Source: a virus. Taken from it: a stretch of 45,168 bases of DNA. Under the pieces are notes generated by a model. It ran no database searches and was not told the origin of the DNA. It worked only from the letters and a program-made list of their open reading frames with translations. The stretch is taken from positions 1 to 45,168 of the IMG/VR virus record IMGVR_UViG_3300033149_001366. One strand, given 5' to 3'. Position 1 is the stretch's first letter. The number at the start of each line of letters is the position of its first letter. Below are positions 1 through 45,168 of the stretch, piece by piece. The translations under genes and the position numbers were made by a program.

Positions 1-38
1 TTTTTAGTATCATCACCTTTTAAATAAATGTTTATCAT
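1..38 (-). CDS. Possible start of a gene running off the left edge
   Basis: An open frame begins with ATG at 36-38 on the minus strand and stays open to the window edge (first residues MINIYLKGDDTK). There is no convincing ribosome binding site in front of it. A second ATG at 11-13 lies directly behind an AAAAGGTG stretch but too close to it. A gene probably begins here because the leftward operon continues, but the exact start is unclear and nothing can be said about function. Confidence 0.3.
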   Translation of the reverse strand, partial: MINIYLKGDDTK

Positions 39-59
39 TTTATTTAAATTTTACAAAAT

Positions 60-260
60 TTACTTACCTAATAAATTGCCTAAAAATAAACAACAATATT
101 TTAATCTAGCCATAGGAAGGAAATTTTTCCATTCTTTTTTATTTAATGATTTCCATTCATCAATAGTTTTTGTGTTTTTATTCAAATCAACAACCTTATT
201 TATTACTTTTACTAAATCACTGTTAATTTTATTTTCGTCCCAAAAATCTTTATTTATCAT
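60..260 (-). CDS. Small hypothetical protein, 66 aa
   Basis: I do not recognise this protein. It is lysine- and asparagine-rich, with a tryptophan-containing middle (DEWKSLNKKEWKNF) and no membrane segment or cysteine pair. Its ATG lies 1 nt after the stop of the GMP reductase gene, so the two are probably translationally coupled in the leftward operon. Confidence 0.6.
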   Translation of the reverse strand: MINKDFWDENKINSDLVKVINKVVDLNKNTKTIDEWKSLNKKEWKNFLPMARLKYCCLFLGNLLGK

Positions 261-261
261 T

Positions 262-1281
262 TTACCTAACTCTCACAAAAGTTGCACATTTTGGCAAATC
301 TTTTAATCTTCTTGCTCCGACGTAACTGCACGCACTTCTCAATCCACCTAGTAAATCTTTCATCACATTATCCACTGGACCCTTTGCTTCTATACTTATT
401 GTTTTACCTTCGGTCGTTCTATAATCTGCATTACCATTATATCGTTCCATAGCATCACCACTTGCCATACCGTAAAAATCAAACATTTTTCTATCATCTA
501 ATCCTTCCCACCAATTACCTTCACATTCATCTGTTCCAGCAAACATATTGCCCATCATTACGAAATCTGCACCAGCAGCAAACGCTTTGACCATATCACC
601 AGGAGTTCTGATACCACCATCACTACAAATATACCCATTTAGCCCGTGTGCTGCGTCGGCACAATTCGCTATTGCAGATAACTGTGGATAACCTATACCT
701 GTTTGGCTACGAGTTGTGCACGCTGCGCCAGACCCAATACCTATCTTTACAATATCAGCACCACTCAATAACAATTCTTCTACCATGTTGCCAGTAACTA
801 CGTTTCCAGCCATAATGATTGATTCAGGAAACTCATGTCTTATCTCTTTAACATAGGATATAAAGTTTTCAGTGTAACCATTTGCTACGTCTATACATAA
901 CATATAAGGAAAACTATCGTATACATTAACAAGAGCACCCATAATATGTTTTAATTTATCATAATCTTTTGTATTTATGCCAATAGTATAAAATGTATTG
1001 GGGAGAAAATCCCATGTGAAAGCATTGATTAATTCATCTTCATTATAGTGTTTATGAAGAGCAGTTAAGGCCCCATGTTTGATTAGCGCTCTAGCCATAT
1101 TGAATGTACCAGTGCAACTCATATTTGCTGCAATGATTGGAATACCAACCCAAGTATTCTTGTTCCACTTAAACTTAAAATTTCTTTCTAAAATTACATC
1201 TTTACGACTACTTAATGTAGAACGCTTGGGCTTAATCAATACATCATCAAAGTCTAATTTTACATCATTAATTATTTTCAA
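262..1281 (-). CDS. guaC: GMP reductase (IMPDH/GMPR family)
   Basis: NADPH-dependent GMP reductase would convert GMP to IMP and ammonia, a purine-salvage step in the cytoplasm. The whole 339-aa protein follows the bacterial GuaC pattern and is close to the E. coli length. It has the N-terminal LDFDDVLIKPKRSTL segment, the PIIAANM strand, the phosphate-loop and catalytic cysteine region GIGSGAACTTR (Cys188, Thr190), the SDGGIRTPGD segment, and GGLRSACSYVGA near the end. The CBS domains of true IMP dehydrogenases are absent, and KHYN and FYGMASGDAM also favour GMP reductase. Translation begins at TTG (1279-1281), 8 nt after an AAAGG site. The gene lies at the downstream end of the packaging operon, far from other nucleotide genes. 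A metabolic gene of this kind is uncommon in phages. Confidence 0.93.
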   Translation of the reverse strand: MKIINDVKLDFDDVLIKPKRSTLSSRKDVILERNFKFKWNKNTWVGIPIIAANMSCTGTFNMARALIKHGALTALHKHYNEDELINAFTWDFLPNTFYTIGINTKDYDKLKHIMGALVNVYDSFPYMLCIDVANGYTENFISYVKEIRHEFPESIIMAGNVVTGNMVEELLLSGADIVKIGIGSGAACTTRSQTGIGYPQLSAIANCADAAHGLNGYICSDGGIRTPGDMVKAFAAGADFVMMGNMFAGTDECEGNWWEGLDDRKMFDFYGMASGDAMERYNGNADYRTTEGKTISIEAKGPVDNVMKDLLGGLRSACSYVGARRLKDLPKCATFVRVR

Positions 1282-1302
1282 CTATAGCCCTTTCTTTTTA
1301 TA

Positions 1303-1527
1303 TCACCCATTATTTTGTTCCTTATAAGGATAGGCCCAATGTGTGACAATAAAATCGTCTAATGCTTCTTTATCAGTTATTTCTCTATTATATGATTTTG
1401 CTACTTTTTTTGCTACCGCAATTGCTTGAGCAGCAGTCATTCTTACAAAAGAGGTTCCACCAAATGTATGAGGTTCAACAAACTCATATATTTGGTCATA
1501 ATCTATATCATTAGATAATTTGCTCAT
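1303..1527 (-). CDS. Hypothetical protein, 74 aa
   Basis: Not recognised. It is a soluble acidic-to-neutral protein with a predicted helical middle (MTAAQAIAVAKKVAKSYNREI) and a C-terminal stretch rich in aromatics (DDFIVTHWAYPYKE). The start has a GGGG site 7 nt upstream. Its N-terminus overlaps the end of the preceding gene by 17 nt. It ends in TGA. The same frame stays open for six more codons and then meets TAG exactly at the TTG start of guaC. Confidence 0.65.
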   Translation of the reverse strand: MSKLSNDIDYDQIYEFVEPHTFGGTSFVRMTAAQAIAVAKKVAKSYNREITDKEALDDFIVTHWAYPYKEQNNG

Positions 1528-1705
1528 TTTTTACCCCAAATATAACTTCGATATTTGTTGTATCGTTTATTAAATCCTTTGGTATTTTAAAATCCTTTTC
1601 AAACCCCACTACCTTATTATATGGTGTGTAATCATTTATTAAATTTGCTAATTTGTATTTTAATTCATCAAAACTATCAAAACTTTTATCAAAATAAAAG
1701 TTCAT
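1511..1705 (-). CDS. Hypothetical protein, 64 aa
   Basis: Not recognised. The short acidic protein begins MNFYFDKSFDSFDELKYKL. I chose the ATG at 1703-1705 because AAGGA lies 7 nt upstream. An in-frame ATG at 1727-1729 would add eight residues and overlaps the TGA of the DUF3310 gene as ATGA, so coupled initiation there is also possible. Confidence 0.6.
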   Translation of the reverse strand: MNFYFDKSFDSFDELKYKLANLINDYTPYNKVVGFEKDFKIPKDLINDTTNIEVIFGVKNEQII

Positions 1706-1725
1706 GTTATTTTCCTTAACATTAT

Positions 1726-2100
1726 TCATTTTTCCTCTAATACTTCTATGTATTTTTCAAGAAAAACAATTGCTTTTTTAATATCTTCAATAGGTTTACC
1801 TTTATGCAAATGCCTATTAATATATTTTAATGCAGTTGCTGGTAAATATGGGAGATTCCAATCTAGTATAACGTCCCAACACTCATATTTACCATGTGTA
1901 TAATGTTTAGGATGACGTATTGAATCTACTATTTCATGTTGTTTCGACCCATTTCTTTTAATTATGTCTGACGTTGTTTGCACAGATTCATTCCTTGAAA
2001 TTATTCGCCCACGTGCTAATTCAAATCCGTTTGGTGGTTCAGGTGGTAATGGATCAGGTGGGTTTTGTTTTTGCCTATATTCTTCTTGATGAATATTCAT
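1726..2100 (-). CDS. DUF3310 family phage protein
   Basis: The C-terminal half matches the DUF3310 pattern found in many phages: a PKHYTHGKYECWDVI segment, then ALKYINRHLHKGKPIEDIKKAIVFLEKYI. Members are related to the T7 gp1.7 nucleotide-kinase region, but a biochemical role for this protein is not shown by the sequence. The first about 50 residues are a proline-rich, probably disordered extension (PPDPLPPEPPNG). The start has an AAGGAG site. It is downstream of the exonuclease gene and overlaps the next ORF as ATGA. Confidence 0.8.
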   Translation of the reverse strand: MNIHQEEYRQKQNPPDPLPPEPPNGFELARGRIISRNESVQTTSDIIKRNGSKQHEIVDSIRHPKHYTHGKYECWDVILDWNLPYLPATALKYINRHLHKGKPIEDIKKAIVFLEKYIEVLEEK

Positions 2101-2111
2101 ATTAATACTCC

Positions 2112-2636
2112 TTATTCCAATTTTATCTTCAACCCCATATTATTTTTCATATGTAAAATGACTTCAGCATTTCCCTTTGCATCATCAACAGGATTATGTG
2201 TATGTTTTGTTTTACGTAAGTGTTTCCATCTAGCATACGTATCTTTAACTAAACCACAATATAAGTCTCCAATACGTCTACCACTAAATCCAAACGGATT
2301 GTGCCCAACGTATTTATGCAAATAATAATTTATCCATTGCCAATCATATGCTACATTATCAGATACAAAAATGGCTCGCCCACTCTTATTAGTTTTTTCA
2401 ACCCACTCAACAAACTTGTTCATAGTAATATCAGCGTTAGTAAAATGTAAATGTTGTTGGCGGGCATACCCACTGACACTTAATGCTTTTTCATCATATT
2501 TAGACGAAATGGGTGCTGTTTGTCCATAAAAAGTCTTATCTAATTCGTTATCAACTTTTATAGCACCAAAACATACCATAGAATAATCACCAGGGTAAGG
2601 ACCATCTGCTTCCACATCTACTACAAAATATGACAA
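2112..2636 (-). CDS. DEDDh 3'-5' exonuclease (DnaQ/RNase T-like)
   Basis: An RNase H-fold exonuclease domain fills the 174-aa protein. ExoI motif VDVEADG is at the N-terminus, the middle aspartate lies in SDNVAYDWQW, and the final HNPVDDAKGNAE supplies the DEDDh His and Asp. The protein is a stand-alone exonuclease and not a polymerase domain. It could proofread or degrade host DNA or RNA, which the sequence cannot decide. Translation starts at TTG (2634-2636), 8 nt behind AAAGGA. It sits between a small zinc-binding protein and the DUF3310 gene. Confidence 0.88.
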   Translation of the reverse strand: MSYFVVDVEADGPYPGDYSMVCFGAIKVDNELDKTFYGQTAPISSKYDEKALSVSGYARQQHLHFTNADITMNKFVEWVEKTNKSGRAIFVSDNVAYDWQWINYYLHKYVGHNPFGFSGRRIGDLYCGLVKDTYARWKHLRKTKHTHNPVDDAKGNAEVILHMKNNMGLKIKLE

Positions 2637-2649
2637 TTTAATAATCCTT

Positions 2650-2847
2650 TTACTTATCTATATATTGCTTAATTGTTTCTAAACAATTATCTATTGATTC
2701 TACATCTTCTTCACATAATACATCTTGCAAACGTAGTAATTCTTCTTTTAAAGTATAAATTATTTTTGCACAATTTTGCCCACAAATAGGACAAGATTCT
2801 TTACCTAATCTAACTTGTTTTCTAAATGTTTCACTATTATTCTTCAT
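2650..2847 (-). CDS. Small protein with CPICGQNC cysteine cluster, 65 aa
   Basis: The protein has a CxxC-x3-C cluster (CPICGQNC) near residue 20 and an otherwise helical, acidic C-terminal half (LKEELLRLQDVLCEEDVESI). It may bind zinc, though only three clustered cysteines plus two later ones are visible. I chose the ATG at 2845-2847, inside the last codons of the protease gene, giving a short coupled overlap. An upstream in-frame start at 2883 would overlap far more of the protease gene. Confidence 0.6.
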   Translation of the reverse strand: MKNNSETFRKQVRLGKESCPICGQNCAKIIYTLKEELLRLQDVLCEEDVESIDNCLETIKQYIDK

Positions 2848-3847
2848 CGGGACTTTTATTCTCACTAAACCCAACTCCACCAAATGAAAATCCGGTAAGT
2901 TTTCCTGATTTTACTTTATCCCATAGTTCTTTACCTTCATCAGTATTTTTGTCAATTTTCACGGCTAACCACCACGAATTAGCAGGGATTTTGTAATCAC
3001 TACCATCACTAATCTTTTTAATTGTGTCTTCATCAGTTATAAAAGACTCAATTACGTAAGCAGGCATTTTGCCATCTAATGGGTTGTGCATATGAAATAT
3101 AGTTTGACTTTTGCACATATAATCATAAGCAGCCTTTTCCAATGTTTCTCTATCAGTCCATTCTTCATCTGCATCCGTCCAAGGGTCATCTTTGTTACTA
3201 GCACGATAAACCACCGCACCAACAATGCCTTCGTCCGTGTCAACCTTCGTAAAATCCTGTTGCTTGCGTTTTTTTGCCGTAATTGGCACATTGAACAAGT
3301 CTATCTCTTCGTCCATTCTATTATAGGGGGAATCCGGCTTTGGGTCAAGGATTTTTTTGGAAGGATTTTTATTTGGTTTTAGTACTAAATCGAAAATTGG
3401 CGTTTCTACATGTCTACTTTCGTCTAACCCATTTACTAACTTCAGATTAATTTTTTGTTTTTTTAATTCTTTAGTTAGTTCTTTCCTTATTTTATTATTT
3501 TTAGTTTTTATCATAACTTCAATAGGTTCACCTTTTTTATATTCACCCACAGCATTTACAAACCCTTCTTCAATCATAATTTCATCAAGTTGTGTATAAT
3601 CAATCCCCAACATTTTACTTTTAAATCTAATCTTATCAAGCGGGCTAGTCCAATTTAATTGCATATTACGCTTAATCATTTCGTCTATTAATAAGAAATA
3701 TTTACTAATTATAGTTGGTTTGATTAATATTTCATCTTCATTTTGTAAGATTTTTTTGAATACTTGATTAGCCCTATCCCGCAAATTAATCAATTCCTGT
3801 TCATTTAGTGTTTCCAATTTACCTTTAGTTAAATCCTCTATACGCAT
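2837..3847 (-). CDS. XkdF-like prohead protease (Peptidase S78-2 type)
   Basis: The C-terminal part (about residue 195 on) has the arrangement of phage XkdF-type putative serine proteases: GIVGAVVYRASNKDDPWTDADE, then TLEKAAYDYM, the histidine region IFHMHNPLDGKMPAYVIESFI, and the closing WWLAVKIDKNTDEGKELWDKVKSGKLTGFSFGG segment, given here in parts. The N-terminal 190 residues are helical and charged and resemble a linker or scaffold extension. Such proteases mature the capsid, which fits the position just downstream of the portal. The start has GGAGG 9 nt upstream. The 336-aa length suggests protease plus scaffold-like N-terminus. No capsid gene is in the window; it is expected beyond the left edge. 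Confidence 0.8.
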   Translation of the reverse strand: MRIEDLTKGKLETLNEQELINLRDRANQVFKKILQNEDEILIKPTIISKYFLLIDEMIKRNMQLNWTSPLDKIRFKSKMLGIDYTQLDEIMIEEGFVNAVGEYKKGEPIEVMIKTKNNKIRKELTKELKKQKINLKLVNGLDESRHVETPIFDLVLKPNKNPSKKILDPKPDSPYNRMDEEIDLFNVPITAKKRKQQDFTKVDTDEGIVGAVVYRASNKDDPWTDADEEWTDRETLEKAAYDYMCKSQTIFHMHNPLDGKMPAYVIESFITDEDTIKKISDGSDYKIPANSWWLAVKIDKNTDEGKELWDKVKSGKLTGFSFGGVGFSENKSPDEE

Positions 3848-3876
3848 TATTTTATACCTCCATTCTTTAATTTGTA

Positions 3877-4467
3877 TTATAACATAGACTTAATATTTTG
3901 TTCACCTTTTCTTAAAATAAATGGGTCATTGTCTAACCAATCAATTGTTGGTTGTTTGTTGTAACTTTTATCCCACCAAAACCAAGCATAAACCATCATT
4001 CCAGTATTGTGCTTCCCATCTTCTCTTAACTTTTCCCCAAGAAGAGGATACCTGGTAAAAACAAAGATTTTTTTTAATGGAAAATGTTTGTCCATATAAA
4101 TATTATCATACCTTGATTTTCCATGTAAATACGCCAACGGTAGAAGAAATAGAAAATTATCAGATATTTGTTTTGCTTTTTGAATAAATTCAAATGACAA
4201 AGAATACGGTGGATTGGTAATAATTGTATTGTAATAACTTGTTTCCGTCAAAAAATCGGTATCTCTATCATATGATTTTACTTCGTACCCGTATTCATTC
4301 AAAACTTTCACAATTGCACCATTTCCACAAGCAGGTTCAAGAATAGTTCCTATAAGTTTAACTTTGTCTAGTAATAATCGAGTTAAAGAATAAGGGGTTT
4401 CATAGAAATCGGACCTTTTTCTTTTCCCTATATTATTACAAGAAAAGTTTTTCCCCTTAATCTTCAT
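3877..4467 (-). CDS. DNA N6-adenine methyltransferase (NPPY type)
   Basis: A small class-I SAM-dependent methylase of 196 aa. Motif I is ILEPACGNGAIV (about residues 42-53), an acidic motif follows in VKSYDRDTDF, and the catalytic motif IV is IITNPPYS (about residues 78-85). The N-terminal DFYETPYSLTRLLL is typical of phage Dam-like adenine methylases. It has no visible target-recognition domain, so specificity cannot be read. Its start overlaps the end of the upstream coiled-coil gene by 11 nt. It is the only one of the three methylases in this region whose frame is uninterrupted. Confidence 0.85.
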   Translation of the reverse strand: MKIKGKNFSCNNIGKRKRSDFYETPYSLTRLLLDKVKLIGTILEPACGNGAIVKVLNEYGYEVKSYDRDTDFLTETSYYNTIITNPPYSLSFEFIQKAKQISDNFLFLLPLAYLHGKSRYDNIYMDKHFPLKKIFVFTRYPLLGEKLREDGKHNTGMMVYAWFWWDKSYNKQPTIDWLDNDPFILRKGEQNIKSML

Positions 4468-4846
4468 TGTTTAATTCTTCTATTAGTACTAACATTTTCC
4501 CATCAGTTTTATAAATCTCGTCAGTTATCTCAGCAGCCCTTTTCATTCTATAAGAAGCATCATTAGAAGCAGTATTTGCTTGGTCCTCTAACGCAGATAA
4601 TTTTAATCTCAGTTCCTTACTTATACTATCTGAGTGTTCCTTTAAAAAGGGAGCAACTGATTGCCACGCATTTTCATAAACTTTTACAACATTTTGTAAA
4701 GATTGTGTTGCTTTAAAATACTCATTTACTAGAGATATTAATAGTGCATTGTCATTTTGTATAATTTGAATCATATGTAATAAAACTTCAATATGCTTAT
4801 CTTTATTATTTCCAAATAATTTCCTTACATTTTTTAGGAATCCCAT
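4457..4846 (-). CDS. Helical/coiled-coil protein next to portal, 129 aa
   Basis: Not recognised. The sequence is nearly all predicted helix with heptad-like spacing (LLHMIQIIQNDNALLISLVNEYF and KELRLKLSALEDQANTAS), without cysteines or a signal sequence. It starts 2 nt after the portal stop, with AAAGGA upstream. The position directly after the portal suggests a virion or morphogenesis role, which is inference from context only. Confidence 0.65.
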   Translation of the reverse strand: MGFLKNVRKLFGNNKDKHIEVLLHMIQIIQNDNALLISLVNEYFKATQSLQNVVKVYENAWQSVAPFLKEHSDSISKELRLKLSALEDQANTASNDASYRMKRAAEITDEIYKTDGKMLVLIEELNNED

Positions 4847-4848
4847 AA

Positions 4849-6414
4849 TTATCCTTTATCTAGTATGTTATTAACTTTTTCATCCAATTCATTCAATTTA
4901 TCTAATATATCATTTATTGATATATTCAGTCGTTTCTCATCTATATTCTCTTCTTTGCCATTATTTCCTGTCATATTAATAGGAACATACTTGGAAGGAA
5001 TGTATATTGAATCAGCACCTTCAACATTATGTGTTTTACCTGTCAATTCCGCCGCTATTTCATTAGGAGTAACAGCACCAACATCGAACAATTTAACCAT
5101 TCGATTCATTTTTACATCATATGGTTCTGCGGTAACTGCGGAGAAGTCAAACTCAAAGTAATATTTTTTATGTGCATCATTAAACTTTGGTAGTAATTTG
5201 AATGTTAACGCATTAGCAATCTTACGCGCCTTCGGCATCAATGTATTTTCATAGAAAATCCTCATACAAGTACGGTAAACATCTCTAGGCATATTTTGAC
5301 TCAACCCTAAAACAGCATCATTCACACCGAAAGCAGCCATGATTTGCTCTCTAGCGTCTTTCGCCAAAACTTCTATATTTAAATCATTAAGATTACTACC
5401 TATTTTTTCGTATTTTAAACCCAATGGTAGTACGGCAACTTTATGAGCGTTTTTTACACCACCGTACTTTTGTCGCCATTTAGACAGGATTCGTTTTGCT
5501 TGTTCTTCACTAACATTTTGTTCCGTCATAAGAACCCCACGAGGGGTTGCATCATTCTCAAAGAACCTATTTGTAAAAGTTTGTAAATATTGCTCTAATA
5601 AGATAGAACGACTAGCAGCCAATGCAGAACCTTGACCATACCAATAATCCAAAGGGTTGTGATATTTAATGTGAATTACTTCATCCGGTCTAAAATCTTC
5701 TTTTTTTTCTACCCCTTGGCTATTAGTCGTACTGAATACATAACCAGCAATCCCTCTTTTATTTTCATTTGCCTTGATTTTAATGTGCATCGGGTTCATG
5801 TAATAGAGTTCAGCAGGTAAGGATAATTTACCAACAGAACCTTCAACTATTTCTATATAAGCATCACCACCTAGTTCCAATGAAACAACCGTTTTCTCAA
5901 GCAAATCTTCCCAAGAGTCATCATCATTTGGCCTATTTAATAACTCTAATACTGGATGGTCCTTAACTTCTTGTCTGTCAATAGGTGTTTTATTACCTTC
6001 AGCATTTTCGTTACTTTCAATATCTTGCTCTGACGAACGTTTATACAATTTTAATGGTATTCTTGTTAACGAATTAGCAATAGAAAATACTGAACTATAA
6101 ACCCACACAACATTCTGATAAGTTTCAGCAAAATCTTTGTAACACTCAGGTTCAGGGATTTTTAAACCACCACCTAATCTTAGTGCTGCTTCGGTTAAAA
6201 ATGGCAGTTGACGACTATCTTTATATATAACCATTGGTAGGTCTTCACCAAAATCAATCAATTCTCCATCAACAGGCATTCGTACTGTTGACTTTAATCG
6301 TCTACTTACAGTACTAGGACTTACTTGATATTTTTTTGCTATTTCGCTTAATGTCTTACCTTCATTTCGTTCTTTTTGCATTTCTTCAATGTTCAATTCT
6401 AATTTATTACCCAT
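4849..6414 (-). CDS. Portal protein with N-terminal helix-turn-helix
   Basis: Most of the 521-aa protein is an HK97-type portal: VYSSVFSIANSLTRIPLKLYKR, then LGGDAYIEIVEG, ELYYMNPMHIKIK, EVIHIKYHNPLDYWYGQGS and a C-terminal AFGVNDAVLGLSQNMPR segment. Portals form the dodecameric ring for packaging and tail joining. Unusually, the first about 45 residues read as a resolvase-type helix-turn-helix: ERNEGKTLSEIAKKYQVSPSTVSRRLKS. The HTH and portal frames are continuous with no internal start that would obviously separate them. The C-terminus is a short coiled coil (ISINDILDKLNELDEKVNNIL). It lies in the packaging operon with the terminase upstream, separated by a cassette of modification genes. 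Confidence 0.92.
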   Translation of the reverse strand: MGNKLELNIEEMQKERNEGKTLSEIAKKYQVSPSTVSRRLKSTVRMPVDGELIDFGEDLPMVIYKDSRQLPFLTEAALRLGGGLKIPEPECYKDFAETYQNVVWVYSSVFSIANSLTRIPLKLYKRSSEQDIESNENAEGNKTPIDRQEVKDHPVLELLNRPNDDDSWEDLLEKTVVSLELGGDAYIEIVEGSVGKLSLPAELYYMNPMHIKIKANENKRGIAGYVFSTTNSQGVEKKEDFRPDEVIHIKYHNPLDYWYGQGSALAASRSILLEQYLQTFTNRFFENDATPRGVLMTEQNVSEEQAKRILSKWRQKYGGVKNAHKVAVLPLGLKYEKIGSNLNDLNIEVLAKDAREQIMAAFGVNDAVLGLSQNMPRDVYRTCMRIFYENTLMPKARKIANALTFKLLPKFNDAHKKYYFEFDFSAVTAEPYDVKMNRMVKLFDVGAVTPNEIAAELTGKTHNVEGADSIYIPSKYVPINMTGNNGKEENIDEKRLNISINDILDKLNELDEKVNNILDKG

Positions 6415-6415
6415 G

Positions 6416-6628
6416 TCAATCCTCCAATTTTAATTTAACTACTTCGTTTAATGCTAATCTGTATTTAATTTCATCTTTTATTTTATCTGGTAAAGTATCA
6501 TCATGTATAACTCTAAATCTACACGAATACCCTTTACTTGAAGCATTGTACCATTTACAAGGTTTTATTTTTAATTCTTCTAAATCTTTTACATTTTTTA
6601 TTTCAATCATTAAATAATCCTCTTTCAA
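6416..6628 (-). CDS. Hypothetical protein, up to 70 aa
   Basis: Not recognised. Lysine-rich with a CKWYNASSKGYSCRFRVIHDD core containing two cysteines. An alternative ATG at 6610 (MIEIKNVKDLEE) overlaps the TGA of the methylase and may be the true start. The gene ends in TGA 2 nt before the portal ATG. Confidence 0.6.
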   Translation of the reverse strand: MKEDYLMIEIKNVKDLEELKIKPCKWYNASSKGYSCRFRVIHDDTLPDKIKDEIKYRLALNEVVKLKLED

Positions 6629-7934
6629 TTTGTTTATTTTGATTTTTTTTCTTAGTTTTCCTCTTATCTAAAAATGCAAATGCTTCGGGATTATTTTTAG
6701 CATAGTTAATTCTTGCTTCTGCTATATCAAAATATTCCTTTTCTTTTTCTATATCAATAAAATCAAATGATTCTAATATACATGCAACACCAGTAGAGCC
6801 AGAACCCATAAAAGGGTCTAGTACAGTTCCATTTTTAGGTGTAACTAATCTACATAACCATTTCATAAGACTTACAGGCTTTGTTGTAGGGTGCACGTTC
6901 CTAACTCTTTTTACCCCCCTATTTCTAGGATTATCACCACCAGGTTTTCCATCTTTTCTGTGTGGTGCTCTTTTCTTTTTATCAAAACCATTCAAACCTA
7001 ATTCACGTTCTTTTCGTGATGCCTTGGCTACATAGAAAAATCTACTAGGACCACCCTTATCACCTTTACCTATTTCTTTTCCGTATTGTCCTTCCTTTGT
7101 TCCCAATGGATTCGATTTGGACCACTCATATACACTATGCCCCTTATGTTTAGATGCCCCAACAGACTTGCTTATTCCAATTTGTTCATCTAATAATTTT
7201 GCCACGTCTTCATTCAATGTAACATTTGCAGGCCAACGGCCTTGAAAACAATCTAAATTACCTGTTGGACTTGGGCGACCAAACTTCCCATTTGTAGCCT
7301 TAACAGAATGATGCCTTGCACTTTTCGGTGAATTACAACGCTCCATAGATAAAGCATCTTTCATAGATATTGGTATTCTACATCCATCAATATTCAATCC
7401 ACCTGTGCCCCATTTTAATACATTCTTGGCGATTGTAGATTCACTTATGGGTTTGCGTGCTAATATCCAATGTTCTACTGCTGGTTTAAGATTTGTCCCG
7501 TAGCCACTGTGTTGTTTTGCTTCATTAGAAAGCGCTTCATTACCATAAGTTATGTGATAACCTTTTTCTCTCGCTTTGATTAACCAAGGACGAGGATTGT
7601 TGTCTATTTCATTACTACTTCCTTTTCCAGCAGTAGAGTATTTACTGATTAGAAATTTTACTTTTTTCCTTTCCATCCCCTTTTCTTTATCAATTGCTTT
7701 CGATATATCTAATGATTTTGGAAATCCAGTACCAAATAAATGATTTATTATATCACGTATCTCAAATCCTGCATCTTCAATTGCTAATGCAGTCCAGTGC
7801 GATTTTCGGGGCAGTGCCCAAACTAATATATGCCCACCTGGTTTTATTACTCTTTTACATTCTTTCATTATACAACAAAGCCAATTAACCCATTGTTTCC
7901 TACCACCTTTATCACTATCCCATTTTTTACCCAT
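6603..7934 (-). CDS. DNA methyltransferase, main open segment (N6/N4 class), N-terminus cut off by TGA
   Basis: This 443-aa frame holds most of a phage site-specific DNA methylase: KGGRKQWVNWL, CKRVIKPGGHILVWALPR, SHWTALAIEDAGFEIRD, HLFGTGFPKSLDISKAID, a long central target-recognition-like part, and the closing HPTTKPVSLMKWL plus LDPFMGSGSTGVAC (SAM-binding motif I, so the motif order is permuted). The first residue here, in FMGKKWD, is not the natural start. The same frame continues upstream through an in-frame TGA (7953-7955) to an ATG at 8060. As it stands, the catalytic DPP motif is on the other side of the stop, so this segment alone should be inactive unless read-through occurs. It overlaps the next gene at ATGATTGA. 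Confidence 0.85.
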   Translation of the reverse strand: MGKKWDSDKGGRKQWVNWLCCIMKECKRVIKPGGHILVWALPRKSHWTALAIEDAGFEIRDIINHLFGTGFPKSLDISKAIDKEKGMERKKVKFLISKYSTAGKGSSNEIDNNPRPWLIKAREKGYHITYGNEALSNEAKQHSGYGTNLKPAVEHWILARKPISESTIAKNVLKWGTGGLNIDGCRIPISMKDALSMERCNSPKSARHHSVKATNGKFGRPSPTGNLDCFQGRWPANVTLNEDVAKLLDEQIGISKSVGASKHKGHSVYEWSKSNPLGTKEGQYGKEIGKGDKGGPSRFFYVAKASRKERELGLNGFDKKKRAPHRKDGKPGGDNPRNRGVKRVRNVHPTTKPVSLMKWLCRLVTPKNGTVLDPFMGSGSTGVACILESFDFIDIEKEKEYFDIAEARINYAKNNPEAFAFLDKRKTKKKNQNKQIERGLFND

Positions 7935-8060
7935 GAAAGAAATAGAAGCCAGTCACGGAGGGTCTGTAACAATGGAATCTACAGAATTGTTTGGTAGAGT
8001 TTTAAGAACTTCCAAACAATCTCCATTATACAAACCCTCATATTTATCACCTCCTTTCAT
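7935..8060 (-). pseudogene. N-terminal 35 codons of the methylase, ending at in-frame TGA in the catalytic motif
   Basis: Reading from ATG at 8058-8060 (AAAGGGG site upstream) gives MKGGDKYEGLYNGD, then CLEVLKTLPNNSVD and SIVTDPP, then TGA at 7953-7955, then six more codons in frame into FMGKKWD of the main segment. YNGDCLEVLKxLPxNSVD followed by DPP is the standard N-terminus of this methylase family, so the two pieces are one gene interrupted by one stop codon. The TGA takes the place of the aromatic residue of DPPY/DPPW. Within this stretch an excellent AAAGGAGGTGATAAAT site also precedes an ATG in another frame, but that frame closes after about 18 codons. Confidence 0.75.
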
Positions 8061-8087
8061 TTTAAGTCCCCTTTCATTTTACCTTTT

Positions 8088-8876
8088 TTAACTTTTCCCA
8101 TTAATAATTTCCGTTCCGAATACTAGACTATAATTTATCGTTGGCAATACTTGCAAATTAAACTTACCACTTGGGAAGTGTTTACTATACCCTATACCAT
8201 GATTCCAATTAGGTTGTGACGTATAATGAGGGTCAAGTCTACACATACAAGGTAACCCCCATGCGGCCTTTATATTAGCCCCACAAGGGTTCTCTAACCA
8301 AAATTGTTGTCTATGACAATGACCAAACACTACTGATTTGCCCCATATTTGTAACATTTTTCTTGCAGCATAAATGCTTGTTGTCGTACCATGTGTACAC
8401 CATAAGTTGCCAAGTTGTATCCCATACCCCCAATCAACATATTCATCCCAATAATCATAAACATTAAATACATCAACAAAATTATCCTTTTTGATTATGC
8501 TTTCCCGTTTATTTTTAATTGCATCTCTTAATACTCTATCCTCATGGTTACCACCGGTATATAACATAATAGCATTAGGAGCATATTGCTTAATTTCTTT
8601 CCACGTTTTTTGTACCTCTTCTATTTCAATATCAGCATTCCAAGGTTTATCCCTTAAATAATGTGGTTGTTGTAAATTGTTCCCTCTATCTTCATATCTT
8701 GACCAATGGTGACATTCCGCCCAATCCCCGTGATTTATGATATAATCAGGAGGATATTTTTTTATAAACTTCTTTGCTAATTTCCATAATTTTCTATCGT
8801 GAAACGGTACTTGTAAATCTGCCAAATGAATTGCAGTCACCATCTTTTTTGGTAGTTTTATTTTTATATTTTTCAA
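8088..8876 (-). CDS. Calcineurin-like metallophosphoesterase
   Basis: The 262-aa protein carries the metal-binding series of the calcineurin-like phosphoesterase superfamily: HLADLQVPFHD, YIINHGDWAE, YTGGNHEDR, WCTHGTT and FGHCHRQ. The substrate could be a nucleotide, nucleic acid or protein phosphate; nothing visible decides it. It is distinct from the Mre11/SbcD enzyme at 17.4-18.4 kb, which has a different arrangement and partner. Translation begins at TTG (8874-8876) with AAGGA 7 nt upstream. It lies between the two interrupted methylase genes, so it may belong to the same modification cassette. Confidence 0.87.
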   Translation of the reverse strand: MKNIKIKLPKKMVTAIHLADLQVPFHDRKLWKLAKKFIKKYPPDYIINHGDWAECHHWSRYEDRGNNLQQPHYLRDKPWNADIEIEEVQKTWKEIKQYAPNAIMLYTGGNHEDRVLRDAIKNKRESIIKKDNFVDVFNVYDYWDEYVDWGYGIQLGNLWCTHGTTTSIYAARKMLQIWGKSVVFGHCHRQQFWLENPCGANIKAAWGLPCMCRLDPHYTSQPNWNHGIGYSKHFPSGKFNLQVLPTINYSLVFGTEIINGKS

Positions 8877-8885
8877 TTTGGTTCC

Positions 8886-9404
8886 TTACAAAAATTGTCT
8901 TTGTGAAACATCTAATGCTTCAATTACTTGGGGGTTTAACCAAAGATATTCTGTACGCTTTGGTTTTGATTTTTTTGCAATAGGATGAGATGCCTTCACA
9001 GATGTATTATGAGTTTTAATTACCCATCCATTTTGTTGTAATGGTAAATAAATATCATTTTTATATCCACTAAGAATAATCATACCTTTATAACCCAATA
9101 ATATTTCAATAAGTTTGGTATGTTCTTCATTTGTCATTTCACAATTATAACATTTTATTGAAACTCTACTATTGTTTACATAGGGTGGGTCGATGTATGC
9201 TAAATAGTCCTTTGTATTGTAAATAGTTAGTATATCACTAAAATCCTTACACTCTATTTGAACATCTTGAAGTCGTTCATGCATTTCCGGTAATTTTTCA
9301 ATACATGAAAGCCATGTGTTCACACCTCTTGGTCTATTATTTCTTGTAGCAGTTATATCATAACTCCATCCACTACTAAATAAACCACTAAATGATTGTC
9401 TCAT
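8886..9404 (-). CDS. D12-class adenine methylase, C-terminal part after in-frame TAG
   Basis: This 172-aa frame is the second part of a Dam/DpnM-like N6-adenine methylase. It starts MRQSFSGLFSSGW and contains the catalytic motif AYIDPPYVNNSR and the downstream IILSGYKND segment. It is in the same reading frame as 9414-9737, with only TAG and three sense codons (TTT TAC GTA) between them, and the sequence V-V-K-stop-F-Y-V-M-R-Q-S-F matches the uninterrupted helix seen in family members. The ATG shown has no good ribosome binding site, so independent translation is doubtful. Confidence 0.8.
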   Translation of the reverse strand: MRQSFSGLFSSGWSYDITATRNNRPRGVNTWLSCIEKLPEMHERLQDVQIECKDFSDILTIYNTKDYLAYIDPPYVNNSRVSIKCYNCEMTNEEHTKLIEILLGYKGMIILSGYKNDIYLPLQQNGWVIKTHNTSVKASHPIAKKSKPKRTEYLWLNPQVIEALDVSQRQFL

Positions 9405-9413
9405 TACGTAAAA

Positions 9414-9737
9414 CTATTTAACAACTCTTTCAACTTTATTTTTAGACCCTTTCCAATCATTCTTATACTCATTATATAATTGTCTACTAGAAGGTAATAC
9501 CTCTATTCTACGTTTGAACTCCCCAAAATCCTTCGGGCTAGCCAAGACCGTAAAGAAATCATATAATGTAGAATCAATATCATTATAAACTTCTATTTTT
9601 GATTTTTCTTTAGCAAATAAAATCCAAGCACCACCACCAAAAGGTTCTACATAATAATCATGTGGTGGAAAATAAGATAAAATCCATTTCCTCAACATTC
9701 CTTTACCACCATAATATCTTATTGGGCCATCTATCAT
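9414..9737 (-). CDS. D12-class adenine methylase, N-terminal part ending at TAG
   Basis: The N-terminal 107 residues carry the family hallmark IRYYGGKGMLRKWIL and SAM-binding motif I, YVEPFGGGAWILFA, followed by EVYNDID. The frame ends at TAG (9414-9416) after KNKVERVVK, in the middle of the fold and before the catalytic DPPY, which is in the following in-frame segment. GGGG lies upstream of the ATG. Taken together (9737 to 8886) the gene would be 283 codons, a normal length for the family. Confidence 0.82.
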   Translation of the reverse strand: MIDGPIRYYGGKGMLRKWILSYFPPHDYYVEPFGGGAWILFAKEKSKIEVYNDIDSTLYDFFTVLASPKDFGEFKRRIEVLPSSRQLYNEYKNDWKGSKNKVERVVK

Positions 9738-9764
9738 AGTAATTCTTCCCCATATAATATATTA

Positions 9765-10643
9765 TTACTTAAATAAAGAATTAATTTTTAATGACTCAGT
9801 TTTATTTGGTTCAAAATCCTTATAATTTACATTTGAAAGAAATCTGATTTTCCAATAATATTTAACCATTTTCTTTAGTTCGTAATCAGTCCAATTCTTT
9901 CCTACATAACTATTTTTAATTTGTGAATCTATTGGTTGATATCTCATTGGGCACGGCTGTGCCCCCCAACTCAATACTTTATCCAAACGATATTTAGCAT
10001 CTTCAGGTGTGTCATTGAACCCAATCAATACATATATTGATAAATTTTTTTTTGGAAACCCCGCATTTAATACTTTATTTACTGCTTCATTTATTGATTT
10101 TTCATATTTAATAGAATCAAAAGCAAATCGTAATTTGACATGTTTTAACTTTTGTAATTCATTTAAATGCCATGAATTTAATAATCTAGCATCTAATCCC
10201 TGATTAAAATCAACTCCTTCAAATTTCTTCAATGATTCAATTACTTTCTTAAAATGTTTTTTACTAGACGCTAAAATATTATTATCACACACGATTGGTG
10301 CAATTTTCCAATCATCTAATTCCTTAAATTCGCCTTCAATTTTAGGAACAACACAAAATTTACATTTTCTAATACACCCCCTAGTTGTAAATGTTGCTAA
10401 AGGATTGTGCATTGATAAAACATCATAGATACATTCTTTTTTTTGAATAGCCCAATCTATATTATTAAATAATTGTGATGCTGGACCACCAATAATAACT
10501 TTCCCATTGTAACTTGTTGCTATTTTTTTTATTTGGGGTAATTCCCAAGAAAAAATTGCACTGATATATAAAGTTTTATTTATTTCCCACATAACCAAAT
10601 CTTTGTTCCATTTATTAGCATATTTATATTTCATGTTTACCAT
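9765..10643 (-). CDS. Radical SAM protein
   Basis: The protein has the radical SAM iron-sulfur motif CxxxCxxC in TTRGCIRKCKFCVVP (Cys90, 94, 97), and downstream FNQGLDARLLN and LRFAFDS strands typical of the TIM-barrel core. The preceding KVIIGGPASQLF resembles the end of a B12-binding domain, but the segment before it (about 50 aa) is too short for a complete one. Substrate unknown. Placement between terminase and three DNA methylases suggests a role in DNA or nucleotide modification, by context only. Its ATG overlaps the terminase stop; GGAG lies 8 nt upstream. Confidence 0.87.
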   Translation of the reverse strand: MVNMKYKYANKWNKDLVMWEINKTLYISAIFSWELPQIKKIATSYNGKVIIGGPASQLFNNIDWAIQKKECIYDVLSMHNPLATFTTRGCIRKCKFCVVPKIEGEFKELDDWKIAPIVCDNNILASSKKHFKKVIESLKKFEGVDFNQGLDARLLNSWHLNELQKLKHVKLRFAFDSIKYEKSINEAVNKVLNAGFPKKNLSIYVLIGFNDTPEDAKYRLDKVLSWGAQPCPMRYQPIDSQIKNSYVGKNWTDYELKKMVKYYWKIRFLSNVNYKDFEPNKTESLKINSLFK

Positions 10644-11989
10644 ATAGTAATCTCCGGGGTGTCCTCAAAATCACAGAAACTAAGCGCTAATGCATCCGCT
10701 TTGTCCGGGCTTACTTCATGCCTCTTCTTCATTTCATCTTTACTTTCTAATATAGTTCTTCCAGTAGGTTGTATCTTTTGTTTTCTCGTTGATAATTGTC
10801 CTATCAAATCATCATCATTTGGAATACTCATTTCGTCTAATAAATCTCTAACTCTAGCCCATGCTCTCGTACCTACATTAGCATAATAATCATCACCAGC
10901 ACCACCAAAGTTAACACCTGTTACTTCTATATTACTCATCCAAGGACAATCACTTGTATCTAAATGTAATAATGGGTCAACGATAGCCGCACCCACGCCC
11001 ACGTCATCTATGTAGCATTTTATTTTTCCTGGAAAATCATGTTCTCGTCTGAAATCTCTAATATATTTCTTGATTTTTCCTAAACTTACTTGTGTATCAA
11101 CCCTTCCCCAAGAATATAAATCATAAACTTGCATACCACATCTAAAGCACATAACCGTAAGATTGGAACCCTTACGAGCAACATCAATTCCTAAATGTAC
11201 TTCCTCATCTAATTCTACATCATCACGATTAACAGCGCCTTCTACTTTTTCTAATGGGATGAATGTATCAGGGTCACCACTTGGAAACTCGCCTAGAATG
11301 TGACATCTAAACATGTCACTTTCTTTACCCCATTTTCTTAATTGTGTAAGAATTAATCGTTTATCTACTAGACTACTATCATAACCGCTTATCTTAAAAC
11401 ATGTATACAAATTACGTAAATTATGGTGCGAATCATAAAATCTACCACTAGTTTTAGTTGGGTTTCCTGCCATTAAAATATGAGAACCAGGAGTTGATAA
11501 TGTTCCATCAATAGCATCAAAAATAGGTTCTTCGATCCCCGACGCTTCGTCTACCGTGAACATAAGGTCTCTGGAGTGGTAACCTAACATACCTTCAGGG
11601 TCTTTAGCAGTTTGTGCTTTAGCCCACCATTCTTCACTATGTCCTTTAATGCTCACTCTTTCATTGTTCCAATCAAAATCTTTACCAATGTTACTTCTAC
11701 GCAACCATTTATGTATTTCACCCCATAAGTTATCCCTTAATTGGTGTCGTGAAGGTGCAGTACATGGTATCTTACTATATGAAAAACAATACAACTTCCA
11801 AATTATGGCAGCCGCGAGTAATCCGGTTTTTCCGACGCCCCTTCCGCTTCTTATTGATACATCTTCGCCCCTTGCTAGTGCTCTTAAAATCGGTTTTTGG
11901 TTTTGGTCTGGTGTCATATTTAAATGACGTATACAAAACTCAATAGGATGCTTTTGATAAAAGAGGCGTTGCTGCCTATTCAAAACCAC
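10637..11989 (-). CDS. terL: Terminase large subunit (packaging ATPase/nuclease)
   Basis: The 450-aa motor protein shows both domains. The ATPase has Walker A SGRGVGKT (residues 48-55) and Walker B LMFTVDEASG. The RNase H-like nuclease has its acidic residues in LGIDVARKGSN, CYIDDVGVG and SPDKADALALSF. It drives DNA into the prohead and cuts concatemers. Translation starts at GTG (11987-11989), 7 nt behind AAAGGA. The small subunit is directly upstream and a radical SAM gene overlaps its end. Local base composition is richer in G+C than the small-gene regions, which is common for conserved virion genes. Confidence 0.95.
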   Translation of the reverse strand: MVLNRQQRLFYQKHPIEFCIRHLNMTPDQNQKPILRALARGEDVSIRSGRGVGKTGLLAAAIIWKLYCFSYSKIPCTAPSRHQLRDNLWGEIHKWLRRSNIGKDFDWNNERVSIKGHSEEWWAKAQTAKDPEGMLGYHSRDLMFTVDEASGIEEPIFDAIDGTLSTPGSHILMAGNPTKTSGRFYDSHHNLRNLYTCFKISGYDSSLVDKRLILTQLRKWGKESDMFRCHILGEFPSGDPDTFIPLEKVEGAVNRDDVELDEEVHLGIDVARKGSNLTVMCFRCGMQVYDLYSWGRVDTQVSLGKIKKYIRDFRREHDFPGKIKCYIDDVGVGAAIVDPLLHLDTSDCPWMSNIEVTGVNFGGAGDDYYANVGTRAWARVRDLLDEMSIPNDDDLIGQLSTRKQKIQPTGRTILESKDEMKKRHEVSPDKADALALSFCDFEDTPEITIW

Positions 11990-12024
11990 TTATTTATCCT
12001 TTATGTTTACAAATAAATTGGTTT

Positions 12025-12699
12025 TCATTCTTCTTCTTCTTCTTCTTCTTCATCTTTAATTACTACTGGTTCTACATCTACTACACTTATATCAATCAAC
12101 CCAGCATTTTCTCTTTGTTTCGCTAATTCATATTGTTCAATTGCTTCTGCGTTTGGACCAACCTTAACATTGATTTCAGTAGGTTCTGCAAGTCCTTGCA
12201 TTTTGGCTAGTACTTCAATTGCTTTAACTTTATCGACCATATCAATACTGATAACTCCATCCTTCTTATGAGTAATTTTCTTAATGCTTTTGCCTTTGCC
12301 ACCAAAGTTTTGTTTGAAACTGATATTGCCATCGCTATCTATGTCAACTATATCAGCAATGTCCGCTGTAGCATGTTCATTTAATTCGGTAAGTAATCTT
12401 TCACGACTAATACCAGCAGCGCGCAGCATTGGTTCCATCAACTGCTGAATATAAGCACAAACTTTAACATTATTAAATAATTTAACATAATTCTGTTCTG
12501 GGTTTGCGTAACCAGCATCCCTTGCTGCTTTAGTAGCATTAAAACCATTTGACGTATAGAATTGTGCAAATCGTATTTGTTTCTCTGTGAGAGGTTTTTT
12601 TGCTGGTAATCTAGCCTTAATTGGAGCATCTGGTATTAAATCTAATTTACTTTTTTCTTTGCTATCTTTGTTATCTTTTCGTTGTATTTTATCACTCAT
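12025..12699 (-). CDS. terS: Terminase small subunit with acidic tail
   Basis: The middle of the protein follows the Terminase_2 pattern: PLTEKQIRFAQFYTSNGFNATKAARDAGY, given in two parts (PLTEKQIRFAQFY; NGFNATKAARDAGY), then AAGISRERLLTELNEHATADIADI and a KAIEVLAKMQGL helix. It recognises the packaging site and feeds DNA to the large subunit. The C-terminus ends in a run of glutamates encoded by GAA/GAG repeats and stops at TGA; the same frame is open for five more codons before TAA. Its ATG overlaps the HNH gene (ATGAGTGA). Confidence 0.9.
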   Translation of the reverse strand: MSDKIQRKDNKDSKEKSKLDLIPDAPIKARLPAKKPLTEKQIRFAQFYTSNGFNATKAARDAGYANPEQNYVKLFNNVKVCAYIQQLMEPMLRAAGISRERLLTELNEHATADIADIVDIDSDGNISFKQNFGGKGKSIKKITHKKDGVISIDMVDKVKAIEVLAKMQGLAEPTEINVKVGPNAEAIEQYELAKQRENAGLIDISVVDVEPVVIKDEEEEEEEE

Positions 12700-13396
12700 T
12701 TGTTTTCCTTTTTAAATAATTTAATATTAACATATTTTGATTAAATCTATGGTAATCATAACCATTTTCTTTCATCCATGTTAAATGATAATTATTATGT
12801 TTACTATAATTACAACTAGCGCAAGATGGAACTATATTTCCCATTACATAGCCAGGATTATAATTACATTCAAATGATGGTTGTAATGGAATTATGTGTT
12901 CTTGATGAATAGTATCATTTATTCTTTTACCACAATATGCACACCTGTTAGCAAATATTTTCAATATTAATTGCCATTCTTTATTAGTTAATGTTGCTAG
13001 TAATTGTCTCTTTTTGGCCAAACGACGTTGACCATTTTCTCTTCGTTTATCGCGATTTTTTTGGTTATACTCTCTTTTATTATTGATTATTTTTTCTTTA
13101 TTTTTTTTATAATATTCTCTACAATATTTGTTTAGTCTTTTTTTGTGTTTTTCATAATATTTTTTGGAATATTTTTTTCTTTTTTTCTTATGTAATTTAC
13201 AATATTCCTTTTTCTCTTGTTTGTGTGTTTCATAATATTTCTTAGTTCGTTTACTTATTTCTTCTTTATTTTTTTCATAATATTTTTTTCGACATTTTTT
13301 ACAATAAAATTGCAATCCATCTTTATTCTTCTTGCATTTAGAAAAATTATCTAAAGATAATTCCCGCCCGCACCTATTACAAATCTTAGTTCTCAT
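12692..13396 (-). CDS. HNH endonuclease with zinc-ribbon N-terminus
   Basis: The C-terminal 100 residues form an HNH nuclease: FANRCAYCGKRI, IHQEHIIPLQPS and IVPSCASCNYSKHN, with the paired CxxC zinc knuckles of that fold. The N-terminus has another knuckle pair (CNRCGREL; FYCKKCRKKYY), followed by four to five imperfect copies of a KKYYEKHK-like repeat that gives a strongly basic helical linker. HNH genes beside terminase often take part in cos-site cleavage; a homing endonuclease is the main alternative and is supported by the repeat-rich linker. The adjacency to terS is seen; the packaging role is inferred. Confidence 0.88.
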   Translation of the reverse strand: MRTKICNRCGRELSLDNFSKCKKNKDGLQFYCKKCRKKYYEKNKEEISKRTKKYYETHKQEKKEYCKLHKKKRKKYSKKYYEKHKKRLNKYCREYYKKNKEKIINNKREYNQKNRDKRRENGQRRLAKKRQLLATLTNKEWQLILKIFANRCAYCGKRINDTIHQEHIIPLQPSFECNYNPGYVMGNIVPSCASCNYSKHNNYHLTWMKENGYDYHRFNQNMLILNYLKRKTNE

Positions 13397-13679
13397 TTTT
13401 CATTAATCTTCTTCTATTTCTCCTTGAGTTTTTCTGCCATAAAGCAACGAACAAAATGGTAAGCACACCAAGACACACAACACTAGCAAAAAGAATATAG
13501 ATTATATTAATAATTCCAGCACTATCTGTTATATTAAATGGTACATTTATTGCTGTGCTACCATTTTCTACTTCCATATTGCTTTGTATAGGTGTATCAG
13601 GACTTTTTGATTTAAAGTCAACACCACAACCTAATGTAAGCATAGAAAGAATAATACATACTAATAAAAGTTTATTCAT
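13386..13679 (-). CDS. Lipoprotein with C-terminal membrane segment; candidate unimolecular spanin
   Basis: The 97-aa protein begins with a lipoprotein signal peptide ending LTLGC (Cys18). It has about 38 polar residues, a single hydrophobic segment of about 25 residues (IINIIYILFASVVCLGVLTI and beyond, from residue 57), and a short basic tail KNSRRNRRRLMK. An outer-membrane lipid anchor at one end and an inner-membrane span at the other is the layout of unimolecular spanins such as T1 gp11, which disrupt the outer membrane at lysis. The periplasmic part is short for that class. If right, the host is Gram-negative. An unrelated membrane lipoprotein remains possible. Confidence 0.6.
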   Translation of the reverse strand: MNKLLLVCIILSMLTLGCGVDFKSKSPDTPIQSNMEVENGSTAINVPFNITDSAGIINIIYILFASVVCLGVLTILFVALWQKNSRRNRRRLMKNEN

Positions 13680-14190
13680 TTAAAGTCTTTCGTAATTTTA
13701 ATAATAATTTTTCATCATTAGCATCATTCATACAAGTCATGTCACAACAACTATTGGGATTGCTACAACAATGCCCCGGTTCAACCATCGCTTTATTATG
13801 TTCAATAAATGGAATAACCTCTGCAATTAACTTTTTTAATTCTTTAATGTAATTCTTATACCATTCATTGTGTATTTTTAATGTTTTATAAGGAAAATGT
13901 AAGATTCCTTTTCGTGAATACCAAGCACCACATAAATAACCAGCAACTTCATAATCTTCCACATCTGTTGACATTGGTTTATTTTCCTTTGGTGAATAAT
14001 GTGCTTTTGCATTACATATAGGACAATAGTTTGGTCGTTTACTCATATTTTTCCTTTTACGTTTCCAAGGGGAAGCAGATACAAGACTATATAATCCTTC
14101 ACGGTCCGCTAATGAGAATAGGGGGCGTGGTCGAATAGATTTAGGTAACTTTTTAAGTTCATAAGGATTTTTACGATTGTATTTATTCAT
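13672..14190 (-). CDS. Zinc-finger-like protein, 172 aa
   Basis: Not firmly identified. After a basic N-terminus (NPYELKKLPKSIRPRP) comes NYCPICNAKAHY, then GYLCGAWYSRKG and a C-terminal cysteine-rich stretch GHCCSNPNSCCDMTC. The CPIC plus later W-Y-S layout resembles small phage zinc proteins such as Lar-like ones, but the match is weak. A second good start exists at MSKRPNYC (about 14046) with its own AAAAGGA site, so two forms may be made. The start overlaps the upstream gene by 8 nt. Confidence 0.65.
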   Translation of the reverse strand: MNKYNRKNPYELKKLPKSIRPRPLFSLADREGLYSLVSASPWKRKRKNMSKRPNYCPICNAKAHYSPKENKPMSTDVEDYEVAGYLCGAWYSRKGILHFPYKTLKIHNEWYKNYIKELKKLIAEVIPFIEHNKAMVEPGHCCSNPNSCCDMTCMNDANDEKLLLKLRKTLNE

Positions 14191-14413
14191 GTTTATTACC
14201 CTTTGTTGGTAATTTTTTTAATCCATATAATTCAGCCCTGTTTTCCTTTCGTGGCAATTCATTTAATCCAAATCCTGTATCACAATATTCGGTTCCGCAA
14301 CAATTACAAAGAATATCTTGTGCCCCACCACCACTAGGACCATAAAGAAATTTATTACAATTACATTTAGGACATCTATTCATTTCATATGTCTCCATTT
14401 TATGCTCTTTCAT
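14183..14413 (-). CDS. Small zinc-ribbon protein, 76 aa
   Basis: Two knuckles, CPKCNCNKF and LCNCCGTEYC, are separated by about 20 residues (YGPSGGGAQDI), which fits a zinc ribbon. The C-terminal ELYGLKKLP echoes the YELKKLP of the next protein. An alternative start is METYEMNRC, 15 nt downstream. It overlaps both neighbours slightly. Function unknown; such ribbons often bind nucleic acid. Confidence 0.65.
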   Translation of the reverse strand: MKEHKMETYEMNRCPKCNCNKFLYGPSGGGAQDILCNCCGTEYCDTGFGLNELPRKENRAELYGLKKLPTKGNKHE

Positions 14414-14597
14414 TATTTATAATTATATTCTTATGTTTAGAATTAAATCCAACTATTTTAATGGCTTTTACTTGTGGTTCATTTTTGTTAGGTGTAGGAA
14501 CATCTTTTGCAATATTTTCATCATACTGCCAATGAGGACTATCAATATACGACCATATATCATTTACTATATTTTTCATTTTATGCACTCTCATCAA
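14400..14597 (-). CDS. Hypothetical protein, 65 aa
   Basis: Not recognised. It has a DIWSYIDSPHWQYDENIAK segment and a short C-terminal beta-like stretch VKAIKIVGFN. An alternative start, MKNIVNDIW, lies 18 nt downstream, just past the preceding stop. No cysteines or membrane segment. Confidence 0.55.
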   Translation of the reverse strand: MMRVHKMKNIVNDIWSYIDSPHWQYDENIAKDVPTPNKNEPQVKAIKIVGFNSKHKNIIINNERA

Positions 14598-14832
14598 TTA
14601 ATTTATTATACAATCGCCTTTTAAACATTAATGCGGTTAATTTACTTATTTCTTTGCGAACAATTTTATTCATCACTATTTCATCTTTTGCTTCAATTTC
14701 TATATCTTTAATCATTGCTTTTATAACATTACCGATGTCTTCAATCGAATAATCTGGAAATTTGTCTAATACATAGGATAATCGCATTTCAGTTACTAAA
14801 CTTCCAATATATTTTTTATTCGTAGTATTCAA
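14581..14832 (-). CDS. Hypothetical helical protein, 83 aa
   Basis: Not recognised. It is helical and charged (EDIGNVIKAMIKDIEIEAKDE). The start is TTG at 14830-14832 with only a weak site. Directly upstream a 14-codon frame (ATG at 14878, MQEFINSKNKKILD) with an AGGAG site ends 2 nt before this TTG and could act as a leader for coupled translation. Confidence 0.6.
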   Translation of the reverse strand: MNTTNKKYIGSLVTEMRLSYVLDKFPDYSIEDIGNVIKAMIKDIEIEAKDEIVMNKIVRKEISKLTALMFKRRLYNKLIDESA

Positions 14833-14891
14833 TTTTAATCCAAAATCTTTTTATTTTTGCTATTTATAAATTCTTGCATTATATTGTGCTC

Positions 14892-15248
14892 CTATATCAT
14901 AGCAATCATAATACCAACAATAATCTTCAGTGCTAACTCTGCACCTTCCTTGGCAAAATCTCGCATTTCCGCATTATAATCTGCTGTTTTACCCCATTCA
15001 TTTAACAGGTTGTTGGCCTCTTTAACTAAAAACTTATTTCCTTCAATCTCCATTCCCTTGCTCATAAGTAACGCAAGTGCCTTACGATTATCCGATTGCT
15101 GAATTGCATCTACTAATGGAATTAATTCTTGTTTACTCATTTTAATAATAACTGGTAACCATTTTCTAATAAAATCATAAGACTCTTTAATTACTTCATC
15201 AGGTATATCAACCGGCAAATCTATTAATTTGGATATATCATTATTCAT
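14892..15248 (-). CDS. Hypothetical protein, 118 aa
   Basis: Not recognised. Helical, with PLVDAIQQSDNRKALALLMSKG and a hydrophobic C-terminus ALKIIVGIMIAMI that may be membrane-associated. It ends at TAG, directly followed by the AGGAG of a possible 14-codon leader. It starts 4 nt after the preceding gene. Confidence 0.6.
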   Translation of the reverse strand: MNNDISKLIDLPVDIPDEVIKESYDFIRKWLPVIIKMSKQELIPLVDAIQQSDNRKALALLMSKGMEIEGNKFLVKEANNLLNEWGKTADYNAEMRDFAKEGAELALKIIVGIMIAMI

Positions 15249-15252
15249 TTTG

Positions 15253-15660
15253 TTATCCTTTTTTTAGAATACGTTGTCTTAGTTTAATTGCGCATTTTTT
15301 AGCATGTTCCTCTGATACGTAAGATTCAGCAGTAATTCTGTTTTGGTTTTTCCAACTAGTAATGTCTTTCTGTATAGCATATTTAGGAACACATAATCTA
15401 GGTGGTGCTAATACATCGTATGACTGTTGATCTGTAATATTGCCAGTATTGGCATCAATTGTACACATATAACATTTACGAGCGACCAATCCTTCTTTTT
15501 TATCAATTGGCCATTCTTCTATATCACCAACATAACACACCTTAGCCTTTATTGCTTCTTTAAGATATTTTTCTGCTTTCTCTCGTGTACTAAAGGCTCC
15601 TAAAATAAAATAATCATCGTATAAATTACCTCCTGTTACTAAATAGGCCAATTCATTCAT
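15253..15660 (-). CDS. Hypothetical protein, 135 aa
   Basis: Begins MNELAYLVTGGNLYDDYFILGAF, then STREKAEKYLKEAI. This is the pattern of small phage proteins that combine a beta hairpin with a helix, but no function is assigned. Three separated cysteines (VCYVGD, RKCYMCTID) and a basic C-terminus are visible. A strong AAAGGGG site precedes the start; that site lies in a possible read-through tail of the upstream lipoprotein gene. Confidence 0.65.
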   Translation of the reverse strand: MNELAYLVTGGNLYDDYFILGAFSTREKAEKYLKEAIKAKVCYVGDIEEWPIDKKEGLVARKCYMCTIDANTGNITDQQSYDVLAPPRLCVPKYAIQKDITSWKNQNRITAESYVSEEHAKKCAIKLRQRILKKG

Positions 15661-15697
15661 TTTATTGCCCCTTTACCCATTCACCATTTTGCCATAG

Positions 15698-16000
15698 TCA
15701 TTGCACTTCTTTAAACATTTCGTCTTCGTTGCTTTTTAACTCATTTAGAATATCTGTACTAGTCTTGCCTTCTGAAGCACCAACGAAAAATGCCCACATC
15801 TTTCTATTCTTATCGAACAATTCTTTAATTTCAAGATTGTCCAATTTCTCTCCATTTTCAATTTTTTCTTTGATTATTTCATGTGTTGAATATGCCCATA
15901 CATATGTTGAATCTAATACATTTTTATCTCGACCTGTAACTACGACGCAACCACTCAGCAAAATAAACAACGGAATTAGTATTAGCAATTTTCGCATCAT
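15698..16000 (-). CDS. Small lipoprotein, 100 aa
   Basis: The N-terminus is a lipoprotein signal: MMRKLLILIPLFILLSGC, with the lipidated cysteine at 18. The mature part is helical and charged (HEIIKEKIENGEKLDN). It is likely anchored to a membrane; the job is unknown, with an outer-membrane spanin partner or superinfection factor as possibilities. The frame ends in TGA (15698-15700). It continues in frame for twelve codons (LWQNGEWVKGQ) before TAA. A hairpin/promoter-like module lies directly upstream. Confidence 0.7.
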   Translation of the reverse strand: MMRKLLILIPLFILLSGCVVVTGRDKNVLDSTYVWAYSTHEIIKEKIENGEKLDNLEIKELFDKNRKMWAFFVGASEGKTSTDILNELKSNEDEMFKEVQ

Positions 16001-16005
16001 AATCT

Positions 16006-16090
16006 CCTTTATGTTAAATTACAAAGTTATTCGTAATAGCAAGGGACAAAACTATTATGGTCTTTCGACATATTAGACATGGTCCCTTGC
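16006..16090 (-). promoter_or_regulatory. Intergenic module A: inverted repeat plus promoter-like box
   Basis: Perfect 9-bp arms GCAAGGGAC (16039-16047) and GTCCCTTGC (16082-16090) flank 34 nt that contain a smaller hairpin (TATGGTC/GACATA). Read leftward, the hairpin is followed by TTACGA, 17 nt and CATAAA, then the AAAGGAG site of the lipoprotein gene. The segment 16014-16050 is repeated exactly at 16305-16341. There is no T-run after the stem, so it does not look like an intrinsic terminator. Confidence 0.6.
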
Positions 16091-16288
16091 CTAAATATAT
16101 TTAAGTCTTACCTTGTACCCCTTTTTCTGGTAATCTTGAACTCTATCTCTAAGCCACGAATCAGAAGAGTTTCGTTTATTTGTGGTTATTACGATAGTCT
16201 TATATTTGTTCTCATCTATTTCTTCTGTGTGTCCAGTCCAAGCCATGTCATTTTCCTTTCCCAATTCCTCATAATTTTCCCAAATCAT
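16091..16288 (-). CDS. Hypothetical protein, 65 aa
   Basis: Not recognised. The C-terminal part reads like a small mixed alpha/beta domain: KYKTIVITTNKRNSSDSWL, then VQDYQKKGYKVRLKYI. A second start, MAWTGHTEE at about 16246, has a better AAAGGA site and gives 51 residues. The gene is bracketed by the two copies of the 37-bp repeat and ends at the outer arm of the module A hairpin. Confidence 0.55.
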   Translation of the reverse strand: MIWENYEELGKENDMAWTGHTEEIDENKYKTIVITTNKRNSSDSWLRDRVQDYQKKGYKVRLKYI

Positions 16289-16304
16289 CAATTGTTCCTT
16301 TATA

Positions 16305-16341
16305 TTAAATTACAAAGTTATTCGTAATAGCAAGGGACAAA
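16305..16341 (-). repeat. Exact second copy of the 37-bp repeat (module B)
   Basis: Identical over 37 nt to 16014-16050, with the flanking TCCTTTAT also conserved apart from one base. Read leftward it gives TTACGA, 17 nt, TATAAA, then AAAGGA. The inverted-repeat partner present in module A is missing here. Spacing between copies is 291 bp. Confidence 0.8.
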
Positions 16342-16344
16342 TGC

Positions 16345-16962
16345 TTAGTTAATAATGCCAACTTTACTTACTCCATTTTGCTGTATAACATTGAAAATTT
16401 TATCAGCATTATCTAATACTTGTCTATCATGCGAAATCATTAATATCTGAACCCCAAACATTTCACTAAACTTTTTTAACAATTTACCAAATTTAGGTCT
16501 TAACTCACTTGATAAATGTTTTGCACATTCATCCAAAATGAAACATTTTATTCGGTTATCGCCTCTGAGACTCCAAATACATAATCGTAGTCCCAATGAT
16601 AATGTATCAATAACTCCACCACCAACCTCATGTCTTGGGTCTAGTTCTAAGCCACCTTTCTTTATTATTAAATTAGCCTCACTTTTACCACGTTTTTGCT
16701 CAAATTCAATTTTCAATGAATAATCATCACCAAATACTGTTTGCATAGCCAATGTTGCAACTTCTTCAATGTATTCTTTTACACTATCTTGTGTGGCAGA
16801 TAATACAGTGTTGACAATATTCCGTGCTTCTTCAAACTCAGTAGTATCTTTACGTAATATTATACACTCCTTTTGTAATTTGTCAAGGGAAAATTTCAGA
16901 TTTTTTTCAGAAAATTCAAGATTTTTTATAATGTCCTTATATTCTGATATATCTTTATTCAT
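16345..16962 (-). CDS. Rad50/SbcC-like ATPase, C-terminal half
   Basis: The 205-aa protein has only the C-terminal ABC half of an SMC/Rad50 ATPase: a helical start (coiled-coil return strand), the signature region VGGGVIDTLSLGLRL, Walker B CFILDECAKHL and the H-loop MISHDRQVLD. It has no Walker A. The matching N-terminal half is encoded separately at 19887-20981, so the two polypeptides probably assemble into one nucleotide-binding head that works with the SbcD/gp47 nuclease at 17439-18359. Together they have about 569 residues, similar to T4 gp46. The start has a distant GGAG; module C lies upstream. Confidence 0.88.
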   Translation of the reverse strand: MNKDISEYKDIIKNLEFSEKNLKFSLDKLQKECIILRKDTTEFEEARNIVNTVLSATQDSVKEYIEEVATLAMQTVFGDDYSLKIEFEQKRGKSEANLIIKKGGLELDPRHEVGGGVIDTLSLGLRLCIWSLRGDNRIKCFILDECAKHLSSELRPKFGKLLKKFSEMFGVQILMISHDRQVLDNADKIFNVIQQNGVSKVGIIN

Positions 16963-16994
16963 TATATTTTATAATCTCCAATTTAAATGGATTA

Positions 16995-17060
16995 TTTTCA
17001 AGAGCAAGGGATATATGGTTTTCTGTCTTTTGATAATGCTGCCACGTTCCCTTGCTTGAT
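16995..17060 (-). promoter_or_regulatory. Intergenic module C: 9-bp inverted repeat
   Basis: Arms AGCAAGGGA (17003-17011) and TCCCTTGCT (17048-17056) are perfect and flank 36 nt. They reuse the GCAAGGGA/TCCCTTGC arm sequence of module A. Read leftward, CTTGAAAATAATCC follows the stem, like the box of the other modules, but a good -10 at 17-nt spacing is not evident. Confidence 0.55.
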
Positions 17061-17080
17061 TTATGTTCGTATATCACTTT

Positions 17081-17341
17081 TTATTCTATTTCGATGTCCG
17101 CTATTAATTCATCCAATTCATTAATCGCACTATTCAATTCATCATCTAAATCGTTTAAATCATGTTTTAATCTTTTAATTTCTCTCTTTGCTTCTTTCAC
17201 AGAACCTAAATTCAACTCATTCTTTAATCGCCTTCGCGCACTTTTCAATTCACCTTGCTTGATACTTTTTTGCTTCTCAAGAGCATCAATCTGTTCTTCA
17301 ATTCTTTCAGCACGCTCAATTAGTTCTTCCGTATCAGACAT
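17081..17341 (-). CDS. Coiled-coil protein, 86 aa
   Basis: Almost wholly coiled coil with clear heptads (EELIERAERIEEQIDALEKQ and LKHDLNDLDDELNSAINELD), acidic and without cysteine. It lies between the two genes for the SbcD nuclease and the SbcC C-terminal half, so it might be an additional coil segment of that complex; this is inference from position. A clear AAAGGA precedes the ATG. Confidence 0.65.
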   Translation of the reverse strand: MSDTEELIERAERIEEQIDALEKQKSIKQGELKSARRRLKNELNLGSVKEAKREIKRLKHDLNDLDDELNSAINELDELIADIEIE

Positions 17342-17359
17342 TGTAATTCCTTTCTATAT

Positions 17360-17420
17360 AAAATTACATAAATATTTTAGTCCTAACCATCAACCTTGTT
17401 TTTTTGGGTAAGGATTATAG
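17360..17420 (-). promoter_or_regulatory. Intergenic module E: imperfect hairpin plus AT-rich box
   Basis: TCCTAACC (17381-17388) pairs imperfectly with GGGTAAGGA (17406-17414). Read leftward the stem is followed by ATGTAATTTTATATAG, similar to the box after the other hairpins, then AAAGGA and the ATG at 17341. It shares GGTTGATGG-N-TAG with the hairpin at 24.47 kb. Confidence 0.45.
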
Positions 17421-17438
17421 ATAAAACTAATAATTGAT

Positions 17439-18359
17439 TCATTTTTTTATTTCCACCAATTGTTCTTGTACCATGCTTATTTTATTTTTAATACTATCAC
17501 TAACATTATGCTCTTCATAAAACAATTGTAGATTCTCATCAAAACTAGTTGCAATTTTGCCGGTATTCTGTAATTTATTCAAGAAATCAACCAAGTATTT
17601 ATCATCATCTTTCTCCACTTTTTCCTTCATGTTAAATATGTCATCAACAGGTTCTACATCTAATAATACAAATTCATATTCGTTTATATCAGTATCAAAA
17701 ATAATAACACCTGGTTTATGTTCCAAATCATGTATATTCCGTTTTAATCTAACTAAAACACCAGGATTACATATAGTTCTATTATTCATTTGTTCTATGA
17801 ATCTATAATGATAATCTCCACAAACAATTAATTTAAAACCATTATGTTTCTTTAAGAACCTGATTGGGTTATCTAACTTTTGTTGTGGGTATAACTTTCT
17901 ATTACCAATCATTTTATGAATTACTAAAATATTATAATCATCCGGGTTTATTATTTGTGGTATTCCCTGTCCGAAAGAAGCACCAAAAAGATTTAAGTTA
18001 TCAATCTTACCTTGTCCTAATACATTCAATAATCCACATTTCTCCAAATATTTTATTTCACTTTTTTCGATTGATTTAACAGAATGACCAACCATATCAT
18101 GTTGACCTGCTATAGTAAAAAGTGGTATTTTACGGTTACAATATAAGAAATGTGCTATCCGTTGTCTCGTAGTAACTGTAGGGTCATATCTATCAAAAAA
18201 ATCACCAGTTTGTAATATTGCAATACAATCATGTTCTTCTGCAACTCTATAGACTTGTTCCAATTTATTTAATTGTGTAGACAGAAAATCAGTATCTAGT
18301 CTACCTTCAGGTGCTTGTGAACGAAAGTGTGTGTCCCCCAACAAACAAATATTTGGCAT
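17439..18359 (-). CDS. sbcD: SbcD/Mre11-like exonuclease (gp47 type)
   Basis: Mre11-family metallophosphoesterase of 306 aa with the full motif set: LLGDTHF at the start, QTGDFFDRYDP, IAGQHDMVGHS, and IVCGDYHYRF with the closing histidines. It would cut DNA ends and hairpins with the Rad50-like partner, which here is split into two genes on either side. It ends in TGA; the frame stays open for four codons (INY after the stop) to TAG. Length is similar to T4 gp47. Confidence 0.92.
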   Translation of the reverse strand: MPNICLLGDTHFRSQAPEGRLDTDFLSTQLNKLEQVYRVAEEHDCIAILQTGDFFDRYDPTVTTRQRIAHFLYCNRKIPLFTIAGQHDMVGHSVKSIEKSEIKYLEKCGLLNVLGQGKIDNLNLFGASFGQGIPQIINPDDYNILVIHKMIGNRKLYPQQKLDNPIRFLKKHNGFKLIVCGDYHYRFIEQMNNRTICNPGVLVRLKRNIHDLEHKPGVIIFDTDINEYEFVLLDVEPVDDIFNMKEKVEKDDDKYLVDFLNKLQNTGKIATSFDENLQLFYEEHNVSDSIKNKISMVQEQLVEIKK

Positions 18360-18386
18360 TGTTATTTCTTTCTATGATTCCTTGTT

Positions 18387-18830
18387 TTATGCTAAAGGAT
18401 ACTTATCCAAAGGATATTTATTAAGAAGAAAATTACGCATCTTTAATTCATATAATTGTGTATCATTGTTTGCTATTTTTGTTATTTTTTCTACGAATCC
18501 AGATTTTAGAAGCCATTTCTGAATTGCTGTTTCTACATCCGAAAAAGTAAATGCCGGGTCACCCGTGGGTTGATAATTTAGAGTCCATTGTAAAAAGGAA
18601 AGTTGGCGTTGTGGTGTTGTGAAAAAATACTGAAAAAATCTTATCTTATCGAAATGAGCAATATGCCCAAATGTATTACAAAGTTGTTTATAAAACCAAT
18701 TATAAAAAAGGGTCTTTTTAAATCCCTTTTGGATGAAACGTGCAAAATGATTTGCAAATTTTGCTTTATCACCAGATGATTTTTGTTGCGTTGGTATGAA
18801 TTGTTCTGCACTAAATATTTTCTGTATCAT
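18387..18830 (-). CDS. Hypothetical protein, 147 aa
   Basis: Not recognised. Rich in aromatic residues and lysine (FYNWFYKQLCNTFGHIAHF, FFQYFFTTPQRQLSFLQW), probably all helical. It ends with a short tandem repeat, KYPLDKYPLA. Its ATG overlaps the stop of the upstream gene as ATGA. Confidence 0.65.
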   Translation of the reverse strand: MIQKIFSAEQFIPTQQKSSGDKAKFANHFARFIQKGFKKTLFYNWFYKQLCNTFGHIAHFDKIRFFQYFFTTPQRQLSFLQWTLNYQPTGDPAFTFSDVETAIQKWLLKSGFVEKITKIANNDTQLYELKMRNFLLNKYPLDKYPLA

Positions 18831-19027
18831 AATGAACTCTCCACAAATGGTATATTCAATGCTTTCGATATACGTTTAGCCGCTTTTCTAGCACCGAATT
18901 TACTTTCATACTCATGCGTACGACATGGTATATTTTTTTCAATTAATACCAATGTATCATGTTTGACATCTAAACAAACATACCAACCACCATTACCATC
19001 TCGCCAAATCTTTATGACATTATCCAT
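18827..19027 (-). CDS. Hypothetical protein, 66 aa
   Basis: Not recognised. It starts IKIWRDGNGGWYVCLDVKHD after MDNV, a beta-rich segment, and ends in a basic helix KFGARKAAKRISKALNIP. The ATG overlaps the resolvase-like gene's stop (ATGGATAA). Cytoplasmic by appearance. Confidence 0.65.
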   Translation of the reverse strand: MDNVIKIWRDGNGGWYVCLDVKHDTLVLIEKNIPCRTHEYESKFGARKAAKRISKALNIPFVESSL

Positions 19028-19364
19028 CTTTCAACTCCTTTGCTACATTCCTCAAGTCATCAACATGGCACATTACCCAAAATCCATGTTGGCCTTTTTC
19101 TTTCAGGGCCACAACAAACGTCTTGTTCTCTTCTTCTGCTTTCTTTATATCCTCATCCAATAGTTTACGCAATTCAGCATTAAACCACCGCTTTTTATCA
19201 CCATATTTAACTTCAATATATAATTTTTCATGTGTGCTATCACTTCGACTCCTATCACTTCTACCAAGGCTCCCAGAACCTATGTTGCGTTCTGCACCAA
19301 ATCTTCTTGCTACTTCCATTTCTTTTGATTTCCAGGTTTTGGGAGTTTTTTTAGCCATCATCAT
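19020..19364 (-). CDS. Putative PD-(D/E)XK nuclease, Holliday-junction resolvase-like
   Basis: The 114-aa protein has the order seen in small Hjc-type nucleases: an N-terminal helix with EMEVARRFGAER, the GSGSLGRSDRSRSD loop, and the catalytic-looking KLYIEVKYGDKK (E-x-K). It could resolve recombination junctions together with the RecA-like and SbcCD-like products encoded nearby. The start is one of three successive ATGs; it overlaps a 40-aa ORF. The assignment rests on motif order, so confidence is moderate. Confidence 0.7.
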   Translation of the reverse strand: MMMAKKTPKTWKSKEMEVARRFGAERNIGSGSLGRSDRSRSDSTHEKLYIEVKYGDKKRWFNAELRKLLDEDIKKAEEENKTFVVALKEKGQHGFWVMCHVDDLRNVAKELKDG

Positions 19365-19473
19365 CTTCTAATTTAGAAGCAATTTCACCAAACCAATCTG
19401 AACCATTTAACCAAATAGGCCCATAAAGTATACCTTCTATCCATCTAAAAATCCGAGCAATAATTTTATTCAT
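19351..19473 (-). CDS. Small ORF, 40 aa
   Basis: MNKIIARIFRWIEGILYGP followed by a tryptophan-rich stretch (IWLNGSDWFGEI) and an acidic end EDDDG. AAAGGA lies 7 nt upstream of the ATG, and its end overlaps the ATGATGATG start of the nuclease gene. An amphipathic, possibly membrane-associated N-terminus. Function unknown. Confidence 0.5.
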   Translation of the reverse strand: MNKIIARIFRWIEGILYGPIWLNGSDWFGEIASKLEDDDG

Positions 19474-19476
19474 TTA

Positions 19477-19866
19477 TTATTCCTTTCTAGACTTGGATTG
19501 ATATTTATTCATCAAGTCAGTCACAAATGCTAACTCTTTCTCCGCTGCCTTCAATGTAGCCTGGATGTCCCCCCACGCACAAGCACCACGATAGTCCACA
19601 TATGGCGTACCTTTACAAAAAGCGTAACCGGCGGATTCAATAGGGCAGCCAACATAGCACTTGGGCCAATATAAATGACAGAAGGCACAAGTTGTACTAC
19701 CACCATCATACACAACCGGTCCATCAGGGTGGTCCTTCAACCAATTGGTGAGTGTCCACCACTTACACTTCACGGCCCTGAAGGCACCTTGCAATGTGTT
19801 CGGCCAAGCACCTGCTTTCACGAGTCGAGCAAAACCGTCTTTGTACGTTTGGACTAGGAATCGCAT
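19477..19866 (-). CDS. Cysteine-rich protein of foreign base composition, 129 aa
   Basis: It contains TTCAFCHLYWPKCYVGCPIE and then YAFCKGTPYVDYRGACAW, so up to seven cysteines, compatible with a zinc-binding fold. It also has an N-terminal KCKWWTLTNWLKDHPDG segment. Function unknown. The coding sequence is markedly richer in G+C than its neighbours: one 60-nt line (19801-19860) counts 31 G/C, against 18 in 20161-20220. This suggests recent acquisition. GAGG lies upstream of the ATG. Confidence 0.75.
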   Translation of the reverse strand: MRFLVQTYKDGFARLVKAGAWPNTLQGAFRAVKCKWWTLTNWLKDHPDGPVVYDGGSTTCAFCHLYWPKCYVGCPIESAGYAFCKGTPYVDYRGACAWGDIQATLKAAEKELAFVTDLMNKYQSKSRKE

Positions 19867-19886
19867 AAGAAACCTCTTTATCTATA

Positions 19887-20981
19887 TTATCCATTTAATA
19901 TTTTTTCCCTTTGTTCCTCTGTAGTTATTTTTGCACCACATCTTGGGCAATGAGTTATTCTACTCAATACATTATTGTATTCCTTTTTGGATTCTTTTAA
20001 ATCATTCTGTAATAAATCAATTTTGGCTTCTGCTTCTATTATATCATCTGTCACATCATTTATCAAGCCTGATTTTTCAGATTTTTCTCGTATTTCTTCT
20101 TTCAAGGAATCAATTTTATCTAATAATCCTTTTAATCTTTCTTTATGTTTTGTTGTATTATCAATAAATCTAATATCACTCTCCAACACATCCATTATAT
20201 CTACTACACACATTATGTTCTTCATTTTATTATTTGTGATAACTAACTTATTCAATTTATTATTGAAACCTTCTGCTTTAGTTAATATCTTATCTATTTT
20301 ATCTAGTTTAATTTGTAATCTATTATATTGTGCAACAAGAGACTCAATTAAATCTAACCTCTGTTGTAATTTTCCTCTTTTGATTTGTAATAAATCAACC
20401 TTGTCAACCAATTTACTCAACCTATTTAGTATTTTGAACTTGGGGTTATCTAATTGTTCTTTTATGTTTTTTATTTCTTCTTGTTTTTCACTATATTTTC
20501 TATTACATTCTTTTCTACGTCTATCTAATTCTCTACCAATCATATCTGCTTTGGTGAGATTAGTCACATCATTAAATAAATCAGCAATTTTACCGGGGCT
20601 TTCCATCACCAAAAATGGCATATCCAACTGATATTGGATATTTTCATCCACAAATGGAAATAGATTTAAGACTTCTTGTGGTACGTCTTTGCCCATTTGA
20701 GGAAAATCAATATCATTAACTCGATAACTAGATACGGATTTGGAACGATTGTGTTGCACAAAATCACCATTAGGTGTATAAAGCGATACAGATGCTGCCC
20801 TAGTGCCTTTGCGAACAATACTATTGCCCTTAGGTTTATTTTTTATTACCCACCTTATAGCACGGATAATAGCAGATTTCCCGCTATCGGAAGGACCATA
20901 TATAACATTCAGTCCAGGGTGTAATTCTAATTCAGTATCTTTGTGGGATTGGAAGTTTTTGATATGAATTGATTTTATCAT
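19887..20981 (-). CDS. Rad50/SbcC-like ATPase, N-terminal half ending at zinc hook
   Basis: Begins MIKSIHIKNFQSHKDTELEL, with Walker A YGPSDSGKS (residues 28-36), then FPFVDENIQYQLDMPFLVM, where the Q-loop would lie. A long coiled coil follows (about residues 150-340). The protein ends with the zinc-hook sequence CPRCGAKI about 15 residues before its stop. The ABC signature, Walker B and H-loop are absent and are found in the separate protein at 16345-16962. So this chain would contribute the N-lobe and outgoing coil of a gp46-like DNA repair ATPase. No damaged continuation is visible downstream; the split looks deliberate or old. Confidence 0.9.
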   Translation of the reverse strand: MIKSIHIKNFQSHKDTELELHPGLNVIYGPSDSGKSAIIRAIRWVIKNKPKGNSIVRKGTRAASVSLYTPNGDFVQHNRSKSVSSYRVNDIDFPQMGKDVPQEVLNLFPFVDENIQYQLDMPFLVMESPGKIADLFNDVTNLTKADMIGRELDRRRKECNRKYSEKQEEIKNIKEQLDNPKFKILNRLSKLVDKVDLLQIKRGKLQQRLDLIESLVAQYNRLQIKLDKIDKILTKAEGFNNKLNKLVITNNKMKNIMCVVDIMDVLESDIRFIDNTTKHKERLKGLLDKIDSLKEEIREKSEKSGLINDVTDDIIEAEAKIDLLQNDLKESKKEYNNVLSRITHCPRCGAKITTEEQREKILNG

Positions 20982-20996
20982 AAGTTATCTAGATTC

Positions 20997-21260
20997 TTAA
21001 AGATTTTTCTCAAATCCAATAAATGCTTCATCACTTGCTATATCCCAACTTGCATATATATTAGGTTCATCCACAATAGGAGATTCAATATCTTTTAACA
21101 TTTGTTTCAGTGTTTCTTTTATTTCATCAACACCTTCATCAATGTGAACCGAAATAAAAGGTTCACTCATTCCACAAATCTCATTATTCTTATTATAAAA
21201 TACTTCACACAAATTGTAAGAATTATCATCCTTAAATTTTACTACTCTATAATTCCACAT
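20997..21260 (-). CDS. Conserved small phage protein, MWNYRVVK type, 87 aa
   Basis: Starts MWNYRVVKFKDDNSYNL and continues with CEVFYNKNNEICGMSEPF and an acidic helical end. This layout is common among uncharacterised phage proteins. I chose the ATG at 21258-21260 because GGAGGG lies 7 nt upstream; the longer frame would run back through the membrane-protein gene. Function unknown. Confidence 0.7.
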   Translation of the reverse strand: MWNYRVVKFKDDNSYNLCEVFYNKNNEICGMSEPFISVHIDEGVDEIKETLKQMLKDIESPIVDEPNIYASWDIASDEAFIGFEKNL

Positions 21261-21262
21261 TT

Positions 21263-21457
21263 TTATTCCCTCCATGTTACTATAGCCGAAAGCACAATAC
21301 TTACAATAAGAAATAAACCAAAAGGAATCCAAAGTGGGGCAGTCACCCACCACCATGACCAATCAATATAACCTGTTAATTTTAATCCTAAAAATAATAC
21401 AAATAATAATGTTGCAAGACCTGGGCTAACAGTAATACTTCCTTTATTCTCTGTCAT
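21263..21457 (-). CDS. Small membrane protein, two segments, 64 aa
   Basis: Two hydrophobic segments (LATLLFVLFLGLKLTGYI and IPFGLFLIVSIVLSAIV) flank a conserved DWSWWWVTAPLW turn. Similar sequences are widespread in phages and are often named transmembrane Fragile-X-F proteins. Role unknown. AAGGAGG is embedded in the end of the upstream 54-aa gene. It could be a holin candidate by topology only. Confidence 0.75.
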   Translation of the reverse strand: MTENKGSITVSPGLATLLFVLFLGLKLTGYIDWSWWWVTAPLWIPFGLFLIVSIVLSAIVTWRE

Positions 21458-21458
21458 T

Positions 21459-22915
<1,457 letters not shown>

Positions 22916-22919
<4 letters not shown>

Positions 22920-23350
22920 TTATTATTCCTATTTTTTTCTCTGCGTTCTTTTACTAATTTACTAACCTTATCATCATCACTATAATAATTAGTTGTCCAT
23001 AGTGCTACTTCCTCTTTGAGTAAACTACCACGTTGACCATAAGCATCACGTTTTGCCCTCGCCAAATCCCTCTCATATTCTAACTTGCGTTCTGCTTCAA
23101 GCGCCTTCTGATATGATTTTTGTAATTTAATTGTATTAGCAATTGAGTTTTCTGTCACTTTTGTTAGACCAAAACTCTTGAAATCTTTTCTTATCTCAAA
23201 ATCTAAATCTGCTTCAATTTTTTCTCTATTATTCTTGGCCTCAACATACTTATAGTTTGCTTCTGCTAACGCCACACCAGCATCATAAAGTAGTTGAGAC
23301 TGTTCCGCACATTCTTTTTCTAATTGAAAAATATCAATCTTAAGATTCAT
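22916..23350 (-). CDS. Coiled-coil protein upstream of recombinase, 144 aa
   Basis: Not recognised. Strongly helical and charged, with heptad-like runs (LEKECAEQSQLLYDAGVALAE and ALEAERKLEYERDLARAKRD). The gene lies directly before the recombinase with an ATGA overlap, the position where phages often carry a recombination mediator. That is a contextual guess only. AAAAAGGAGCAAAACG precedes the ATG. Confidence 0.65.
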
Positions 23351-23663
23351 CGTTTTGCTCCTTTTTCACAGATTGGTATGCTATTTTACTAATTAAACCA
23401 TCAATATTTTCAAGGTATTGTTCTCGAATATTATTTATTTCTTTTTGATGAACATTTAGAATATCTTTACAATAAGAACACACATATTCAATATATCCTG
23501 TAGAATCTTCCAAATAGGATAAATGTCTAACACAATCATCACAAATGTCTCTACCACAAATTTCACACTTATGATTTGCTTCTACTTCTTTATTATTATC
23601 ATTACAAACATCACAAATAATCGTTTCTACTTTTGTTTTCTTTTCAATCAACTTTTTCATCAT
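23340..23663 (-). CDS. Double zinc-knuckle protein (B-box/FYVE-like), 107 aa
   Basis: Four regularly spaced cysteine pairs: IICDVCNDN, HKCEICGRDICDDCVRH and YVCSYCKDI, with a nearby histidine. This is compatible with two zinc sites as in B-box, FYVE or RING-like folds. The C-terminal 45 residues are helical. It might mediate protein contacts; no function known. Its end carries the KEQND-encoding ribosome binding site of the next gene. Confidence 0.7.
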   Translation of the reverse strand: MMKKLIEKKTKVETIICDVCNDNNKEVEANHKCEICGRDICDDCVRHLSYLEDSTGYIEYVCSYCKDILNVHQKEINNIREQYLENIDGLISKIAYQSVKKEQNDES

Positions 23664-23754
23664 TCTGCTCCTTTATTTCTGTTGCAAAAATATCAAAATC
23701 CGTTCTTGTCATGTTTTCACAATGAATCTTACTTAATTTTCTTTTTTTCTTCAT
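23644..23754 (-). CDS. Small basic ORF, 36 aa
   Basis: MKKKRKLSKIHCENMTRTDF, then DIFATEIKEQNDEKVD. GAAGGAGCAAAACG precedes the ATG, as strong as for any gene here. It overlaps both neighbours slightly, as the genes around it do. Function unknown. Confidence 0.55.
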   Translation of the reverse strand: MKKKRKLSKIHCENMTRTDFDIFATEIKEQNDEKVD

Positions 23755-23986
23755 CGTTTTGCTCCTTCTCTATGGCTTCATATAACACAGTTTCCATCAA
23801 TTTCTTCCATCCATTATCTCGTTTATGTTCCACATTATTGAATGAAATAAACTCTTTTTTGGCCTCTGGTTCAAATATTTTACATTCATATACATGGTAA
23901 CCTGCTTTGTCAGGTGAATACCCTACATTTCTTGCATAAATATAACCAATCAAACCACCATTAACTTTAATTTCAGCAGAAATCAC
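23729..23986 (-). CDS. Hypothetical protein, 85 aa
   Basis: Not recognised. Mixed alpha/beta: ISAEIKVNGGLIGYIYARN, then AGYHVYECKIFEPE. Translation starts at GTG (23984-23986), overlapping the TGA of the lysozyme-like gene, with AAGGA 8 nt upstream. The C-terminal EKEQNDEEKKKIK contains the next gene's ribosome binding site. Confidence 0.65.
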   Translation of the reverse strand: MISAEIKVNGGLIGYIYARNVGYSPDKAGYHVYECKIFEPEAKKEFISFNNVEHKRDNGWKKLMETVLYEAIEKEQNDEEKKKIK

Positions 23987-24444
23987 TTCAAGTATTCCTT
24001 AATATTGGACCAATAAATAAGTGTTGAACTCTTTGAATATCCTTTAGGCCCGCCAACATGGGTTCTTGCTAAAACTTCAAAATTAGCATCTTTTAATGCT
24101 TGCGGAACATAACGATTCCAATATCGCTCCATAACTTTCATTGAATATTTTAGATTATGACAATCCTGGTACTCTCCATAAGGCATATTAGCATCTATCC
24201 AATATGATTCTGTTATCTGAAATGGTCCTATAGATTTCCCGTTATCACCATCAGGTGGGTTTAACCTACCACTAGATTCAACCATCCAAATAGCATAAAA
24301 TAATTTATCCAGTGATTTATCATAATTATATGATTCATTTGACAAATCATCTAATTCTTGTGTTTCAGAAATATTGATTAGAAAAACTGTTAATATAGTA
24401 GCAAAAATTACACCTAGGATATATCCTATGAAAAATTTATTCAT
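23983..24444 (-). CDS. Lysozyme-like protein with N-terminal membrane anchor
   Basis: A hydrophobic segment (FFIGYILGVIFATILTVFLI, residues 4-23) is followed by a lysozyme-superfamily domain: YAIWMVESSGRLNPPDG (likely catalytic Glu56), NGKSIGPFQITESYW, MKVMERYWNRYVP and the LARTHVGGPKGY end. This resembles destabilase/i-type lysozymes. The weakly hydrophobic anchor rich in Gly/Ala/Thr would fit a signal-arrest-release endolysin that cuts peptidoglycan after leaving the inner membrane. It sits among replication genes and not in a lysis cassette. Confidence 0.78.
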   Translation of the reverse strand: MNKFFIGYILGVIFATILTVFLINISETQELDDLSNESYNYDKSLDKLFYAIWMVESSGRLNPPDGDNGKSIGPFQITESYWIDANMPYGEYQDCHNLKYSMKVMERYWNRYVPQALKDANFEVLARTHVGGPKGYSKSSTLIYWSNIKEYLK

Positions 24445-24463
24445 AATAAATCCCTTTTATACG

Positions 24464-24506
24464 TGGGTAGCGAATAACCAATAATATAAATATTATTCGC
24501 TACCCA
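24464..24506 (-). promoter_or_regulatory. Perfect 14-bp inverted repeat between ssb-like and lysozyme-like genes
   Basis: TGGGTAGCGAATAA (24464-24477) and TTATTCGCTACCCA (24493-24506) are perfect complements around a 15-nt AT-rich loop. There is no T-run on either side, so an intrinsic terminator is unlikely. Read leftward it is followed by CGTATAAAAGGG, which contains a -10-like TATAAA. A processing site, operator or mRNA-stabilising stem are the options. Confidence 0.75.
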
Positions 24507-24531
24507 TCAACCGACCAAAATAAAACAATTA

Positions 24532-25518
24532 TTATCTACGTCTGCGCCGTGTTTTTATCTTTCTACGACTTCGATTACTTGTGGGTTTTGGTGTTTCCAC
24601 TTCTTCTTCTTCTTCTTCCTCTTCATCATCTTCGTCTTCTTCTTCATCATCTTCGTCTTCTTCTTCATCATCGTACCCACCAAAAACTTCTCTTGATTGT
24701 CGTTCTAATTCATCATTATCATCTTCTTCTTCTTCATCATCATCTACAAGTCCACCAAACAATGCCTTCTTCATTTCTTCATAACTTGGTTTTCGCAAAA
24801 TTTCTTCAAATGACGGATTGTTATAAAACTCATCAGGCAATTCTTCCGGCTTGCCCTCAGTAGTATCAGGGTCCAAGTATTCACATTCAAGATACTTGGT
24901 GTTCAAATCAGTACCTTCCCTATGAAACTTGAAGATTCGTGCTTCATCGGGGTCACTAGGCAAAAATCTAAGTTTTACAATCTCACCACTACGAGTTTTT
25001 TCTACCATACGACTAGACATTTCACGTTCAACCGTAACAGGGCACAAAAATACCTGCACACCGTTTTCTTCAATCTTATCAGGTTCAGCCACATCTACCA
25101 TGTAAAACAACCAACGATTAGGACTATTGGGAACTGATAAATGCTTCATGTTGTCCCATTCCTCATTGTTGGCCCTTCGACGCATGAACTCTTCACAAAC
25201 TGGACATGGTTCATCAAACATCTTACGCAAACAAAGGAAACTATCCTGATTAGGACCAACACGCCAATGAACCCAAAGTGGAAACTTAAACGCTGCCGTT
25301 TTAATAATTAAAGAAGATAGTTTAGAACCTTCCTCAATTTCTGGCATCGGTAATAATTGAATAAAATTATCACCCTCAGCAGGAGTCCACTTTGTCAAAC
25401 CATATTTTTCCATTACTTCAGAATTGAGAATGTCTTGTCGGTCTGATAATTCTTTGTCTCGATTACGCTCATTGTTTACAATCTGTTGTTCAATCTTTTT
25501 ACGAATACTCTTTTTCAT
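24532..25518 (-). CDS. gp32-like single-stranded DNA-binding protein
   Basis: The zinc site HWRVGPNQDSFLC, then PCPVC, gives His84, Cys96, Cys105 and Cys108, spaced almost exactly as in T4 gp32 (His64, Cys77, Cys87, Cys90). NRWLFYMVDVAEPDK and a KLRFLPSDPDEARIF strand complete the OB-fold core. It coats ssDNA during replication and recombination. The C-terminal third is a long Asp/Glu tract, the usual partner-binding tail, but the chain then ends in a basic patch (SRRKIKTRRRRR), which is unusual. AAAGGAG precedes the ATG. Confidence 0.88.
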   Translation of the reverse strand: MKKSIRKKIEQQIVNNERNRDKELSDRQDILNSEVMEKYGLTKWTPAEGDNFIQLLPMPEIEEGSKLSSLIIKTAAFKFPLWVHWRVGPNQDSFLCLRKMFDEPCPVCEEFMRRRANNEEWDNMKHLSVPNSPNRWLFYMVDVAEPDKIEENGVQVFLCPVTVEREMSSRMVEKTRSGEIVKLRFLPSDPDEARIFKFHREGTDLNTKYLECEYLDPDTTEGKPEELPDEFYNNPSFEEILRKPSYEEMKKALFGGLVDDDEEEEDDNDELERQSREVFGGYDDEEEDEDDEEEDEDDEEEEEEEEVETPKPTSNRSRRKIKTRRRRR

Positions 25519-25542
25519 TTCACTGCTCCTTTCAGTTAGATT

Positions 25543-26001
25543 TCAATATTTACCCACTAAATCCGCTAACTCTTTATTTTTGTTCACTTTATTAATCAAT
25601 AGTTTCTTAATCCTAGCAAACTCTTGATAAGCCCATGCTTCTGTTTTCCCAAACGTTTCCCCTATTTCCTTCATTGTAGCATTTTGCAAACATAAGTCAA
25701 GGAATTTCTTGCTTTTTTTTGACATTCCTTTTTGTAAATATCTCAATAAATCTTCCGATTCCAAATTATCTTTTTTCTGTTTTCGTTTATCAGGTATATT
25801 GTATTCATTTGTTAAATATTCTTCTGTTAATTTTTCACTACTCCTGACAATTGCCATTTTAGAATTAATTCGTGGAATATTGTTATTTCCACCATTTATG
25901 TTAATCCAGGCTTGGCCCCACCAATCATGCCAATCCTCACCATTATTGCTAAACGACTTAGCAGCATTTTTTGCCAATTCAATCTTATCATTTTCATTCA
26001 T
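25543..26001 (-). CDS. Sigma-70 region-4-like HTH protein
   Basis: The C-terminal half, MSKKSKKFLDLCLQNATMKE continuing IGETFGKTEAWAYQEFARIKKLL, has the shape of sigma region 4 (helix, DNA-binding HTH, final helix). The N-terminal part (DWHDWWGQAWININGG) is unfamiliar and no region 2 is recognisable. It may direct host RNA polymerase to phage promoters or act as a regulator. It follows the only long gap of the leftward cluster, with a strong promoter and a module D box upstream. Confidence 0.65.
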   Translation of the reverse strand: MNENDKIELAKNAAKSFSNNGEDWHDWWGQAWININGGNNNIPRINSKMAIVRSSEKLTEEYLTNEYNIPDKRKQKKDNLESEDLLRYLQKGMSKKSKKFLDLCLQNATMKEIGETFGKTEAWAYQEFARIKKLLINKVNKNKELADLVGKY

Positions 26002-26070
26002 TGTTTCATTATTTCATTTGTATTCCTTCTTTTGCAGGCGCTAAGCCTCAATTTTACAAGAAGTATTTTA

Positions 26071-26127
26071 TTAAATTACAAAGTTATTTTCAAAGGTAAG
26101 GGACATATAACACATAGTCCTTCGCCC
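26071..26127 (-). promoter_or_regulatory. Intergenic module D: hairpin plus TTGAAA-17-TAAAAT
   Basis: 26071-26088 repeats the first 18 nt of the 37-bp repeat at 16.0 and 16.3 kb. Read leftward there is a stem (GTCC/GGAC with flanking pairs, 26101-26120), then TTGAAA, 17 nt, TAAAAT. This is the copy in which the box looks most like a sigma-70 promoter. It serves the sigma-like gene at 25543-26001. Confidence 0.6.
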
Positions 26128-26144
26128 AATCTTCTTCCAATTTC

Positions 26145-26172
26145 ATTATAATACACAAACTTAAAAAGTCAA
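26145..26172 (-). promoter_or_regulatory. Leftward sigma-70 promoter
   Basis: TTGACT (26167-26172), 16-nt spacer, TATAAT (26145-26150). The -35 is embedded in GTCAAGGGAAATTTT (26168-26182), which is identical to the sequence around the -35 of the leftward promoter at 33.36-33.39 kb. It would drive the sigma-like gene and the SSB and downstream genes. The interval 26002-26181 holds no gene. Confidence 0.75.
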
Positions 26173-26181
26173 GGGAAATTT

Positions 26182-26448
26182 TTATTTATTTTTTCTAGAA
26201 GAGAGGAAAGAATTATTTCTTTTCCAATCTTCAAATACAACGGGCATTCTTGTCCGAAAACATAACATTAATTCACCAAATTTGGGATTGTTTTTATCTA
26301 TATCTAATATACCTAATTTTAATTTATTACTACCATTTGAAATACTCCCAATCATCCAAAACTCTTTATTCTCATGTTGACATATGACTATATTTACGTT
26401 TTCATCATTCTTTAACATCTCAATTATTTCACCATAATCATTAGTCAT
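26182..26448 (-). CDS. Small paralogue family member 1 (LR-x3-P signature), 88 aa
   Basis: One of seven small proteins in this window that share a C-terminal block; here LDIDKNNPKFGELMLCFR then TRMPVVFEDWKRN. The N-terminus is a short amphipathic helix (YGEIIEMLKND), and the middle is a few beta-like strands. The frame is in register with the clamp loader gene upstream, separated by TGA TCA. No family name is known to me. Function unknown; the members all lie beside replication or AAA+ genes. Confidence 0.75.
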   Translation of the reverse strand: MTNDYGEIIEMLKNDENVNIVICQHENKEFWMIGSISNGSNKLKLGILDIDKNNPKFGELMLCFRTRMPVVFEDWKRNNSFLSSRKNK

Positions 26449-26451
26449 TGA

Positions 26452-27387
26452 TCAGTTTCCGTGCAAATGTAAAAATGCTTCTCCAACCATTCTAATTAAC
26501 TTAGCCTTATGATTACTTGCTAATGGCACTGAATCAGTAAATACACTCAATGCTAACACAAACTTCTCTATTTTATTAACATTTTTACTATTCTTTATAC
26601 AACTTGCTAAATAATTAGATAACACAATCCTGTATCCTTCAGGTTCATCTTCAATATTATTTAATAAAGTTCTAACATTGTCCCAATTACCTTTTACTAA
26701 TGCTTTTGCCAAATCAAATGCTTCTTGTTCGTTTTCTTCTATTTCTTTTAATATCTCTTTTATTGATTTATCCGAATCGCATGAAACTAACTTCTCAATA
26801 TTTAGCAATGCTTTACGTGGTGAACCATCAGCATTTTTCACTGCATATCTGATATAATCTTTATCCAATGGTTCATCGTATAATCTAGTCCAGGATGTAT
26901 TTATAACTTCTTCTAATTGCGCCTCCGAAAGCAAACTAGTTTTGAAGGTAACACACCTATTGCGAACAGTTTTGATTATCTTATCTGGTTCCGTGCTACA
27001 TAGTATGTAGTATTGATATTTAGGAACATCTTCTAACATTTTTAATAAACAGTTCTGTGAAGAGTTCGACAATTTGTGCGCTTCGTCCCATATTATCACC
27101 CTAGTGTTACTAAACATAGGACTATAATTTGATTCTTCACCTATCTTGCGAATATTATCTATCCCTGTTACGTCTGCTGCATTGATTTCTTGGATAGATT
27201 CGTCTGTAGCACCTAAATTCTTTGCTAATATTCTCGACAACGTGGTCTTGCCACTACCACTGTCACCCCAAAATAAGAACACATGGGGGCGGTCGGAATC
27301 TTCAATAATTCCTTTTAAAGATTGGACCACACCTCTATTACCAATTATTTCATCTAGTGACGTAGGTCTTGCTTCTTGATAAAGCAA
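26452..27387 (-). CDS. Clamp loader ATPase (RFC small subunit/DnaX-like)
   Basis: AAA+ clamp loader of 311 aa: RPTSLDEIIGNRGVV at the start, Walker A GDSGSGKT (residues 41-48), Walker B VIIWDEAHKL, sensor 1 YILCSTEPDK and the arginine-finger region VRNRCVTF, then the collar domain. It would open and load the clamp encoded two genes upstream. No separate delta-like subunit is seen, so it may be the only loader component, or use host parts. Translation starts at TTG (27385-27387) with AAGGAG 8 nt upstream, next to the polymerase stop. Confidence 0.92.
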   Translation of the reverse strand: MLYQEARPTSLDEIIGNRGVVQSLKGIIEDSDRPHVFLFWGDSGSGKTTLSRILAKNLGATDESIQEINAADVTGIDNIRKIGEESNYSPMFSNTRVIIWDEAHKLSNSSQNCLLKMLEDVPKYQYYILCSTEPDKIIKTVRNRCVTFKTSLLSEAQLEEVINTSWTRLYDEPLDKDYIRYAVKNADGSPRKALLNIEKLVSCDSDKSIKEILKEIEENEQEAFDLAKALVKGNWDNVRTLLNNIEDEPEGYRIVLSNYLASCIKNSKNVNKIEKFVLALSVFTDSVPLASNHKAKLIRMVGEAFLHLHGN

Positions 27388-27391
27388 TTAA

Positions 27392-29866
27392 TCAACTCCT
27401 TCTTCTGAAACTATCAATAGGTTCCATGTTATACCAATTAATTCCTTTTTCCCACTTAACAATCAATGGCACTCCTTTTTGCCAATCCCAAATAGGCTTT
27501 GTCATTATATTACTCACTAAATCTATTACAAAATCTTCTTCATTTTCATCAACATCAAAAAGTGCTGAATCATGTGTTTGCGTAATAATTTTAGTATTCA
27601 ATTTTTCCTTAATAAATTGTTTTCTTATCTCGATTAGGTTAACTAATAATGTATGAAACGAAACACCTTGGATTTTTGAATTTAATATTTCAGTTGGTTT
27701 CAATGGACCGTATCGCCGAAATCCGGTCTCCATTTCAATATATCCGTTCTCGGCGTAAAAGTCAAGGGTTTTTTCCTGAAATTTTTTCACCCCATAAAAC
27801 TCTTTCCAGAACCCTTCGTGCATCTTTTCTATGTATTCTTGTCGTATGTATAGATTTCTAGATATGGAAGGTGGTTGGGCACCGTAAAAAGAAGGAAATA
27901 CGAAACTATTCTTTGCTTCAAACCGTTCATCATCAGTAATTGATTCAACTAAATCTTTCCACCCCTTGGTTCTAGTTCTTATTGCTTTTATTCTTGCAGC
28001 CCATTCTCTATGAAAATCTCTATTTTCGATTAGAAACTGTATTAGATTTTTATCCTTGGATAACATAGCAAGATGTCTTACTTCATTGCCGGAATAGTCA
28101 ACCTCCAATAAAAAGTCGTTTCGTGGTACGTAACATTTACGTATCTTTTTTGCTTCTGGATTTCTCTTGGGTTGCTGCTGAAAATTCGGCGAGTCAGATG
28201 AACTCCTAAATGAGCGCGCTATGTGTAAATTATATGTAGGATGTAAATAACCATCTCGTACCCATTTTTCTATTGATGGTACAAATGTGGTAATCATTTT
28301 ATTATACTTTGACCAATCCAATTTTAACTTCGCTATTTCAGCAGCAACAGAATCCCCCTTAGAAATATCAATTAGTGTTTCTTCATCTAACGTAGGATTG
28401 CCTTTTTTGGTTAATCGTTTTTGTAATCCACAAATATCATAAAATAGTTTAATACCATCATTACGTCCATTTATGTGTGGTTTGTGCCCATATTCCTTCT
28501 CGAACTTTTTACATATGTCATTAGTTAAAAAATCTTCCTTTAATGCTTCCGCTTTGTTTTCATAGTAACGTTTCAATTTCTTTAATTGTTTATCGTCTAC
28601 TTTAATTCCATTAAAAGTTAAATCAGCAAACAACGGTAATGCACCATTAAATATCTGGTAAGCCTTGAATAATTGTTTATTTTCATTTAATTTACGTTGT
28701 TGATATTTAGATAACCACCAACAGTATCTACTATCAAGCGAATTATATTTAGCAACAATAGGTAAAGGTGTTTTATCAAGATTATTGTGGTCAATGTTCT
28801 CAAAATATCTACTATTACTATGAATAAATGCCTGGAAATCCAATTTTGTTATTTTTCTTCTGTCGTCCAACACATGTGCACATAACATACTATCATGCTG
28901 AATATTATTAACATCAGCGTTCAATAATACCTTACTAACAATTGTTTCAAAATTAGCATTATGTGCAAACTTTGGTGTTTTTGATTCTAGAAATTGTTTG
29001 AAGACTTTAGATAACTTCTGCAAAAAGTCTTCAGACCATTTGTTATCAGGATGCCATAGTGGAATACAATATCCTTTAGTTGAACTAGACGCAAAAGATA
29101 AAGTAAGAATCTTTGCAAAACTATTATATGGATAAAGTGTATTTGTTTCATAATCAAATGCTACAGGTCCATCTATATCTATGATAGATTTTAGTAGATG
29201 TATTGCTCTTTTTTGTTCTAAAACTAACTCGTTTCCTTCATCTTCATCAAAAATAGGCCAATCAATAGATTTACCTAAATAAGACAGTGCATTTTTTAAA
29301 TCATCCAAGAAAAACTCATGTAAATCACTATCCTCACCACCAGAACGAATTATGTAAGAAGGGTGATACAAAGGCGCAACCCACGCATTATATCTACGAC
29401 TAGGAACAACGTATCCTCTATAAGTTCCTACGGTCATAGGTAAACTTGGTGGTGGATTTAATATTTGTTGTAATGCCTCTTCACCAAAAATAATAATCAA
29501 TTTAGGCTTATTATCAAATATTTCTTTTTCGAGCCTAGGAAAACAAGCATCTAATTCATTTTGTTTAGGTTTTCTATTATTTGGAGGACGACAAGCAATA
29601 CAGTTGGACAATAAACAATCATCATCCATATCAATACCATAATAAGACAGACATCTTTTAAGATAGTTACCAGACTTACCACAAAGTTGCCTACCTTTTT
29701 TATCTTCTGTTTCCCCAGGCGCTTGAGCAATAATCATTATTTGTTTTTTGAAATTACCAAATGGTTTCATGTGTGGGGATAAACAGTTACGGTCTAATCC
29801 GCACGCTCTACACCCGTAGAGTTCATTTTTATTATCTAACTTATTTGGGTTAAAGAAAAAAGCCAA
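27392..29866 (-). CDS. Fusion of family-4 uracil-DNA glycosylase and family A DNA polymerase
   Basis: Three parts in 824 aa. Residues 1-200 are a family-4 UDG with cysteines in YGCRACGLDRNC and NCIACRPPNNRKP (Fe-S type), AQAPGETEDKKG and a LYHPSYI motif. Residues about 225-420 are a 3'-5' exonuclease with FDYETN (Asp238, Glu240), FAHNANFE and YNSLDSRYCWW. Residues about 430-824 are the polymerase, with motif A LLEVDYSGNE (Asp590), motif B AKNSFVFPSFYGA and motif C TQTHDSALF (Asp766). Motif C has HDS where most Pol I have HDE. SPO1 polymerase has a comparable N-terminal UDG-like domain. This is the replicative polymerase, between clamp and clamp-loader genes. Confidence 0.95.
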   Translation of the reverse strand: MAFFFNPNKLDNKNELYGCRACGLDRNCLSPHMKPFGNFKKQIMIIAQAPGETEDKKGRQLCGKSGNYLKRCLSYYGIDMDDDCLLSNCIACRPPNNRKPKQNELDACFPRLEKEIFDNKPKLIIIFGEEALQQILNPPPSLPMTVGTYRGYVVPSRRYNAWVAPLYHPSYIIRSGGEDSDLHEFFLDDLKNALSYLGKSIDWPIFDEDEGNELVLEQKRAIHLLKSIIDIDGPVAFDYETNTLYPYNSFAKILTLSFASSSTKGYCIPLWHPDNKWSEDFLQKLSKVFKQFLESKTPKFAHNANFETIVSKVLLNADVNNIQHDSMLCAHVLDDRRKITKLDFQAFIHSNSRYFENIDHNNLDKTPLPIVAKYNSLDSRYCWWLSKYQQRKLNENKQLFKAYQIFNGALPLFADLTFNGIKVDDKQLKKLKRYYENKAEALKEDFLTNDICKKFEKEYGHKPHINGRNDGIKLFYDICGLQKRLTKKGNPTLDEETLIDISKGDSVAAEIAKLKLDWSKYNKMITTFVPSIEKWVRDGYLHPTYNLHIARSFRSSSDSPNFQQQPKRNPEAKKIRKCYVPRNDFLLEVDYSGNEVRHLAMLSKDKNLIQFLIENRDFHREWAARIKAIRTRTKGWKDLVESITDDERFEAKNSFVFPSFYGAQPPSISRNLYIRQEYIEKMHEGFWKEFYGVKKFQEKTLDFYAENGYIEMETGFRRYGPLKPTEILNSKIQGVSFHTLLVNLIEIRKQFIKEKLNTKIITQTHDSALFDVDENEEDFVIDLVSNIMTKPIWDWQKGVPLIVKWEKGINWYNMEPIDSFRRRS

Positions 29867-29872
29867 TTTGCA

Positions 29873-30883
29873 TTAATCCTTACTCAAACAAACTAGTATC
29901 CTAGTAAAACCATCTGATTTTGCCAATAATCTATTTTCAGTGGGACTATACATAATTGTGTTGGAAAAATCCAATAAATCTTTTAAATATTTGAGATTTA
30001 CCATAAAATTACATGGTTTATCGTCGCCTATGTATGATAAATCTTCTTCTACGTTACCTAGATTGTTGTTAGTACTCAACACTACTTTCTTCCTGGTCTT
30101 ATGAATTGTAACACCCAAGTCAGAAAAGATGGAACAACGATTCAATGTGGATTTCCAATTTTCATCTAACTTAAACTCTATACCATCCTCAATAATTTTA
30201 TCAATAAAACCATCTGAATCATTATATAATGTAATCAGTTTATTGTAATAAGTTGATTCTTTATCAAGACATTTTCCGACAAATATTGAATCATCGTCCC
30301 ACTTCAAAAATAAATCATTATTATCACTAACTAGAAACTTAACTGGTCTACCTTCAATAGTTGACAATATCTCTAAAAACTCACTATCAATAATAATTGG
30401 GGTGTCAAAAAGGTCTTTATCATTATCTATAATTGTAAGACCAACCCCATTGGAACCCATAGTTTTATCTGAAACAACCACACCATATATCATTGTTTTA
30501 CTACATGTTTTAATCTTTTCCCATGAGTTGTCTGGAAAATCATTCCATTCTTCATCAGGATATTCTAATTCAGGGTATTCCCCTTGTTCTTTATTGATTT
30601 TGATTTCGCTATTCCCATTAGACACAAGAATACAATCCTCTTTATCGTCAAATTTTAAGGCTTCATCAGCAAATGATTTTACAACTTTACATAACACATC
30701 TGGGTTAATGCAACCTTTAATTCCTAAATCCAGTTTAGTTTTACCATAAATAAGTCCATTACATGCTTCTAAATACCCGTCGGCAAAATGAAAACTCTTC
30801 TCGTTACTACTCGTGAAACTGTTTTTTGATACGAACTTCTTGAAGGTGTTTAGTACGTCTAACAGCGGTTTTGATTCAGTCAT
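29873..30883 (-). CDS. DnaN-like sliding clamp
   Basis: 336 aa, the normal size for a three-domain beta clamp. Recognisable parts are FHFADGYLEACNGLIYG near the start, KGCINPDVLCKVVKSF, repeated beta-alpha-beta patterns, and the closing FMVNLKYLKDLLDF with NRLLAKSDG. It tethers the adjacent polymerase to DNA. The ATG at 30881-30883 has AAAGGA 6 nt upstream; the longer frame reaches into the preceding gene. It lies between polymerase and a small paralogue-family gene. Confidence 0.85.
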   Translation of the reverse strand: MTESKPLLDVLNTFKKFVSKNSFTSSNEKSFHFADGYLEACNGLIYGKTKLDLGIKGCINPDVLCKVVKSFADEALKFDDKEDCILVSNGNSEIKINKEQGEYPELEYPDEEWNDFPDNSWEKIKTCSKTMIYGVVVSDKTMGSNGVGLTIIDNDKDLFDTPIIIDSEFLEILSTIEGRPVKFLVSDNNDLFLKWDDDSIFVGKCLDKESTYYNKLITLYNDSDGFIDKIIEDGIEFKLDENWKSTLNRCSIFSDLGVTIHKTRKKVVLSTNNNLGNVEEDLSYIGDDKPCNFMVNLKYLKDLLDFSNTIMYSPTENRLLAKSDGFTRILVCLSKD

Positions 30884-30896
30884 TTTTGTTCCTTTC

Positions 30897-31184
30897 TTAT
30901 CCATTTTCTTTCCATTTTTCAAATGATTTAGGCATTTTATATCTTAAGTGAAGGCATAATTCACCAAACCTAGGCCAATCAGGATGGTAACCTACTTTTA
31001 TTGTATTTATTGTATTGTACGAATTACTAAGAAAAAGAACAGATTTGGAATCACCCCATAACCAAATATCACGTTTATTATATCTATACAATGTCATGGG
31101 AAGTATGTCTTCTTTATATACAATTTGTCCTTTACTTAATATCTCAATTGCTTCGTCATAATTTTTTACTTCAGGGAAACTCAT
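30897..31184 (-). CDS. Small paralogue family member 2, 95 aa
   Basis: N-terminal helix YDEAIEILSKGQIVY, a beta-rich middle (KRDIWLWGDSKSVLFLSNSY) and the shared C-terminal block YHPDWPRFGELCLHLR then YKMPKSFEKWKENG. It is encoded directly before the sliding clamp. Function unknown. The ribosome binding site is distant from the ATG. Confidence 0.72.
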   Translation of the reverse strand: MSFPEVKNYDEAIEILSKGQIVYKEDILPMTLYRYNKRDIWLWGDSKSVLFLSNSYNTINTIKVGYHPDWPRFGELCLHLRYKMPKSFEKWKENG

Positions 31185-31206
31185 AATATAATCTTAATCT
31201 TTGTTC

Positions 31207-31596
31207 CTATTCCCATGTTCTATGCTTTTCAGCAACCCACTCCACTCCATCATAGTCTTCAATAATATAATCAACATCATCCGGTATTTCTACAACTTTT
31301 AAATCAGAAAATCTATTATTTGCTTTCTCTTTCAATTCTTCAATTACTTGGATAAGCAATGGGTCTGACCTATGTTCATAAAACCAAGTATCCCAATACC
31401 TTTCCCCGCGTTTTATATCGTCATTATCAATTTCATATCGTTTTTCTTCTGGAGTAAGTTTTTTGTCAAAAATTACCTTTCTCCCTTCTTCTTTATTCTT
31501 ATATTCTTTCGTTGGAATACCTAATTCAATCAAACGTTCATACGCCTTATCACTAAGACCAAAACCACCATAAGATTTGTTAATTACCACTTTCAT
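31207..31596 (-). CDS. Conserved phage protein, VVINKSYGGFGLS type, 129 aa
   Basis: MKVVINKSYGGFGLSDKAYE, then RSDPLLIQVIEELKEKANNR, LKVVEIPDDVDYIIEDYDG and VEWVAEKHRTW form a pattern shared by many uncharacterised phage proteins. No catalytic motif is evident. ATG 31594-31596 has GGAG 7 nt upstream; GTG six bases earlier is possible. It ends in TAG. Confidence 0.8.
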   Translation of the reverse strand: MKVVINKSYGGFGLSDKAYERLIELGIPTKEYKNKEEGRKVIFDKKLTPEEKRYEIDNDDIKRGERYWDTWFYEHRSDPLLIQVIEELKEKANNRFSDLKVVEIPDDVDYIIEDYDGVEWVAEKHRTWE

Positions 31597-31834
31597 TTTC
31601 ACTCTCCTTCTCAGATTCTCTATTTCTCCAATAATTATTAACTACTTCTTCGTGAGTCAACCATTTGAAAACTTTGTTACTTTTAATATCATCATAAACA
31701 TATTTTCCATAACCTTGTTCAACAATTGCGTCTTGCCAACTATAATCTGAAATAATTGCAAAACTGAAACCAATAAAAAACCCAATCAAAATTATAATAA
31801 AAGCACCTATAATTAAATCGGTTTTATCCCACAT
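31580..31834 (-). CDS. Small single-span membrane protein, 84 aa
   Basis: The N-terminus spans the membrane (LIIGAFIIILIGFFIGFSFA). The outer or inner domain carries the common phage pattern WQDAIVEQGYGKYVYD followed by KVFKWL, and the tail is charged (ESEKESENESGN). Start ATG 31832-31834 with AAGGAG upstream. Function unknown. Confidence 0.7.
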   Translation of the reverse strand: MWDKTDLIIGAFIIILIGFFIGFSFAIISDYSWQDAIVEQGYGKYVYDDIKSNKVFKWLTHEEVVNNYWRNRESEKESENESGN

Positions 31835-32576
31835 TTTCTTGCTCCTTTTCCTTAAAATACATTCCCTTTTCATCTTCAACTAGAATCAGATTAGTCTTTT
31901 TAATTCCGTCTCGTTTCCACTCACAAACTAATCGTTTGATATATTTCGGGTTATCTTTTCCTGGCATCCCCATTCTGCATTTTTCGTATAATTCTTTTCT
32001 GCTTCCGATTCCGTTCTCAATCATCTCAAATATTATAGCAGATTTCGTCCCCGGTGTAAAGGGGTTTTCCCGGATTTTTTTCTTTTTTTCTTCCTGGACT
32101 TCTGCAATCAATTTCGCGTGGTGCGTATTGAATCTGGTCCCGTTTTCGGGGTGCTGCCATTTGCAATTACCTAATTCTATCCACCCACTATTTCTCAAGA
32201 AATCTACAATTTCTGATGTTTGTTTTTTGCATTTTTTCCATTCTACAATACTACTAATCTTGCATTGTTTACATGCTTTCTCATATGCACTATAACCCCA
32301 TCCAAATGCGGGACACCTACTAGTGTTTTCCGTTACTTTATACTTTCGTTCTTTCCCATTTCTGCTGTAAATGTCCGTTTCAGTCACCGCAAAATATTTA
32401 ATAGGTTCAAAGTCAGGTAATACAGCCTTGAAATATACTCCATCTTGAGGGTTTATTTGCAAATGTTCCGGTAATATTTTAACAGGAACCCAAACAAAAT
32501 CAAGAGTTCTTCTATCTCGATACTCTTGGTAATAAGCAGGACCATCCCATATAATTTTTTTTGTATTGAATTCCAT
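31824..32576 (-). CDS. Hypothetical protein with cysteine cluster, 250 aa
   Basis: Not identified. The N-terminal part contains VPVKILPEHLQINPQDGVY, a motif (LP-x2-LQINP-x-D-x-VY) also present in the protein at 32877-33338. The middle has cysteines in ACKQCKISSI and KKCKKQ, possibly a zinc site. The C-terminal part (IGSRKELYEKCRMGMPG, YIKRLVCEWKRDG) looks like a helical DNA-binding segment. Overlaps the next gene's start by 11 nt. Confidence 0.65.
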   Translation of the reverse strand: MEFNTKKIIWDGPAYYQEYRDRRTLDFVWVPVKILPEHLQINPQDGVYFKAVLPDFEPIKYFAVTETDIYSRNGKERKYKVTENTSRCPAFGWGYSAYEKACKQCKISSIVEWKKCKKQTSEIVDFLRNSGWIELGNCKWQHPENGTRFNTHHAKLIAEVQEEKKKKIRENPFTPGTKSAIIFEMIENGIGSRKELYEKCRMGMPGKDNPKYIKRLVCEWKRDGIKKTNLILVEDEKGMYFKEKEQENVG

Positions 32577-32899
32577 TACAATAAACCTAGATTTTTACTA
32601 TAATTAAAAAAATCCTCGAAATAAGTTCTCAATAGTAGTAATATATAACCTCTATTTGGAAAGTTATCATGTTTTAAATTTACCTCAAATCCATAATCAT
32701 CATTATCAATTCCCGGTCCAAGTAATTTTATAGATTTAGTCGCAGTAGACAATGCATAACCATCAAAGTCTTCGTTACGAAAACAATCAATTGAAGAACC
32801 TTCTATGGAAAATTCCTCTGGTTCAGGATGTTTATCTGGATTCTGGCAAACTTCTAAAAGCAATTCTATAATTTTATTAGATATCTCTTCGTCGGTCAT
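32576..32899 (-). CDS. Small paralogue family member 3, 107 aa
   Basis: N-terminal helix ISNKIIELLLEVCQ, variable acidic middle, and the shared block FEVNLKHDNFPNRGYILLLL followed by RTYFEDFFNYSKN. I chose the ATG at 32897-32899 (AAGGA upstream); an earlier ATG at 32935 lies inside the upstream gene. Its stop codon and the next gene's ATG share one base. Function unknown. Confidence 0.7.
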   Translation of the reverse strand: MTDEEISNKIIELLLEVCQNPDKHPEPEEFSIEGSSIDCFRNEDFDGYALSTATKSIKLLGPGIDNDDYGFEVNLKHDNFPNRGYILLLLRTYFEDFFNYSKNLGLL

Positions 32900-33338
32900 T
32901 TTTATACAATTCCTTAGTGTTTTTGTAACACTCATACATAGATGGTATATTAACCCTCATTAATAAAAACAAATAACCAATACCATAAATATTTTTACTT
33001 AAATCTAGTTCCCCAATTTTGATTCCATAACTTTTATTTGTTGGTTTTTCTGGTTTACTATAAACAACCCATTTATTGTTTGAGAAATCAAATACTATGT
33101 TGTAATTTGGACCTGCCGGATCAATATCAATCCAATTGGGGTATACCCTATCTTTAGGATTTATTTGTAATTGTTTCGGTAATATGTAGTCGTGATAACC
33201 ATCTTCACAATAATTCAAATAAAGCAATTCTGAATGATGTTCAGAAGAAGATGTAGTAACGGCATAATAAAAATTGCGAGTTTTGTCTTCTTTGCAGTCT
33301 GTGAATATTCGAGTTAGAAGTTTAATTATTGTTATCAT
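32877..33338 (-). CDS. First gene of leftward early operon; paralogue family member 4, 153 aa
   Basis: The protein combines two motifs found in neighbours: ILPKQLQINPKDRVY (as in 31824-32576) and a C-terminal block GELDLSKNIYGIGYLFLLMR then VNIPSMYECYKN, a divergent copy of the seven-member family signature. I chose the ATG at 33336-33338: the -10 of the leftward promoter covers an upstream in-frame ATG (33360-33362), and GGAGGG lies 10 nt before 33338. It would be the first translated product from that promoter. Confidence 0.7.
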   Translation of the reverse strand: MITIIKLLTRIFTDCKEDKTRNFYYAVTTSSSEHHSELLYLNYCEDGYHDYILPKQLQINPKDRVYPNWIDIDPAGPNYNIVFDFSNNKWVVYSKPEKPTNKSYGIKIGELDLSKNIYGIGYLFLLMRVNIPSMYECYKNTKELYKNDRRRDI

Positions 33339-33360
33339 CACAAACCATCCCTCCATTCTC

Positions 33361-33389
33361 ATTGTAGGAAAATCTAACCCCTAGGTCAA
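33361..33389 (-). promoter_or_regulatory. Leftward sigma-70 promoter of the divergent pair
   Basis: TTGACC (33384-33389), 17-nt spacer, TACAAT (33361-33366). Transcription would start near 33354, leaving a short leader with GGAGGG before the ATG at 33338. The sequence GTCAAGGGAAATTTT (33385-33399) around the -35 recurs at 26168-26182. Confidence 0.82.
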
Positions 33390-33423
33390 GGGAAATTTTC
33401 CAAAAAATTTTTTATTTTCCCCG

Positions 33424-33452
33424 TTGACAATACCCAAGGGCCCGCCTATAAT
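33424..33452 (+). promoter_or_regulatory. Rightward sigma-70 promoter, perfect consensus
   Basis: TTGACA (33424-33429), 17-nt spacer, TATAAT (33447-33452). Both hexamers are perfect. The spacer contains GGGCCC, and an interrupted inverted repeat (CCCAAGGGCC ... GGCCCACATTGGG) covers the -10 and the start site, a possible operator. The two promoters are 34 bp apart at their -35 boxes, with an AT-rich palindromic GGAAATTTTCC between them. Confidence 0.88.
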
Positions 33453-33479
33453 CCTATACATGGTCGTTCAGGCCCACAT

Positions 33480-33812
33480 TGGGCATCTGGATTTTTCGAT
33501 ACAAAAGGTTCGATGAAATGTTGAAAATGAATCAACCAGGCAAAACAGAAAACAGGCTGGGTAAAACATTACAAAAAACATTATGCAAAACAACGGTAAA
33601 CATTATACAAAAATGAAGCAAAAACACAATATGTTGTGCTTTTCCAGGCAACTACCTACAATGGTTGGTAGAAAATTCAAAACATTATACGCTATATATA
33701 ATATATATAAGGCTTATATGTAAACAGTAGTATTTTCCAAAGTAATATAATTAGCAGTTAATATTAGGCGTATAATGTTTTGGTATAATGTCTGCTTTTG
33801 AAAGGGTTTGAC
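33480..33812 (+). promoter_or_regulatory. Untranslated leader with repeated ACATTATAC motifs; possible origin/operator region
   Basis: No gene is seen in this 333-nt stretch. AAAACATTAC/ATGC/ATAC motifs occur at 33563, 33575, 33597 and 33679, with inverted copies at 33768 and 33782. The copies AAAACATTATACGC (33679-33692) and GCGTATAATGTTTT (33768-33781) are perfect 14-bp complements. Between them is a TATATA-rich stretch. A 9-of-10 stem AAAAACACAA/TTGTGCTTTT (33620-33643) could attenuate transcription. The inverted copies also supply TATAAT -10-like hexamers close to the first gene. Initiation of replication or autoregulation by the HTH protein downstream are both plausible. Confidence 0.6.
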
Positions 33813-34694
33813 ATGTCTGACTTGATTGGTAGAAAAGAAGTAGCCAAACTATTCAATGTGAAGTACCCAACTGTACAACGTCTAGAACAGAGGGGATTGA
33901 TCCATCCTAAATACGTTGGCAATTATAAAGATGGAAGAAAAAAGAGAAAATATGATAAAAATGAAGTTATAAAGGCTGCCAAAAAATACAAAGTTATAAG
34001 AAACATGAATAATAAAATAAAACAACAACCTTACATAATTAAAAATAGTGATTATAAAAAAGTAATCAACCTCTGGAATAGCAATTGTAAACAACAACCT
34101 GAATTACGTAGTAAGAAAGTGAATAGCAAAGATAATCCTACGTTGATTAAACAATTACGTGGATTGCAAAGAATAAGCAATCTCGATTATATAAAAGAAC
34201 AAATCCAATCCTATTTCGATTGTTGCCAAAAGAAAAAACATTTGCGGGATGGCAATAATTTTGCATATTTATCCTTGACTTCCTTCTTGAAGCGAATCTA
34301 TACTGATTTGAAGAATAAGAATCATCATTGGTGGAATAAAGTTCAGGATAAAGTTGAAATTGAAGACAAACATCCTAATTTAACTAGAAAGTTTGCTTAC
34401 AGGTATGCTCAAGAGTTCACTGATTACGTGTCAATAGAGTTAAAAAATCCTAGCAAAGAGTATTCTATTTTTAAAATCGCTGGTGATTACTTTAAGAAGT
34501 TATTCGATGATACTAAAAAATGTCCAATGTTTATGTCATTATCCAAACAAGAACGGTTTGATTTTGTGTTTAATGCGGTATTCTCATGTGCTAGAAATAA
34601 AGGTAATTGGGTTGAAATGAAGTTGTTTGCTAGTAAGTATTTTTGGGATGATGTTAGAGAACATATAAGACAATTAGGAATACCAACTGTTTAG
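33813..34694 (+). CDS. MerR-like HTH protein, possible replication or transcription regulator, 293 aa
   Basis: The N-terminal 60 residues are a MerR/excisionase-type winged helix-turn-helix: LIGRKEVAKLFNVKYPTVQR, LEQRGLIHPKYVGNYKDGR, RKYDKNEVIKAAKKY. The remaining 230 residues are basic and helical, with no domain recognised. I chose ATG 33813 (AAAGGG 7 nt upstream) over an in-frame TTG at 33798. As the first gene after the motif-rich leader it is the natural candidate to bind the ACATTATAC repeats. Ends with TAG. Confidence 0.75.
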   Translation: MSDLIGRKEVAKLFNVKYPTVQRLEQRGLIHPKYVGNYKDGRKKRKYDKNEVIKAAKKYKVIRNMNNKIKQQPYIIKNSDYKKVINLWNSNCKQQPELRSKKVNSKDNPTLIKQLRGLQRISNLDYIKEQIQSYFDCCQKKKHLRDGNNFAYLSLTSFLKRIYTDLKNKNHHWWNKVQDKVEIEDKHPNLTRKFAYRYAQEFTDYVSIELKNPSKEYSIFKIAGDYFKKLFDDTKKCPMFMSLSKQERFDFVFNAVFSCARNKGNWVEMKLFASKYFWDDVREHIRQLGIPTV

Positions 34695-34708
34695 AGAGGA
34701 GGGTTATA

Positions 34709-34927
34709 ATGGAACATGTTAGACCAATGAAAGATGTACGAAGTTATGGCGAAGATTTGGGTGTTCATCTCGGTAAGATTGAAAAATGTGATTGCAATGA
34801 TGAAAATGACGCTGGGCGATATGTAGTTATTGCTTATAATGATAGGGGGTATAATTACACAACGGTAGACTTGGTTGACTTGATTAATTGGGTAAGAAAC
34901 AATAAACCGGAATTATTAGATGATTAA
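34709..34927 (+). CDS. Hypothetical protein, 72 aa
   Basis: Not recognised. Acidic, with EKCDCNDENDAGRYVVIAYN and a C-terminal TTVDLVDLINWVRNNKPELL helix. GAGGAGGG precedes the ATG, and its end overlaps the next start (ATGATTAATG). Confidence 0.7.
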   Translation: MEHVRPMKDVRSYGEDLGVHLGKIEKCDCNDENDAGRYVVIAYNDRGYNYTTVDLVDLINWVRNNKPELLDD

Positions 34928-35168
34928 TGCAAACTTAGCAGATTTCATCAAGGATGAATGTGCTAACTACAAGAACAATGGTTGCATTTTATCAAAGTAT
35001 CATATATGTAAAGTTATAAATAATAACGAAAGATGTAGTTATTTCGAGGTCTTTGTTTTACCAAATGCTGTAAAAGGTGGACGGAAAAATAGAAGAGTTA
35101 AACCTAGGAACGATGTCGGAATCGTTGCTGAGTATCGTCAAAGAGTTGAAAAGGCAAATAATGCATGA
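34920..35168 (+). CDS. Cysteine-cluster phage protein, 82 aa
   Basis: The series DECANYKNNGC, HICKV and NERCSYFEVFVLP follows a recurrent phage pattern in which four cysteines precede a YFE-x2-VLP motif, probably binding zinc. The C-terminal third is basic (GGRKNRRVKPRND). Function unknown. It ends in TGA followed directly by TAG. Confidence 0.7.
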   Translation: MINANLADFIKDECANYKNNGCILSKYHICKVINNNERCSYFEVFVLPNAVKGGRKNRRVKPRNDVGIVAEYRQRVEKANNA

Positions 35169-35268
35169 TAGACACGCGCCAGAATCGCTTTCTTCATTTA
35201 TAACAATGATACAATCAATGTTTTTTAATAGAAAATCGCAAAAAGGTATCCAAGTACCATTTGGGTAA
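35077..35268 (+). CDS. Possible overlapping small ORF, 63 aa
   Basis: A GTG-started frame, or one from ATG 35113, overlapping the end of the previous gene and filling the gap before the helicase. It reads MSESLLSIVKELKRQIMHDR, then SLSSFITMIQSMFFNRKSQKG. It is a credible helical protein, but neither start has a good ribosome binding site. The rest of the interval to 35325 holds only AT-rich sequence and the AAAGGG site of the next gene. Confidence 0.4.
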   Translation: MDGKIEELNLGTMSESLLSIVKELKRQIMHDRHAPESLSSFITMIQSMFFNRKSQKGIQVPFG

Positions 35269-35325
35269 AAAAGACGATTTTACGTTCTATAATAATCATT
35301 TTTAATAAAAAAAATAAAGGGCAAA

Positions 35326-36780
35326 ATGAACCATCTTTCAAACTACATTAGAAATAGTATTATTTATTTGAGCATAACTGACGATAACTTCATTTCCGTT
35401 GTTTCTGGGATAGACCTATCCTCTACATTTCTGAATCCGATTCCATTCGATTGTTTTAGTATTTGTGTTAAGTTTTATAAACAATTTAATTCAGCCCCTA
35501 AAAATCATTTTCAAGATGAATTGAATAAGTTCATAGATAAATATTCCGATGCAGAAAAGAAGCAATATTATAGTTATATTGAAACTATACAGAAGATGGA
35601 TAAACCTGATGTTAAATATATCATATCAAGATTACATGGATGGATACGTGAGCAGCAGTTAAAAAATGCACTATTAGATGCTTCTGAAATTGTGGATTCA
35701 AACCCTGATAAAGCATCTTCCATTTTATATAATGCTTTGCAATCTGGTATTGAACAGGAAGAATCAGGATTAGATTATTTTAATGATTATGATAGTTTAA
35801 GGTCACGTAGTCAAGGTATAGAATATTTAATGCAAAGTGGGATAACTGAATTAGACAGATTGATTGGAGGTTTTACTAGGGGCAGGTTTGTTACAATTAT
35901 GGGTGAGTATAAAGGACTTAAATCATGGTTCTTAATGCATTTAGGTAAAGTGGCATTATTCAATGGTCTAAATGTGGTTCATATAAGTCACGAAATGAGT
36001 CAACAAGAGGTTGAGGAACGTTACGACCAATTAATAAGTGGTTTTATGGTTGATGGTAAACCAGGCCCAAACAAGAATCCGTTAAACAGAGATAGGCCGG
36101 AAAGTGATTGGGAAGTTAAATACTGGAAGTTGTGTGATGACAATTTAGTAAAACAAAAGAAAGTTGTAGTTCCGTCAGTATTAAATATTCCATTAATTAT
36201 AAAGAACAGAAATAGAATCAAAAATACTTGTAAAGGTAATTTACGCATCCGAAAATATCCACCATTAACGTGTTCGATGGAACGTTTAAGAAATTACTTA
36301 CACTATTTGGAACATTTTGATGGGTTCAAGCCGGATGTAATTATAAATGATTATGTGGATGATATGGATTTATCAACTTACGATGAACAATTAAGACATC
36401 AATTAAATGATGCTTATTTAGACCACAAAAGACTTGCGGATGAATTGAATGCGCTTGTAATAACTGCTTCACAAGTTAATAGAAAAGCGATTGAATCGCC
36501 AATAATGGACAAAAGAAACTTTGCAGAAGATTTACGCAAGGCCGGTAATGTTGATATGGCAATCGGAATATGCAGAAGTTCAGTAATGAAACAGATGGAT
36601 AGGGCCAATTTATTCGTTGTGGTGAATCGTACTGGCAGTGATTCCGTATGGTGTCAAATCGGTACGGCAGTCCAAGCAGGTCAATTTGCCGTGTGGTCAT
36701 TGTCTTCAAAGGAAGCAAAACAACAAATGGACGAGATTGAGGATAGTATAAAACAAGGTAAAATGTTAGGGGAATTGTAG
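35326..36780 (+). CDS. DnaB-like replicative helicase/RecA-fold ATPase
   Basis: An N-terminal helical domain (about 1-165) is followed by a RecA-type core: SGITELDRLIGGFTRGRFVT, then the P-loop position MGEYKGLKSWFLMHLGK, VVHISHEMSQQEVEERYDQ, VIINDYVDDMD as Walker B, and VITASQVNRKA (the DnaB SQxxR-like motif). It should unwind DNA with the primase encoded at 38.6-39.5 kb. The P-loop has leucine where the second glycine is expected (GEYKGLKS). AAAGGG lies upstream of the ATG. Length 484 aa is normal for the family. Confidence 0.85.
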   Translation: MNHLSNYIRNSIIYLSITDDNFISVVSGIDLSSTFLNPIPFDCFSICVKFYKQFNSAPKNHFQDELNKFIDKYSDAEKKQYYSYIETIQKMDKPDVKYIISRLHGWIREQQLKNALLDASEIVDSNPDKASSILYNALQSGIEQEESGLDYFNDYDSLRSRSQGIEYLMQSGITELDRLIGGFTRGRFVTIMGEYKGLKSWFLMHLGKVALFNGLNVVHISHEMSQQEVEERYDQLISGFMVDGKPGPNKNPLNRDRPESDWEVKYWKLCDDNLVKQKKVVVPSVLNIPLIIKNRNRIKNTCKGNLRIRKYPPLTCSMERLRNYLHYLEHFDGFKPDVIINDYVDDMDLSTYDEQLRHQLNDAYLDHKRLADELNALVITASQVNRKAIESPIMDKRNFAEDLRKAGNVDMAIGICRSSVMKQMDRANLFVVVNRTGSDSVWCQIGTAVQAGQFAVWSLSSKEAKQQMDEIEDSIKQGKMLGEL

Positions 36781-36863
36781 TGTTGAAAATAAACAAAATA
36801 TACAATGAAAACTGTAAAAAGAATAAAAGAAGCGAAGAGCAATTTATTCGTGAGAATAAATAA
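36780..36863 (+). CDS. Possible micro-ORF between helicase genes, 27 aa
   Basis: A GTG-started frame begins inside the previous stop (TAGTG) and ends with TAA directly abutting the ATG of the next gene. It encodes a charged, lysine- and glutamate-rich peptide (MLKINKIYNENCKKNKRSEE). GGGG lies upstream. The neat junctions support it, but length is too short for certainty. Confidence 0.35.
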   Translation: MLKINKIYNENCKKNKRSEEQFIRENK

Positions 36864-38306
36864 ATGAACATTAAACAACTGACAAATAAACAACTGGATT
36901 CTTATTTAGATGGTTTTGTATTTAAAACAGAACCTTTTCGACATCAAAAGATTTCGATACTTTTTGCAAAAGACAAAGATAGGGTAGCCTTTTTTCATTC
37001 TATAGGAAGTGGTAAAACTGCCTGTAGTCTTTATACGGCTCAAGTGTGGGATGTTAATAGGATTTTGGTAGTGTGCCCAACATCGGTTATTACAACATGG
37101 AAACAAGAGGTTAGAAAACATACTGATTGGAGTTTTGAAGAGTTAACTGGTACTACTCAAGAACGTTTTGACAAGTTTCTGCAAAGTTCTGCAAATGTTG
37201 ATTGTATTAATTGGGCAGGACTTAAGTATTTGTTTTGTTCTAAAGGTGAAAAAGGATTTGAATTGGATGCTGATAAGTTTGTTGAAGTTGATTATGATTG
37301 TCTTATATTAGATGAATCCCATAAATGTAAAGATTACAGGACAATACAAAGTAAAATAGTTAAATTACTAAGTCAGATTATTGGGAAATGTATCATGCTC
37401 ACTGGTTCACCGATAAGTAATAATGAGTTGAACTTGTGGAATCAGTACGATGTTTTAGACCAAGGTAAAACATTGGGTAGAAACTTTTTTGTTTATCGTA
37501 ATAATTATTTTAAGCCTATTAAACATAAAACACGGAACAGGAGTTGGACTGAATGGAAACTGAAATCTTTAGAACATAGGGAACAGATACTGGATAAAAT
37601 AAGCAAATCTACACTCAGATATGATATATCTGAGTGTATGAACTTGCCGGAAGTATCTTATGTTAAACGGTATGTTAATTTAACTAAGAAACAACGGGAT
37701 TTTATTGATGATATAGTCAGTAATATACAAATAAATGAAGATGATGTTAATTTATCGAAATCTAATTATAATAAGGCTATGAAAATAGCACAGATTACTG
37801 GTGGTACTGTTTTAGATGACGATGGTGAATCTTATATATTCAAAAAGAATCCAAAATTGAATGAGTTGGAAGATATATTAATGGAGACAGATGAAAAGGT
37901 AATTATATTTCATGCTTTTGTAGAAGAGGGCAGAGAAATAGAAAAGTTATGTAAGAAGAATAATTGGAATTATGCTTCGTTGCGTTCTGAAATTAAGAAT
38001 AAATCAAGACAAATTGAAAGATTTCAAAATGACAAAAATTGTAGATTTTTAATAACACACCCTATGAGTGGTGGTTTGGGATTAAATCTACAAATGGCCA
38101 GGATTGCTATATTTTATAGTATAGGTTTTTTGGGTCACTTGATAAGACAACAAGCCGAAGGAAGAATCAAAAGAGCAGGACAAAATAAAACATGTTTATT
38201 CATAGATTTGGTAGCCAAGAATAGTATAGATGAACATTTATTAGAGGCAATAAGTGATAAACGAAAGATTGCAGAAGCAATCCTAAATTATTTATCCAAG
38301 TTATGA
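36864..38306 (+). CDS. SNF2-family DNA helicase/translocase
   Basis: Superfamily 2 motor of 480 aa with all main motifs: Walker A FFHSIGSGKTA (Lys51), Ia VVCPTSVITTWKQE, Walker B DCLILDESHKC, motif III MLTGSPISNN, then in the second lobe VIIFHAFVEEG, FLITHPMSGGLGLNLQ and motif VI RQQAEGRIKRAGQ. It could remodel forks or displace proteins from DNA. It ends in TGA, overlapping tail-to-tail by 6 nt with the leftward gene at 38301; a read-through would add only Trp-Arg-Phe before TAG. Confidence 0.92.
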   Translation: MNIKQLTNKQLDSYLDGFVFKTEPFRHQKISILFAKDKDRVAFFHSIGSGKTACSLYTAQVWDVNRILVVCPTSVITTWKQEVRKHTDWSFEELTGTTQERFDKFLQSSANVDCINWAGLKYLFCSKGEKGFELDADKFVEVDYDCLILDESHKCKDYRTIQSKIVKLLSQIIGKCIMLTGSPISNNELNLWNQYDVLDQGKTLGRNFFVYRNNYFKPIKHKTRNRSWTEWKLKSLEHREQILDKISKSTLRYDISECMNLPEVSYVKRYVNLTKKQRDFIDDIVSNIQINEDDVNLSKSNYNKAMKIAQITGGTVLDDDGESYIFKKNPKLNELEDILMETDEKVIIFHAFVEEGREIEKLCKKNNWNYASLRSEIKNKSRQIERFQNDKNCRFLITHPMSGGLGLNLQMARIAIFYSIGFLGHLIRQQAEGRIKRAGQNKTCLFIDLVAKNSIDEHLLEAISDKRKIAEAILNYLSKL

Positions 38307-38630
38307 CGGTTTTAGTTTCTTTCGATTTTTCCTAATTTTTTCAAAGAATTCAGGAAATCTAGTTCTTAATATTAATGAAATGTAACCTCTGTTTGGGAGA
38401 CTTTTGTCGTCCAAATTAATTTCGGTTCCATTTTCTGCTATTTGTTCCGCTTTAGCCAATTTAATTTTGTTTGTAGATGCATAAAATATAAGTATTGGAT
38501 TTTTCCATGAATTATTAGGAACATAAACACAAGCATCAGCAGAACCAATATATTCGGCATCACAATCAATGTCATCTCTCATAAGGAAATTAATTAGATT
38601 GTCTGACAATTCTTTACTAGATGTTTCCAT
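38301..38630 (-). CDS. Small paralogue family member 5, 109 aa
   Basis: Helix LSDNLINFLMRDD, beta-rich middle (ACVYVPNNSWKNPILIFYAS) and the shared block INLDDKSLPNRGYISLILR then TRFPEFFEKIRKN. Its start lies 37 nt inside the primase gene, and it is the last gene of this leftward cluster. No terminator separates it from the converging helicase gene. Function unknown. Confidence 0.7.
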   Translation of the reverse strand: METSSKELSDNLINFLMRDDIDCDAEYIGSADACVYVPNNSWKNPILIFYASTNKIKLAKAEQIAENGTEINLDDKSLPNRGYISLILRTRFPEFFEKIRKNRKKLKPS

Positions 38631-39541
38631 TTGTTCATACCATACTTTCGTATAAAGGTGTCCGGGTCATACCCATGTGGCAATCTCACGTATTTTACTG
38701 TTCGACCTAAATCTTGCCACCATGCTACTTCTCTTTGCGCTGCATTTATGGCGTCGGAGTCCCATGCTATAATGATTTTTGCATTGTGTTCCAATAGTAT
38801 TGTTCTCTGTTCTGCTGATAGCCTCTTGCCAAATGAACCTACTGCCTTTTCCCCGATTCTCCATACGTCGGTTACACCTTCTACAATTATTAATTCATCG
38901 TTGTTCAGATTTTTATTCAATCCATATAAATAATGATTGGCTTTAAATCCAGCGGGAAATTTATATTTTGATTTAGCATTTTTAGTTATATCTGCTGCTT
39001 GGAATCCTACATAATTATTATTTCTATCATAAATTGGAATGATTAAACAATAGGCATATTTACCTCTATCACAATATTTAACACCCCAGGAGTTCAACAA
39101 TTCAATATCGAATTGTCTACGTTTGCACCAATTATCAACTTCCAAAAATCTATTTGGTCTTAAATCATATAAAACTTCCGGTTTTTCTATCTTTATGTTT
39201 GCTATTTTATCTTGTCGTATGTTCTGTCGTAAGTTTGATTTGACCGTATCTTCAATGGATTCTACATGTAATTTTGTGTTGTCAACTAATGATTTGTATT
39301 GTTCAAAAGATAACCCTGTTAGTTTATTTAATATTTTGTATAAATTGCCGGTTTCGTTACACCGCCAACAACTAAAATTTCCTTCTTTGAAAATACCAAG
39401 ATGAAATGATTTATCTTTAGTAAGCCCATGTTCTTCACAATAAGGACAACAAACTCCTATTACACCAACACCAACATTTTTGCATGGACCTATACGATAT
39501 TTGATGTTGAGTCTCTTTAATATTTTCGGTAGGTTACCCAT
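38594..39541 (-). CDS. DnaG-type primase
   Basis: 315 aa with an N-terminal zinc ribbon (CCPYCEEHG and FSCWRCNETG), a linker, and a Toprim catalytic domain: LIIVEGVTDVWRIG with the conserved glutamate, and IIIAWDSDAINAAQ with the DxD. A YCLIIPIYDRNNNYVGFQ segment typical of phage primases sits between. It would prime lagging strands together with the DnaB-like helicase. The ATG follows the preceding stop with a short overlap. Confidence 0.92.
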   Translation of the reverse strand: MGNLPKILKRLNIKYRIGPCKNVGVGVIGVCCPYCEEHGLTKDKSFHLGIFKEGNFSCWRCNETGNLYKILNKLTGLSFEQYKSLVDNTKLHVESIEDTVKSNLRQNIRQDKIANIKIEKPEVLYDLRPNRFLEVDNWCKRRQFDIELLNSWGVKYCDRGKYAYCLIIPIYDRNNNYVGFQAADITKNAKSKYKFPAGFKANHYLYGLNKNLNNDELIIVEGVTDVWRIGEKAVGSFGKRLSAEQRTILLEHNAKIIIAWDSDAINAAQREVAWWQDLGRTVKYVRLPHGYDPDTFIRKYGMNKWKHLVKNCQTI

Positions 39542-39881
39542 TTAATTTTACTCTATCCTTTAAATGTTCAAAGAATCCAGGATATTTTCTTCTCAATAAT
39601 AATAATATATAACCTCTATTCGGAAAATCGTCATTCTCTATATTTACTACATCTTCTTCGTAAACATATTTATGTTCTGGTGGACACAAGTATAATTTAC
39701 TTCCACGAATTTTTATATTGTTGCTATTTCCTTTTCTGTTGGATAGATTTCTTATATGCAACCCCCAAGTAAGTTCACCAAAATGGGTGTATTCTTCTGC
39801 TATGAAAGTAAGCCCATTAGATAGTAAACTCTTCTTCGTTAATAATTCAATAATCTTATCGGATTTTTCTTTATCATTCAT
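39534..39881 (-). CDS. Small paralogue family member 6, 115 aa
   Basis: Helix KSDKIIELLTKKS, a middle beta-rich part (IKIRGSKLYLCPPEHKYVY) and the shared block VNIENDDFPNRGYILLLLR then RKYPGFFEHLKDR, closest in sequence to member 3. The ATG overlaps the upstream TGA (ATGA). Encoded directly before the primase. Confidence 0.72.
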   Translation of the reverse strand: MNDKEKSDKIIELLTKKSLLSNGLTFIAEEYTHFGELTWGLHIRNLSNRKGNSNNIKIRGSKLYLCPPEHKYVYEEDVVNIENDDFPNRGYILLLLRRKYPGFFEHLKDRVKLNG

Positions 39882-40546
39882 TTTTTATCGAACGTTTTGC
39901 CTATTGCTGCCATTGCTATGATTGCGTCTTTAATAGTTAATCCTTCTATTTGCAATAATGTGTATTTTGCCGATGTATTAGGTCTAATAGTTACAGTTGT
40001 ATTAGGTTTATTTTTGAGTCTTGTTTTAATATTACCAATTAATTTTCTTGAGGTATATGGTAGTGTATAAAATTCAGCCTTTCCCCAATTGTCTGATAGA
40101 CATTCATTAATCAAACTTTTAATTGTTTCCGAGCATAAATGTTTTGCTTGGTCTGATATTTCCTTACTATCTCGTTTACTAATACCAGCACCTATTTTTG
40201 GTAGCCAATCATTTTGTAATGTTTCTACGAACCCTTTTATATTGAACGTTCCTAAATTATCCTTGATCATATATGTTCTTCTTAAATACCCGACTAAAAT
40301 TGGTGGGTCACATATTCCATCGTATGTGAATTGAACAGCGCGAGCGAATGAACCATTTTTTCGTTTTCTATATGATTTCCTAATACATATATAATTGGTG
40401 TAGTTTAATACAGTATAATCCGAACTTAATTCAATGCGTTGTGTTTCGGTATCTACTTTATCAATGAAATTATATTTTTCCAACTGATTTTTAGTAAAAT
40501 GAAGTACCTTATTCCATAATTCATTTGTCCAATCGGTGGGAACCAT
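39878..40546 (-). CDS. Hypothetical protein, 222 aa
   Basis: Not recognised. A mixed fold with a basic patch (ICIRKSYRKRKNGSFARAVQ) and a C-terminal beta/helix segment (TTVTIRPNTSAKYTLLQIEG, LTIKDAIIAMAAIGKTF). The position between an HTH protein and the primase suggests DNA metabolism; this is context only. AAGGA precedes the ATG. Confidence 0.65.
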   Translation of the reverse strand: MVPTDWTNELWNKVLHFTKNQLEKYNFIDKVDTETQRIELSSDYTVLNYTNYICIRKSYRKRKNGSFARAVQFTYDGICDPPILVGYLRRTYMIKDNLGTFNIKGFVETLQNDWLPKIGAGISKRDSKEISDQAKHLCSETIKSLINECLSDNWGKAEFYTLPYTSRKLIGNIKTRLKNKPNTTVTIRPNTSAKYTLLQIEGLTIKDAIIAMAAIGKTFDKK

Positions 40547-40556
40547 TTCATTTTCC

Positions 40557-40847
40557 TTAATTATTTTCTGTTTGTTCTTCCTCGTTTTGGGGTTTCTCCG
40601 CTACAAGGATTCTGTTTCCAAACTTAATGTGTTTAATTACGTCGCGTCTAATCCAATCATATATTCGGCGTACTTCATAACCTGTATCTTTAGACATCTC
40701 CTGTATGGTTCTCCAGTTGTCCTGATAAATAAAAGCAAATGCTTTTTCTATTTCCTCATCAGTGGCGCCATAGATTTTTAGTATTTGTTTAACTCTTTCT
40801 CGTGCTTGAATTATTTTCAGGCACTCATGCACGTTATCACCAACCAT
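40557..40847 (-). CDS. HTH DNA-binding protein, 96 aa
   Basis: A helix-turn-helix is visible in IYQDNWRTIQEMSKDTGYEV followed by RRIYDWIRRDVIKHIKFGNR, which reads like a winged HTH with its wing in IKFGNRILVAEK. The N-terminal half is helical (ECLKIIQARERVKQILKIYG). ATG 40845-40847 is preferred; a TTG at 40871 within the upstream gene is less likely. A regulator, target unknown. Confidence 0.7.
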   Translation of the reverse strand: MVGDNVHECLKIIQARERVKQILKIYGATDEEIEKAFAFIYQDNWRTIQEMSKDTGYEVRRIYDWIRRDVIKHIKFGNRILVAEKPQNEEEQTENN

Positions 40848-40860
40848 CTTGCTTAACCCC

Positions 40861-42048
40861 CTAATCTTCAACCTTTAATAATTCACCGAATGGAGGTTGT
40901 TCTACATTTGTTTCCCATGTAACCCATAATGTTTTGTATTCAGGTTGTTTATTTGGATAAGTTCCATGAGTATCGGTGAAATATAACATTCCATTTGGTG
41001 GTGTTATTAATGTATTTTCAACCCACTCAAATGCAGGCCCAAAATCTGTACCACCACCACCCGTAATCTCATAATTGGCTATGGATTCATCTTGTGTGTA
41101 ATGTGCATGATTCCTAGGTGATGTATCACAACTTATTATATCCACTTCACATTTCAATGTATTGCGTAAGTCTTGCACAGCGCCTAAAAACTTACTTAAG
41201 ATTTCATCGGACCAACAACTACCACTACTATCAATAACGATTACAATATTACCAATTGTCCATCCATCACGTCCTGGCATGTAAATGTCTTTGATTCGCC
41301 TATTTCTCGTTAACCATGTATATTGGTCTTTTATACGTTCGCTTAACCAATTAGCCAAAACTTGTCGCCAATCAATTTTACTTGATAATAAATCTTTAAC
41401 AAGATGTTTAATACTACCAGGTAGATTACCTATTTTTTTAGTAGATGCAATAGCATCAGCAATATGTGCTTTCCATTTATTTTGTTCACCTTCCTTATCA
41501 GTTCCTATGGGTGCATCTAAAACAATACCAGGGATTTTTATTTTTTCATTACTTTGGTTACTTTGGTTATTACCTATTTGTATCATAATTTTATCAGCGT
41601 TTTTGTATAGTTCATTATAAACTTCTTCCGACGATTTTTCTTTGTATTTTCTATCAAATAGAGCATGACTAGGTTTTTTTCCTACATTACAATCTTCCAA
41701 AATCAGATTGATTACATAATCGGTTGCTACGTTCCACAGTTTAGGGATTCGTGACCCTCTTCGTATCTGATGATTTAACATACAATGTAATATTTCGTGA
41801 ACAATACAAAACAATAATTCATCCTTCTCTAGTTCATTTACAAAATCTTCACAGTAAAATAACTTGTGGCCATCTGTTGCTAATGTGTGTTTTAACCCCA
41901 TTTGATTTAATTGCTTCTTCATTTCTTCGTCCATTGATTGTAAATCAAGATGCAAACTGAGAGTACCCCAAAATGGATACCCCCAAATTGCTTCTGAACG
42001 AATTTCCTTGATTTTCTCCAATGGACTCATAGACTCAAACTTAATCAT
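40861..42048 (-). CDS. VWA-like/putative metallopeptidase protein (DUF2201 type)
   Basis: The N-terminal half has a zinc-protease motif, FCIVHEILHCMLNH (His84, Glu85, His88). The C-terminal half has a von Willebrand A-like domain beginning NIVIVIDSSGSCW (D-x-S-x-S metal site), with TGGGGTDFGPAFEW and LYFTDTHG. This pairing is known from DUF2201-type proteins that work with MoxR ATPases, here the ATPase encoded just upstream at 42371-43534. The complex could remove metal or remodel a target; target unknown. ATG 42046-42048 has GGAGAG 7 nt upstream; the protein is 395 aa. Confidence 0.88.
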   Translation of the reverse strand: MIKFESMSPLEKIKEIRSEAIWGYPFWGTLSLHLDLQSMDEEMKKQLNQMGLKHTLATDGHKLFYCEDFVNELEKDELLFCIVHEILHCMLNHQIRRGSRIPKLWNVATDYVINLILEDCNVGKKPSHALFDRKYKEKSSEEVYNELYKNADKIMIQIGNNQSNQSNEKIKIPGIVLDAPIGTDKEGEQNKWKAHIADAIASTKKIGNLPGSIKHLVKDLLSSKIDWRQVLANWLSERIKDQYTWLTRNRRIKDIYMPGRDGWTIGNIVIVIDSSGSCWSDEILSKFLGAVQDLRNTLKCEVDIISCDTSPRNHAHYTQDESIANYEITGGGGTDFGPAFEWVENTLITPPNGMLYFTDTHGTYPNKQPEYKTLWVTWETNVEQPPFGELLKVED

Positions 42049-42361
42049 TTTTATCTCTCCATTCACAATATTGTTTGTACCAATTCCAAGCATGTGGTTG
42101 TTTATATCTTAATAATAGACAAACATAACCAAATTTAGGGTGTTTTGGGTCTAGTTCAATTACTTGCATTGACTTTGTGTGTTCTTTTCTAATAACAAAA
42201 AAGAAATGATATTTATCTTGTTTGTTCTTTGGGATTATATTAATACCTATCGATTTAAAATAAAAGCCGGATGCTAAACAAGGTGAATAATATTTTAATG
42301 AATTTTCTTCGTTTTGTTTTAATATAAGTATCATATCATCTAATGTTTTTGGAACATTCAT
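42041..42361 (-). CDS. Small paralogue family member 7, 106 aa
   Basis: Helix LDDMILILKQNEEN, beta-rich middle (YHFFFVIRKEHTKSMQV) and the shared block IELDPKHPKFGYVCLLLR then YKQPHAWNWYKQY. It is encoded between the MoxR ATPase and the VWA-like protein, interrupting a pair that is normally adjacent. Its stop overlaps the ATG of the VWA gene. Confidence 0.72.
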   Translation of the reverse strand: MNVPKTLDDMILILKQNEENSLKYYSPCLASGFYFKSIGINIIPKNKQDKYHFFFVIRKEHTKSMQVIELDPKHPKFGYVCLLLRYKQPHAWNWYKQYCEWRDKND

Positions 42362-42370
42362 TATATTATC

Positions 42371-43534
42371 CTATGCGATCATAATATCGGGGTGCTTATT
42401 AGCCCAATCCATGATTTTTGGGCAAGTAAGAAAACTAGGATTTTTATCTAGCAACCCTTTTCCAAGGAATGATTGGGTTTCAACGTCCATACCATCTTCA
42501 CGGGTGGCATACTTCATAATATTGTCAGCCGTTTCATGGTTATTAGCAGCATAGATTAGTTCAACACAAAGAATATGTTGAATATTCATGGCATTAGGTA
42601 TTGGTGCAGTAAGTGGGTTCTTCAAAATGTTCTCAATATCAGGAATTTCATTTTTAAGTCTTAAGTAAGCACCGAATTCATGTGCTGTCTGGGCACTAAC
42701 TAGTCCTGATAATAGACAAATGCTTACATTATCAGTCAATGTTCCTTTGTTATTGAATGTAATTTTCCTCTTTTTTTCCAAAACATGAATAACATCACTT
42801 ACGAATTTCCAAGTTCTAGGAACCGCTTGGTGTTTGTATAGTTGACTAGGACGGTCCTGGATATAACCGATAACTTCTGACCTGACATTATTTTTCATAG
42901 CCCAAGCAATCCATTCTTCAATGTCGGGATTAGCATTTTTTACTGTTTCATTTTCAAAGTTCGGTAAATCACAAGCAACTCCGATATGGCACAACCTAGT
43001 AATTAGTGGTGCTGGGATTGCCCTACTGAATGATTTATCTTCTGTACGATTACCAGCAAGACTAGGAAACCAACCTTCACCTAGATAATGATTTTTTACT
43101 TGCCGTTTCAATACAATATTTCGTAATGATTGAACGGTTAAACTATCCCCGTTGGTAACTTCGTCAAATACAAGTAACCCGTTACCTTTTGAGCGAATGA
43201 AATCAGGACGTGCCCATGTTGTAATATGGTAACCATTTTCTTTTACAACAAAAGGAATACCCATCAAATCAGTTGGGTCAATATTAGGTACTTCAATAAC
43301 ATCTACAAGAAACATATCATCATATTTTCTGGTGGACAATCTTTCCCTCACGTCTCTTTTGTATTGTTCTACGTCGCCGTTATAATCAGTGTTGAATTCC
43401 TCGTCGCTGATTTCCATCGCGGCCTGAATGAAACTGTCGGATTTGCCCACCCCTGGTGGCCCCCATTCCATCAATGGTACGTTTGCTTGCCTAAGAACTT
43501 TAATCCCATCAATTGCTGTGCGGATGCTGCTCAT
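42371..43534 (-). CDS. MoxR-type AAA+ ATPase
   Basis: 387 aa. Walker A WGPPGVGKSD (residues 24-33), the MoxR-like DLMGIPFVVKENG insertion, Walker B NGLLVFDEVTNG, sensor 1 PSLAGNRTEDKS and an arginine-rich PLITRLCHIGV. MoxR ATPases act as chaperones for VWA-domain partners, which fits the VWA-like protein two genes downstream and the DUF3150-like protein upstream. AAGGA precedes the ATG; it ends in TAG. Confidence 0.92.
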   Translation of the reverse strand: MSSIRTAIDGIKVLRQANVPLMEWGPPGVGKSDSFIQAAMEISDEEFNTDYNGDVEQYKRDVRERLSTRKYDDMFLVDVIEVPNIDPTDLMGIPFVVKENGYHITTWARPDFIRSKGNGLLVFDEVTNGDSLTVQSLRNIVLKRQVKNHYLGEGWFPSLAGNRTEDKSFSRAIPAPLITRLCHIGVACDLPNFENETVKNANPDIEEWIAWAMKNNVRSEVIGYIQDRPSQLYKHQAVPRTWKFVSDVIHVLEKKRKITFNNKGTLTDNVSICLLSGLVSAQTAHEFGAYLRLKNEIPDIENILKNPLTAPIPNAMNIQHILCVELIYAANNHETADNIMKYATREDGMDVETQSFLGKGLLDKNPSFLTCPKIMDWANKHPDIMIA

Positions 43535-43558
43535 TGTTCCATCCTTTCATTTGAATCA

Positions 43559-43630
43559 TCACTTGAACAACCTAACGAGTTTTCTTAGTATTTCTAGTAT
43601 ATCTTGTAAGATAAACCTTAATAGTAACAT
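43559..43630 (-). CDS. Candidate 23-aa amphipathic peptide
   Basis: A frame of 23 codons, beginning MLLLRFILQDILEI and ending RLFK, with AAAGGG 5 nt before the ATG and a double stop TGATGA. Hydrophobic residues recur every three to four positions with Arg/Lys/Glu between, so it should form an amphipathic membrane-seeking helix. It occupies the 110-nt gap between the DUF3150-like and MoxR genes. It could be a true small gene, a leader peptide, or chance. Confidence 0.4.
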   Translation of the reverse strand: MLLLRFILQDILEILRKLVRLFK

Positions 43631-43644
43631 TTAAACCCTTTGTT

Positions 43645-44529
43645 CTAGCAGAATTGCCTTACTAACTGTAGGAACCTTTTTGCTTCATTCTTTGCTAATG
43701 TTCGCTTACATTCATCTTCTTTTAGTTCATTTATGCTCATTGTCATTAATGGACTTTTCATCATCTCGTCATGTAAATTAGTTAAATTGTCATCATTTGC
43801 AATGTTGTAGTTTGGTAGATTGTTAACGATTCCTTGTATAGTTTCTAACATTGTGTTGTTAGAATTAATCCTGGTTGATTCGTTAATCCTATTAATAATA
43901 CGTTCCAGTGCGTTAGCAATACGCCCATATACGAATTTCATACCTTTTGTTACTAACTCCCTTTCTCGTTTTTCAATATTTTCTTTGATTTCTTCCAACT
44001 TATCTGTATCTTCCTTTCCTAGAACCAATCTAGTAATATCATTACCACGTAAAATAGGTTGATATTCAGGGCGCATTTCAAACAAAGAGGCAACTTTGTC
44101 TCTAGTTGGGTATTGTTCAGGATTGAACATAGTACCTAACCGTTTTTTGGCCTCTTGTACGTGACTATCATAATTATCTAACCATGTTTTTACAGCCTTA
44201 TTCCATTCTTTGGTTAAACGTGTTACTATTTTACGAAATTCTTCAAATTGTCTTACATTAATAACATACCACCCATAACCCCAGGGAATACCAACTTGTT
44301 GCATAGTCTGTGAAGCCTTGCTGCGCAAAGAGTTGATATGTTTCAAACTCTTGGGGTTGAATAAGTGTTTTACGTATTGGCCCATACTACTGTCAGAACC
44401 ATACTTTTCTTCAACAATAGCGGATGCTTCATCATCTTTTCGTACGTTGCCAACTGCGGTAATGTGCAACCTTACAAGAATATTCCTTTGGTGCAGTAAA
44501 TCATTGATTTCTTCGGTTGGATTACTCAT
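43645..44529 (-). CDS. DUF3150-like protein upstream of MoxR ATPase
   Basis: 294 aa. SLRSKASQTMQQVGIPWGYG, then EEFRKIVTRLTKEWNKAVKT, WLDNYDSHVQEAKKRL and LFEMRPEY resemble DUF3150 proteins, which typically accompany MoxR and VWA genes in phages and plasmids. The name is proposed from the layout and recalled pattern, not from a search. Helical throughout. ATG 44527-44529 has AAGGAG 9 nt upstream. It ends in TAG. Confidence 0.65.
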   Translation of the reverse strand: MSNPTEEINDLLHQRNILVRLHITAVGNVRKDDEASAIVEEKYGSDSSMGQYVKHLFNPKSLKHINSLRSKASQTMQQVGIPWGYGWYVINVRQFEEFRKIVTRLTKEWNKAVKTWLDNYDSHVQEAKKRLGTMFNPEQYPTRDKVASLFEMRPEYQPILRGNDITRLVLGKEDTDKLEEIKENIEKRERELVTKGMKFVYGRIANALERIINRINESTRINSNNTMLETIQGIVNNLPNYNIANDDNLTNLHDEMMKSPLMTMSINELKEDECKRTLAKNEAKRFLQLVRQFC

Positions 44530-44542
44530 CAATACACTCCTT

Positions 44543-44968
44543 TTAATAGGAAATATATGCACTAATATAGGGTTCTTTTACTTTAATAGTTTTGCTATTT
44601 TCGGCTAATTTTAATGCTTCTTTGTGCAATTGTTTTATTGAAATGATATGATTTTGTAGTTCATTTAAGTCACAACCATTACAATTAATTACTCTATAAA
44701 AAACTAAACTTGGTGCTTTTCCCGAGTTTCCGATATGTTTTTCATGCTTTTCTAAATATTGTACTTCTGTTCCTTCATCCAATGTTACTGAGAGCCACTT
44801 TTTATTGATTGTGGTAGATTGGTCTATTTCAATTGTTTCTTCTTCTTCCATTTCGTCAAAAACTTCGTGATACTTATTAAACGATTTTAAGAATTTTTTT
44901 GCTTCATCAAACAAGAGTTCTACTTCAAAGTTAATTGTTGGCCCAACATATGTTATTGGATTACTCAT
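44543..44968 (-). CDS. Hypothetical protein, 141 aa
   Basis: Not recognised. Begins MSNPITYVGPTINFEVELLF, with an acidic middle (EVFDEMEEEETIEID), one CNGC pair and a C-terminal helix (IISIKQLHKEALKLAENSK). The same MSNP start and TATTGATGAGTAATCC context recur in the next gene, suggesting local duplication of the start region. AGGAG lies 8 nt before the ATG. Confidence 0.65.
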   Translation of the reverse strand: MSNPITYVGPTINFEVELLFDEAKKFLKSFNKYHEVFDEMEEEETIEIDQSTTINKKWLSVTLDEGTEVQYLEKHEKHIGNSGKAPSLVFYRVINCNGCDLNELQNHIISIKQLHKEALKLAENSKTIKVKEPYISAYISY

Positions 44969-45168
44969 CAATATGCTCCTTTCTCTTTTTGCCTACCTTG
45001 ATTATTTTTGTAAAGTCTATTTTTTTCTTTCTAATAAATAATTTATATTGTTTGCGTTTGGTTGTAAAAATTTCAAGGGCAACGTCACTGTTAACATTTT
45101 CCCAAGCTTCCGTTTCTACTTTGTACAAAGCGGAATAAAAAGTTAGTTTATCAGGCAGTAAAGTCCAT
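44961..45168 (-). CDS. Hypothetical protein, C-terminal 68 aa (runs off the right edge)
   Basis: The frame is open from the window edge: LLPDKLTFYSALYKVETEAW, then a basic end (IRKKKIDFTKIIKVGKKRK). The start lies beyond 45168. Its last codons carry the AGGAG ribosome binding site and overlap the next gene (TTGATGAGTAA). Function unknown. Confidence 0.6.
   Translation of the reverse strand, partial: WTLLPDKLTFYSALYKVETEAWENVNSDVALEIFTTKRKQYKLFIRKKKIDFTKIIKVGKKRKEHIDE

Follow-up and report, generated by a model that had tools for sequence, protein, structure and literature searches.

The window, by which is meant the entire 45,168-base stretch of DNA that was analysed, is a tailed-phage record from IMG/VR. 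It encodes terminase, portal, RecA, SSB, clamp loader, PolA, sliding clamp and primase, together with DnaB, an SNF2 helicase, MoxR and a DUF2201/VWA protein. Interspersed with these genes are seven small open reading frames encoding proteins of 88-153 amino acids, denoted m1 to m7, all of which (7/7) are read from the minus strand. These genes and two accompanying promoter-like sites are as follows.

m1, 26182..26448, minus strand: 88 aa; between the clamp loader and a sigma-like gene; NPKFGELMLCFRTRMPVVFEDWK; leave-one-out E 1.5e-9.
m2, 30897..31184, minus strand: 95 aa; immediately upstream of the sliding-clamp gene; DWPRFGELCLHLRYKMPKSFEKWK; leave-one-out E 2.3e-11.
m3, 32576..32899, minus strand: 107 aa; acidic, pI 4.3; overlaps m4; FPNRGYILLLLR; leave-one-out E 3.9e-9.
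m4, 32877..33338, minus strand: 153 aa; outlier; opens the leftward early operon; leave-one-out E 0.002.
m5, 38301..38630, minus strand: 109 aa; after primase; LPNRGYISLILRTRFPEFFEK; leave-one-out E 3.7e-10.
m6, 39534..39881, minus strand: 115 aa; before primase; FPNRGYILLLLRRKYPGFFEHLK; leave-one-out E 3.1e-10.
m7, 42041..42361, minus strand: 106 aa; between the MoxR ATPase and DUF2201/VWA; HPKFGYVCLLLRYKQPHAW; leave-one-out E 3.8e-8.
Promoter-like site, 33361..33398, minus strand: AAATTTCCCTTGACC-17-TACAAT; consensus match only.
Promoter-like site, 26145..26181, minus strand: upstream element as at 33361..33398; directly after m1; consensus match only.

The members are located in tightly packed early and replication operons, with gaps to co-oriented neighbors of -37 to +22 nt except on the downstream side of m1, where the next gene is 180 nt distant. 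The leftward operon behind the site at 33361..33398 contains m4, m3, m2 and m1, with m4 and m3 placed first, and the site at 26145..26181 marks its end. The element AAATTTCCCTTGAC at the leftward-operon site is seen a second time after m1, and at 16896 it is present with an additional T. The three promoter-like sites (33398, 26181 and 16896, minus strand) have in common the extended element AAATTT(T)CCCTTGAC, which is a possible phage-specific early promoter signature. These matches to consensus promoters suggest that the members are expressed early. Flanking DNA repeats that might provide a route of duplication were not found around the members, and the longest repeats detected there were the coding blocks themselves.

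Other features of the record were observed in passing. A full-length protein with an IMP dehydrogenase/GMP reductase domain (262-1281, minus strand; PF00478, E 1e-71) is an odd cargo in a 45-kb phage and possibly has a role in nucleotide supply. The N-terminal region of PolA (27392-29866, minus strand) resembles a uracil-DNA-glycosylase domain (Cys-rich, AQAPGE) that precedes, and is fused with, the exonuclease and polymerase; this fusion is common to the closest relatives as their alignments start at residues 3-19. A short ORF at 21620-21928 (minus strand) reads as a lone N-terminal domain of NAD-dependent DNA ligase with the rest of the ligase absent, and two neighboring ORFs at 8886-9737 (minus strand) resemble a single split DNA adenine methylase of the Dam type. 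The genes for DUF3150 (43645-44562), a MoxR-type ATPase (42371-43534) and a DUF2201 metallopeptidase/VWA protein (40861-42093) form one run on the minus strand; relatives of the VWA gene occur in 601 phage records, often annotated just as HNH endonuclease or hypothetical.

The original prediction held that the seven proteins are strongly divergent paralogues of one unnamed family which share an N-terminal helix, a beta-rich middle and a C-terminal block. All seven ORFs are present, and their relatedness was assessed with leave-one-out HMMs in which a six-member profile was searched against all six-frame ORFs of the window. The omitted member was recovered with E-values of 2.3e-11 to 3.8e-8, and of 0.002 for m4, in each instance above the best non-member of any run, the E-value of which was at least 0.19. 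No eighth copy was evident among the six-frame ORFs of the window. The C-terminal blocks of the seven members can be aligned along 34 residues with no gaps and have the signature PxxGYhxLxLRxxxPxxFExxK, in which G, L and R are invariant. The N-terminal helix motif (DEAIEIL, DKIIELL and similar) occurs in six of the seven proteins but is not clearly visible in m4, the weakest member, which possesses an N-terminal extension of ~70 aa that is unrelated to the others and is 30% identical to m1 over a span of 76 aa. In a tree of framework residues m3, m5 and m6 form a PNRGY group with support of 95; m1, m2 and m7, the P[KR]FG[EY] group, are not resolved as a branch, and m4 stands apart. Thus, the profiles, along with the database searches described below, support old duplication and strong divergence within a single family.

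Searches of Pfam, PHROGs, NCBIfam and PADLOC yielded no family match above chance: the matches in curated databases were scattered (E 0.03-0.3), covered part of a single member and were not common to the members. Even at E-values as high as 10 the family profile matched no chain among PDB sequences, and the queries that were tried gave only chance matches across 50,697 phage records. AlphaFold models of m6 (pLDDT 68.6) and m2 (pLDDT 54.6) were built from the same seven rows and so are not independent. The m6 model comprises a helix, strands and two C-terminal helices, the m2 model has the same outline, and in both the LxLR and PxxFExxK stretches form the two consecutive helices. The m6 model is the main source of evidence for a beta-rich middle, which has pLDDT 53-59 there. 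The models are too weak for fold assignment. Foldseek comparison of the m6 model with the PDB produced nothing significant (best E 0.37), and VIA-align similarly gave no significant match (best Z 3.5). The best match in BFVD, the unnamed phage protein A0A8S5RTY1, likewise was not significant (E 0.046, TM 0.51).

Scans of IMG/VR revealed one further carrier, G051 (IMGVR_UViG_3300033149_001173, 50,355 bases), which holds two copies, n1 (L172:5961-6254) and n2 (L172:9785-10099). The seven-member profile detected n1 and n2 with E-values of 1.2e-16 and 7.9e-11 in the locus, and of 1.7e-18 and 1.3e-13 when the whole record was searched. The n1 protein is 50% identical to m2. None of the 36 other window proteins (0/36) matched G051 in tblastn at E 1e-2, and profile searches detected no clamp, PolA or clamp loader in this record, which may be incomplete. 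Its late genes include ordinary tail (tape-measure) and head genes, along with RNR. As homologues of these 36 window proteins were not found in G051, the family travels between unrelated phages.

The distribution otherwise appears narrow. Motif-based scans of 84,980 prokaryote genomes (GTDB) disclosed no carrier; these scans and those of IMG/VR rely on short exact motifs that distant carriers can escape. In viral contigs the pattern P..FG[YE]..L.LR...P was confined to G051, and the sole match to PNRGYI.L.LR, in L086, was judged to be chance. A match to the former pattern in an Alteromonadaceae MAG lies inside a 26-codon open stretch and likewise was attributed to chance. Searches for related loci over viral and genome contigs uncovered no new carrier, and tblastn with m6, m7 and n1 against phages and with n1 against plasmids returned chance matches only; the Phosso and MW202744 records were inspected and rejected. 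Finally, the family profile found nothing in the surroundings of terminase and PolA relatives (2.26 Mb) or in whole related records. Overall, the seven genes and their two counterparts constitute a real, previously undescribed family with a narrow distribution and an informative evolutionary pattern.

This pattern is most evident in m2 and n1, the only pair close enough for dN/dS estimation, with 10-21 synonymous sites per segment. The dN values were 0.14 for the N-terminal 19 residues, 0.84 for the middle and 0.10 for the C block, with corresponding dS values of 0.60, 0.91 and 0.48; the middle is poorly alignable, which makes the value of 0.84 a rough one. The rate of change of the middle is roughly six- to eightfold that of the ends, and dN/dS is about 0.2 for the ends and near 0.9 for the middle. 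Judged from these substitution rates, the ends are under constraint. Given the difficult alignment of the middle and the small numbers of sites, the contrast is clear but short of proof for positive selection. Fast loops of an ordinary protein would give a similar picture. An RYN[KE]RD[IL]W patch is kept within the middle of both proteins, and the middle therefore has not simply been swapped. Pairs of paralogues in the window likewise display conserved ends.

The explanation that we favor, tentatively and at somewhat less than an even chance, is that the members form a mobile, phage-only set of small soluble accessory binders with different targets, built on a conserved helical frame with a variable middle, a function that is predicted. 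We infer the binding, the class of target and the timing in this explanation. Each copy would be made early in infection and would recognize its own partner, most probably a host protein or a component of a defence system, by way of the variable middle, with the helical frame either stabilizing the fold or providing a contact common to all copies. The copies would have multiplied through old duplication, moved between phages with common hosts and settled at gene junctions where they can be co-expressed without harm, such that the adjoining genes would be landing sites and not partners. Conserved ends and a fast middle in m2 and n1 support a modular binder, and the range of net charges across the members, -12 to +9, suits different partners.

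The modular binder of the original prediction thus gains from the m2/n1 comparison, although its accompanying proposal, that every copy binds to a machine specified by adjacent genes, does not. In the latter case the members would be replication accessory proteins that tune the clamp, clamp loader, primase, helicase or MoxR/VWA, as might be implied by the fact that all seven genes lie among, or adjoin, replication and AAA+ genes within closely packed operons. However, the closest relative of m2, n1, resides in the record in which clamp, PolA and clamp loader are not detectable. The closest phages by replication genes, L094 and L095 (PolA 33-34% and RecA 45-48% identical), have retained the gene order clamp-polA-clamp loader-SSB-RecA-primase, yet family members are absent from their clamp-to-primase junctions and from the related records that were searched. 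Moreover, the gap between MoxR and VWA in CRP-7 and phiFa is occupied by assorted unrelated small genes. Docking on neighbors loses ground on all three counts and is unlikely. The other half of the proposal, that a host factor would be inhibited, is the better one.

It is comparably improbable that the members act as regulators by binding to different DNA or RNA targets through a sheet-plus-helix fold of the PC4, PUR-alpha or Whirly type. The order of helix, strands and helices in the m6 model accords with such a fold, several members are basic, and MoSub1, the PC4 homologue BPSL1147, PUR-alpha and WHY2 are among the weak structural matches of this model. However, these matches (Z 2.4-3.3) are within noise when the overall best is Z 3.5 and the pLDDT of the model is only 68.6, and m3 is strongly acidic (net charge -12) and n1 is also negative (-3).

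In another arrangement the invariant helical ends would dock all copies on the same host machine, which might be a protease, RNA polymerase or a defence complex, with the rapidly changing middle selecting a different client for each copy. We give this arrangement little credence; if true, a single phage would be equipped with a set of modular adaptors that have one frame in common and differ in target. Conserved ends and variable middles also would be expected if the ends were assembly interfaces through which the members combined into one particle or filament, but a hetero-oligomer of this kind is quite doubtful as G051 has two copies only and the window genes are spread over separate operons. 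That the genes are largely dispensable or selfish duplicates, decaying copies retained by chance at gene junctions, is in keeping with their strong divergence and very few carrier phages, but is unlikely given that 7/7 ORFs are intact, the ends are constrained despite old divergence and flanking repeats are lacking.

Expansion of the AcrID1 type would be the best analogy for the family, in how it works and not in kinship. AcrID1 proteins of Sulfolobus rudiviruses similarly are small, divergent and accessory and are present in many copies in few viral genomes, with 26 of 35 homologues in four rudiviruses and 12 in SIRV2 (PMC11065993). In contrast to AcrID1, which has known anti-CRISPR activity, no such activity is known here; the family profile has no PDB match by sequence, and the members are inside replication operons and not clustered at genome ends. 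The hyperplastic-region genes of T4-like and other large phages also are exchanged horizontally and lie between conserved core genes, as does the family described here, although its insertions are of one paralogous family and not of assorted unrelated genes (PMC2147016). In Bacillus phage 0305phi8-36, paralogue families a, b and c consist of virion proteins to which anchoring domains are attributed (PMC2147016). They too are orphan domains repeated across one phage genome without outside homologues, whereas the present family is in the early and replication region.

The simple conserved signature of the family shows where the proteins may be cut, so that middles can be swapped and ends retained. 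Many anti-defence proteins have come from families of small viral proteins with multiple copies in the same genome. The findings also suggest that genes beside replication machines need not serve those machines.
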